In this document: in pieces, positions 1 through 64,000 of the stretch
How the letters are laid out: each line of letters begins with the position of its first letter
Position numbering within the stretch: the stretch's first letter is position 1
Made by a program: the position numbers and the translations under genes
Assembly (NCBI RefSeq): GCF_009389715.1
Contig: NC_052399.1
Coordinates: 23,631,146 to 23,695,145, forward strand
Direction of reading: 5' to 3'
Source: Phoenix dactylifera
Lineage: Eukaryota > Streptophyta > Magnoliopsida > Arecales > Arecaceae
DNA length: 64,000 bases
Notes under the pieces: generated by a model
What the model was told of the DNA's origin: nothing
Databases searched by the model: none
The model's input: only the letters and a program-made list of their open reading frames with translations

Positions 1-738
1 TTGGCCCAATTATGGCCCTGCATGTTACTGAAGAGAGGTACTAATGCATGGATGGCCGCCGTATCATTCATATCGGAAACAGAAGGCTCTTGTTTGTTTT
101 GAAAACTGAGCAAGAAAAGAAAAGAAAAAAAAAAACTGAGCTTGTGGAGTTGGACTTGCCAAATGCGTGGATAGTTGTCAAACCGGCAATATTCACAGAA
201 GATATCAGCAACCAGACAATTGCCAGGTAATATTCACAGAAATCACTTGCAGTCACTTGCAGCTCGGTGCAAGCAAAGGAGCCAGCCACTAACTCTCAAA
301 ATAACAAGGACACTTAGTTACAGTCTCTTCCAGCAAACCGGCAAGCAACGATTTCACCACTTCTTTCCAATAGAACAACCAGTTCACATGAAAGCTCCAA
401 CGGTCAAATTTAAATTTAAACTCTTATAACATTTCACAACCGTCATAACGTTACGGTTGAAACGGATTGAAACAGTGAATCAGCTGAAATAAATTTAATG
501 TTTTGGAAGCTTCTTCATTATAAATTTTTAGATTAGTTATATTCAGTTATAATTTACATTGCTTAATAGCTAGATTAGTTATACTTTGACCAAGCTCGAA
601 TGTGTATAAGTACAAAGAAGAGCGAAGAAAATTGGAAATGAATTCAGCGGTTTTCCTCCTCCCCTGTTTCCTGTTTTCACTCTTCGTTTTCTAACACCAA
701 CCTCCAGTTGCCTTGTGGTAGGTATGACGAGCCTCGCC
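1..738. other. Upstream flank of the first acid phosphatase gene
   Basis: No gene is supported here. The short open frames have no recognisable domain. The last 100 bases are pyrimidine-rich and lead into a TATA box, so this stretch probably holds the promoter of the downstream phosphatase gene. Confidence 0.5.
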
Positions 739-745
739 TATAAAG
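739..745 (+). promoter_or_regulatory. TATA box of the first acid phosphatase gene
   Basis: The sequence TATAAAG lies about 70 bp upstream of the chosen ATG at 811. That spacing suits a plant RNA polymerase II promoter with a short leader. It was assigned by position and sequence only. Confidence 0.6.
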
Positions 746-810
746 ACCATAAGTCCAGGCCCCAAAGTTCGCAGTTAGAAGGTATAGCGGAGCGGGTGAA
801 AGAGACCGCA

Positions 811-3125
811 ATGGAGCTTGCCGTCGCCATCGTCCTCTTGGCCGCCCTCGTGACTTCGTCCCACGCTTCTTCGCGCGTGGAAGACCCCCCATTCCCGCTC
901 CCCATCCACCTCCTGCGCCCCCTGTCCGGCTCCGGTGCGCACCGGTTGAGCGGCGTGACGTGCGAGAGCTGGCGCGTCGCGGTGGAAGCCAACAACATGC
1001 GGGGGTGGAAGACCATCCCCCGCACCTGCGAAGGGTACGTCGGCCACTACATGCTCGGCGGTCTCTATCGCAGGGACTCGGCAGTTGTCGCCGGGGAGGC
1101 CGCGAAGTACGCCGAGAGCCTCGACCTCCGCGCCGACGGGAAGGACGTCTGGGTCTTCGACGTCGATGAGACCACCCTATCCAATCTCCCTTACTACGCT
1201 CGCCACGGCTTTGGGTAACCGCACCCTGCTCTCTCTCCCCCCTTCGGTCTTCACGGTTCCCTCCCGGTTCCTTCCGGCCATATCAGGCTTATTTGCTAAT
1301 GTGAAAAAAAAAAAAAAACTTATCTATTATTCAGAGTTAAAAGGACAGAGAAGCTCTTGGAGCAGCCTCTTTTTGAATTTCTTTTTTGAGGATATACTAA
1401 GTAGAGGACAAGATGTCCCAAGTTAATAAAGAAAGAAGAAGTAGTTTGCAATGGTTTTCCACTAAATCTTTGGAATACTTTAAGGTCACAAAAGATGTTT
1501 TCATCTTTTTTCTCATGCGTATTAATTCTTTCAAATTCGCCCCCTTTATTTTTTTTAAAAAAAAATCTGGCAACATTGATGAATCGAATTAAATTTCCTA
1601 ACGTATTTCAATTAAACGCATAATTTTCAAAGAGCATGATTAGCTTTTCTAAAGTGCAAAAATCTGATTTTTGTAGGGTCGAACTGTATAATGCTACATC
1701 ATTCAATGCATGGGTGATGAAGGGGAAAGCACCTGCGCTGCCAGAAAGTTTGGAGCTATATAAGAAATTGTTGTCTCTAGGCATCAAAATTGTATTCTTG
1801 ACGGGTAGAACCGAGGATCAAAGGGACATCACGGCTCATAATCTCAAGATGGTCGGATATCATACATGGGAAAAACTCCTGCTAAAGTATCAGCCCTTTT
1901 CTTGTGATATTTATTACTATCCCTCTTTTTCTTTGATTCATTATTATCTCTCTTATTTTCACGATTATTAGTATTCTTTCATCCCAGGTGGTCAAATAAC
2001 TTTGGCCCAATCATAGTATCCGAGCAGTACTGTAAACCATATGGCATCAGTGAGTTGGTGCGAGTTGGTATAACACATGGTTGCAATGTGGTATCAAGCA
2101 CCAATTTAATTTACTTGCGAGACATCCTAATGGAGCTCTCTTTTGATGGCAAAATTGGGCTCTTATGCATTTTTGTGCATGATATATTTTTTAAAAAAAT
2201 TATATTTTAAGATTTTTTTCATGAATATTTTTCTAAATATCGAATTTTACATAAATACTCTTCCAAAATTAATATTTATATGTATACTCTCGTAAAATAC
2301 TTATTTTGCTATTCTACTTTTTTTTATTCTTATTTTTGCATATATACCCGCACCATTTAACACTGTTAAAAATTAACGATTTTAAATTAAAATAACTTAA
2401 ATATTCTTAACGAGTAGATGAGAAAAAACAAAACATTTATAAGGCGATAGTGATTGAGGACAAAAAAAATAATTTTAAAATTTTATTTTATTTTTAATTA
2501 AAATAAATATTGTTTTTTATTAATGGTATTAGAAGAATCATTATATTAAGAGTATTTGTGAAAAACAGTATTTTATAAAAATAAAAAATAAGTATATACA
2601 CAAACTTTAATTTATAAAAAGATATTCATGCGATAAACTCTATATTTTAACTCTCATCAGCCGCCACTGGCCTGCGTGCTTTTGACTTTGTCAAAAGCGG
2701 TCGAGGACTTGTTCTCAATAATGGGACATGGCCATGCGCCTTTAGTCAAAAGTACCGTTATTTGAACGTTTACAAAGTATGACTTCGAAAGTTAATTGCG
2801 TTGCCATTATGTCACTCCGGTTGGCACCGGTCAAGATGCTGAGATCACCATCAAAGTTCAAACACTCAGCAACATAGATTAAAATGTCACTTGTTTTTAG
2901 GATGCTGACACAATCTTTTGTAAATTGTGTTGCTCTGTTTTTGTTTGCAGAGGGTTAAACGTGAGTGGCTCGAGCGTGGCGTATAAGTCGGGTATGAGGC
3001 AGAAATTGGAAGAGGAAGGTTATAGCGTTGTTGGAAACATTGGAGATCAGTGGAGTGATATCTTGGGGCAACCAGAGGGTGGTCGTACTTTCAAGGTTCC
3101 TGATCCAATGTACTACATTAGTTAG
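811..3125 (+). CDS. Acid phosphatase 1-like (HAD superfamily, VSP/class-B type), copy 1
   Basis: Three exons are visible: 811-1214, 1677-1886 and 2951-3125, joined by GT-AG introns that both fall in phase 2, giving 262 residues. The product is a secreted or vacuolar phosphomonoesterase of the plant acid phosphatase/vegetative storage protein family. Residues 1-19 form a signal peptide ending in a small-residue region. HAD motif I is FDVDET at 116-121, with the nucleophile Asp117 and general acid Asp119. Motif II is FLTGR in exon 2. The acidic motif GNIGDQWSD is in exon 3. The C-terminus PDPMYYIS is typical of the family. The start at 811 is preferred because it opens directly into the signal peptide, although the frame is open further upstream. 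It forms a tandem pair with the gene at 6102. Length fits the family (about 250-270). The substrate is not predictable from sequence. Confidence 0.95.
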
Positions 3126-4067
3126 AACATCTGCTGTACTTCAGTTCATCTAGAGTTTTCATGTCTATCGTGTTTCAATTTCTGAAAGATAACGTCCTGG
3201 ATGCTGCGTCTACTCTGTTCTTAGTAAACAGGGGGCAGCATCTTGCTATCTCCTACTTCAATCTTTTAAAAAAAAGCTCGGATGATTTGAAGGTTTGGTA
3301 ATAAATGAGAAATAAAACTTAATTGTCCCATGCTAATGAGACTTAAAAGGACAGGCTCTCATTTTTTTGAGAAAAAGGAAGAGCCTAAGCTATACTTATT
3401 TTTCTTGAAGAGAATGAAGTTCCTGAGTCCCTACAATAAGGGATATAATGTTAATTATTTTTTTTATTTTTGCATTTCAAAATGTTTAAAGCTCCTTTGT
3501 TCTTATCCATTTTTCAAAAAAAAAAAAAAAAAAAAGGTTGTTTCATGCCTTTGCCGTGAGAGTTTTTACTGTTGGATATTTGAATGGCTGTTATTGTTAT
3601 TATTATTGGATGGTTCACAGCCTTCGGCCGATTGACCTTAAAAATTCTTTTATACATATGTGATTTTCTTTCTCAATCAATCTCTCTTCATTTCTTTTTG
3701 GAAAAAGCTCTTTTTATTTCTCTCCTCTCTTCTTTGCAGAAGAGCCCTCTTTTCTGCAAAATACTACCACATGCTATTATTGAGGTAAGGGACAACCAAA
3801 AATAATTCAATCAAACCTTTATGCTTCGGAACGCATTCTTAAAATGGTGCTGTTATAGTTGAATTTTGGAAAGTACGCTTGCTGGAACCCTTCGTGCCAA
3901 GTCATTGATTTTGGAAAATGCGAAACCTACCTCTGAGAACAATGCAATCCGTGTACCTCTAAAGCTGAATTTTCTTCCTGAACTTTTTCTTAATTATTTG
4001 TGTTGTTACAAGAAATTGCATCCATAGTTTAAATTTCAACATATAATAGGGGCACAAGCATTCCATT
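3126..4067. other. 3' flank of phosphatase copy 1
   Basis: The first 200 bases are probably the 3' UTR; AATAAA-like motifs occur near 3300-3320. The rest is AT-rich with an A tract near 3519-3535. No gene was seen. Confidence 0.5.
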
Positions 4068-4080
4068 CTCGTGACACTGT

Positions 4081-4435
4081 TTTTTTTTTTTTTTTTTTTT
4101 TGGTACATAATAGGAGGGGAGGGGGAGGGACCAGCCCACCCGCGTAGCAACCCCATTACTGAGCCCCCCTTCCACTAGGGAATGTTCGATACAGGTCGCA
4201 GGTTTCGCGTGCCTTCCCCGACCCGTGGGCTCACCCCACTGGGTTCACCGCCTCACGTGTGGGTACGTCATCCCAGTGCCACCTTGGTACAAGTGGAAGG
4301 AAAGCATAACCGCCAACAAGCCAGCCGAGCGTGGGGCATCCGGTCCCCTAATTTAATCGACGCCCGTGCGTTTCGAACCCGGGCAACTTGGGCGGAATTA
4401 TCGCCCCCTTACCACCAGGCTACTACCTTGGTGGC
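4081..4435 (-). mobile_element. tRNA-derived SINE, full length, with target-site duplication
   Basis: A retroposon of about 355 bp lies in minus orientation. Its poly(A) tail appears as a run of T at 4080-4101. A 15-bp direct repeat, CTCGTGACACTGTTT, flanks it at 4068-4082 and 4436-4450 and overlaps the T run. On the minus strand the head has RNA polymerase III promoter boxes: A box TAGCCTGGTGG at 4412-4422 and B box GGTTCGAAACG at 4369-4379, about 32 bp apart as in tRNA genes. The body after the tRNA-like head is GC-rich and unrelated to tRNA. Such elements are non-autonomous and are moved by LINE enzymes. The perfect duplication argues for a fairly recent insertion. I do not recognise the named family. 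Confidence 0.85.
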
Positions 4436-4554
4436 CTCGTGACACTGTTTAGGGCAGTTAACAGAAGGGACATTCTTCTAGTCCATGTAAATTCCCAGCA
4501 GCATCTGGTATAAGGGCAGATAACAACAGGTGGCCTATATCTTCAGAGCTCGAG

Positions 4555-5070
4555 GGCTATTGATCTTGATCTTGTTCCTGTTCCGAAGGCCTAACCACAT
4601 AAAGATCTTGATCTTCTCCGGGGCAGGCTCTTTCCATGGACTTGGCGCGATTGGGCAGATCACTCCTTGTTGATTTAGAAATTGGACGAAGAACACCCTG
4701 CTTTCAGACCATTTCCATGTTGGCTTGTCTTGTTTGCTTTGTAGAAGTGCTGCTTTGGAGTGTGTTTGCTAAGTCTTGCAGTTCCTTTGGTGCAACTGCT
4801 GAGAATCAGGGACCAGCGCCCAGTTGAGTAGTTTCCAATAGTTTAGCAATCACAGCTTCCATATTTTCTGCTCTTGAGATTAGGAAGAGTACTGACATCG
4901 AGTGCTCACTAATTTGGATATCATGTCAATAGAGTATTTTCTTCCCATCGCCTAGCATAAATCTCAAGCAAACCCAGAAAGGGTCTAACCCTTTGCAAAA
5001 TGTTCCTCCAAACGGATGAAGCCCTTGCCATTCTTTTGCTGCGCATGTTCCTGAAATTCTTTCTACCATT
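4555..5070 (-). mobile_element. LINE fragment (zinc-binding domain after reverse transcriptase)
   Basis: On the minus strand, broken frames encode pieces typical of plant L1-type LINEs. One is a segment with LGDGKKILYW (compare the usual GDG-x-x-x-x-FW motif). Another ends in WKEPAPEKIKIFMWLGL, which resembles the zf-RVT region downstream of the reverse transcriptase. At least one in-frame stop and a frame change separate the pieces, so this is a decayed fragment. Ends and duplications could not be located, and the limits are approximate. Confidence 0.5.
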
Positions 5071-6052
5071 TTGGGTAAGATCCTGAATTGTAATAAAAGA
5101 TATCAGAGCGAGCTCGGCTTATAGCAAATACGGGCAAGGAGACACTGCAGTATGAGTTCATAGAGGCTGATCACGAGCCGATCGTGATGGTTATGGTTAG
5201 ATTTTAATAGATTAGAACTCTTAGCCTGACAAAGACGACAGGACTTAAACGGGAGGAATATGTGAGGATCCGTACAGACGTGTATTTAGTCTTATATCGA
5301 TTATTCGCTAAAGAGATTTTGAATAATTATATTAGACTAAAAAATTTTTAAAAAAACTTTCTTGCTAGTCTTTTTAGATGTAAGGACAGAGTTATAACAA
5401 TAAATCTTATTAGATTTAGTGATCTATGGCTACCTATCATTCAAAAGTCTCTGTGCCTACTTGGAGAGCAGAGCTCGGTTAAAAAATTCTGCCAAATTAA
5501 GAATTCTCATACCATCTGCACCTTTGCCTTTGCAAATAATCTTCCAGTTTACTAAGTTTTGGATTGGTGGTGAGGTTGAGATATGTTCTAATGCTGGTTA
5601 TGTTTTGTTTTTACTGAGTTTATGTTTTTTGGCTTGGCACGCGTTCTAGCGAACCAATTGTGGGAAGCTGACCTTCTTCGAGCTCGCTAACGGTCAACAA
5701 GTCTTGATACGGACCAGACGAGGATAGCTTGAGAGAACGCTTTGCCGCGCCACCTAGTCACCACAACGGTCTTCTCCTCCTTAAACCTGGGGTGAACAGG
5801 CAAATATCACCAATCGTCTGCTGCCACGCGACAAGGTATCGTTCCGGTGAAATTTATAGCGCAGCAAAACGGTAATATCTCCACAATCGCCGAGAAGATG
5901 AAGAATATTTTACGAAAGATGCCATTTCGTTGTAGTATAATGATACATAAGAATGGGAAAAGTCCGCCCCGAACCCGCTCTTCTCTTCCTTCTCCTTTCC
6001 CTTCCTACGGAGAACGAGGGAAGAAGGGGAAGCCCCAAGAATCCAAACCTTC
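5071..6052. other. Intergenic region before phosphatase copy 2
   Basis: No gene or clear repeat structure was recognised. The part from about 5650 on is less AT-rich and probably contains the promoter and leader of the next gene. Confidence 0.4.
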
Positions 6053-6063
6053 TAGGGTTAGGG
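6053..6063 (+). promoter_or_regulatory. Telo-box-like motif in the leader of phosphatase copy 2
   Basis: TAGGGTTAGGG lies about 40 bp upstream of the ATG at 6102. Plant telo-boxes of this kind are known near the start of genes active in dividing cells. A role here is inferred from position only. Confidence 0.4.
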
Positions 6064-6101
6064 TCAGGGTTTCCTTTTTATTCTATCCAACTCCAAATCA
6101 G

Positions 6102-9100
6102 ATGGGATTACTTCGATTCCTTCCCCTCCTCCTCGTCCTCTCCGCCATCGCCTCCGCGGCCGCCTCCCAATCCGTCCTCCGGATGGTCTCTGAGGGCCCG
6201 CCTTGCGGCGACGGCGACGACCTCTACTGCGACAGCTGGCGGCTCTCCGAGGAGACCAACAACGCCGGCTACTGGAAGACGATTCCGGCCAGATGCCTCC
6301 AGTTCGTGGCGGAGTACATGAACGGCGATCGCTTCGCATCGGACTCCGCCGTAGTCGCCGCCGAGTCCCTGGCCTTCGCCCAGACCGTTCAGGTCGTCGG
6401 CGACGGGAAGGACGTCTGGATCTTTGACGTCGATGAGACGCTGCTCTCCAACCTCCCCTATTACGCCGTCAACGGATACGGGTACAGGATATCCCCTTTT
6501 CTCCCAATTTTCTTGATTTACAACGAGTCAAAGAAAGATTCTTTGCTTTGAAAATGCTGGTTTTTTTATTTTTTTAATTTAAAGTATTGACAATTACCCG
6601 CTTTGAAGTTAATACCGTGCAATTAATACGAATGGGTTTTTTTTTTTCCAGAGATTTTACCCTTAATGCAAAGTATCGAAATTTCGTAGGTCAGAGGATT
6701 TCAACGAGACGACATTCGATGAGTGGGTGAATCTGGCAAAGGCGCCGGCTTTGCCGGCGAGTTTGAGGCTGTATGAGGAGCTCCTGGGTCTAGGATTTCA
6801 GGTGGTCCTTCTGACCGGCCGTGTCGAGGCTCAAAGGAATGTCACTGCAGAGAATCTATCGTTCGCAGGATACCATTCTTGGAATAGGCTCATTTTGAGG
6901 TACATTTGCTCTCTTTCTTCTGCTTTAACGAATGATTCTCTAGTGCGTTTCTTCTTAATGTTGTAAGTTGTAACACTGTTCAACTTGCATTAGTGGAGTC
7001 AAAACTTATGCTATGAAATTTGTAGAGTTAATTTGGAGCTTGAGCTAATGGGTAATGGATAAGCATCTTCATTAAGGTGAATAAGTGATGAAAAAAAAAT
7101 CTGGTTTATAGATACCCAAATGTCAGCACAAAGCACAATAAGTTATATACTTATCTTTTGCATGCATTTTATTGAGGTACATATTCACATAATGTTGTGG
7201 AGACTAAATTTTGGTTCATAACAAATTTTTTTGTTTTTTCTTTTGTTTTCTGCCCGGTAGATTTTCCAGTTCATATTATGGTATATACTTTGGCAGTGAT
7301 TTGTTTAGATTCTGATCGTATAATCTAAACCAGCCTTCAAAAGTTTGCCAACAAAGTGTGTATTGAAACAGGAGGATTGAAGCTTCATCTGTGGACAAGA
7401 ATTGCTGTAGCTTCCAATGCCAGAAATTATTAAACTGCACAGAAATATAAATGTTATTGAAATTTAGAAAAGCTAAAAACTGCTACCTCATCTTCAAAAG
7501 TCTCAATATTTTACACTAGAAGTCGCGGTAATCTTCAAATATATTCTACATTAAATGTTCTATAAAACCATGTAATGAATAATGTCTCAAGATCTCTATC
7601 TTAACTAATGCATATTCTGAAAAAAGTCCTAACAATTTAATTTTGCTTATTGAGAGTTTGCATTATGGCTGGAGTTGGTCCAGCTTGCTCATTGAAAATA
7701 ATATACTCGCAGCCTTTAAATGATTAAATCAAACAATCTGTTTGTAAGAGCAGATTTTTATAAAATAAATCTAATTTTTTAAACTGATCTAGGTGCCCTT
7801 GGGAGATCCTAAAACAACTTAGGAGATGAACTTGACTATCTCTTATATGTGTTACTTTCAATCTCATCTAGGCTTACCAAATACAGTACAATGCCTTTGT
7901 AGTTGGGAAAAAAGGATCATCTTATAATGGTAGCAGCCAGTTCTTGAGCCACATTCCAAATCCTGTTTCCTCTGCCACTCCATAAAGTAAATCATGATTG
8001 ATTCCTTCAGTTCCCCTGCATTGCCACTTCCATTCTCTTTCTACACTTTGGCTTCTATAATTCAACATGTATGTTGTTCATATATTGTATTGCAAAAATG
8101 GAATCACCAGTATTCGCTTGAACCTCCAATCATTTGAACTATGTTTTAACAAAATTTGAATAATCCTTGTTCATTTTATCCAAGTAGGTTTAGCTATGAC
8201 TTTCGGAGATGAGTATTACCAGTTATGTTTCTCCATTTTCGAGGCAAGTCAATTGACTATGGCTCTACTGTAGGTTGATGCAACTATATAGTGGTTAGAT
8301 CATGTGTGATCCCAACTTTCTATTAACTGGAACTTCACTGGTTCATTTAATAGATGTAAGTTTGACTTTCGACTCAATTCATAGATCCATGTTTCACTCA
8401 AAGTTAGGTAATTTTAGTATATATCTCAGTTTCTGGTCAGCATGATCTATTTGCAGCCCCTGTAGCAATATAAGAAAGGCTCATCCTTGAAATCATCAGG
8501 CCTTCTTCCCCTAATTAACAATTTGGTACAATTTTTTATGAAAGATAAGCTTTCACTAGCAAGTGTGATGATGCTTGTTGCATGTAAAATTCCTGTGCTG
8601 TGAAACTGGATCTTGCTCACCAGGAAAATTTCACCAGTGTGGTCTATTTATATACATAAAACACTTTAATCCATTATTTCCTCAAATGCAATGTCACACC
8701 CACTACATTGCTTAAGTTATATTATTGATTTAAATTTAAAATAACTGGAGTTGGAAAATTTCATCAGTATTAATCAATCTAAACCATCAGTTGCTTAACT
8801 TGCAGTATTATAGATCTCTATCATAGTGGCCAATTCTTATAATGTATCTGTTCTACTATGAGCTAATGCTGGATGAAGTTCACATGCAGTTAAATTTTCA
8901 TTTTCTTTCTTTTTTTTCACACCGCCTAGAGAATTATGTTCTGTAATTCTTCAACTATGGGAATTATGCATATTTATAGTGATCATCCCATTTCTACTTA
9001 TCTTCTGCCCCTTTAGTTAGCTGCTGGTTGAATGCTAAGTTCTTAACAGTTCACTTGCAAAAACTCAACTTTCGGTCTGTTTAGCATAACTATCAAATTT

Positions 9101-9575
9101 TAGACTCTTACTTTTTTAATTAGAACTTCTCATCATTTAGTTTTCCCATAATGGGATATCATATATCAGGATCTTCCAAATTAATGTACTGTATGCAGTC
9201 ACCCAGGAAAACTGCTATACTAGATTCCTAGTATCATCTATTTGGGCTAAATATTCTTATGTGCTTTTCTGAATGATTGAAACATTCCTGAACCCTCAAT
9301 TAACTTGATGTACCATAGGGTAAACTGGTTTTCAGCCAACTTTTATATATGAATTTGACAAGTATTTGCTGATCAAGGATAATATGTCACGAGACAGGGA
9401 AGATTCTGATATTGGCAAGAAAGCAGTGAGATATAAATCAGGGAGACGGGCAGAGTTGGAAGCTCAAGGATACAGGATCCATGGGAACTCTGGGGATCAA
9501 TGGAGTGACTTGTTGGGTTCACCTATGGCCATGCGATCCTTCAAACTCCCCAATCCCATGTACTACATTCAATGA
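6102..9575 (+). CDS. Acid phosphatase 1-like (HAD superfamily, VSP/class-B type), copy 2
   Basis: Exons 6102-6481, 6690-6899 and 9398-9575 give 255 residues, with both introns in phase 2 at the same places as in copy 1. Residues 1-22 are a hydrophobic signal peptide. FDVDET (108-113) supplies the nucleophile Asp109 and acid Asp111. LTGR in exon 2 and GNSGDQWSD in exon 3 complete the HAD active site. The C-terminus is PNPMYYIQ. The frame is open upstream of 6102, but that ATG opens the signal peptide and is preferred. Intron 2 is 2.5 kb, over twice that of copy 1, and only AT-rich sequence was seen in it. The exon 3 acceptor at 9396-9397 was picked because it restores family-like spacing; other AG sites are nearby. 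The proteins have diverged well beyond recent duplication, which suggests an old tandem pair. Confidence 0.93.
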
Positions 9576-10578
9576 TATTGTTTGGAAAAGGACTAAGCAA
9601 TTTGTTGAATCTTTTCCAAATTCATACAATTATATTGTAAACGTATTATTTGTAAGAACAATGATTCCACAAATTGTTTGTACCCTGGCACCGCGAACAT
9701 ATATTTGAAGCTGCAACAGCAGACAATGTGTCATCAGAGAGCTGAGGTTTATCGAAGGCATGACACATCTAAGTTAACCATCAACTCATTCCAAGATTAA
9801 TAGAGGAGAATTTGTATTTTATATGTTGTCATTTTAAGAGAACTTTTAAAAAGCGAGATCCCTACAGAATCGGAGGCTTCACCAGTGAGATGCAGAGAAG
9901 CGAGGACGAAATACAAATTCTCACTAAAGACAGTTTTCATAATCGAAATAGACTCTGTCGGAATTTGTAGTTTCTTCATAGTCATCGTAGCCGGCTGCGA
10001 CCCTCAGGTGGACTGTATCAAACAAACTAACGTCAGTTGGAAGCACAAATCTTTTGTCGAGCGAAGGTTAAGGAATGTTAACACTCTTAATATGAAGTGG
10101 TTTGGTGTCTAACATCATAGGATTCATCTACTTCAGGAATGCACTCCCTCTAGACACCCTGCAGCCCATGAGTTGATTGCTCCAGTTTGTTGATGATCAG
10201 GACTCGTGTAACATCACCATTTAAAGTAGAAGATCTTCTATTTCTGATCGGTAAAAACTATCTCTAATTGGATATAAAGAGAACTCCTCTCTTGGCAAGT
10301 CTGTATGATAACATTAATAAATATTAATACAGATGCTCAGCTCTTAAAACCAAAAGCTTGATCCAAGGTGGCTATACGCATGTCTAATGCTTCATGCGAA
10401 CATCAAAGCAATCTAAAGCCACCGAAAAATAGAATAGAAGGAAGAATTGAACTTGAGCACTCAGGATATATATTGACGAGAGCTTCAATAATTAAATACA
10501 CATACGGCCTGCTGTCTGCGCCATTAGATTTCCAAGTAGGCACCACCGGTCTAGTCCCAGTCTCGTCCTAACACAGCT
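9576..10578. other. Intergenic region between convergent genes
   Basis: This lies between the 3' ends of phosphatase copy 2 (+) and the LRR gene (-), so it holds both 3' UTRs. No further gene was seen. Confidence 0.5.
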
Positions 10579-11844
10579 TCATGGCACGGAAGGAGGCAGT
10601 GAAGCGGGGAAGGGAAATGGGATCCCAACCATTCCACCCACTTGACCCATGATGGCTCCTGCAGCGCAAGCTATAGGCTTTGTGAATGGGATCCTCAGGC
10701 AGCTGAGACCACCCCAAGACACTCCCATGCACTCGGGTGGAGGCCTCTGCATGTGCCCCCCAGGTACACAATTCCCAGCAAAATCAAACCCCACATTCCT
10801 GAAGAAGAGCCCTGCACAATCTTGGCTGAACCCGGAGAAGAAGTTATAAGACAACGTAAGGTTTACAAGTCTCTTCATATCACAAACCAAGTCAGAAAGT
10901 TCCCCTGTTAGCTGGTTGTGTGCTATATTAAGCACCTCCATCCCAGTGAGGCACGACAGAGAGTCAGGGAGGTGACCTGTGAGTGCGTTGAAGCTCAAGT
11001 CCAGGACCTCTATCCCTGATAGATAGCCAAGTCCCTCTGGAATGCAGCCTGTGAGCTTGTTGTTGAGGAAGAGGATCTCTCTAATCCTAGCACCCGTGTA
11101 GCCAAAGCTAGCAGGAATGGACCCTGAGAACTTGTTGTTAGCCAGGGTGATCACAGTAGCAGGAGAGCCCCAGACGCTCATGGGGATCTGGCCTCCAAAC
11201 TGGTTGTTGTTGAGGAAGATGGCATCCAGGTCCTTCTCAAAGACCTCGTCTGGGACCTCCCCTGAGAAGCTGTTGAACCTGAGATCCAGATACTTGAGGT
11301 TTGGGATGAGGAGAACTGCGGTTGGGAAAGGCCCTGAGAGGCGGTTGTTGCTGAGATCCAGCTCTGAGAGGTACTGGAACTCTTTGAAGGAGTCCGGGAC
11401 GGTGCCTGAGAAGCTGTTGCTGTTGAGGTGGATGACGGAGAGGTGGGTGAGGAGGGAGAGCTCCTTCACCAGAGATCCCTTGAGGTTGGCATGGTTGAGA
11501 TCTATGCCCGCCACCACACTACTGGCAGTGGATGACGACATCTCTTCAGGGGGATCTGAGCAGAAGATACCTCTATAGGAGCACACATCAGGGCCAACCC
11601 AAGAACTTAGAATTCCAGATGGGTCCTCCGTCATGGCTGATTTCCACGCTTGGAGGACTATGTACTCCCTGCTAGGGCCGGGATCTGAGGCTCTGGGCGG
11701 TGGGGCTTGGGTGTGGGTGGTGGTAGTGATGCCCCTCCCGTTGATCCAGACTCCGACACGACCACCAATTCCAATGTTAGCCGAGGATTTGGGGAAGGAG
11801 AGGTGGAGGAATGCAAGCAAAGGGAGCAACCAAAGGCTCTGCAT
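10579..11844 (-). CDS. Secreted leucine-rich-repeat protein, extensin-LRR (LRX N-domain)-like
   Basis: A single uninterrupted frame of 421 residues. Residues 1-22 are a signal peptide. A short proline-rich spacer (about 47-56) leads into an N-terminal LRR cap (about 57-100) with the family's paired cysteines. About ten plant extracellular LRRs follow, of the type L-x-x-L-x-L-x-x-N-x-x-x-G-x-x-P (about 110-370), then a cysteine-containing C-terminal cap around NCVPGGHMQRPPPEC. This is the layout of LRX proteins and of the uncharacterised At4g06744-like proteins. The long Ser-Pro extensin tail of true LRX proteins is missing, so the latter is the better match. There is no kinase or membrane segment, so the protein should be in the cell wall. 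By analogy with LRX proteins it may bind RALF peptides, but that is inference. Confidence 0.9.
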   Translation of the reverse strand: MQSLWLLPLLAFLHLSFPKSSANIGIGGRVGVWINGRGITTTTHTQAPPPRASDPGPSREYIVLQAWKSAMTEDPSGILSSWVGPDVCSYRGIFCSDPPEEMSSSTASSVVAGIDLNHANLKGSLVKELSLLTHLSVIHLNSNSFSGTVPDSFKEFQYLSELDLSNNRLSGPFPTAVLLIPNLKYLDLRFNSFSGEVPDEVFEKDLDAIFLNNNQFGGQIPMSVWGSPATVITLANNKFSGSIPASFGYTGARIREILFLNNKLTGCIPEGLGYLSGIEVLDLSFNALTGHLPDSLSCLTGMEVLNIAHNQLTGELSDLVCDMKRLVNLTLSYNFFSGFSQDCAGLFFRNVGFDFAGNCVPGGHMQRPPPECMGVSWGGLSCLRIPFTKPIACAAGAIMGQVGGMVGIPFPFPASLPPSVP

Positions 11845-13509
11845 TTTGGGCAGGGGATGGGAATGAGTGGGAATTTGGAGAGTGTTTCTCCGGAGCTGGA
11901 TTCTTTGTCTGACGGGTTGTGATTGGACCGGTGAATGCCATTTGCTTTATTTGCTTGGTGTTGTCGACACTTGGCATCGTGTTATTGGAAGTGTTCTAAA
12001 ATTTTCCGTGTATTTGTGAAGGTTGCCTCAAGGTGATTTAATGCATGGGAAAATGGCATTACTAACCTGCGTCATGAGGCCCTCAGGGAATGGTTTATCC
12101 TGTGAGGCTAGGAAAAAGCTTACGTCAAAAAGTGTCACCCAAAAAGTCGCTCAGCTGGCGGGGAATAATGTTATTATTGATCCTTTAAAATGGCATCATG
12201 AAGAGTGCCACTGAACGAAGCAAAGCGAATGGCTCAAGGGCCTGAGGGACTTCTTCAGTGAAATTTCTGAACCCCTCTTATCTTGAAAGGATTGAACTGT
12301 TCTTTTTGTATGAGTGTATAGATGTAATATTGGGAGAGGAGCTGCTGACTTCATATGGAGTACCAGCATCCAATTCGTCCACGTAAGCAGCACAAAATAT
12401 ACTGGCGAGGAACAAGTGAGCAGCAACTGGATTCCACCACCAGTGCCATTTCGCACCAACATTCTGAGTGGAACTTATGTAAGCTTGGAACACTTTTTAA
12501 GCATGGATTCTCACTTGCTATGCATGAAAGGGAAATACGGGAAGTCCCAGAATAAATGGCTAACTGTATCCTACATCCAATCCTTCATTCACACGCGTCA
12601 ACTACAATAAGATGACCAATGGAAAGAAGTGTTTTTAAAAGCTTAACAAATGAATTGGGTGGATCTTACCCTACATTATCTTCCCAACCTAGTTCTTCAT
12701 AAATGTAACCTAAAAAAATAAATAATCTTCATAAATAAATCAACAGCGATATAATAAACACTAACTTGTCTTCAATCTTCGTAGCCCTCTTTTCAAGCTA
12801 ACAAAATTACCCATCGTCCCTGATGCGTGCTCCATCTATTTTTTTCTGTTATTACAGCATGTAGCTAATTATTGTTTGTATGCAACATCAAGTTAATCTC
12901 AGGGCTCAAAGCTTATCTAAAGAAGCTACAAATCATACTGATTGCTGATATCCATACAAGTCCATGACGGACGGACTTGAGCTCTACACCAACTTGTTCC
13001 CCTACCAGGAATGCAATGGAGGCAGATCTAGAAGGTTTATGATGGCCGCGAAGATGCCATGAAGGATTTGAACATCTCATCGTACAGTATTGTTCGAGCC
13101 AGGCCCATGATCGCAAGGCCGTCTTGCCTCTTTTGCATTGCTGAAGTTTTCCAGTGGCTGCTCACCAATAAACTTACTATTAAATATAATTTGTCTGAAA
13201 TTTTAGTAAGCCTATGCAGGAAGAAGCTATTGTATATATGGTCATCAGGAATTCCTGGGTCTCCAAGTGCAGAAATGTATACATTGAATTGTTTTTTCTG
13301 CCTGTTCTTGTTTTGTCGTCTGAGATTCTTTTTTATTTATTTAAATATTTATTTGTGAGGAAAAGGAGACTAAGAGATTATCCCTTAGTCACCTGAATTT
13401 TATTGCAGAATGAAAGCAAATTTACAACTGAGGGAAAAGAAAAGAATGTATGGTATATAGCAAGGAAAAACAGCCCTATAGTGACAAAGAACCAAAAGAA
13501 GAGCCAGCT
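11845..13509. other. Upstream flank of the LRR gene, no gene recognised
   Basis: The first 150 bp to the right of the LRR start should hold its promoter; a weak TATA-like stretch is visible on the minus strand near 11945-11955. The rest has only short frames without recognisable content. Confidence 0.4.
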
Positions 13510-13624
13510 CTGAAGACTTCAATTTTCCCCAAAAACAACAGAAGAATAGATTTTTTTTTTTTTTTGCAAACAGAGCAAAACACTGAAGACTTCAATTTCC
13601 CCCGAAAACAACGGAAGAACAGAT
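13510..13624. repeat. Two direct 42-bp repeats
   Basis: The segments 13510-13551 and 13583-13624 are 42 bp each and differ at about four bases. A T tract and a short spacer lie between them. This looks like a local duplication in non-coding DNA. Confidence 0.75.
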
Positions 13625-14548
13625 GTTTGGGAGAGCAAAACACCCAGGAACAGTCTCACCAACAAGCCAACCTCTCTTAGGGAATGGATTTGAGCAAAAA
13701 ACAAAGCTGAAGGACCCACGGCACCACTCTTTTTAAGTCTCCATGCTGAGACTACGTTTTCTTCGTTACTTCGCTCGGTGTTAAGGTTCCCATAGCTCGG
13801 TTGAACACGTTGTTTCATCCACACTGAGGTGCAGACCTTGAACCCAGTTTTGCTCGCATCCATAAATATCTTATGTGTTTATCCGTTCCATGAATATCTA
13901 CATAAGCATAGTGCTTATCAAACTACACATGTTTATAGAAAAGTAAATAATGCAGCTGAATGAGTTGCTTCCCATATAGCTTACTATTCTAGAGGTTTTG
14001 TTTAGAAAGGACATGACACAGTGCCAAATTTCTTCTCTGTTTGGTTATTTTAGGATTTTGTTGGTCCTACCCGCATCCGCAAGGTGTAAACCATTGTAAA
14101 TAAATAAAAGAAGGGAAAAAAAAAGAGAGGATGGGCGGTGCTCTCCAGCTGGTGTGGTAGTATACGACAAAACAAATTGCTCTATGAATTTGTTTACGGT
14201 CCCCGCACTCTAATTAACTAATTTATCTTACAAGAACGGCCCTTTTTAATCTACAACTGCTAAATTGTGTGCACCGGATCCTCTTATCCAATTTTTTTCT
14301 TGATCAATTTCTAATTGATGGCCAAAATGCATTGTCATACTTTCAATTGCGAACAAGATCCGATCCATGGCCAAAAAGGAGACTGAGAGATACGGAAATC
14401 TTAAATATGATGGGAGGAGACACAATTATAGACACATCAGTCACAGATTTAACTTTATTTAACTACAACAAGGCAACATCAGAGGCGTCGATCCGATCTT
14501 CGCTCGAAGTGGAATCTAACCATCCACAAAGATTTCATAGCACGAGCA

Positions 14549-14791
14549 TCAGACCGTTAGTCGTTTCTCTTCCGGTGGGTCTTCGAAGTTAGGATCCTTG
14601 GCATCCAGCTTCCCCATCTCGCCACCGTACTCGACTTGGGAGTAGCGGTGGTCGCCGGCCCAGGTGAACTTCCCTCCGTGCCCGCCCTTCTTCGGCTCCC
14701 CGCTCATGCCTGTGGCCGATCTCCGGTCCTTGCGACCTCCCTGCTCCGATTTCGAGTGCCCTTTCGACCCTTTCCTTCCACCGCTCTGCAT
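14549..14791 (-). CDS. Small basic Gly/Lys-rich protein, possibly HABP4/PDCD4-related
   Basis: An 80-residue frame starting at MQSGG; an in-frame Met 18 codons upstream is also possible (start 14845). The protein is very basic at the N-terminus (GGRKGSKGHSKS), then has the segment PKKGGHGGKFTWAGD, and ends in an acidic stretch DAKDPNFEDPPEE. From memory these segments resemble small plant proteins annotated as hyaluronan/mRNA-binding-like, or the N-terminal part of PDCD4/MA3 proteins. If so, an RNA-binding or ribosome-associated role is likely, but I cannot verify this. Base composition is higher in GC than the surroundings, which supports coding. No intron was needed to close the frame. Confidence 0.6.
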   Translation of the reverse strand: MQSGGRKGSKGHSKSEQGGRKDRRSATGMSGEPKKGGHGGKFTWAGDHRYSQVEYGGEMGKLDAKDPNFEDPPEEKRLTV

Positions 14792-14845
14792 CTCACCCCT
14801 CCGTTTTTTTGCCCTTTCGTTTCTGTTCTTCGATCCCAGCATCAC

Positions 14846-17111
14846 TATATGGACGAGGCTGCCGAATTTACCGTATCAAATGTTCCGTTGGAATGCTAAA
14901 ATAATTTTGTCCCGTAGGCGTGAGATCGTTGAATCCGGTTCCAGACGTAGGAGATTGCTCGGAGCACGTTAGTTTGTGCACGTCGAGAGAGGAATTAGAA
15001 CGCACGTCAGACTCATGAAAGACTTGGGGGACAAAGGGATAAGAACGAGGACAAAGTCACTTATTTTATTTTCTAGTGCATTAGGTTAACGGCAGCCTGT
15101 GGGCAATAAGCCATGGTTTTGACAAAAAAAAATTTTTTTTACAGAAAAGCTCTGACAACTTTTTGATGCAGTATTCTCTTAAGTTTTACATTATTCGGCC
15201 GCTTGCTACCGGATCATTAATAAGATGCCGCTTAGTGGACCATTTTTACTTTTTTTTTCAATTAATGACCATTTTTACTTTTTTTAAAAAATATAGTTAT
15301 TATTCACCATCATTAATATTTGAATCGAGATCTCTTGCTTAAAAAAAAAAAAAAAAACTTTTATAGGTCTCAATATGCAAAGACAAAATGAGGATTGCAA
15401 TTTTGATTGTAAATGTGCAGGGTGGAGCCAAGATTTCTCTCTGGAGAAGTCTAACAGTAATGCATTATTTGATTATAAAATGTGTGCTTGTACTTTATTG
15501 ATAGTAAATATAAAAATTGTAATAATATCTATAGAAGGCACAATACTTTTTTTCTTTATTTTCTGATTTATGATCTTAATGATTATACCTACCTCTTATG
15601 AAGAAAAATGTATTGAGTTAAAAGAATATTAAAATATAAACCTATGAATAGAAAATTTAGCAAAGAAAACATCTGAAAAAAGACAAATAGAAAGAAATCT
15701 AAAATGGTTTTTTTAAAATATTCAAAAAGAAAAGGTTAAATGGACATGCTAGGTGACGGTGCTTTGTGCAGATTTTTTGGCCAAACAAATATTTTTTGAA
15801 TAATTTTAAGGACTATTTACTTACAACCATTCTTATTTTAATTTTTAACCTGCAACCTTTCATTACTGAAGAAAGTTTTTTTTAATAGAAACGCCGAAGA
15901 AAAATTGAAAAGAGAAAAAATTCCTCCACGTCTCTCTCCATATATAGCTTTCCCCCGTTCAATTTTGGGAGGGGGACGACGAGCCAAAGAAACACCAGTT
16001 GTAAAGGGGGCCAGGGCCATGGTCCACACTGTCCTTTATGGTTTCCGGTTGTATGTTTTTGAGCTAAAGAATGATTTATCTTACGTGCCAATCATTCAAT
16101 CGCATAATAGCCATTTCAAAATCTATGCAGACAAAATTTAAAAAAAATTAATTACTTTAAGATCTGCACAAGTTCTGATTCAATAGTTTAAATCGTGAGA
16201 GAAGGCCGATGATCTTTTTTGCGCGAAAAATATAACCCAAACCCAGCCTATATGTGGCTGATTCGATCTTTTAAAATGGAGGCCTGCGATCTTCTTAGCA
16301 AATTCAAAGCACATCAAAGAAACATCTTTGATTTTTTGTTAAAAGAACTTGATGTAAAATAAATGACTATGTATTAAGTAGTCTTAGAATATTTCATATT
16401 GGTTAATTTTGATTTTTAGGTCGTGTTCAATCACCATTTTGCAAGTTAGATTGGGCGAGCCTTTGCAATCTTTCAATTGGGCTCGAATGGATTCCCATTT
16501 TGAATGTGGCAAATAGATACCGAACCTAGTTCTAGTTTTGGATCCATCACTTGTTCCAATCCCTTTTCAGACTAGATTTTATAGTACTTGGGCACAAGAA
16601 GGCCTCTACTTTCCTGCTGTTGTCTCCTGGCTAGGTGGAAAAATGGCCCAATGCAGTCCGGTCTCGTTATGACCATGTCATTTATTTTAGCCAACGATCG
16701 GATTCGCTTTATTTATTTTAACCTGACCTGGCCCACCGCATACATACTTTTAGTGATTTATTATGTATATTAAAATATTTAGAATCAAAAATAAGGCTGC
16801 ATTTGGCATCGCCATTATTTTTATTTTAAAATTTTTAAAAAAGAATTCTATTTCCAATTCTCTAAATTTCCCGCAACAAGAATATATTGAGCAGCCTCCA
16901 TTATTTTTTATTTTCATAATGAAAATTGTAAAATATATTTAGCAGGCAAAAATTTAAAATAGAAAATTAAAACAAATATGGGATTGTTTGGTCCGCAGGA
17001 GGAAAAATGTGGTCAATAGAGAAAAAGAGAAATATTTTATATTTGATTGGAGTTTTTAGAGGAGAGTAGAGATGAAAAATAATAATTCGTATGGAACAAA
17101 AAAAAGCCTCT
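14846..17111. other. AT-rich intergenic region
   Basis: No gene was recognised. Around 16795-17000 there is a palindrome-prone AT-rich segment beginning GGCTGCATTTGGCAT that resembles the edge of a MITE, but I could not pair its ends. Confidence 0.35.
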
Positions 17112-17240
17112 CTTTTTTTTGGCTAGAGCGGGCGCATCATACTACATGAGTATGGATACACTCAATAAAATCTGAAAACAAAACGTCACGGAGAGCCTTA
17201 GGCAGCTTCCACTCACCTCACCAATGTCTCTCAATGGATA
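17112..17240 (-). mobile_element. LINE 3' end fragment
   Basis: On the minus strand this matches, by eye, the 3' end of the LINE at 36414-38620, including the stretch around the final codons and the short 3' UTR, followed by a short A tail (T run at 17113-17120). The three LINE ends in this window share this terminus. The 5' limit is uncertain; similarity fades beyond about 17240. Confidence 0.5.
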
Positions 17241-18447
17241 TCTAAAATCTTTCTTACATGACCTTGCATTTGTAGAGCCATCAATTGAAGGCACTTCACC
17301 AAGGTGATGGTTGCGAAGGAGATCGGAGAAAAAAAAGCGGTTGGTTAGAAGGTAGGTTGCTAACGGTAGGAAAGAAGAGATGTGAAAGTTTAGATGCATG
17401 ATAGTAGTACCTTGCTTGAAAAACTAATTTTTAAAAATAATAAAATATTTTTTTATATTTTATAAGTTATTATAATTATTGTTATATATATATAATTAAA
17501 TATCTTTTGCATCGTGATATGTGTTGGAGCTGATTATAGTTGTCGTGATTGACCAACTAATGAAAACTCGCTACATAGCCACCATAAAAGCGCACGCAAA
17601 GTCATTCAAATTTTAAGCTCCTCTAGCTAGTGATAGCTCGGTGCATGATCGCGTATGGTTTTCTTGCGTGTGCAACATACAAGCAATCTACGTGGGCTAG
17701 ATGCATGAGCATGATGTCTTGGCAAGATATGCGAGCTATTACCAAAATAGCTATGATTTAGGTATCGAAGAATTCCATCGAATACTTTCGAGTAGGTGAA
17801 CTTTCATATTTTTGATATTTCAGGTCATCCAGCAAGATTTAAGTGGACTTGCAAAATTAAAAAAAATTATGATATTTAAGTTAAGCCGGCAAGCGATTTG
17901 CCGACTTTATTTAAAAATTTCGAAATTTTTTAGCTGTCGAAATCCTATTTTATTCAAACAGGAATTCGACTGCGGCCTCCACCTCTAGCATTTATTTGAT
18001 AACCATAAGGTTTGAGGTTTAGGTCCTTCCACTAGCATTACTATCTATCTAACTGTTTTTTATTTTTAATTTTAAAAATTAAGAAATATATGCTTGGCAT
18101 GTGCCAAAAATGTCTTAATACGTTGCCTGCAATTTTTTTCTTGGAGCAAATCATCTTCTTCTTCTTTTTTTTTTTTTTGCTCTAGGCTAGACGATCCCTA
18201 GGAATGTTTGGTATCATATTTAATCCAGCACATAGGTACCAGATTCTAAGTTCTAACAAAGCAAAGTTGTGCACTTTATACATTAAATTTTGCTTGGTGA
18301 AGGCATGATGAAGCTATCATTGTCGAGGGAGAGTCAGCAAAGACCTTTTTGACTTCCCAGTAAGGGAAAAGTTGTTTTTTTAATTGATTTCTACAAATTA
18401 GGTTATACACTAACCAATCTAAAATCGGGTTATGTTCTTTGGAGAAT
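17241..18447. other. AT-rich intergenic region
   Basis: No gene, RNA or ordered repeat was recognised. Confidence 0.4.
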
Positions 18448-19029
18448 CTATGCTGCTCTAAATATTCTTTTGAACCGGTCTTTTAGTTTACTATCTCTAT
18501 ACTTAATAACTTGAATACCTTCGTAAATTCTCCGATTTCGTTGGTACGTAGTTACCTCCAAAAAACTGAAAATTTTGTTGTTGATCAAAGTAGTCATTTT
18601 AATTGAAATCTTTTTTTTCATTTCTTTCATTGCGGCTGCTGAGAAACACAACCATCCAGATCCTATGAATAGATAAAAAGTTAGATTTACATTGAATCTT
18701 GCTTGAATCGGCTCCTTTATCCTTTCGAGGATAAGTTTGGTTTCAAACTCTAATTCAAGCGGAGTACCCCATGTTAATATGTTTTGTCTTTTTTTTTTGC
18801 TTGTTTCTGAAAGTGCTATCAGGATCATGTGATCTAGACTGCTAATGGCTAAATTTTTACTGCCATTAAGGTAAAGGTAGGTTGGGAACCAAGTTGAATA
18901 CCTTACTTTTGAGAACAATTCTCTATTTGCAGATGCTACTTTTATTCTTGACACGCTGAGCAGCAAAAGGTAGGTTACGGCCATACTGGTTGCAAGCAGC
19001 AAAAGGTCGTGCAAACATTGCCCAGGCAC
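18448..19029 (-). other. Unidentified 193-codon open frame, doubtful gene
   Basis: The frame is open for 193 codons in AT-rich DNA, longer than expected there by chance. The product is Lys/Ile-rich with two hydrophobic segments (about residues 8-26 and 115-135). I do not recognise it. The composition resembles organelle proteins, so a plastid or mitochondrial insert was considered, but I could not match it to Ycf1, Ycf2, CemA or NdhF from memory. It has no visible promoter and no clear introns. Confidence 0.15.
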
Positions 19030-20444
19030 TGCGAGATACGGTTGAAATCATCCCCTCTGGAACTGCAAAAGTAGCCGGGTAAAATTAAAAATGATGCTGG
19101 ATCAGCTTGGAATTACCACAAACTTTATCCAAGTTACCTTATTTTATTCCCCTTTCTACTTTCCCTGGTAATATCCCTTGTCTTGATGAAATTTCCAGCG
19201 TCCCATTAGATTTAGTATAAGAGTGTTACTGAATACCTTTTCGAAAGATCATTTATGTTGGCTAGACCATCTGAAAATTTTATGTTGAGGAGACTAGCCT
19301 ATTGCGAAAAGGGGCTCTCGTCCAAAATATAACAGTGAATGACAAGTCTAAGATGATCATCAATCATGAGGATGCTGGATCCATCCCGCTGCCCTCCTTT
19401 TCCTTGGCTGTTAGAGTGGCATTTTAACCTAGTTATAATTCCAAAGTCCTAAATTTTGGCAATTAAATGCGTCTTTTAGATATGCTCTCTGCCAATCTTT
19501 AACAGACACTTTACGCTTACATCTAATATTTCCAACAGAGAACCTTGGATCCAAGAACAAACAATGCTTTAAAGTCTTTTTAATCCAACTTGCTATAGGA
19601 TTTATTAGACATCGTCATTTCAAGATGACAAAGATGACCCAATTTTTGACAGATCATAGCTATTGGAACATTGCGATGCTACAGCTAGCATCATCGAGCA
19701 ATGCGCTTGGAAATGGGCCAGATACAGTTAAAGCTGGGGCTGATGTGATTGAGGCCACACAGAAGCTACATACCAGTATGGCTCTCTGACATAGATCCTG
19801 ACAATAAGATGAGCAACTTTTTTCATTAATGATAGGCACCATTGGATTCAACCATGCTTAAATTTTTGTCTGCTAACAGGGAATGGTTGTAGCAGAAGAC
19901 GACCTCTTTATTGCTTGAACCGCAAATTATTTGAGCTCAACGGAAAATTAACTATCGATCCATGAATTGTTGAATCTACTTGTGCATCAAGCGGTTTTTG
20001 TAAATTAGAAAAGGAAAAATGGAATGTCAAGCATTGAAAAACATTTTTGCAAACGAGCAGTTAAACAGAGTTCAAGTGTGATGCAATGTCCTCTGAAACG
20101 CTGTAAATAATTTTTGATTGATTTAAGCTTGGGGAAGTAATTCGCTTCCTCCATTTTTCATCAAAAAAAAGTGTGATGCAATGTTCTAGAGTTTACAGTT
20201 TTTTTTCCTCAGTTTGAGATGTCGCTCTACCCCCCAAAAAAATTACTGTGTAGTAATGATAAAACCCACTGAATACAGTGTGATGCTTAACGAAATGGTC
20301 CTACTTCTCTTTTATTCACAGAACTAATACACAAAAAGGAGCACGACAAATTCTGCTGCCTAATTTCTTCTATCAAATAGATTGCTTGTCATGAAATCAG
20401 GCAGCATCTCTTCTTCATATTCTATAATTAAATACCAAAAAAAA
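19030..20444. other. Intergenic region, no gene recognised
   Basis: Only short frames without domains were seen. The right end should contain the 3' UTR of the OXS3-like gene. Confidence 0.4.
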
Positions 20445-21258
20445 TTACATGTTCTTATTCACAGGTATGGGAGGTGGTTTGCTAATAGATAAAAGGCTAC
20501 TGCTGCTTCTCCTGGCAACTAGAGAACCACTTGAACCCCTGGAAGTTTTCTTTGCTATGGTCTTGTTACAAGGCCCTGGTGTATAGCATGGCTTTTGGCT
20601 TGCATCGAAACCTCCTGCATAGCTCTTGCATGGTTTCATCCTCTTCTTGTAAGGGGTCTCTTTCTTGGCAAGATCATCTATGCATCTAGCATCGGACAGG
20701 GATGTAAAGGACTGTGATTTCCCTTGAAAGTATTTAGACAGCCCTCTCCTGCAGACCCCCAGAATGTCATCGAAATTACTAAATCTAATGCGTAGTAAAC
20801 AAAATGAGTAATTTGATAAATGGACCAATCATGGAATTACCAGGAACAAAAAGTTAGCTTTGGAAAGTTGGCTGATATATTGATTATCTTTTTGATGGTT
20901 TTTATCTTGTTCATATTTTCTAAATCTCTCTGTTGTTTGCTTGGACCTCTGCATTGCTATGTAAACAGAGAACGGCAGATTCAGAGTTAAAAGACTGATG
21001 TACTCACCTGATAGGAAGCTGAGCCATGAGCGAAGATAGCTCGAAAAGAGGCCCGTCCGAATTCAATTTCGATGAATTCGATGATGGCGAGAATGACTTG
21101 GGAGATGAGGAAGTTGCGTCATCTGTGAGATTAGATGAAGATGAGAACATGGAGTCGCTGGAGTCATTTGAGAGAGACGCAGATTCGCGGAGCTCATCGG
21201 CATCTTCGGCTTGTGGCGACGGGGCTCCACGAAATGTTTCCTCGAGACCTTTACCCAT
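20445..21258 (-). CDS. OXIDATIVE STRESS 3 (OXS3)-like protein
   Basis: Two exons on the minus strand, 21258-21008 and 20748-20445, give 184 residues. The GT-AG intron is phase 2 (donor GTGAGTA at 21007-21001). Exon 1 codes for a Ser-rich acidic part ending in GPLFELSSLMAQLPIR. Exon 2 opens with RGLSKYFQGKSQSFTSL, the OXS3 core, and continues with a Lys-rich stretch and a Ser-rich tail. In Arabidopsis, OXS3-family proteins are nuclear or speckle-located and raise tolerance to oxidative and heavy-metal stress. The core has been likened to an N-acetyltransferase-like motif, though enzymatic activity is unproven. The start at 21258 is preferred because a TATA-like box lies about 95 bp further upstream; the frame's earlier Met (21381) would precede that box. 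Confidence 0.85.
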
Positions 21259-21350
21259 GTATCGAAATTTGGTGCCTCTGGAGAAGGAAGGTCCGGCTTG
21301 GAGGAGGAAAATAAAAAGAAGCTCTTTAGTCGTTGCATGGACGGACAGAT

Positions 21351-21360
21351 GGATATAAAC
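21351..21360 (-). promoter_or_regulatory. TATA-like box of the OXS3-like gene
   Basis: On the minus strand this reads GTTTATATCC, about 95 bp upstream of the ATG at 21258. It helps to decide that start. Confidence 0.45.
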
Positions 21361-21381
21361 TGCTTGCAACTTGAAGCTCAA

Positions 21382-22904
21382 GGAACATTTCTGCGGGCGG
21401 TCGCATTTTTAATTCTTAAATGAGATGGATTAATTATTTTAAAACGTTTGTGGATAGAGAGCATGGCATGCCTCCATTACGCTGCACCCCCGAGAAGTGC
21501 GTAATAAAGATGTTCCGCGTCAGAGAAATCATGTACCCGTTTCTATCTTGATTAGTCAAAGCCAACTGGTGAGGGTGAGGACGTGGAGCATCTTAAACAT
21601 GCCACTCCTCCTGAACAGCCTAACAAATTATTTATTGTCATTCATTGAATTTGAATGATAGGATACTTGTTTCGTCAATTGACAAATCAGCTCATGTGTG
21701 CGGGTATGGATGCGAATGCATGGTGAAAAGGCATATAGATGAGATAGTGCGTAAAAAAAACAAAAAGATAATAATAAAAAGCTCCCGCACCCGGCCAACT
21801 AGGTCAGAAATCGGATTGTATATAGATCAAATCAAAAATTCAACAATCCAAATTCAATCTATTTATTATATCGATCAAAATTTCTAATCTAAATCTCAGT
21901 TTTTTTTTATTAAATTGATAATCCAATTGACCAACATAACTTATTCATGAAACATAATAAATATGTTCGACTGGTTTTTAATAGGTTAAATAGATTAAGC
22001 GATTAAATAGATCAGAACTAAGTTAATCAAATTTCAAACTGGTTAAATAGATTAGACGAGTCGGATCATAACCCAACCTAGTTATTAAATAGGTCAAAAT
22101 GAATTAAATGAGTCCAAGATTTAAATCCGAATCCAATTCATTTAATAAACAAGTTTAGGCAGTTTAACCTATTTACGACTTAAACTTATTTATGTTAAAT
22201 TCAAACCTGCTTAAATCGTACGTTCGCGAGTCGGATTGATGGATCGAGTTATAAATTATCATGCTTAACCCCAATACTATGGCACCATTACATAGGGTTG
22301 GTACCACAGTCCTGCCCCGTATCAGTCTTACCAGTCAATTGGATCAATCATCTGGTGCCTTATGTTTTTCATTGGACCATAGTAGGGACCCATAGCACTG
22401 CTCTTAAAAAATAGGTTTAGAAGGAATCAAGAGCGTGGTTTAGTTAATAATACACCTCTCCCATCTGTTTGTCTCTCTTAATTAAAGATTCGATACCATC
22501 ACCTGTCTTTGGGGTTTGTACGACTTGGCCCCACAAATGGTATTAAGAAGAGATGGCCAGTGGGGTTGGAGCGACGGATAAGATCCACGCCTTCATCCAC
22601 ATCCCAATCAAATGTCCTGTTTCGCTCATAGCGAATGGCCCCTCTACCGTCTAAAAATTATTAGACTTCCTCCCTACGGCATGGAAGTGGTCTTAGGGTC
22701 AAATTTAGGGACAACCATGGTGAGTCCGTCCCTCTTTGCCGATCGAGTCGTATTGCGATCGTTTTTATGTGGGACATAGCGATTAGGAGAGATGGACTGC
22801 TTTTATGTGTGGAGGAGTCGCAAGGGGACGGTATAAGAATCACGGAAAGCAAAGCATGAAACTTTAAATCGACGTGCAAGACAACAACAACATTCCTTTC
22901 ATCG
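21382..22904. other. Intergenic region with a degenerate repeat
   Basis: From about 21780 to 22260 the sequence is AT-rich and repeatedly uses the words ATCCGA and GGTCGGAT, as do the hAT-type MITEs elsewhere in the window. It is probably an old copy of such an element, but I could not pair its ends. No gene was seen. Confidence 0.35.
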
Positions 22905-23736
22905 GTACTGTTACCGGCCTCGGTGGTGCTGGCGCAGGATCTGATCCATCTGCTGAGAGATTCCGTGCGGCGGCCCAGATCTCTTGAGGTAGGGATTTTT
23001 GTGGCGTACCTGTCCTACCAGATATGGTTGGACAGGAATACCGGTATATTTGAGGGTAGGAGGGCGCCTCCGAGGATGGTGGTAGATCGGGCGATGGCGC
23101 TTGCGAGGGAGGTTATTGGGGCGACTTCGGTAGTCACCTCTGGGCAGGTCAGGGACATCTGGGGTGCTCATCACGCTGTTTCAGCGCCATGGTTTGCCTT
23201 TGTTTCTTGGGCACCCCCACTCCCTGGCTATCTCAAGGTGAATTTTGATGGTAGCAGGTCGGCAGATGGTTTGTATGGAGGGGTTGGATTTGTCATCAGG
23301 GACCATCGTGGTAGGCTGATCGCAGCAGGTGGACGGCGCACGCCTGGATTTACAGTGGTGGGTGCAGAGTTGCAGGCGGCTTGGGAGGGTATTTCCTATG
23401 CGAGGCAGATATCCGGGGCCGAGCGGGTGTACCTCGAGGGTGATTCAGCGGTGGTGATTGATTTGATTCGGGGTGTGGATCGGTTTGGGGATGGCCATCC
23501 CCTCATCCGAGAGTCCCGTAGGGTGGCTCAGATGATGGTTGACTTCCATGCAGCACATGTGTTTAGGGAGGCGAACCGGGCAGCAGACTGGGTCGCCTCC
23601 TTTGTCGCTCGGCACTCAGGTGTCTTTTTGTGGACGTCTGATGCAGACGTCCCTTCACAGTTGTATTTTTTGCTTTCCCGTGATTTGGAGGGCTGTACTC
23701 ACGTCCGATCTATATGATATGAGTAGCCGTTTTTAC

Positions 23737-23767
<31 letters not shown>
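22905..23767 (+). mobile_element. 5'-truncated LINE with RNase H domain and poly(A) tail
   Basis: A frame open from about 22902 to 23717 encodes a C-terminal piece of a plant L1-type LINE ORF2. After a Trp-rich linker comes a plant RNase H (RVT_3) domain. Its catalytic residues are the Asp of VNFDGS, the Glu of GAELQAAW, the Asp of LEGDSAVV and the late Asp of REANRAADWVA. A 20-bp 3' UTR and a 30-base A tail (23738-23767) follow. Reverse transcriptase and endonuclease are absent through 5' truncation, the usual result of incomplete reverse transcription. The remaining frame has no stops, so the copy looks young. I could not find a target-site duplication; the 5' junction is estimated from similarity to the copy at 36414-38620. 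Confidence 0.85.
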
Positions 23768-23770
<3 letters not shown>

Positions 23771-23838
23771 TTTAGCATTTCAATTGCTCCTCAATTTTCG
23801 AAATACCAAAGATCACGGCTCATTGATTTAATGTCTTA

Positions 23839-23944
23839 GGCCTATTTGACAGAACTTTTGGCGGTAGAGTATCCACATTCAAAAGTACTTTTGGAGAGTC
23901 AGAAAGTACTTTCTGGCTCACCAAAAATTCTACCAAACGAAGCC
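23839..23944. mobile_element. Tourist-like MITE (PIF/Harbinger type), 106 bp
   Basis: The element is flanked by TTA at 23836-23838 and 23945-23947. The terminal inverted repeats read GGCCTATTTGACAGAA at the left and, on the other strand, GGCTTCGTTTGGTAGAA at the right. TTA duplications with GGC...TTTGG ends are typical of Tourist MITEs. The whole element folds into an imperfect hairpin. It is related to the 685-bp element at 49176. Confidence 0.7.
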
Positions 23945-23947
23945 TTA

Positions 23948-24994
23948 GTGTGATATAATTGAAAAAGTGAAAAAATCACATCATCTCAGTATGATATTTT
24001 AAATACCATGGAAATGGTATGTTACACCGTGCGTGTGTGCTTCTTAAGTTTTGAAGGACAGGTTCACAAGAGATTTTTTGCTGCACACTAGATGAAGATG
24101 AGGTTCGAATTTTTGATCCTCAAAACATGCAATAACCATCAAAATACTTTACGAGCAGGCTAACTGGCACGTTCTACATGTCAGTTATTATATGTTAGCT
24201 TTGTACCAAAGATTTGCTCTACAGATTTCTTGTCTGATGAAACATGATGTAGGGTCCAAATAGATCGTGCTTGACCCACAAATTATATGGTCAAAGAGTA
24301 GAAGAAACATTTGGCCCCTCGAAATTTTTTAGTGCCGTCATTAGAAAAGCTGGAAAAAGCAAGGAACTTGGACAATGCCAGCAGGAAAATCTACCAAATC
24401 TTAGAACCAGACCAGGCTGTTGTCAAAACTTGGTACTCCTTTTGTATCAAGAAATATAAGGAGAAATGACGGCTGGTGTAAGCTTTTTGAGATGGCGTTA
24501 TGCCCATGATAAGTCAGCTTAATGGTGAATTGTTCCTTCCCCACTACGTTTGGTCCCTTCCGGAGAAAGGAAGAACTTGAGATAAGGGAAGGGGTTCAGA
24601 TGCGCCAAAGGACAGCCATTGGGCATGGACGCATGGTCAGGGGGAGAGAAGGGAATGGTGAGAAGAGAGAGGAAGTTGACGATCGCACCAGTAATGGAAG
24701 TCGGCACCGCTGCCGCATGGAATAAAGAGACCATCCTTATCTCTTCAGACGCGCGCGCACCTTCGGCCGTCGGCACAAGAGCAACGTGTGTGATGCGAGC
24801 AGGCACACCATGGAATCGGGAATTCTATGCTTCCAGTTCCATGACTTGGTCATGTCGGAAAAGATCTCATCTGGGTGGGGTCCGAATCCATCGCAATTGG
24901 ACCGAACGCCTGGAAAAGCTAACCGAGAGCTCTGTTCGGAATTCGGATGGGCTGCTTCTTTGTGCAAGCATTAGGATCTCGGTTTGGATAGACG
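23948..24994. other. Intergenic region, no gene recognised
   Basis: Overlapping frames at 24519-25017 on both strands come from a higher-GC patch, but none has a domain I recognise. Confidence 0.35.
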
Positions 24995-25002
24995 TTGGGT
25001 GG

Positions 25003-25485
25003 TACGGATGCAAATAGGTCAGATAGAATCATGAGTGACCCCGACCTAGTCCGATTTCTTGTTCGGGATCTAATTTTGAATTTAGATTCGATCCGATAGA
25101 AGATCGGGTCGGATCCACCACTACAATTTTTGACTTAACGGATCATTTGGGTCGAGTCGGGTCCATGTATAATCCAGATCCAATCCAAAAAATTCGAGTC
25201 CGATTTGGATCAACCCATCTATGGTTTCAGAACTTGTGTTTGCACCCCCTCCGGCCCAAATAATTTTACAAATTCGGATCAGGGCGGATCGAATTGTAGG
25301 ATTAAAAACTCAAAATTATTACTCAAATTTCAAATGGGTCGGATCAGATCTAAATTTAATAAATCCAGATCCGACCCGAAAAATGCTACGGGTCTACTTT
25401 TAGAATCCGATTCGGCCCCACAAGTCCTCCAAAATAGATCGGGTCGGGTTAGGTCATAGGTTAATCCGACCCATTTGTAGCTTTA
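25003..25485. mobile_element. hAT-type MITE, 483 bp
   Basis: The ends are imperfect inverted repeats: TACGGATGCAAATAGGTC at the left and, on the other strand, TAAAGCTACAAATGGGTC at the right. Eight-base direct repeats TTGGGTGG (24995-25002) and TTGGGTGA (25486-25493) match at seven of eight bases, as expected for hAT insertions. The interior is rich in GGGTCGGGTC-like words and has no coding frame. It is a non-autonomous element, and a similar left end and right end occur at 56500 and 58299. Confidence 0.6.
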
Positions 25486-25493
25486 TTGGGTGA

Positions 25494-27028
25494 GGATCCA
25501 AGCTCAATTTGATTGCCACATGTCCAAAGCTCCAGTGATCTAACTCAATGATTACTAATTCCACATTATTGAATAATATAATTTTTACTGGTCAATTAAT
25601 TATGAATTAAATATCCAAATCCGTAATCCATTTCAATAATTTGACCGAGTTTTAGGTGGACTGGTGATCCGACAAAACCAGGCTTCTGCAACCACCCTTA
25701 TTTTAGTATTTTCGCATTTAGATTGTGATTCGTATCTATGTACTTTTTTATTAAATATTTTGAAAGATATTTTTGGAATATTTCGTGTTTATTGCTGTGT
25801 CTATTACAAAAATATTCTCACTTGACATAGCCATTGACAAGCTGAGATGATTGGACTAGTCATAAATATAATTTAAAGATGATATTCTTCTCGTGGGAAT
25901 GATTTATATGTTGGAAAAAGAATTTCCAACACATGCATTCTTCTCAAGATATCACGACTCACAAGTTAATTGCAATTCCATGCACAATGTCAGTATCATC
26001 ACAAAAACAATCAAACTAGCACTCCTGAGACACGTAAACGATAGGAAGTCATCCATTGACAGCGGAAATTTGAACATTCAATAACTCAATAGAAATGATG
26101 ACCTAAAAATGAGACAAAAGTAATTGGCAGGCAGCCCCACAATTATTATCATTGTTAGTCAACCATGAGTTTTTGTCCATGGGAAATGTTTACTGCTATG
26201 CTAGTTGTTGTACTTATGTAATTCGATCTAGCAGAATTGCCTTGCATGGCATCATGAGCGTATGTAGTACCAATTGCCATCTTCACAAATGACTTTCCAT
26301 GTTCAGTTCTTTTTTTCTTTTTTTTTTGGCGAAATTGATATGAATTTTACATAAACTCTATGCTCTCTCATCACGTTGCATGAAAGAACAGATCAAATAC
26401 TTATGCTTCTCCATGAAAGGGTAGTTTGTTGGAGCAGAATTTCGAATGAAATTTGCAACTAAATCTTTTGATTGTGCCGGGCTTGCGCAGGGCCCTTGGT
26501 GATTGGCTGTTGAGTGTGGCCGGTTTCATCATGCGATCTCTCCTCTTGGCCCTAACTAGCTATCATCCTTCCCCTTCTTCTGCCCTACCTAGCAACCACC
26601 ATCCGTCCTGTGAGGGTGCAGTTCAGATTCACCTTCAAGGGTGCAGAGAGTGGAAACTTCAAGGATTTGCGTTAACATTTGTTGAATCTTCCAGGCACCA
26701 GAAAACATCAATGGAGACTTACACGCTGCTGTCACCTTTTCTGATCTGAAGCTGTTGTCTCTTTTTGTCTCCATATGATCAGTCTGATATCGTTGACATG
26801 CGCCTTCTACAGATAATCCACTTACACCCCTGGAACGAAGGCAGACGTGAAGGACACTAGCTAGTTCGATCAGGTGGAGCAACACCCGAGATCCATTCTC
26901 CTTCCCCTACTACTGTTCTTGCTCAAACCCCAAATTTAGAAAGGCGAAAGAAAGAGCAATACAAGGAGAGAGTCAGAGCCAAGAAGAGAAAGAAGACGAC
27001 GAAGAGAAAATACAAGGAATTAACGAAG
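25494..27028. other. Intergenic region; leader of the dead profilin copy at its right end
   Basis: No gene was recognised up to about 26880. The last 140 bp (purine-rich, with CGAAGAGAAA-like words) resembles the leader of the intact profilin gene and was probably copied with it. Confidence 0.4.
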
Positions 27029-27086
27029 ATGTCTTGGCAACGGTACGTCGACGACCATCTGATGAGCGAGATCTAACCGAGAGGTA

Positions 27087-27107
27087 TCTCTCTCTCTCTC
27101 TCTCTCT
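27087..27107. repeat. (TC)n microsatellite
   Basis: A perfect run of TC dinucleotides, directly after the truncated exon 1 of the profilin pseudogene. Confidence 0.9.
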
Positions 27108-27168
27108 ATGCATTGATTCTGTATTTCTCTATTCAGATCTAGGTCTAACAGAGAGGTATATGTATCGG

Positions 27169-27550
27169 TGATGGGGACATCAGAGCCCTTCATCCAGATG
27201 ATCCTGAGCCCCCGGATTGAGCCAGACCCGTTTATTTGCACATTTATTTTATTATTTTATTTTTGGGCTTATTTGCATTTTAGGGCTTATTTGTGTTATT
27301 TGTGGGTTCATTAGGATTTATTTCTGTGTAAGGGGGGTTTATGCAAGTTGTGTATTTGGGCCCTATATATAGGGAACTATTTTCATGATTAGGGTTTAAT
27401 GAAGAATTAGAAATTTTCTCCCCACCTAATCTCCTTCTCTCTTCTTCTCTTCTCCCTCTTCTCCCCCTCCTCCTCTTTCTCTTCTCCCTCTTCTTCTGTT
27501 CTGGTTTAAAATCCCGCTGAAGTTCTTCCTCCAGATTTGGTCCGGCATCA
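27169..27550 (+). repeat. 5' LTR of the chromovirus
   Basis: Length 382 bp, TG...CA ends. A TATA region inside the palindromic word CCCTATATATAGGG near 27360-27374 is the likely promoter core. The second half is strongly pyrimidine-rich. Confidence 0.9.
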
Positions 27551-30500
27551 ACTTGGTATCAGAGCAAGGCTGGTTTTGCCCCTGCTGCCAAAGCCCCGAT
27601 CCATCTCCCGGCTACTTCTTCCAAACCGAGAGGAGAAAAAAAAAAAAAAAAAAAGGAATCTCTCTCTCTCTCTCGGTTCAAACCAGAGGAGAAAGGAAAA
27701 CCCCTTTCCACCGTCAAGCCGCACCGCCTCCATCCTCCGCCTGCGCCACCGCCAGACCTCACCCGAGCTCCAGACGTCACCCGAACTCTTGTGCAATCTG
27801 CTCGTGCCGCCGCTCTCTTCCACGACCGCCTTCGCCGACGTCCCAGTCGACGCCACCGCCCGCCGCGCTCCGCCTCATCTTCTGCACCACCGCCGCCATC
27901 TGTCGCCAAAAGTCCGCCACCGCCACCAGCCGGAGCTCGTGACCGGTTGCCGTCCGCGCCTGTGACCGCCTACCCGAGGTCGGCCGCCCCCGTCGCCGCA
28001 GAGCCGCGGCCGAGATCTCCGCTCCGCCCGCAAGCGCCGCCGCGAAGCGCGGCACGCCCTCCCGAATCCGTCGGGAGGTTGAAGAAGACCGGCGTTCACG
28101 GGTAAGAGCCAAACCCATTAGCCCATTACCCGCTAGCCCGAGTCCGGCTCCAACAAATCAAAAAAAAAAAAAAAAAGTTTCACGTGACCCACACGTGACG
28201 GGTCCGTAAAGGGTATCGGATCGGGTCAAACCCGTTAACCCGAATCCTAACGGGTCCGAGTTAAAAAAAAAGTAAAAAAAAAAGAAAAAAAAAGAAAAAA
28301 AAGAAAAAAAAAAGGGGGGGTACCTGTTCATCTTCCTCACCGTGAGCACCCTCGCCACCGCCTTCGTCCGCCGTCGCCGCCTGCCTCGTCGCCTTGCCAC
28401 CGCCTTCGTCCGCCTTCGTCACCGCGGCCGTCCGCAGCTCCGCCCGTCCTTGCCGCGACCGCCGTCGCCGTTCCACCGCTTTAGCGCCGCCTCCGCCGGG
28501 CCCTCCGCCGAGCTTTCCCTCCGAACGCCGCCTTCCCCAAGCAGACCGCCCGCAGCACTTCTTCGTGCCCTCCGAGCACGCCGCCATCGAACCACCGAGC
28601 CGCCCCACCTCTGTGCCTCTTTCTCGGCGTCGAGATCCATCTCCCTGCCTCTGCTCCGCTGCCTCGCCGCTTCTCGCTGCTTCCGCTCTCGCCCCAACCC
28701 GCGTCCGGCTCCCTTTGTCCCTCTCCTCCCCCACTTCTGCCGCCCCCGCCCCGCTCCCCTTTCCCCTCCCTTCTTCTCCGATCAAACCCCTCTTCCCTTC
28801 AAACTCCCACGGGCCGACTCCACAGGGGTTTCATCAGGCCCCACACCCTCACACTCGCCCGCCCCTTCCTCAACCTTCGGGCCAACAAGTCTCAGGTCCG
28901 CGCCACCACCATAAGCATAATCCACCCCACCCCCTTCATCAGGCCATCACAAAACAGTATTCGGCCCATTCCTCCCCATCAGACCCAGCCTGAAAACCAC
29001 CCTTTTCTTCGCAATCGGGCCACTGTCGCCAAGCACGCCACTCCTTTTCAGAGCCGCTGAGTATAGGCCTACTAATTAGAATTATTCAAGTCTGCAAATT
29101 GCTGAAGTCAAATTCGGTCCGCCAATTGAAGAGCCTACCAGCTGCATTCGTGCCCCTGATCGTCGCCCCAGTCCACAAGCACACGATTTTGGTCGACTAC
29201 TTCACGACAGGTGATAGGTTTCTACTTTTTCTGGCTTGTTCATTTAATTATGTTCTAGTTCTCTTGCATGATAGCCATATTCTTGAAAATTTATATTGTT
29301 GTCAAAATTCAGAACATTAAACCTTTCACTTCCGAACCCATCCCATTACCCTTTAAATCTTAACATTAAATTAGCACACCCTAGTAACAGGACGTTTCTC
29401 AACATTATTCGATCAGATTACTTTAGGATCAGAACAACTGTACTACTTGATTGCAATCTAATTTCTTAAATTAAATAATCTTAATCCTTAATTCTGAATA
29501 ACCGAAGTAAAAATCAGCAACATTTAAATTTTAAGTTATTTTGTGAAAACTTGCTGATTTCTGAAATCATAATAGATTGCATTAGTAGGTTGTCCTGCAT
29601 CAAATCTGGTCCTGCATCATACTTATAAGGGTTTCATTAGTGACACTACATTTCACATCATCACCCAGTGTCATCAGTGCAAGCCAACCTGTAGTGATAT
29701 GGAGCACTATCTCAATCAACCTAAAACCCCTGTAGCTACCATGAATTCCGACATTTTGAGGTCTCTCTTAGAACAGATCGTTGCCATGCGGGCTGGATAC
29801 AAGGAATTCCACCAAGAGATCCGTGAGCTCGTGCAAAATTCTAGGACCCCTAAATCGCCAACCCCTGTTACAGCCCAAACTAAAATCGGTTTGGTCGCAC
29901 CACCTGTAGTCCTTCCCCACTCTCCTAGGCACCAAACCCAATACTCTAGGTGTCAACAATTCGGCCATATAGCGCCCCAATGTTCCACTAAGACCTACCC
30001 GATTACTGAACCAGAAGTTAGGAACCAAGAGGCCGAATATGTCGAAGAAGTCTATGAACCAAATATAGAAGACTATGAAGAAGACTTTGAAGACGAACCT
30101 ACAGAATTAGACTTTGTCCAAAATGATTCCCAAAGGGAGACTATTGATCTAAGTACAACCAAGCCACTTCACATCACTATTGTGGAAGAGGTAGTGACAG
30201 ATATTGAGAGCAAGTCACCTGAATTGGCACTTGTAGCTAAAGATACCCATGCAGAGTCCAACCTTGAACATTCCCCAGTAGTAGTTTCTCTTCTAGAGGA
30301 GTTTCATGATGCACTCCCTGATGATCTTCCGGATGCACTTTCTCCAATGCGTGATATCCAACGCGCAATCGATCTAGTTCCCGGAGTATCCCTGTCCAAC
30401 CTTCCACATCATAGGCTCAGACCGAATGCATATGCTAGGACCTGGAATTTAATGTTACCAACAGTTGAGTTTGCATATAATAGTTCGGTTCATAAGTCCA

Positions 30501-31233
30501 TAGGCATGAATCCATTCGAAGTGGTGCTTGATTACAAACCTAAGCAACCCATAGACCTGTTTTTCATGTCTTATCAGTATAGAGTCGTTGAGTCTGCACA
30601 ATCAATTGCATCACATCCACATTCATTGCATCAAGAAATCAGCAACCGTAGTCACTTTAATAACTTAAAATATAAATCCCTTGCTGATTTAACTAGACGT
30701 TATAATGAGTTAAGTGAAAGAGATTACGTCATGATAAGAATTAGGTTTGAACGACTTTCTTCGGAAACGTTTAAGAAATTGCAAATTTGTAGTGCAGAAC
30801 AGTTCAAAATCTTAAAGAAAACCAGTTCGAATGCATATGTTGTGGATCTTCCTGATGACTATGGGATTAGTGCGACATTTAATATTGAAGATTTAATCCC
30901 ATACAAAAAGATAATATTCCTGCCTTCTGACCCCTTTATTGATATACCTGCCCATGTTGGACACCCTGCCCTATTACCTGCTGTTGAGCCACCACCTCCC
31001 AAATTTCATGCACGCAGAGAACAAATAGAACATATATTGGATGAGCAGGTTATTTCAAGCAGGAACGGTGGTTACCAACGTTACCTTGTTCGGTGGAAAG
31101 GTCGACCAAAGTCTGATGTGACGTGGATTTCTAAAGCACAGTTGCAGCGCATTGACCTCGATCTTCTGGAGCAGTACGACAGCCGGCCAGACCTGTACTC
31201 GACGGGGTCGAGTTTTTCTCACCCGGGAGGAGT

Positions 31234-31615
31234 TGATGGGGACATCAGAGCCCTTCATCCAGATGATCCTGAGCCCCCGGATTGAGCCAGACCCGTTTAT
31301 TTGCATATTTATTTTATTATTTTATTTTTGGGCTTATTTGCATTTTAGGGCTTATTTGTGTTATTTGTGGGTTCATTAGGATTTATTTCTGTGTAAGGGG
31401 GGTTTATGCAAGTTGTGTATTTGGGCCCTATATATAGGGAACTATTTTCATGATTAGGGTTTAATGAAGAATTAGAAATTTTCTCCCCACCTAATCTCCT
31501 TCTCTCTTCTTCTCTTCTCCCTCTTCTCCCCCTCCTCCTCTTTCTCTTCTCCCTCTTCTTCTGTTCTGGTTTAAAATCCCGCTGAAGTTCTTCCTCCAGA
31601 TTTGGTCCGGCATCA
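31234..31615 (+). repeat. 3' LTR of the chromovirus
   Basis: Length 382 bp, with one visible base difference from the 5' LTR. The internal reading region ends inside it. Confidence 0.9.
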
Positions 31616-32241
31616 ATCGGGCTATAGTGTTGAATGTATACCTTGGGAATGAAAAAATGCCGCAATACATGACTGTATGGTCAAGTAGTTTGCATAGACT
31701 AACTGCACCATTTTTGTAATTATACATCTCACTTTGGTTATGTAGATTTTAGCATAACTTATTCCCTATTTTTCTACTGATCGAGCAGCATTCATTGCTT
31801 GTCTCCCATGTTAGCATGGTAAACAGAGGAAGCGCGACGATCCTGGCGGTTGTAATATCATGGCTCTGTGATTCAGACTTCGGCTTAGGTAACTCTTTTT
31901 CCTTTTTTCGTTCATGTTCATATAATTAAGCTGATCCTCCGATGTCATATCAAATATTTTCCACCGATCATTTCCATGGTAAAGGAAAAGGAACTAAGGG
32001 TCTAAAAAAAATGATATGTTGATTTCTTATCCACACATCTAACTTCTCGTTAATTATTCTTGTTTCATGGCCCTTACCTTGTTCTCTTCATGTTCTTACT
32101 CTAAGTCCTACCATCCTAAAGTGTTTTTCTTAATGGCAGGGGTCAGGTGACATTACCGTCGAGAACACCAACCAAGCACTAATATTTGGTATCAGTGATG
32201 AGCCCATGACTCCAGGGCAGTTCAACATGGTTGTTGAGAGA

Positions 32242-35200
32242 ATTTGGTATCTGTGTATTATTGAGTTTTTCTTTTCATAATTCTTGCAGATGTCAGTTCT
32301 CTGCACTTTCCCCCATTTCATAAACTAACACTTGCCACCTATCGTTTTGAGGCAATAATTTTGTGGACAGAGGACAAGGTTGTAAGTTTTGGTCATATTC
32401 TTTGTCATATGTTCCTCACGAGTGTCACTGTGTTGCGTATTTGAAAGTTAAAATGTAATTGTTTAGTTCTAGTAGTTTGTGCTTCCTTGCTGTTGTTTGT
32501 TTCCCATCAGCTCAACAATCCATATAGCATTTATCCTTGGTGCTGTCCTCCCCCCCCCCCCTCCTTTTTTTTTCGTTTTTTTTTTTTTTTTTTTTTTTTC
32601 CTTACCATGCAATCTGGGGCTGATGATAACCGGCAAGGTCAGAGTATATGTTCCCAAACAGAAAAAAATATATTTTATTTGGGTGCCTGATGAGGGAATT
32701 ATGATCGGAAGAAGTATTTTCTGGTGTCAAAATTTCTAGACTAATAGCTATCCTTCTTAAGTTGTCAAATGTTTTGCGATGTAGTAAGAGATTCTGAATC
32801 TTGTAGGGTGATTATAATGTTGGGATTGCATGTCTTTAAAGGGCAAATGGAGGAAATAGGAAATGGTTTCAAAAGCATGTCTGGACGATTAATACGTGAG
32901 TGCCAGTCTATTGAGTCTGCACTGACATGAATTATGTTAATTCAGGTATTTATTTTTGTCATATCGATGCATGTTCAAGAATATCGCATCATTGAAGATT
33001 TTTTAGGACTGCATTACCAAACCACGAACTACTGAAGTGTATCTCCAACTTAAAGACATTGTTTCTGCCGAATACTTCTGCATGTATGCAACTACTTGAT
33101 CAAAAAGTGTAAGTTCAAGTGAACAAATAGAGATGGAAAGTCGAGATAGAGGGAGAGGTCGAGGTATACCAACCGTGTTAATGAAGTTTCTTTTTTTCAA
33201 AAAAAAAAAAAAACTCATACTTGCAGGTCTCGATGATTGATGGGGTGCACCAGTATGGTCGGGCATGCAGTGCATGTAATAATTTTTCGTATTAGGCTTA
33301 ACCGGGTTGCCTTCCCATTACGGGAACACAGACTCATTAGGATTGATCGCATGCTTTAGCTTCTCTATCTACCATGTGCATGTCTTTAATTTACGTAGAT
33401 GTCAATGATATCTTGGAAGCCTTCTATGTCATGTGGGGAGATTTTATTTATACGTTCTTCATCACCATCTCTGAAAGCACCCAGGGCTCTCCATTCCCTT
33501 CCGATTTCAAATGTTGGCAAGATTGGGAGGATAATAATTAATGCTTTGTACGTGAGAGAACTGTTTGCAATGACTCTCCTCAATTGTGAGTGGGCTCTAG
33601 ACCGGTTCCCGTATGTAGAGAGGCTGCTCTTAAGTTTTCATTAATTCGGAAGAAAAAAGAAAAGGGTTTTTGTTAATTGTATTGATAGATCTGAAATTTG
33701 CAGTGGACTTACTTACAGTTCTAATGCAAACTAAGTTTGTGTGTAATTGCTTGGGTTTTAATTCTTTGATATTTAAGCTATCTCTGATGCAGCCAATGCC
33801 GAGAAGATATTATTTTCTAAATTAGGATGAAAGGCCAAGGAAAATTGGAACTATTACCAGATACAGAGATGCTTTGACTTGCACGATATGAATCGAGATA
33901 TTGAAAAAGCAATAAAAATAATTGCAAATATGATATCAAAACTAGCATATAACATGTACGACGTGCATATATGAATTTTTATTTATTTTCAAGTTATTCT
34001 TGAAAATAAAATAATATAATAAATTGTATTTACAACATTATGTGGGTCTGCCAAAATCATCATGGTGTCGTCACAATATTGTAACAGATGTTACTTAAAG
34101 CCATGGAGTAGATTGCGTAGCCAGAGTGTAGATTTTAATAACAAGATCATAGATATGTCGATTGACTTAATTTTGAGCTAAAACTAAATCATAACCACGT
34201 AATTATTATATATAATATTTAACATATTTTATAACAAATCTAAGATATATTTATTTTATCATATATAATTTTTATATTATATAAAATAAAGTATGAATGT
34301 TAGACATATTTATTTCAATTATTATAGATTTTTTTTTTGTAATTGTTATAATGTTTATAGCTTGCAATTGTTTGTTATCAGTTCTCTTGTCTATTAATTT
34401 AATTAACATATGGCTTTCTCCTCATTAACGATAATGTGGAATATAAGAAGAATTTAAATCTCATCATTAGTATTAGTATTTACTTGATGAGTGATTAAAA
34501 ATATTTTTCTATAGCCTACAATTAATTAATATATAATTTAATTAATACTTGACTTCACTTCATTAATGATAATGGGGGATTCAAGAAGGATTTGATTCTC
34601 GTTATTAATATTAATGTCCACTTGGAAAGTGTAGAGCCTAGAGCAAGCAGAACCTCTCCCTCTCTATATATATATAATAGATGGATCGAGATATTAATCC
34701 ATCAAGTGAGAAGGAAAGTTATTGTCCAAGATATCTCAATACGGTTGACCGACTTACAATAGTCAAGATATTGAAACTAAATCTATCTTAATTTATCATG
34801 TCTATTCTAATATTCGGTAATTTTGATTAAAAAATGTCATAGAATCCTCCATTGACTTGATCAGGTGCGAATGTTTGTAAATAAAGAGAAGGAAAAAACA
34901 ATTTTTACTCACATTCTCAGACTCATGCATATAAAAAATAATCGTGTAATGAGTTGTCTGAGACTATAAAAATGCTTGGAATGGTTAAAAGATTTGATAG
35001 TTTAATCACAATAATAAGTCAAGCCACATTGGATAAAAGTACATGCTAGCCTAACATTTGATGCATTGTTAATCCAAGTGGAAAATTAAATTAAACCATA
35101 ATACTCATCTACAAATTAATAAAATAATATAGTTGGTATATAATGTTTCAAGTCAAGTACGTGCAATGCAAAGACAATGAAGCTAATGAGATTCGGATGG

Positions 35201-36395
35201 TCGGAATGGATGTAGTTTGTGGTTAATTAAACAATTATGGGTTAGATAAGGTGGAATTGTGCACAAGGTAATCCTTCAGGCTAATAGCATGAGCTATAAA
35301 ATACTCTTAACACTATTTTAAAAGCCAATCTTAGCACCATGTTAATACATGCCTACAGTTAAAAAAATTTCATCTACATTACCTTTTGGGGGCATTTGGT
35401 ATGAGACGAACATCCCAAGATTAAAAATAATATCGATGGAGATGATGAGATCACCTCGTTTGATTATACTATGATGATCACACATGGCAGTGATTCCAAA
35501 TAATCGCCCGACCTAGTGATAAAATATTTGTCGTTGAGGTTGGATATCTAAGGTCACCTAAGGCAAAGATCTTAAGTTTAAATTTATGGATAAGAATCTC
35601 CTAATCCAGTAAAAAATCGGTATACTAATATACCATTAATAAATTATATCAATATTATAAATATTATATTATATAGATATTACATATTGTATTTATGATA
35701 TATAGTATATTATTAATTATATCATCGTCATATTATTGTTCAATGATAATTTTAAATTATAGTAAAAATATATTATTATATTTTATATTTATATAATGAA
35801 ATTATTTAATATATTACTTCTATTTGCCTTATTTTTCTAATCCAACAAAAATATTAGTATTAAAAGATAATGTATTATAAGTATAAATAAAAATCTTAAA
35901 TCTATAATAACAATCAACATATCGTTAGAGAATTAATAATTTATATATTAATAAATATATTAATAATAGTTTTGGTATAATATGATCGGTTATTCTGGAT
36001 TCTCATACGGTACCAAATGGGTTATTCATGAATATCCAAAAATCTTTCATTGGAATATAGCATACCAATTATGATGATCTTAATTCAATGGGAATCAAAT
36101 TATTTTGAGATAAGGATCATCAGTGATTTAAGATTATATTGGGAATCCTATTTGGATCACCAAATATCATCTTAAGAGACAAAAGAAGTGTTAAGAAAAA
36201 AAAAGAAAGAGAAATAATGAAAAACTAGTATCAAACGTGCATTCAAGCGGCAGAACATTGCGGTCCGCGTGCAGGCCCCCAGCCCAGCTCACCTGAAAGA
36301 GAGGAGAGCCCATCTTTCTGGACGCCAAGAACATTTTTTCAATAGAGTAAAATTTTAGGGAGCCACCCCTTTATATCTAAATTCAAAAGTTTAAG
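32242..36395. other. AT-rich intergenic region
   Basis: No gene was recognised. A pyrimidine tract (C run, then T runs) lies at 32549-32600. The segment from about 35390 to 36170 starts with GGGGCATTTGGTATGAG and ends with sequence that reads ATTTGGTGATCC on the other strand; this may be an AT-rich MITE, but I found no clean duplication. Confidence 0.4.
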
Positions 36396-36413
36396 AAAAA
36401 ACTCATGATATTT

Positions 36414-38620
36414 TTTTTTTTTTGCTTTGACGGGTCCTTCATACAATGCGTGTATGAATACACCCAAGAAAATCAAAAAATATAAGCTCATGGAGTGCCA
36501 GTAGCAGCTCCCCCTCTCCTGACCACAGGGCGTATCATGAGTGGTGGGCCGCATAAGCAGTCACCCAGTCAGCTGCCCCGTTGGCCTCTCTGAATACATG
36601 CTTGGCCTTGAAGGCCACACCATCCCTCACTATCATCCCCATATCTCGGATCAGGAGGTGGTCTGTGCTCTCACCACTTAGACCCCTCTAAATCCACCCA
36701 ATGACCGTAGCCGAATCGCCCTCCAGGATGATCGAGTCGGCCCGCAGCACCTGCTGCGCATGGCGAAAACCTGCCCAGGCAGCTCCCAACTCCGCCCCCG
36801 GAACTGATGTGTCGAACAACTGGCAACCGTCCGCTGCCACTACCCTAGAGTGAGGGTCCCGTATAATAAAGCCTGCCCCGCCTCGCGTACCTTCATCTAG
36901 CACCGACCCGTTAAAGTTGACCTTAAGGAAACTCGGGGGTGGGGGCTCCTAGGTGAAAAACACCGTCCGAGGAGCTGCCTAAGCAGAAAAGAAATCCCAG
37001 GTGTTTTGAGCTATCAAGGGTGTATCTGCAAGGGTGGTGGGTCTGGACTCCATCGCGAGTGCTCGAACGGACTTCGCAACAAACCTCGGCGACGTCTTGC
37101 GCTCGCCGAAAGTGCGAGCATTCCTTGCCAGCCGGATCTGATGGGCTGTGCAAGTCGCTCTGATGGCCTCCTGATATGTCCAAGGACTAGCCAACCACCA
37201 TTGTATCATCTGTAGGAAGAGTCACCTCTCACGCCATGCCTCCTCCGGGATCCCTGTCCACCGCCATGTCGACCTCGCCCATATGCACTGGAATAGCACA
37301 TGGTCCACTGACTCCTCTGCACCGCAAGCCCCGCACTCCTTAGGAATCGCCAAACCACGCCTGCTCAGCACTGCTCTCGTTGGTAGGTAGTCCCATGTCA
37401 CCTTCCATAAAAAGAGTGCTGCCCTCGGGTGGAGCCCAGACCTTCAGATCCAAGTGCAATCCGGCCCCCGCTCATGCTCCCGCTGGATAACCCAGGATAG
37501 GTCTCCCAGTCTGACACTGGCTCTGCATGATGTGTCCCAAACCCTGACGTCTGGCCCCTCACATCCTAGTACTAGAAGTGACCGGATCCTCTCAGCAAGG
37601 TGTATCCCGAAAAACTGTCGTAGCCTGGCCTCATCCCACTCTGCCCTCCCTGGTGCTAGGAGGTCGCGCACCCAGAGCCCCTCTGCTACCTCAGTATCCA
37701 CCATGGTCGGCCAGCACCTCAAAGAAATGATATCCACCCACGGATCACCTATCACATCGATACTCCGTCCATCGCCAATCAGCCACCTGGTGTTTGCCGA
37801 CACAGTCGGCAAGTATCTCCCAATCTCGCGCCACATGATGGAGATTCGGCGGCCACTCCATGCCACCTCTGAACCCCCTCGACCATATATGGCTGCTATC
37901 ACCCGACTCCAGAGCCCGTGTAGCTCCAACAAGAAGAGAGCTGTGTGCCGAGCAATAAAAGCCTCACGCCTCTTCAGGAGGGACTTCACTCCCAGACCGC
38001 CCTCGCTGATGGGAAGACAGACCTGCTTCCAGGCCACCAGATGAACCCCATGGCCGCTACCGTAAGACCCCCACAAGAAGCTCCGGAGAAGACACTCAAT
38101 CCTTAATAGAGTCATCTTTGGTACCATAGTATTGGCTATGAGATATACCGGCATGGACCCTAACACCGATCTGACCAATGTCAGTCTCCCTATCATGGAT
38201 AGAGATGACGCCCTCCATCCCTCCAGCTTGCTCTCGATCTACTGTACCAACCCCGAGCACTCTGCCACCCGTAGTCTTCGGCCTGTGATAGGCACTCCCA
38301 GGTAGATCAGTATCCTCTCCTGCTCTGGTATCTGCAGAATCTTCTGGATCTCCTATCTGACTCTGCTCTTCGTGCTACGGCTGAACTGAATGGCTGACTT
38401 CAGGAAGTTCACTCTCTGTCCGGACGCCGCACAGTAACCCGCCAGTACCCTGCGAAGGACTCGTGCATTAGAAACCCGTGCCTTGGTCAGGAGAAGACAA
38501 TCGTTAGCATAGAGCATGTGAGAAATAGGTCCAACCCTCAGTGCTGGAATATAGGCCTCCAGCTTCCTGCTGGCGCACAGCCGCACACACTCTGCAAGGC
38601 ACGAGACAAGATATATGGAA
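36414..38620 (-). mobile_element. 5'-truncated LINE (L1-type, RNase H-bearing) with target-site duplication
   Basis: The minus strand encodes, in order, the end of the reverse transcriptase palm (YAND where YADD is usual, 38353-38600), the thumb and linker (38196-37444), the zinc-binding zf-RVT domain and an RNase H domain (GAELGAAW, LEGDSATV). The 3' end with its A tail is at the left (T run 36411-36423). An 18-bp direct repeat, AAAAAACTCATGATATTT at 36396-36413 and AAAAAACCCATGATATTT at 38621-38638, differs at one base. The frame is broken in several places, for example a stop just after the RNase H Asp region near 36688. It is the same family as the LINE at 22905. It inserted about 100 bp upstream of the TATA box of the intact profilin gene. 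Confidence 0.9.
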
Positions 38621-38719
38621 AAAAAACCCATGATATTTATTCCCAATTTCAGTGCTTGAGTACAACACGCAAATATTTCTTTTCTTTTTTTTTATTTTTT
38701 ATTTCCTGACCTCTGGGGC

Positions 38720-38727
38720 TATAAAAG
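38720..38727 (+). promoter_or_regulatory. TATA box of the profilin gene
   Basis: TATAAAAG lies about 145 bp upstream of the ATG at 38868, followed by a CA-rich, then purine-rich leader. Confidence 0.7.
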
Positions 38728-38867
38728 CGCCCACCGACGTCAGGAACTCAGAGCCCCATCCATCCATCCATCTCACGCGAACCCCCGCCGAGAGATCGCA
38801 AAAGGAGAAGCAAGAGAGCGAGCCGCAAGAAGAGAAGAAGAGTACGACTAGGAAGGGGGAGGAGGAG

Positions 38868-41800
38868 ATGTCGTGGCAAACGTACGTCGACGATCATCTG
38901 ATGTGCGAGATGGACGGCCAGCACCTCACGGCCGCCGCCATCGTCGGCCACGACGGCAGCGTCTGGGCCCAGAGCGCAAACTTCCCCCAGGTATCTCCAT
39001 CTCGATTCCAACCAGTTCTTTCTTATATGGGATTTGATTCCATTCGCTACCCACCCTTCCCTAATCTCCCTTTCTTGAGTGGTTTGAATTACTTTCCTTT
39101 TTTCCTGTTCTTGAGTGGTTTGAATTACTTTTCCTGTTTCTTGATCTGATACGCTGATTTCGTTGGTGTTGTTTTTACCTTGATTGATTTTGGTGAGGAA
39201 GGGAAAGATGGTTCTCGATCTCAGTCGGTGGAATTTGACGCACCGTTTGAGATCAATATTTCCTTTTTGATTTATTATTTTTCTGGATCCATCTAAGGGT
39301 TAGTTATAGCATCTGGTCGAGTTTCGTGGAATACTTCTGTGCTGTTGATATTTGACTCGAATGGATGGACAGCTTTCAAGGCATTATCTATGGTTGTTTT
39401 TCTTGAACAGCTGCTTATTTTTCTTGTGAGATGTATTGTAGCAGGGTGCATATTTGAATAATCAATCTCATATATTGGCATTTTTGGTGTTTGTTGTTGT
39501 TTTTGTTGTTTGTTTTTAAACCTCTCATCAACTATCATAACCATCGGGTACTTTGATGCCACAATCTTGGCTTCAAGATTGTGTGACAGATATTGTAGGA
39601 GCTTCTTCGGCGGTGGTGTGATTATAATAGTTTTCGTATTTCCGTGCTTTTCCTGACACTTGATTTTGATAAGAAACTTTATTATTAATTTCTGCTAGTG
39701 AATCTTACTTTGATTGCCTCACTCTGAGATTGGAACACTGAAGATGGTTGTACATAAATTGGTAATATATCTGTCTGTTAACTATGCACATAAATGATTA
39801 CTCTGAGTTATCTTACAGGCTTTGGCATGGATGTATTCATAGCATTCAATTCATGCTTTTAGAAGTCTATTTGTGTTAGCAGGAGCTTTTTTGTTTTGCT
39901 CCCGAATGCTGCTATCGAGGGTCTGTAACAAGGATGTTTAATTATATGTTACGAATCGTAAAAAAATATGTTGCTGCTGCATTGTAGATGTTCTTATTTC
40001 ATATTTTCTTAGATATATTTTATATAGGTTGTTTGTTGAGTTCACTAGTTGGCATGTGTGTATAATTTATTTTCCTTGTGCATTTGTTGTCATCAGCTGG
40101 GGGATTTTGAACATCCCGTCAGATAGTTTCTTTGTTGGGTAAATGCATCACATGGAATAACAGAGAAAATGAAATCATCCAGATCATTAAACAGTGGAGG
40201 GCAAACACACTTATAAGCCTCAGATATTCATCTTCACTGGTGTTCAGCATGTGCTATAATAATCTTGGGATTTGAGACTAGTCAAAAAGAAAAAACCGTT
40301 GGGACTCGAGAGATTGTGATTAGATAGACCTGGATTCCAGGTACTTCCGCATTCTAGAACAGGGCTTTAGAGGATTGCTGAACTATTTGAAACTAAAAAA
40401 AAAATTCTCTTTTTTAGGTTGTATTGGAATTCAAACATAAAAAGGCTAGCTACATAGAGATATTTAGGTCACAAAGAAAATCTGGTCATAAAACCTCCTC
40501 TTATTATAGTAATACGGATGAAATTAGTGTTGTGTATGAAGACCTCAATGTGTACATGCATTCATGCATGCACTTGTGTTTTCCTTTTTTTTTGTTGAGT
40601 GGGGTGGAGGGTCTTTAAGGGCTTTCATGTTCTATCATGCTTTTATTCCCCATTCAATTTAATTTTCATGCAATACAGTGATTATTTAATTAACTTATGA
40701 TGCAATCTATGTGTTAATTAACAAGGAAAAAGAAGACATTCACAACAAGCACCTTTTATTTGGAGTGCAACTTCAACTCTATAAGGATTGCATTTTTTTT
40801 CAGAAAGTAATTTAACCTCTTTTTTTTTTCAGACCATGTTGATTAACAATTTAAATTTTGACTTCATCTATTTCAATTGGTTTGTACATATAATCAACCT
40901 GTATAAGGTGAGGTTTATAACATTTGGTTAAAAGCTGGTTAACAAAAGACCTAATTTAAAAAGAGTTCATATTATAAAACAGCTTATGTAGTTTTATGAG
41001 AAATAGGACCTGACCTCTTATCTTACAAAATTATTACTCAAAAAATCAAGTTTACAACCAATAAGATGATATGAATGAGATGATATGCTCATGTTCACGT
41101 GCAAATTTTAGCTTTTGGGGTTATATTATATGTATAGCGGTCTTTCTTGTTTCTTACGAGTTCTATTATTTCTTGATGATGCAGTTCAAGCCTGAGGAGA
41201 TCACTGCCATTATGAATGATTTTAATGAGCCTGGATCCCTTGCACCAACTGGTTTATTTCTTGGTGGCACAAAGTACATGGTGATCCAGGGCGAGCCAGG
41301 ATCTGTTATTCGAGGGAAGAAGGTTAGGACACCATCTGCTATCTATCATCTAAATACATTTGCATTATGTCCAATGATTCTCATAAGAAATGATAGTTGT
41401 CTGGATCTTTTTAAGCCATTTAAAGTGGTAACACTTGAAGGTATATGATATACATAGACCTTCACATGTAGTGCTATTCTGGCCATTTTTTAGTGCAATT
41501 TATCTTAGTTTAGTCTTAATTGCATTTTAGAAATCATTTTTTAAGAATAAACCAATCCTTTTTTAGTTATGTAGGAAAATTCAGATACCTAATACTTGAA
41601 ATGTTGATGATGATTTAGCATCGCTAGTTAATGCTTGAAATGTTGATGATGATTTAGCATCACTAGTTAATTTGTTTTTGCGAGGCATAATTTTTATGGT
41701 TTTTTACTTGTTGATTTACTAAAAAATAATAAACTCGTGGTTTTAAAACATGTGAACAATATCAAGCTATTATGTATCCAGAAGAACTATTAATAGATTT

Positions 41801-44800
41801 ATGCTCGGAACCCATAATTCGGAGAACAAAATTTGGGATTGAAACCTATGCTAGCTAGCTAGTGATGCACATCTAGTAAGAAGAATTTTCACCTTACATT
41901 CTTGTCCTCATTATAGTGATAATGAAACAATGGAGATAAAAAAAAGTGTGGCCCAATGCATGAGGCTCCCGCCGTTGCAGGGCTTGAGGAGTTATATGTA
42001 TGTAGCCTTACCCCCATGTGGAGAGGTTGTTTTCATCTTTTGAACCCGTAACCTCTAGGTGTCAATTGAGATGTCAATGAAAATACCATATAGAAAAGGC
42101 CATTGCCCAATTATGTCCTGACAATCCGAGGTCCTGGGGGTCAGACTGTGCACTGACCTAACCTTTGGCATTTTTTTCACCAAAGTGGCCACCTCAGGAC
42201 TTGAACATGCTTGAAAGTCTAAGCCTTACACCAAGCAATGACACCTAATGGAAATACCATATGCAGGTATAAATTTGATAACGCTATGGAGGATTAGAAA
42301 ATATGAAGTCTAGGAAAGTCTGAATTCATACTAATAGATTAAAAGCTGTATTACTAAAAGAATACTCTGCCTCCTTATTAGCCAGTAATTTGTTACAATC
42401 AGTTACTATATAATCTTGTTGTGAGCAGAACACAGTTAAGCATTAAATAAGATATTTCTATTAGCATCTATTTTTGAGTAGTAATTAGTCATCTAAATTT
42501 TATGCATGAAGAAGATCAAGAACAAAACGAGTGTCTAGAAGTGTTTCAACTTGGAACTTATGGTTAAAGGCTTCATGTAGGAAGTAGATATATGTCATCA
42601 CAATGTGGTTAGGAAATTGAGCAGGCAAAGATATACAATCATCAAGAATACAGACAGTAGCAGTCCTACAATGTGAAACACTAAAACCTAGGAGTCAAGC
42701 AGACTCATTTTACATTGGGGAGTTGATGTGCTGGAGGTAGAATTGATTGGAAGGGCGGTTCTGAGGTACACATGGCATGAAGAACCTTTTGGGTTGTTAT
42801 ATGCAATTCAGTCTTTCAGAATACTGATAAAAGATTTGATTCTTATCTGACATCAGATTTTAATATTATCAGTTATCAACTTGAAAATCATGAAGATTTT
42901 AAAGGATATAAAACAAAAACATGATAGACTTCTATAATTTAATCATACCGGTCAAAGTTCAAGACCAGTTTGTTCTATTCTTGATTCTTTTTTTGTACAT
43001 ATTTCCTAAAATAAAAATTTAAATTACAACTTTTCCTACAATAAAATTTAAAGTGCATACTTTCAGTGATGTGGAGCCCATGAAAGAAAAGAAAAATAAA
43101 AGAAAAAAAATAAGCAAAGCAAGGTTTTGACAACCATATGGTGGTTGTCACTTAATGAGTGCCGAACAAAATTGTCAAAGTTTCTCTTAGAAAAAATTGT
43201 ACCATGTTCTCGTAAAATATTGATTCCTCTTTTTGCAATCCTAAGTGAGCTGGAACTACCTACAGATTGCTGATGTTTCTGTGAACATTAACCAGTAAAC
43301 ATTTGCATAAATCTAGCTTGTGAACTACCTTACTAACTCACGGATATGTTGATCTCATGTCGCAGGCAGGAAAAAAAAAAATCTTATCGAAGAAAGGAAA
43401 AAGGTCTTTAGCACCCATTTGTGCATCTTTATTTCATGAACAATGATATGTGTGACATCGACTCTTTATTCCAGAAATAACCTTTCTTTCTATGCTATCT
43501 TAGCTGTCAATAGGTGTTTCGGATTCAATCTAGAACTCTTATCTCCATCTTGGATCTCTAAATGGATGCATGTGAATTGTCGAATACCTAGATTATTGAT
43601 TTTAAATCTTATTTCAGTTGTTTAGGCCTTTAATTTAAAGTTTTAGTGCTCTTTTATTTGTAAAGTGATTATGAGATGATCTAATTATTTTGAGGGTTTA
43701 AATTAGTCAAACAGTGTGGTAACTTAAGTTGCCAGATCATGAACTTATTTAGTTCTGTGTTGTAAGACAGGGCTGGCCTATAGAGAAAAAGATGGAAACA
43801 GTGAGGAAGGCATGCCCCCCTTTCTCTATGTTTGGTGTCTGAACACCACCCTCTTCCCCCCGTCCGTCCTTTCTTTGCCTAGAATTCTCCTGGCTGACCA
43901 CCTCTTGGTGTACTTTTGGGATTGTGTCTGGGTTTCACCATTTTTGGGCCTCTAGTATTCAAAGTGTCAAACCCCTCAAAAAAAAAAGGAATCATCCATA
44001 AGTTCAATCTTTTTCCAGTGCTCTCCCATTTAATTTATTTTCCCTGTTTCTCAAGGTAGTCTTGCTATCATTTATCACAACAAACAGATTCAGTTCAAAT
44101 CATAACTTTAAGTCAGCCAGGAAAAAGAAATATACCCCATCAACTAAGAGGCTGCATCATCTATTCTACTATTAAATTGAGATTCCTCTCATGAATGGTT
44201 CCATCTTTATTTCCAAAAATACCCTCCATGCATCTTAAGCTCTGATCTTTCCTTGAACTCCGTTTGCAAAGGTTTAAAGAAGAGACGATGTGGAAATTGA
44301 ATACCTTCACCCACACTCATGGCATGTGGCAAATTTAGTAATTTATATGATGGAGAGCAATCATGCTGTGTGGTGTTGCTAGACCATTGAATCATGAAAA
44401 AAAGTCATTTTCAGCCATTGCATTTCATATTTTGAATTTGTTATTCAATGAGACATATTGGTTAGGGTCGAAAGCGGGTGGTCGGATTATATCCGACCGT
44501 ATCCGTTTCTGTATTCAATTCAGATCGGATTCGAATATTATTTTTTTGGTCCGATCGGATCTGGATACAAATTCAGATAGTTAGTTCAAAAATCTCTCGG
44601 ATACGGATACGGATGAGGATACACTTGATTTTTTCAGATTTGGATCCGGATCCGGATATTCGTATGACAAGTGTAAGTGAAAAAAAGAAGTTCAAGTTAA
44701 GTTAAATCAGGGAACCAATTAAGTAATTAACCAAACCTAAATTAAAAGAAATCCAGATATCGTATGACTATCATTTAAAATAGTAATCCGAATACGAATA

Positions 44801-47800
44801 TCCGATTCGAATAAAATTTTTCGAATCACCCCGGACACCTGAAAGGCTCAAACCTCTCGTTCATCCGTTTTGTCTCTCTTTCCACTTTTGTCTTTTTCAA
44901 GTAACTAGGATTTCAAAGTCCCGTCTATTTTCTAGTTTCCACTCGATGATAGCCGTGAGATGCTTTAGAGGCATTATAGATCATGTCTGCTTCGATGACG
45001 AGCAACCTTAAGCGGTATATCTTGTATGAAATTATTAGTTTTTATTATTGATAAATGTTTGTTAAAATTATATTTTTAATTGAATTTTTTCTTTATGATC
45101 ATGTCTTTATTGCTAGTTTTTATCATTGAATTTTGCTCAAATTTGATTAATATCCGAAAAAGTATCCGATTTATATCTGTATTCAAATAAGAAAATATAG
45201 ATATATTTAATATCCGATTCATATCCGTATCCGTTTATAACAAATATGGATATGCTTAATATCCGATTCGTATTCGTATTCGTTTAGATGCTTAATATCT
45301 GATTTGTATTCATATCCATTTAGAATAGATATGGATATTAATCTTGATATCCATTTAATATCCGTATCTATATTCGTATTCGTTAAAAAATATGGATAGG
45401 AATATGGATATTTCAATATCCGATCCGTTTTCAGCCCTAATATTGGTGAAATTGACAAATCGTGAAAGAATGGATCATCTTCCTTCCACTACAACAAATG
45501 AGCTTGACAATGCAGATTGCTAAACATTTAAGTTATGCAAAGATTGTTCTTGGGTAAAATATTCAGATCTTTTGATAATTTTTCCTTGCCCTTGATGTTT
45601 CTCCTTGCAAATCTAAGATTCTGCTATAGATATCATCTTCATTTTTTTTGTGGTTTTGTCTAGAGTTGTATATGAATCCTGCATCTTCTTTGGTATTGAA
45701 ACTACTTTGTCCAACCATTTTCCTATCATCCAACTTCTTGCTCGGTGGTTACATCTCATCAGCTTGCGACAATTGGGCTTCTAATGCAAATCGAAAGCCT
45801 AAGATTCTGGCAAGGTTCTAAAAAGCAGCTGAAGAGATTGTTGTTGAAATGTTACAATACATAATTTAGATCGTAAGATCTGGATCATTTTTTATCTCAA
45901 ATAATGTGCATCTCATCCCTATATGGTTTAGATTTTCTAGATCCATACTATGGATCATTCAATCCTATGAATCATATGACCCATCCATCTTGTTCTTTTC
46001 GTATTAGATAATGGGGTAGTCAATTTTCTATCATTCATTTGACTGTATGGCTTTTAGAATTATTTGTTTATCAGTAATATGCCTTGAGCATACAAAATCA
46101 ACAAGTCATTATGGTTTTTGACTTACAATTTTTTTGTTTAAGAAAAAACCTTGTAGTTCATGGAAAAGCAATGAACTTTCTTTTGCAACCATATGTTAAA
46201 ATCTAACTCTTTTTTCCCTTAAGATATCCTACTTAAGGGTAATGTACCAAATAACTGTAATAGCTATGCTTTATATGGGTTTATGATGGTGAAAACTAGA
46301 CTTCTTATTTTATCTTTCATTTGCTTGAGAATTGACTCTTTTTTTTTCAAATTTCACATCTCTGTTATATATATATTTTTTTAGAAGAAATCAGAAACGA
46401 ATGTTACATGATTTGTCCATGCCCTGATCTCATTGACTCTTCCTATAACATTTGGCTTGACCTTGATCCTGACAACATTGGCTGTGGGGATATATAGGTG
46501 GCTAGGATGCTGTACAGCATATTGTATAGCTCATATGTGGTGCGGGTACATATTTGGGTGCAGATGCATTTGATATTTTAAAAGATAAAATTTATAAAAT
46601 ATATATAGAAAGTTAGAAAATTAGAACTAAATATGCAAAGTTCAGAAAAACAGAAAATGAAATTGATTATAGTTGAGATGTCCCTCCTCATCCATGCCAA
46701 AAAAGAAAGAAAAGGAAAAGATCAAGTTTCAATTATTCGGCAGCGCTTGGGCTGTTTATGTTGGCCATCTTGCTCTATGCTGGTGCTTTGAAGACTGCTA
46801 CGTGGATTGGCTGTATATGGGGGACCATGTTGATCCTATAGGGTGCAGTCATCAGACTGCATGCACACATGAGGGGTCACATGGATTACATTTCAGAATT
46901 GAGCTTTCTGATCATGATTCACATTTGTTGGCATGTTGGTGTAGCTAGACATTACCAGTCCATATTTTGGCTGTAAGCATCTTGTTTCTCCGTTACAAAT
47001 GTGATTTTCTCTGGATGAGATTGTATCTATAAGTGATTCAAAATGCAATATATGATTCGATTTTGAAAGAAAATAAGGCTTAAGAGATATTCAGGCATAT
47101 GGAAGGTAAATTATGAGATCAAACCACAGACCAACTGAGGAAAGGATTATTTTCACTGGTTCCTGCAGAATTGTGCATAAATCCATAAACAAGTTTTTCT
47201 TCCTTTCATGTGGAGAAATCAATCTCTTTCCCTAGTTTAAGTGGGACTTCCATTTTTCTTCATTTCACATAAAGAACTCATATTGCAAGGTCTTTAATTC
47301 TGTGGGAAGGAATCAAATTTATGTTTGGGCAGCCAAATAGCTGTTTGAAATGTACATCCAACCAAACTACCAACTCGTTCTGAGATTTTAAGAAAATATG
47401 ATAAGGATTTTCTTCTCTGAAAAGTGTACTTCCAATTTTCCTTCCAAGTAATTGCATTAAAGCTGTTTTTGAAATCCATAGTGAGGTTTGACTTGGACCA
47501 AATTACCTATTTAACTGCAAGTGGGCTCACTGTTCTAGTTGGCCTCAGTTCACTCTTCATCAATATCTGATCATGAATAGAGGCAAATTAGCTTCTCTAC
47601 CCAACTTCAGTTTTATTCCTACAACACACTGTATTAGAACAATTCAGTGAAAGAAGACTACATAAAATGAAATCATACTTAGTTTCCTATCTAATATCAA
47701 GATCTTGATAAAATCAAATTGTATTCATTTCCCAGTTTTATTTTTAAAGCACATTGGTCTTGCTGTTCAAGCCCCATATGTCCAAGGCTATTATAATATA

Positions 47801-50800
47801 CTAAGAGGTTTGAAAGAAGAGAAGAGAGATGAAGTGGTGACCTGAACTGATAAGGCAAGATTCTGTCAGCTTGTGCATTCAGGTAGCTTTTTCTTTATAG
47901 GCATACATCTATTAAGTGTATCTGTATTCTCATGCAATGAGAGTTAAGGAGCAGCAAGCAGAATTGTTTGCATACAAAAGGCATAAGATCAACAGCAATG
48001 TGCCATAGCAAGGGTTGAAACTTTGCTCTACACTGTGATAATAACGTAGCAAACTTAGTCATATAGACTTCAAAGAATGACCATTGAAAGCTTAAAAATA
48101 GGCAAACAATTTAAAGTGTGACAATCATTTGAGAGGGATAAGGATGATGCAAAAACTTGTCCAAAGCAAATGCAAGGTAATGATTATAAAATCGTGTTTT
48201 ATTGATTTAATGGGAGGGTGAATTCTCTCTAGCCTTCTGAAATCACGGGAGAATTGTTAGTTCTGTTACAGCTCGTGGGTGGAATTACACCATTTTATTC
48301 AGAATAGAACGGTTTCCAAAACAAACTGTAGGACATAAAATTTGGTTGTAATCCAGAAATCAGCCCTCCCCTTAGGCTGAGATAGCAAGTTGTTAATAGA
48401 TTAGGGTGTACTGCAGCTTCTAGATCATTGAAAAGTTGAATTTTGATGCTAAATATAATCAAAATTAAGCCAATGAGAAATGGAGCCCCTTATTTTTTGC
48501 AGTGTTTTAAGAAATTTGCAACAACCCATTCAATGGTTGATATTAGAAGTCTGGCAACTGATGCCAGTGGTGAGCAACAAGACTCCTAGAGCTAATTTGA
48601 TTGAGATAGAGGGTGCTGCATGGCAACTTACAAACCACGTATAACCTCATTTTTTGCCCCAGTACTTCGTCAACCTGCATGTGCCTGTTTTTTGAGTTCT
48701 CTAGATAATAAAGCAGTTCACTATTAGGAAAAATTTTATGGCTCATATTTCCCAACTTCTTACAACTGGCCTGTTTCCACCCTGCACTTTCATTTGTTTC
48801 TGTTTATTCTCATGCCTTTAGCATTTGTATTTTATAACAAGTTTAGTTGATGTGGTGGTTTTTGGTCCGCTGCTCCATGGAGCTCTAGTTCCTGTCTATT
48901 TTTTCCCCTATTACTTCTTGGAATCTGGCTCAATATTAATACCTTAGTTTATGTCAGTATAGTGTTTTCCTTTTTGACTGGTTTAAATGCTGCTTTGACA
49001 TCCATGTCTAAACTTGGTTATCAAAAATGCAGTTTAGGCAGCGGCATGTGAATCCGAAAATGTGAATGCAGCTTGCGGACAACATTAGTGATCCTATGTG
49101 GTTCTCCCATATGCCACCTACTTGCATGAACTGCTAGTTTGCTATATAAGCTCAAGCAGCAGCAAATGGGTCTTAGGCGTTGTTTGGAATTATTGTTGGG
49201 ATTATTGTTGGTAGTAGAGCTTTTGGAGCTTTTAGAATCGGAAAGTAGAGTTTTTACAAAAAGCTGTTTGGTAACTATATTTCTAAATTATTATGAAACT
49301 TGAACATATGTTTGGTGATTAAAATAAAAAAATATTTTGGTATGATAAAATGACAATAAAAGATATTGTATAATATAATATAATATACTATAATATAATA
49401 TTATATAAAATATAATATTATTATAATCATAATGTAATATATAATAAAATATAACAATATTATAATATATTGGATTATAGTCTAATCTAATAATAAATTA
49501 TATTATATATTATTAATATAATATAATATAATATTAATTTATTATTATAATATTAAATTATATTTATAGTATAATAATATGATATGGTATAATATAAAAT
49601 GTATATATATGAGATTTGTTAGTAGGTATTTTTGGTCACCAAAGCATCCATTAAAACCAAAATAGCTTTCCGACATTGGTCAAAAAATACTTTTGAGGAG
49701 AAGCTCCAAAATGGAGCTTTTTGTAAGTACACTTTTTTAGCTATTCGGCAAAGCAAAAAAAAATTAAATTTTTTTACCAAATACCATCATACCATTCAAA
49801 AATATTTTGGAGGTTAAAAAGTACTTTTTGGCTCTCCTAAAAGCTTTGCCAAAGGAAGCCTTAGTTCATATGGATTTTTGATAATGATGATGGATCATTT
49901 TTGATAAGTCGGTTCTCGAAAAGATCAGTTTTTGAATCTTTGTGAAGATTAGGAGCTTAATTATTATATGTTTAGCTTAATGTATAGGTACTTTGAGCTA
50001 AATTATAAGCCATGCAGTAGCTTAGACCTTGATTCACTACAAGAAAAACAAGATTTGGCGACACTTTTTAAGGCTTTTACCGACGCTTATAAGCGTCGGT
50101 AATTTCCCTTCCAACGCTTTTAAAAGCGTTGCTAAAGCGTCGGCTATGTCAGAGTGAAAAAAAGAATTGCCAACGCTTTATGAAAAGCATCGCTAAAGGG
50201 TGGTTCTTAGTGATGCTTTTTAGCGACGCTTTAAAGCATCGTTATAAATATTTTTTAAAAAAAATATTTAATTTTTTTTAAAAATATTGCATCCATGGTT
50301 TAGATAGGGTGCATTGCAAAACCCACATATTTTTTTTTTGAACTAAAAGGAGGCTGAAGGAAGCCAAGAACAATGTTTACAGTAGAATTTTTACAACAGA
50401 GATATCCTAAAGAGTAGTTCTGTGATTGTGATACAGCTACTTAATGGGGAAGACAACTGTAGTGGATAAAACCAAGACGGACAGCATCAACTAGAAGGGA
50501 GAAAAGGCCAAACAGCTCAGAGACGAACACTCCAGGAGACGGTGTCTTTTTCTAGAACATGGATCTGAACCACCGCATTCGTGGCAAGTGAGGAGGACAG
50601 CGGTGAGGGAGGAGGAGTTCGCCGGAGATCCGCATACTCCCAGTATAGTTGGTTAGCAAGCTGCATAAAGATTTACAGTTCGAGAAGAGAGAAGAAAAAT
50701 TAAATGAAAAACTACCCATATTTCTGCAATTTGGGCAACTCCATCAACCGGGCCTTGATGCACCGGATCTCGGCATTCATCGCCACTGCCGCTGTCCTGT

Positions 50801-52485
50801 TTTTCTCTCCGGCTGCCATCTCCAATTTCTACACAACACGGAAAAGAAAAAAATGCGCCACTAAGGGAACATCAGGAAAAAGAAGCCCAAGAAGGGAGAA
50901 AGAGGAGGACCTTGAGGGCGTCGTCGATGTCGGACTCGACGACGGCGAAGAGGCGGGCGAAGGCATCATCGCTGGAGACATTCTCTGCGCGCTGCTTCTC
51001 GACGCCACAAAGAGAAGTGGGGAAAAGAGGAGGGGGGCCGAGGATGAGCCAAGGACGAGGCCGCCGCCTACGGTGATGGAGAGGGAGGAAGAGTAATAGA
51101 GGCAAAGGAGGTTGGAAATGGGGAGGGAAGAGGGGGATTTGAGGACGACTTGGTCGGAAAAGGAGATGGCTTCTTGAATCTGGAGGGGGTTAGGGATTTG
51201 TTGGGGGTGAAAGAGGGGGTGCGGCGGCTGGAGGGGTTATCGCTTTTGAAAGCGAGCGACAGAGAGAGGAAGAGGGATTTGTTGGATTTGGGTAGGGAGG
51301 AGGAGGAGGGGTTAGGGATTGCCCGCCGGGGGGAGGCGGGGGGTGGGGGGCGCGGGTTGAGGGGTGGTTGTAGGGGCTAGGGATGGGGGGTGGGGGGCGG
51401 CTGCAGGGTTTAGGGTTTAGAGGGATTAGAATTTATCTTTGTGGTGGTGCCGGGCGGGGGGGGGGGGGGGGGGGGGGAATGGCCCTCGACGACGCTTCGC
51501 TTTGAAGCATCATCTACTCGTCGTATCCGGCGACACTTCTTCAAAGCGTCTGCACATTTTTACCCCTGAGCCAAAATTGCCGACGCTTATACTAAGCGTC
51601 GGCAGTAAAAAGTCGGGGTAAGCCCTTTTTCCTGTAGTGATTGTTCATTATTTGATATTGGGTAGATTTGAAGAAGCGTCGGCACATTTTCGCCCCTGAG
51701 CCAAAATTGCCGAAGCGTCGACAGTAAAAAGTCGGGATAAGTCCTTTTTCCTGTAGTAATTGTTCATTATTTGATATTGGGTAGATTTGTTTGTTGTATG
51801 AGTACTTGATTGTTCATAATCTTTTTTTGCATTTAATGTGTTATAGTATACTAAATAATTTATCAAATGACTGCAACATTCTAATTAATTTTCATTTTTT
51901 AATGAGTTTTTTACTTATTTAGCATTTATTTTTATTCATTTTTCTTTTCTTATAAATGCTATTTAATTTTTAGAAATTTCTATGGTACCAACTGCATATA
52001 TTCCTGCATACCGCATGTGTTCTGTATACCATACTGGTCCCTGAATATTGTGCCTGCATTTTAATACTTTGCCTAATTAATTTTAGTCATCTCATCTTGC
52101 TTTTTACCTGGTTACAAATTATTAAGCTTCTCCAATACCTGATGGGTGTAGCCACCTTACAATCAAATTAACATCACCATTGCCCACACACCTTTCCAAC
52201 GGTCCAGCGCTTTTTCATTTGAAAAAAATTAATCATGGTTTCTAAGAAAACAATAAACCTTTTTCAGGGCTCTGGTGGTGTCACCGACAATAAACCTTTC
52301 CAACGGTCGCTGACTTTTCTCCTGTTTTTCTTTAAAAAAATCTTTTTCAGGGTTCTGGTGGTGTCACTGTCAAGAAAACCAATCTGGCCTTGATCATTGG
52401 TATATATGATGAGCCAATGACTCCTGGTCAGTGCAACATGGTTGTTGAGAGGCTTGGTGATTATCTTGTCGATCAGGGTTTCTGA
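38868..52485 (+). CDS. Profilin
   Basis: Three exons, 38868-38990 (41 codons), 41185-41322 (46 codons) and 52351-52485 (44 codons plus stop), give 131 residues, the standard plant length, with both introns in phase 0 at the positions usual for plant profilins. The protein starts [17 protein letters not shown], has the central [10 protein letters not shown] and [10 protein letters not shown] segments, and ends with [19 protein letters not shown] and YLVDQGF. Profilin binds actin monomers, poly-proline proteins such as formins, and phosphoinositides in the cytosol; plant profilins are also known pollen allergens. Intron 1 is 2.2 kb and intron 2 about 11.0 kb, which is exceptional; most plant profilin introns are below 1 kb. 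Intron 2 holds at least five transposon insertions. All splice sites are canonical, and the reading frame shows no damage. Confidence 0.95.
41591..41668. repeat. Two tandem 39-bp repeats in profilin intron 2
   Basis: Units 41591-41629 and 41630-41668 are adjacent and differ at two bases, which suggests a recent local duplication. Confidence 0.85.
41947..42075 (-). mobile_element. Au-like SINE, 3'-incomplete or decayed
   Basis: The plus strand shows the characteristic Au SINE words in reverse orientation: CCCAATGCATGAGGCTCCCG, then GCAGCCTTACCCC-like sequence, GAGAGGTTGT and GAACCCGTAACCTC. On the minus strand this gives GGTTACGGGTTCAAAAG, a damaged B box. Au SINEs are tRNA-derived and widespread in monocots and dicots. 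A neighbouring SINE inserted at its head (right end), so its own duplication cannot be seen. Confidence 0.6.
42092..42246 (-). mobile_element. tRNA-derived SINE, about 155 bp, with target-site duplication
   Basis: The minus strand starts with tRNA-like sequence: an A-box-like segment in CATTGCTTGGTGTAAGG and a B-box-like TGTTCAAGTCCTGAGG. A 16-bp direct repeat, AATGAAAATACCATAT at 42076-42091 and AATGGAAATACCATAT at 42247-42262, differs at one base. It is not the Au family. It lies directly beside the Au-like copy and probably inserted into or next to it. Confidence 0.75.
44463..45439. mobile_element. hAT-type non-autonomous element, 977 bp
   Basis: A perfect 8-bp duplication ATATTGGT lies at 44455-44462 and 45440-45447. 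The ends are TAGGGTCGAAAGCGG and, on the other strand, TAGGGCTGAAAACGG. Sub-terminal regions repeat ATCCGTATCCG-like words in both arms. The middle (about 44830-45140) differs in composition and has no recognisable gene. It lacks a transposase, so it depends on an autonomous hAT relative. Confidence 0.85.
49176..49860. mobile_element. Tourist-like MITE with AT-rich core, 685 bp
   Basis: Flanked by TTA (49173-49175 and 49861-49863). The ends read GGCGTTGTTTGG and, on the other strand, GGCTTCCTTTGGCAAAGC. The sub-terminal words GAGCTTTTGG and AAAAGTACTTTTTGG are shared with the short copy at 23839. The centre (49365-49610) is nearly pure A/T with TAATATAAT-like repeats, so this copy is longer than its relative by core expansion. 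Confidence 0.65.
50035..51639. mobile_element. Non-autonomous CACTA transposon (1.6 kb) carrying a host gene fragment
   Basis: The ends are CACTACAAGAAAAACA and, on the other strand, CACTACAGGAAAAAGG, with the 3-bp duplication ATT at 50032-50034 and 51640-51642. These are hallmarks of the CACTA (En/Spm) superfamily. Both sub-terminal zones carry inverted GCGTCGG words, including a 20-bp perfect palindrome at 50080-50099. No transposase was seen. The middle is GC-rich and contains a two-exon fragment resembling a SYP7-group syntaxin on the minus strand, and a run of 22 G at 51456-51477. It sits in intron 2 of the profilin gene, 0.7 kb before exon 3. Confidence 0.9.
50706..51003 (-). pseudogene. 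Captured fragment of a SYP7-type (Qc-SNARE) syntaxin gene
   Basis: On the minus strand, 51003-50911 encodes [19 protein letters not shown] and continues [12 protein letters not shown], up to a GT donor. After an 87-bp intron-like gap, 50823-50706 encodes [19 protein letters not shown], then a stretch with KARLM and ELPKLQKYG. From memory this follows the N-terminal region of plant SYP71-type proteins (VDKQREANxSGDDAFARLY ... [21 protein letters not shown]). SYP7 proteins act in membrane fusion at the ER and plasma membrane. Only about 70 of roughly 265 residues are present, and there is no start region or membrane anchor. The intron was kept, so the copy was taken from DNA, not from mRNA. It lies wholly inside the CACTA element. 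Confidence 0.75.
51541..51789. repeat. Tandem duplication of the CACTA right end plus host flank
   Basis: Unit 1 (51541-51670, 130 bp) covers the last 99 bp of the CACTA element and 31 bp of host DNA. Unit 2 (51671-51789, 119 bp) repeats it with about a dozen changes, including an 11-bp shortening in the GCGTCGG zone and a changed terminal base. Because host flank is included, the duplication happened after the insertion. Confidence 0.85.
52191..52368 (+). repeat. Duplicated intron 2/exon 3 junction of profilin
   Basis: Two imperfect copies, 52191-52285 and 52295-52368, each run from CCTTTCCAACGGTC through a T-rich tract and an AG into GG(C/T)TCTGGTGGTGTCAC. The second is the true exon 3 start (52351). 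The first offers an acceptor ending at 52267; using it would add 83 bases and shift the frame. Confidence 0.85.
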
Positions 52486-53737
52486 ATTTGGTCGATTGGG
52501 ACTTTATTTTGTTTGATCTGAATGTTTGACATGGGCTTGCATCAACTTGGCATTGGCATGAGTGCGGTGAATAATCTATTTGTATCCTGTGGGATATTTG
52601 TGAGAGAATCTGGTTCAGTTAGATTGTACCTATCTTAAACTTTGATGCCTATATTTTTTATTTCACTAGGGTTACTGAATGGTGATATCCATAAGCAAAT
52701 TTTCAAGGTACTAAGATTGTAGATTAACCATGTATGCTGTTTACATTTTGTTTCCATACTCTATATTCTTATCTCGGCTTCCAGGGAGGCTTCGCTTGAA
52801 AACTGAGTTCTACTTATTATTTGCTTAAACTAGGGTGCTTGCCTGATGGCATGGACTGCTGTAGCTTTGTTATAATTTACTACAAAATATGCTTATTCCG
52901 CCATTATAGAATGCTGATGTCGAGGGCTTTGTGCTGTCACTACATGCACCCACCTTCTGAACGGAGAAACATCTTTCATATGGGTCCAAAAACAAGGTGC
53001 AAGCAAATGGCTAGGGTCCTGGCATGTCATACTGGTCTATACTGACATGTTAGCATCGAACCTAACCTTATACTAGTACGGGGGATCCACTATCGAGATT
53101 GTCTTGGTTGAGGTTGTGTTTATGAAAACCACTCTCCATGTCACAATGATTGGCATGTTACCGAACATAACACCTCACAAAGCTGAAGGATTTTGACAAG
53201 CAAAACAAGAAATTTCAACTAATCAATCGAAGAAGATGGTTAACATGTGACAAGTTAATGGATGTGATTCCTGGAGTGCTTTAGAACAGAGAACAATTAG
53301 CTAGCAAATTATAAGTTCGTGCAAAATTACAAACTAGATGCACCAAACTATAACAATTTTAACTGAGTTTTTTTTAGAGACTGAATATGCAGATGAGGTA
53401 CAGATTTTTGTACTGAAAATAAATAGTACTAGAAAGATAACTATCTTATATTACTATACTAAAAATGTGAAATGATCTGCTAATCAGTTAAGCACAAGCG
53501 AAGAATCAATTAGCAAGAGAGAACATGATACATCAAAATGCAACCTAAAAATTTAAAAATGTTTAATGATGCCTAAAGAACTTTGCTCTAGGTATTGCAT
53601 TATAAAGATCACAAACATGCAAATTATGCTCAAGTGTTGAATCCAGTTACACTAGGTTCATGCTGTGTGCAACATTGACCGTTCCATGGAACTTTTTTTT
53701 AAGCATACTAAGTGGATGAAATCATGAGAGCAAAATG

Positions 53738-53774
<37 letters not shown>

Positions 53775-55421
53775 GAGAAGAGACAATAATCCATATTATA
53801 GACACTCCATTTTAAAAGGTAAAAGACTAACATCTCTGCAACTGTATTAACCAAAGCCATGACCTACTAATCACCTTTATTCTAAACCCATGTCTCAACC
53901 GAAATACACCAAATTGACCATGCAACAACACGAGCAAACTTGGAAGCGTAATAAAGTAAATATGGAATAACTGTAGATAAGTAAAATGACATCATAAGAA
54001 AGAATCCACATGCAAATAATATAAAAGGTCATACTCTAGCTTCCTGAGAGAGATACTTTCAGGTTCTGGATGTATACTATTGAGGTTCTGAACAGGAAAA
54101 TAAGTTCTCAGGCTGCCCTTTCTTTCCCCAGTCATTCTGACAGCTCAGCATTGCTAAGAATTCCAATGACTTCATTATTAAATCAATGTATGAACCAAGA
54201 ATTCTAGAGAAACTGTGCAACACACTAGAAAGCGAAAGAGGGTGGAATTGTACCCCATGAGCCAGCATATCTTGATCCACAGAAGGATTCTGAAGCCCAT
54301 TATGCCAAGCATGCAAATAATTGAAGTCCTTTTAAGTGGTTGCATCCAATCTCCTCAGCATCCATTCCATACCATTCATACCCCATATCCACATTTAGAC
54401 AACCATAGCTGAAAACTTTGTGCTATTGTTAACCATCTGTATGTTGCTTGACTATGTGAGAATTGCTAATATTTGATATACAGTATGTAAAATATTGCAG
54501 CTTATGTACAGTTTTACAACTAGGTCACAAGGAGCCACATTTGCTGCAAGTGACACGTGCTAAATCCTTTGTCAAGCTAAAACATTCCATGTTATATGAA
54601 AGATCTACATCATGCATCATGTGTAGCAATACTTCTCTGGCATAAATGAAAAATGAATAATTGTGAAGGATTTTTTTTAATCTTAACAAACTTTGAATAA
54701 GGTGGTTCAGATATTTTGCATCCATAGACTATAATTAAGATGTTTTAAATACTTCTCAATTGCTTCAACTAAGCTTGCATACAGCTTATTACTGTCACAT
54801 TATATGATAGCTGGAGAGGCTTCCTCCTTTCTACCTTATATAAAAGATTAGCCTGCATTTTCGTCTTTCGAAATCATACCTTTCTTCTATAGGCCATGAA
54901 AGAAAATGATATCTCATGCATCAATTCACCTCATCATTAGTCTACATGCAAACTTTTGTCAATACAAACACCATCTAGACAAGACACACACATTGGATTT
55001 CAAATGAATGGACGGAAAATTCATTCCAAAAGTATCATTTTTTTTCAGAACAAGTTTCTAAGATACTAAACTTTAGGAGACTTGATTTATTGATATTGCT
55101 TCAGGAAGACACTGAATAAATGTAATGAAGCTTTTCAACTTCAGATTAATCATACTTGTATATCAAAAAAGTTAAAACTGGAATTGACCAACTAGTGCCA
55201 TGGTAACACAGAAATCTCATGCAAAGAGAGACGGTGTAGCTCTTCTATTGCTCCTCTTTTAGCTGCCACCAAAGGGCTGCCATCAGCTATTTAACTTTCT
55301 TGCCTGAGACTTGCATGTTGGAAAAGAATTAATTTTGATGCATTAATGTATTTTATAAATTGACTTACCAAACCAGATTCTCCTGCCAGATCTTGACTTT
55401 TCACTAGCCAAGGAATCCAAA
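52486..55421. other. 3' flank of profilin and intergenic DNA
   Basis: The first few hundred bases should be the profilin 3' UTR. A (TC)n microsatellite lies at 53738-53774. A strong minus-strand donor-like site (TTTG then GTAAGTC) lies at 55371-55365. No other gene was recognised. Confidence 0.45.
53738..53774. repeat. (TC)n microsatellite
   Basis: A dinucleotide run of about 37 bases with one interruption near 53763. Confidence 0.85.
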
Positions 55422-55556
55422 TCACTGTGAGCCAATCCTTGGCAATTTAAGCATGGAGCCGGCCATCTCAGGAACGGGCTGGCCAGTAAATCTTGCTTGG
55501 TGAGGTACAGTTGCAAATGCCCGACCTTGAACTGCAGAAGTTTCTTCAAACACAGT
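55422..55556 (-). CDS. Candidate terminal coding exon of an unidentified minus-strand gene
   Basis: Behind a possible acceptor (AG at 55558-55557) the minus strand has 44 codons and a TGA. The product includes SAVQGRAFATVPHQARF and ends PEMAGSMLKLPRIGSQ, a protein-like composition in otherwise AT-rich DNA. The rest of the gene would lie to the right, perhaps beyond the window. A donor site just downstream (55371) could belong to a 3' UTR intron. I do not recognise the family and could not link further exons to it, so this may be chance. Confidence 0.3.
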   Translation of the reverse strand, partial: TVFEETSAVQGRAFATVPHQARFTGQPVPEMAGSMLKLPRIGSQ

Positions 55557-56499
55557 CTGCTCTTACACCAAACAAGTTTAACTCCACAATCTGGCCTATT
55601 ACTCAATACGGAAGGCCCGTTATCAGCACAACCAACATGGTGTAGTGTGCTTATTATGAAGGATAATCATATAAATTCTTAGAAGAATGAGAGCTGAAGG
55701 ATTTTAAATCAGTTAACTTGCCAACCAAAAGCAGCACTTCATGGTTGCCAAGGAGCCTAGATGATACATGCAATGGATATAGCTTATCACCAAGGTTTTA
55801 AATACTGGATGGACGGTGGGGCATCCCACCATCCCAAGTGCTGAGACAAGGCACTGTGCCAAGTATCGAGATAGGACAAGTCAGGAAATGGACCAGACTA
55901 TCTCAACTGTTGGAGCATACCATTCCACGGAAAAACTGGAGCAGTCCTCTCACGCAGTATTTAGGAATCATTAGGAAATTGTATAACGGACTAGGCAGTC
56001 ATTTGGAAATGAATTTAGTATAAAGTAACTTCTTCATTCACATTATGATGATTGGAGATTTGTTTATCAGAAATCTCAGAAGTGATGATCCTTCACATCA
56101 CAATGATTCAATTGAAGATGCAATAGCTCCTAGAAAGCCTAGTTGAGGAGATTGAAAGTCTCAAACATGTAGTTCCAAATCAATTTATAATTGATGAAGG
56201 CATAAAGTTTTGACAATGGAGCATAAAGATGGAAAAAATCAAAATGATCTTGGGGATGAGATCCATAGAACAAAAGCGTGTGATGAAGTCAAGGGCCAAG
56301 ATCACGCTACAAATTTCCTATTATGATGATTTAAGCCCTCATCCAACTGCTAGAAGTGTCAACAAAACATATCAAAGCATCGAAGTTATCTAGTGGTCTA
56401 GATTTGATCATAAAATAAGTTACCTATTGATGGTTCGATGTTAATCTGGATGTGTGCATCTTCTAAGATTTACTGAGGCACGCCTTAGCATGCACCTAC

Positions 56500-58299
56500 A
56501 TTGGGTGCAAATGTGTCGGGTCGGACCAAGTCATGACTGACCCCAACTCGACCCAATTCCTTGTTCGGGTCCTAATGTTGGATGCAAACCCAACCTAATA
56601 GAAGATTAAGTCAGATCGGATCTCCGGCCAAAATTTTTGACCCAACGGGTCATTCGAGTCAAGTCGGGTCCATGTATAATCCGGTCCCAACCCGAAAAAT
56701 TTTAGGACCAAATCAGATTCGGGTCGAATCTGGGTCACGCATATGGAGTTCTAAAGTGAAAGTTAAATTTGGACAAAAGAAAATTCTTAGACTCATTATT
56801 AGACATGAATATCTCTTTCAACATAATTTTTTTCCAACAAGGCTCAGAAAGCAATTGAAAAGAGTTCCGAAAGTCAAGCATTCCCTATGGATTATACGAA
56901 TTATTATATTTAAAGATATCTAATAGATTGAAACAGAGCATGGATAGAATGCCAAGTCAGTCACAATATCAATCTACAATCTAAAAGTCAAACTTTCCAT
57001 CCAAGGATGTACGTTCTTGACACAAGATAATGAAGAAAGAAATCAGAGGGAAGGATGAGAAAAGAGCAGCAATATACCATATGGCAGCATCCCATACTTC
57101 TGGTTTCTCAATTCTTCTCTTCTGAATCACCTCTAAAGTAGCATCAACAATTGATCTAGAGTAAGGTGTCTTGATACTTTGGCACCTCTTCTTCACAGTT
57201 TCAGCATGGATATCCTGACATAGAAAGCAAAAAATAAGTATGCCAATGACCAAGCATAGCAGCATATAGCATCCAGCATGATTCACAAATATAAATGGAT
57301 CAGAACGTGGAACAATTACCTTCTTATGCTGCTTCTTATACATCGCAATCCAAGTAAGCTTTGAAGGTTTGAGTCGGTTGTAAAAGTACCACACTTGCAT
57401 TTTGGCATATACCCGACAATTACCAAACCAAGCTCAGAACCAATTGTAAGGCATATACCCAACAAAAACCCAGACCAAATCCCATCAATTCCAAATCCAC
57501 CACCATCCCCCTCCCAAAACCTCAAACACTAGGAATGCACGACAATCCACAAATCCCAACAAAACCAAGAACCCACGGGAACAATGTCGCTAACCTCCAG
57601 CACCAAACTTTAGGGCAGCACCCACAAACTCCCAAGACCAGCAACTCCCATAAGGAACCCACTCCCTAATTTTCACCCCAACCAAACAGCCAAAATGGGG
57701 AAAGAAGAGATGGATGGACGACCCTCCATAGCCAACCGATGGCAGAGATGGGTGAGGGTGGAAGGGGAGAGCGAGGATACCTCGAGAGACTGTCGTGAGA
57801 AGAGGCTTGACCGCTCGAAGCACGCCGACGTAGTGAAGGGGATACCTCAGGAGATCATCATGAAGGCTCGAAGCACGTCAACGTTGCTGGACGGCAGGAT
57901 CAGTCGATTGCCGTTGTGGAAGAGGCTCTAGGGTTAGGGTCTCGAACCAAGGGAGACCAAACGGGTATTTGAGAGTTGGAAATAATTGGGACTTCGGAAG
58001 AGTAGAGACTACATTAAAGAGTAGTTCGGCTTAACACCCCTCCTCACCTCAAGTTAACAAGTATACCGGGTTCAGGTCAGGTCCGATAATAGGTCAAAAG
58101 ACCCAAATTAGACCCATATAACAAATGAATCGCTTTGGATCAAAACTCTCTAAACCCAGACCCAACTTGGAATGTGAAACAAGTCCAAATTTGGAACCTG
58201 ACCCAACCCCAGAGGTCCTTAAATTGGGTTCGGATACGGTCTAAGCAGGTTGGGTTAGGTTGGATCACGGGTCAACCCGACTCATGTGCAGCCTTTCCA
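56500..58299. mobile_element. Possible TIR element enclosing an RPL24 fragment
   Basis: The left part (56500-56760) matches the left arm of the hAT-type MITE at 25003, and the right part (about 58050-58299) matches its right arm. The ends read TGCAAATGTGTCGGGTC and, on the other strand, TGCACATGAGTCGGGTT. Imperfect 8-base flanks GCACCTAC (56492-56499) and GCACTTAG (58300-58307) agree at six of eight. Between the arms lie 1.3 kb with an RPL24 pseudogene. It may be one element with cargo, or two unrelated broken copies. Confidence 0.35.
57075..57395 (-). pseudogene. 60S ribosomal protein L24 (RPL24) pseudogene fragment
   Basis: On the minus strand, 57395-57320 encodes [20 protein letters not shown] then HKK up to a GT donor. 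A 105-bp intron follows, and 57214-57075 encodes [29 protein letters not shown] and EKPEVWDAA. This is the centre of eL24, a protein of the large ribosomal subunit. A one-base shift just before YFYN, a degraded end after DAA, and several changes at conserved basic positions mark it as a pseudogene. The intron is kept, so it is a DNA-level copy. A telo-box-like ACCCTAACCCTAG on the same strand near 57929-57941 suggests that the ribosomal gene's leader was copied too. The first exon and C-terminal half were not found. Confidence 0.8.
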
Positions 58300-58307
58300 G
58301 CACTTAG

Positions 58308-60281
58308 TTGTAACAACCCAAGACACCACCCCAAAAGGCTAGCCAACAGGCATTATTTGGGTTCCTTGATACTATATAAGTATCCAACATCTACCCAATT
58401 CATAGCCTATATGGGATTAACATATGGCCGCACAGGTCCTCACATACTTAACTTTAGTTATCAGTGGTTATCTTTTATGATGAAAGACTAAGATATTTAG
58501 TGTCATTGGAAATATTAGATGATAGCTATCTGCCTTGAGAGGTAAAATGTTGATGAGAAATGAAAAATCAAGTAGGTTCGAGCCAAATGTAGATGAATAT
58601 AAGATTTGATTGGTGATTGTTTGATGATTCAGCTAAGAAAATTTACTCTTCATCCAGTAACCAATGCAGGATAAGTTTCACAGTATTTGTTATGAGTATG
58701 TGATGTAGGACAGCAAGGGGTTAGGACTTCCTGCATGCTTTGGTGGTCCTAAGGTGAAGAATTAAAGGTACGAAGGACTTTATTGCTGGTTGTCAAGGTT
58801 CTGTGATTTGTTATTCAATAAGAAAACTTGAAATTTAGAGCAATGGCTATTTAAAAGAATGTCTATTTGGGGTGTCCTATATGTGGGAAGATTAACCAAA
58901 TCACAATCTAGAGCTCTCTTGGACAATCAAATATAAATCTGTAATCAGATTAGATCAAATAATGCACACAGAAATCTACAGACAGCAATGTGATCTATTC
59001 AAAGCTCAAAAAAAAGCAGGAATAAACAACAGATTATGAAAATAAAGAAGAAGATTGAGAGAAAGCGAGAAAAGAGAGGAACAAATGGCAGAAAATACGG
59101 ACAGGAGGAGAAGAGGGGAAGAGAGAGGGAGGAAACAAGAACCTAGCCTCAAATCTTCAATTTGATTCATGATTTAAAATGTTTTTTAAAAAAACACCGC
59201 ATACAAGTCTTTTACTCAGCCCACTTTAAGACTCAAACTTGACCCACAAGTAACGAATTTTAATCTTTCCAGGCCTCTTCAAAAGATAGAAACAAACCCC
59301 TAAAAAGCTTACAGTTGTCGTCTATCTTCGCCCGATCACCGAACCGTCAGTCTTAACTCCTTGAAGTTTCCAGAGCAAACCAGTTATTAACTTCTAACAG
59401 CCGACATGTACTGTAGCATCACTATGCATGCTACAGAAACATCAACAGTAACCAACACCTTAACTTACCTAAATTGACTCCTTTTGGACCTCCTAGAATT
59501 ATGGACTTAAAAGTCTTACAATACGACCTTGATTGGCTATTATTAGACTTCGAAAAGCCTTAATGACTTCAATCTAAAGCATACAATTAAAAACATCCTA
59601 CAATTAAAAACTATAAATCAACAAAATTCAGGCTATTGAATGTGAAGCAAATCAATCCGCATCATTTGCTTCCCTTGCATGGGTCTCATCCCCCAGGATC
59701 TTTTAAGAAAATAAAGAGAATAAATATGAATTGCAAGCGTATAAATATGAATCGACTAATCCTAAACCTTTTATACGATAGTTTTGATAGGTGTGCTTTT
59801 TGCATCTTCATGGCATCACTTGAGTCCACAAGAATTTAGTATATTTTGTATAACTTATGGGCCTTAGTTGGCATCGTATTCATGCAAAATTAACACCACA
59901 TTAATTATTCCATTAAAATCATTTGACAAAGTGGCCCAGCAAGCATTTTCTTCATGAGTCTATATACTACTGATTCGGTTATGTATTTGATTCAAGAAGT
60001 GTAAAATATGATTTATTAAAGATGATTTATTTATTACTTTGTAGTACATTTTAATAGTTTACTCGTCATTTTTTTAATCTCCAAAATTCATGGCATTCAT
60101 ATGAATTTATATGTTCATCAACACCCATGCAAAACAAGGTGGTTTACTATTTTCTTATTCTGGTTATGATCCAATGACTTATCTTTTTTCACCCCATCAT
60201 GCACACGCATATGTCACCTTTGGGTGCTTCTATACATGCATACAGGGTTGATTAGCATAGCTAAAAGTGGCATTCATCCAC
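58308..60281. other. Intergenic region, no gene recognised
   Basis: AT-rich sequence with short frames only; a purine-rich patch lies at 59040-59140. Confidence 0.4.
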
Positions 60282-60325
60282 AAGAAAAGGTACTCACAAG
60301 GTTAAGAAAAGGTACTCACAAGGTT
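60282..60325. repeat. Two tandem 22-bp repeats
   Basis: AAGAAAAGGTACTCACAAGG plus TT occurs twice in a row (60282-60303 and 60304-60325) with no difference seen. Confidence 0.85.
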
Positions 60326-60344
60326 AAGAAAGAGGAGAGATAGA

Positions 60345-61085
60345 CCTCAGAAAATACAGATGGAGGTTTTTATCCAAGAAGATTGGAATGATAGAACATG
60401 TTGTCATTAACAAGAATGAAGTGACTAAGAGTGCAAAATCGCTACAAAAGAATGACCCAAATAATTGAGGCTAGTTAACCATGACTGTAGTTTTTATGGG
60501 AGTAAAACTCAGCTAAAATCAACTTGAAATCAGCCTTGTCATCTAAACCATCAGAGACTATCAATCACATAATGCATAATATGATGGTTTTGTCTTAAAC
60601 TGATGCATATAAAGCTATAAACAATGTGCCATGATTCCCGAGTCAAAAGGATTCTAACAGAGGATGCCTCAGAAAATTAAATAACATAGCTAAGCTTTGA
60701 ATATCTATTTTCTTACCATCAATAAGGCTAGAATAATCTTGATGAGATGTTGTTGCCGAATATATCAAGCTTAGGACATCAAGTGATTAAGGCTCCTCAT
60801 GGTAACTTTCATTATTATGGTTCTCTAGTCCACATGGCTGCTGTTGTCATTTCCTTTGCTCCAAATATTGCTTTTGCCTTTAATTTATGCATTAGTGTTA
60901 TGTGTGAATATCACAGAGCACATTCCTCAAGAAACTCGCAAAACTGCAAGCGCAATTAAAGATATTGGAGAGGAGACCCATCACTTACCAGCTATGTGAA
61001 GATTTTCTAGACTGATGATTCTGCATCTAATCATGATCAAAACAAATCAACAGAATCGCATCAGCAAGTTTAGAAAAATGCAGAA
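60345..61085. repeat. Duplicated 0.7-kb segment, copy A
   Basis: This stretch aligns along its length with 62338-63050 in the same orientation, at roughly 70-75% identity by eye. Shared landmarks include CAAAAGGATTCTAACAGAG, TTCAAGAAACTC and TTAAAGATATTGGA. Near its right end both copies keep a minus-strand donor-like GTAAGT site (here at 60990-60985). Confidence 0.75.
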
Positions 61086-62337
61086 ATTATATAAGTAAGC
61101 AATTGGAGATATAATTCAGCATTTACGGAACTTACTGAATCATAAGTCTCCAGAACTGCTAAGATGACATATAACAGGTATCTCTCTCCCTCTCTTAAAG
61201 AGTGGGGGAAATACTCAGTAAGCATTTACAAACACAAAAGACAGAGTGACACGTCAGACCAAGTTTCAAGTCAACCATGAGTCACGTGTCATCAACTGAG
61301 TTTGTTGTAATATCTATTAACCCTTCATAGACCATAAACTGTCAGTCCAATATTAGTTAGAAGGCTGCAAATTAAAAAAATGAGTAACTCAAAAAAGAAA
61401 TGTTACGTGAATTGCTTAATTGAAAACCTGAAAATAATGTTTTTTTTTGTATTATAGTGATTAGAAAATATGAATCCTGGATTTCAGTTTTCTAAAGCCA
61501 ACCTCCAATAATTTATCACAATTACTTTCCACTTTTTTGCGATAAAACACAACTTTTATAAACAAAAGTGTGTGCCAAGTTAGGTGGTGCAAGAGTTCAC
61601 CCTAGTTTTTACAAAACCATACACATAATTACTGTCAATGGGAACTCTGCACAAGCAACCATGTCATTAATGAGTCAATGCCGAATAGTCATAAGTCATA
61701 CTTGTTAAATATCACATGCCATGAGAACACCACAATGTTTTGTATGCATTAATGATCCAAAGTAGTTACAGACAGATCATCAAATTTCTGCACCCTCTAA
61801 CTGAATTTGCATTCAATTTCATAATCCTCTGGAACGTCCTTAAACCTAAAGGAGGCAATCAAATGTGTATCAGAAAGAGTACAAAAGGATAACAGATCGC
61901 ATATTTAAAAGATCAAGGCAACAGTTTGATGTAATTTAACAAAAGTAATAACGTGAACTTCTGGGGTGAGTCTTTTTTTCTCTTTAATAACTTCATCAAT
62001 ATGCAACATGAACCATGATTGCTCCAGCCAAATATTAATTTGAGCTTGCCAAGCCCTTATATCTGCATCAGTTGCTCAGTATTAACTGCCAAACACATCC
62101 CTTTCATTATATATGGGTTTTGCACTTCTGGAGAATGACACAGATCAAGTTAGACAGTTATACATGGAACAGTTGACATGTTCAGGGTATGACCATTTTT
62201 TCAATATTTAGAATTAGCTGCTGAATGGTTTTACAGCAAATTAGCTCTCTAAGCACCACAATTACAGCAAAATTATGTTTTGACACAACAATATGGTCCA
62301 GGCACTAATGGTCTTTAAAGTGCAGTTGAGGCAGTTG

Positions 62338-63050
62338 ACAAAATATAGATTGAAGTAGTTTTTCAAGAAGCATGGAATAATAGATCATATTGCCATTAGC
62401 AGGAATAAATGAGAAAAATGCTTATACAAAGAGGACTCAAATAGTTTGGTTGAGACTAGTTAAGGCATTGAAATTTTACTTCTAAAATCAACTTCAGATC
62501 AACCTCACTATCTGAAGCATCAGAGACCATCAACTGCATAACATAATGACTTCTTCTTAAATTCATGCATATAAACAATAAGATAGTTCTACATTTCATG
62601 ATTTCTAAGCCAAAAGGATTCTAACAGAGTATGTTAGAGAAAATTAAATTCCAATGTGAATCTCAAGATTACCTGTTTTCTCAACATAGAAATGGCTAGT
62701 ATCATCTTGATGAGCAAAAGTTGCTGAATTTATCAACCTCAGGATATCAACTGATCAAGTCTCCTCATGGAAATGAATTCATGCATTTAATGCATCATTC
62801 TGGTTCTCTACTCCACGAGCCTGTTGTTGCCCCTAACTCGCAGTATTCTTTTACCTTTAAATTATGATTTTCATCAGTGTTCTGTGTGAATATCAAAGGA
62901 TATTCTTCAAGAAACTCTGAAAACTATGAGTGCAGTTAAAGATATTGGACAGGACATCCACAACTTACCTAAAATTTCTGAACTGATGGTCTCATCCCAT
63001 CATAATCAAAACAAATCACATAGACAGCATAAGCAAGACTAGAAAAATGT
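62338..63050. repeat. Duplicated 0.7-kb segment, copy B
   Basis: Second copy of the segment at 60345-61085. Its minus-strand donor-like site is near 62968-62963. The two copies are 2.0 kb apart, so the duplicated block may originally have been about 2 kb with only part still alignable. Confidence 0.75.
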
Positions 63051-64000
63051 CCAGGCCCCAAGAAAGAAGTGAGCAGAAAACTGAACTTGATATTGCTCCA
63101 TAAACACAAGTTTGTCATTATGAGAACTAATAGAATATACAGCACGTTATGTCACAAAACTGGATTGCAGAGCAGTGAGACAGTTTATTCCTGTAAACCT
63201 AATTCTTGGGAGAAATAAATTGAAATATTCATTAATAGGCACCATAAAGAAGGCGATTACAGTAAAAGTGGCTTCACAGAAGACAAAAAAAAAACTGCAC
63301 TAGAAAACAAAATCTTCCGCAACAGATGCTACAATCAGTGATAACAATAGATCATATATCACAAGCAATATAACAAAATTTCAAACCAAATTACCCGAGA
63401 ATTATCTATTACGAAACAGAATATTTCTTCTGCAACCAAATCTTGCACCAAGAAAGTTAAATCATGTCATCTATTGTATGCAAAAAAACCTAACGATGGA
63501 TCAGGCAGAAGCAAATAAGAAATAGAAAAAGACGAACCCTAAACATACCTTCATGCGGGTTCAAGAAAACCTCAATATGCCTGATCCGGAATACACTAGC
63601 ACAAAGTTATAAACTCTGAATTGATTTCTCTAAAAACACACTTATAATTCTTCAAGAAAAAGATAAAAAGTCGAGCAAGAAAGCTTGGGAATCAAATAAT
63701 GCCACATCTTGATGCCGTTTCATGGTATCGGATCAGTACGCTTCCCAACATACCTATAATAGAAACCCTAATTTCTTCCTTAAAGTCTCTATATATCTAT
63801 AGAAATAAAAACAACAGCAGAAAGTCCACCGAAAATCCAAGTCGGAAACCTAAATTTTCACGCGAGAAATCTCAAGAACGATCGAAACGGAAGGTCAAGA
63901 ACTCATATAGAAGAAGAAACTTTAATGTGATAAATCTCAAGAAACAAGATCAAAAAGCAACAAGAACGAAAAGGAAAAGGCAAAGAACTCATACCTTGAC
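63051..64000. other. AT-rich end of the window
   Basis: No gene was recognised. On the minus strand there are donor-like sites near 63549 (GAAG then GTATGTTT) and at the very edge, 63995 (CAAG then GTATGAG). These hint that a minus-strand gene begins to the right of the window, but no coding exon can be shown. Confidence 0.3.

Follow-up and report, generated by a model that had tools for sequence, protein, structure and literature searches.

A non-autonomous CACTA element in a profilin intron very probably carries an intron-containing piece of a SYP71-type gene

Introduction

The second intron of a profilin gene in Phoenix dactylifera contains a 1605-bp insertion with syntaxin-like sequence inside it. 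This locus raises the question of what the insertion is, how the syntaxin-like sequence came to lie within it, and whether that sequence has any consequence for the profilin gene or for its own donor gene. The window denotes the whole stretch of DNA that was analysed, which is 64 kb in length. The locus matters as a clean small case of a host gene piece in a non-autonomous CACTA element with the donor intron kept. A tandem duplication of its right end also orders the events, with the insertion first and the duplication later. The locus would be more significant only if antisense RNA acted on the donor gene.

The host profilin gene

The features of the host gene are listed below.

38868..38990, plus strand, profilin exon 1 (coding part)
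41185..41322, plus strand, profilin exon 2
41323..52350, plus strand, profilin intron 2, 11,028 bp, which contains the CACTA element
52351..52485, plus strand, profilin exon 3 (coding part and stop)

Profilin is a gene that is widely expressed in plants. The three joined exons give the whole 131-aa frame to the stop, and the introns start with GT and finish with AG. The 131-aa product aligns with plant profilins over its full length, and the best PDB chain is 5fds_A (E 1.4e-77). The coding frame is whole despite the insertion because the element sits in intron 2 and the exons join cleanly.

The region around exon 3 shows a further duplication, where the start of exon 3 and its 3' splice-site region are tandemly duplicated (52190-52377, plus strand). 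This leaves a possible decoy acceptor 83 bp 5' of the real acceptor. An apparently broken second profilin copy was also identified on the plus strand, with an exon-1-like piece at 27029-27073 and an exon-3-like piece at 32137-32244; exon 2 of that copy was not found. An LTR-type element lies between the two pieces. Its 300-bp repeats (27169-27468 and 31234-31533) are 100% identical, and its open reading frame at 29576-31282 has Tf2-1 SH3 and chromo domains.

Boundaries and class of the element

The element and its terminal features are listed below.

50032..50034, no strand, target-site duplication ATT, left
50035..51639, no strand, non-autonomous CACTA element, 1605 bp (terminal inverted repeats, ATT flanks, resampling control, no transposase)
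50035..50048, plus strand, left terminal inverted repeat CACTACAAGAAAAA
50077..50248, no strand, left subterminal repeats AAGCGTC/GACGCTT and variants, both orientations, 10 copies, with a hairpin at 50077-50102
51491..51604, no strand, right subterminal repeats, 5 copies, with a hairpin at 51578-51604
51626..51639, minus strand, right terminal inverted repeat CACTACAGGAAAAA (as complement)
51640..51642, no strand, target-site duplication ATT, right

The window was scanned for CACTA...TAGTG end pairs that lie 300-20000 bp apart, have equal outer 3 bases and are alike at 11 or more of 14 positions. The scan yielded the 50035-51639 pair and a single other pair, 50035 with 61459, which was set aside as weaker (11/14 alike). 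The terminal inverted repeats of the element start with CACTA and are identical at 13 of 14 bases. When the window was resampled 40 times with a first-order Markov model, no end pair of at least 13/14 with a duplication arose.

The subterminal motif occurs 28 times in the window, and 15 of these occurrences are inside the element, which makes up 2.5% of the window. The copies inside the element are confined to 50082-50240 and 51491-51600, the central part has none, and some copies form perfect hairpins. The enrichment has a binomial p of 3e-17, which is indicative only since the motif was picked post hoc. The CACTA ends, the 3-bp duplication, and the subterminal direct and inverted repeats place the element in the CACTA (En/Spm) superfamily.

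No transposase was found in the element, whose internal stop-to-stop frames reach at most 135 aa, and none of 10 internal frames or pieces searched against Pfam at E<=10 gave a match above the cut-off. The element is classed as non-autonomous for this reason. A preliminary description of this DNA had claimed CACTA termini, an ATT duplication, a non-autonomous element, and a position within a profilin intron, and each of these claims is upheld by the ends, the flanks, the missing transposase, and the placement in intron 2 of a three-exon gene, respectively. The element is present as a single copy in the 64-kb window. The CACTA terminus pattern has no match in viral contigs, and Rfam has no match over the whole window.

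The syntaxin-like cargo

The interior of the element between the subterminal repeats consists of the following parts.

50331..50720, minus strand, cargo remainder on the other side, with a 10-A run on the minus strand (50330-50339) at its end
50721..50828, minus strand, SYP7-like exon piece, residues 53-89 of the presumed SYP71, one residue short of the references and then YG and a stop
50829..50910, minus strand, fragment intron, 82 bp, GT...AG, phase 0
50911..51003, minus strand, SYP7-like exon piece, residues 22-52 of the presumed SYP71 (tblastn)
51010..51480, minus strand, GC-rich (61%) cargo remainder, which holds a 22-G run (plus strand) at 51456-51477

The 22-G run may be real or may be a weakness of the assembly.

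The Arabidopsis SYP71, SYP72, and SYP73 sequences used as references are presumed sequences, and the SYP7 naming of the fragment rests on them. The tblastn search with the presumed SYP71 N-terminal sequence gave a joint E of 3e-11 for both blocks, with E-values calculated for a 100-Mb database; up to E<=10 it gave no other match in the window. The two blocks adjoin at residues 52|53 across the GT...AG gap, with no residue missing or extra. The presumed SYP72 and SYP73 gave an identical first block, but their second block begins a few residues further upstream. This extension crosses a stop in the intron and was read as the same block. The spliced fragment is identical to the presumed SYP71, SYP72, and SYP73 at 42/67, 38/67, and 35/67 residues, respectively.

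A chance resemblance with no SYP7 homology has to be weighed here, since the reference is a presumed sequence and the searches of PDB, Pfam, viral, and prokaryote sets were empty. The 72-aa spliced fragment matched no PDB chain at E<=10 and nothing in Pfam above the cut-off, including no SNARE match. The search with the fragment in viral contigs gave 107 pattern stretches and no confirmed locus, while the search with the presumed SYP71 piece in bacterial and archaeal genome contigs gave 288 stretches, none of them confirmed. These sets would not be expected to contain a plant SYP7 gene, and none of them returned a plant SYP7 record, yet they give the name no support. An IcmF-related Pfam match of the fragment was disregarded as below the cut-off (E 0.17), and so were sub-threshold matches in two other internal frames (Tom5, E 0.12; DUF5480, E 0.16; SH3-WW_linker, E 0.37). 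Against chance, the spliced fragment scores 195, 180, and 168 with the three presumed references (195 for SYP71), whereas the maxima of 2000 shuffles each are 54, 53, and 59, and the blocks are contiguous in residues across the gap. We consider chance resemblance to be extremely improbable.

The presumed references were also compared with the databases and the literature. The presumed full SYP71 matches the Pfam SNARE domain PF05739 at residues 209-258 only (E 8.5e-13) and weakly matches SNAP-29 and syntaxin-6 chains in PDB, which supports the C-terminal half of the presumed sequence only. The search of full-text literature for SYP7 peptides found no paper. The term search in the available text of two SYP7 papers (PMC4838636, PMC8748641) found no mention of introns or exons, and the available text of another (PMC10277689) mentions the first and seventh introns of AtSYP71 without positions. 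SYP71 is described as the ancient member, with SYP72 and SYP73 seemingly restricted to Brassicaceae and Chlamydomonas (PMC8748641, in the part seen). Therefore, a SYP71-type donor is expected outside that family.

The preliminary description had reported two syntaxin-like blocks on the minus strand, separated by a GT-bounded gap of 87 bp, within a fragment spanning 50706-51003. The blocks are borne out by the tblastn match and by the shuffle comparison (195 against at most 54 for SYP71). The GT boundary is also correct, as the gap is a GT...AG intron in phase 0, but its length is 82 bp and not 87 bp. The end at 51003 stands, whereas homology at the other end stops at 50721.

State of the cargo

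The SYP7-like homology sets in abruptly at residue 22 and breaks off after residue 89, after which YG and a stop follow (the stop comes after LQKYG). The SNARE motif and the membrane anchor are absent from the fragment. Therefore, the sequence is a fragment of a SYP7 gene and not a gene. No in-frame ATG was found upstream of or within the first block, back to the upstream stop, and the first in-frame ATG of the fragment is within the second block. The fragment cannot give a SYP7 protein from an upstream ATG. It differs at 6 of the 34 residues that are invariant in the three presumed references, and one of the 6 is the missing residue. Judged from the lack of an upstream ATG, the early stop, and these differences, the fragment is decayed.

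Origin of the cargo

The retained intron indicates that the cargo was captured as DNA. The SYP7 piece could instead have entered a CACTA element that already existed, for example through a nested insertion or as filler DNA in break repair, without any capture during transposition. The cargo is flanked on both sides by sequence without recognised identity, which amounts to about 860 bp of the interior (50331-50720 and 51010-51480), and a 10-A run lies at the minus-strand end of the cargo; both are consistent with such an entry. However, the retained intron argues against a processed retrocopy, and Pack-type capture is a published route (PMC8903248, in the part seen). A retroposed insert was tried as the source of 50331-50720 on the basis of the 10-A run and a flanking duplication. 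The duplication was too weak, as 30 of 500 and 63 of 500 controls equalled its score. Entry by another route is unlikely on balance.

The best explanation, which we hold to be very probable, is a non-autonomous CACTA element with a piece of a SYP71-type Qc-SNARE gene, intron included, that entered profilin intron 2 at some point in the past and is presumably inert there, with its gene fragment in decay. An autonomous relative elsewhere would supply the transposase for the move of the element, and the SYP71-type piece would have been taken up as DNA with its intron included. The element would then have inserted into profilin intron 2, and its right end was later duplicated. The element is presumably spliced out with the intron when profilin is transcribed, and the fragment would make no SYP7 protein and is decaying, presumably without effect. 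In the available text of the relevant papers, CACTA elements are described as acquiring host DNA via closely spaced insertions (PMC8903248; review PMC13317346), and the review adds aberrant excision as a further route. We infer the donor gene and the capture by the CACTA event itself. The preliminary description had proposed that a SYP7-type piece with its intron was picked up by a non-autonomous CACTA element. The proposal remains the best reading given the termini, the E of 3e-11, and the intron, with the qualification that the naming follows presumed references and that the capture by the element is deduced.

Right-end duplication and age of the insertion

The right end of the element is present in two tandem copies.

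51544..51670, no strand, right end of the element and 31 bp of flank, first tandem copy
51674..51789, no strand, second tandem copy, 11 bp shorter

The tandem copy includes profilin intron flank. Therefore, the duplication postdates the insertion. Over 116 aligned sites the two copies show 7 differences (6 transitions, K2P 0.064), along with an 11-bp gap. If this divergence is taken as a clock, the insertion is probably not recent. All 7 differences are in the transposon part and none is in the 31 flank bases, though these numbers are small. Part of the divergence could come from error-prone repair. The observed/expected CpG ratio is 0.65 in the window, against 0.89 in the element as a whole and 1.55 and 0.83 in its first and second exon pieces, respectively. 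This undepleted CpG does not fit a long period as methylated, decaying DNA.

Comparison with known elements

The element was compared with three published systems, in each case with the part of the paper that was available. The Pack-CACTA or Pack-TYPE elements of Arabidopsis, rice, and maize (PMC8903248) are similar in their CACTACAA-type ends, their short target duplication, the absence of a visible transposase, and the host coding gene piece inside. The differences are that the published pipeline clusters elements and drops singletons, whereas one copy is present here within the window, and that the target duplication is 5 nt in the rice and maize CACTA set and 3 bp here. The host coding gene piece that characterises Pack-CACTA elements would be represented here by the SYP7-like exons and intron, as identified with the presumed references.

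Tgm-Express1 in intron 2 of soybean F3H (PMC1947982) is also an intron-2 CACTA element that carries host gene fragments with introns, and its host gene is still spliceable. Tgm-Express1 is 5.7 kb long, carries five fragments that enter chimeric transcripts, and lies in a mutant allele, whereas the present element is 1.6 kb long and carries one recognised fragment in antisense orientation. The Chenopodium CACTA-like elements (PMC8978399) share subterminal direct and inverted repeats, a 3-bp target duplication, and captured host gene fragments with the present element. Those in the part seen have transposase domains, and none was found in the present element.

The present element is best read as an ordinary gene-carrying non-autonomous CACTA element, which is a well-known type of plant genome debris. 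No published report of this element was found among the matches listed, as judged by titles and the starts of abstracts, which is to be expected when such fragments are so numerous.

Possible effects of the element on transcripts

The fragment lies on the minus strand and profilin on the plus strand, so the antisense arrangement that had been described earlier is correct. The profilin pre-mRNA would contain antisense syntaxin sequence, which follows from the orientation alone.

Given this geometry, RNA antisense to SYP71, derived from the profilin pre-mRNA or from transcription that runs through the element, could supply small RNAs or methylation directed at the SYP71 gene. In maize, Helitrons, Pack-MULEs, and Sireviruses that have captured sequence are described as siRNA reservoirs toward donor genes (PMC13317346), but these cases are not intronic CACTA elements as far as the visible text goes. 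The fragment is also expected to be removed and degraded with the intron. Its exon sequence amounts to just 201 nt and is decayed, so extended stretches of perfect identity with the donor cannot be taken for granted. We regard such an antisense source as quite improbable. The stronger form, in which every profilin pre-mRNA bears antisense SYP71 exons as a standing source, is more doubtful still. If true, it would couple the level or methylation of SYP71, a membrane-fusion gene, to the transcription of profilin.

The element could also act as a source of chimeric exons, with part of its sequence spliced into some profilin transcripts. The arrangement resembles that of Tgm-Express1, where an intron-2 CACTA element yields chimeric transcripts (PMC1947982, in the part seen). 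Here, however, the fragment, being antisense to profilin, has no GT and AG that profilin RNA could use, and the plus-strand frames (such as 50704-51096) have no Pfam match above the cut-off. Chimeric exons are therefore very improbable, and there is no sign so far of a function for the fragment.

Other features in the window

The stretch at 49176-49860 is AT-rich, has TTA flanks, and ends with GGCGTTGTTTGG and GGCTTCCTTTGG, which are alike at 9 of 12 positions. We take it to be a possible MITE of the Tourist/PIF type. Two acid phosphatase (Acid_phosphat_B) genes or pieces lie on the plus strand at 610-1968 and 5796-6548, and they are a local duplicate pair with 73% identity over 144 nt. A leucine-rich-repeat protein is encoded on the minus strand at 10582-11946 in a single 455-aa frame.
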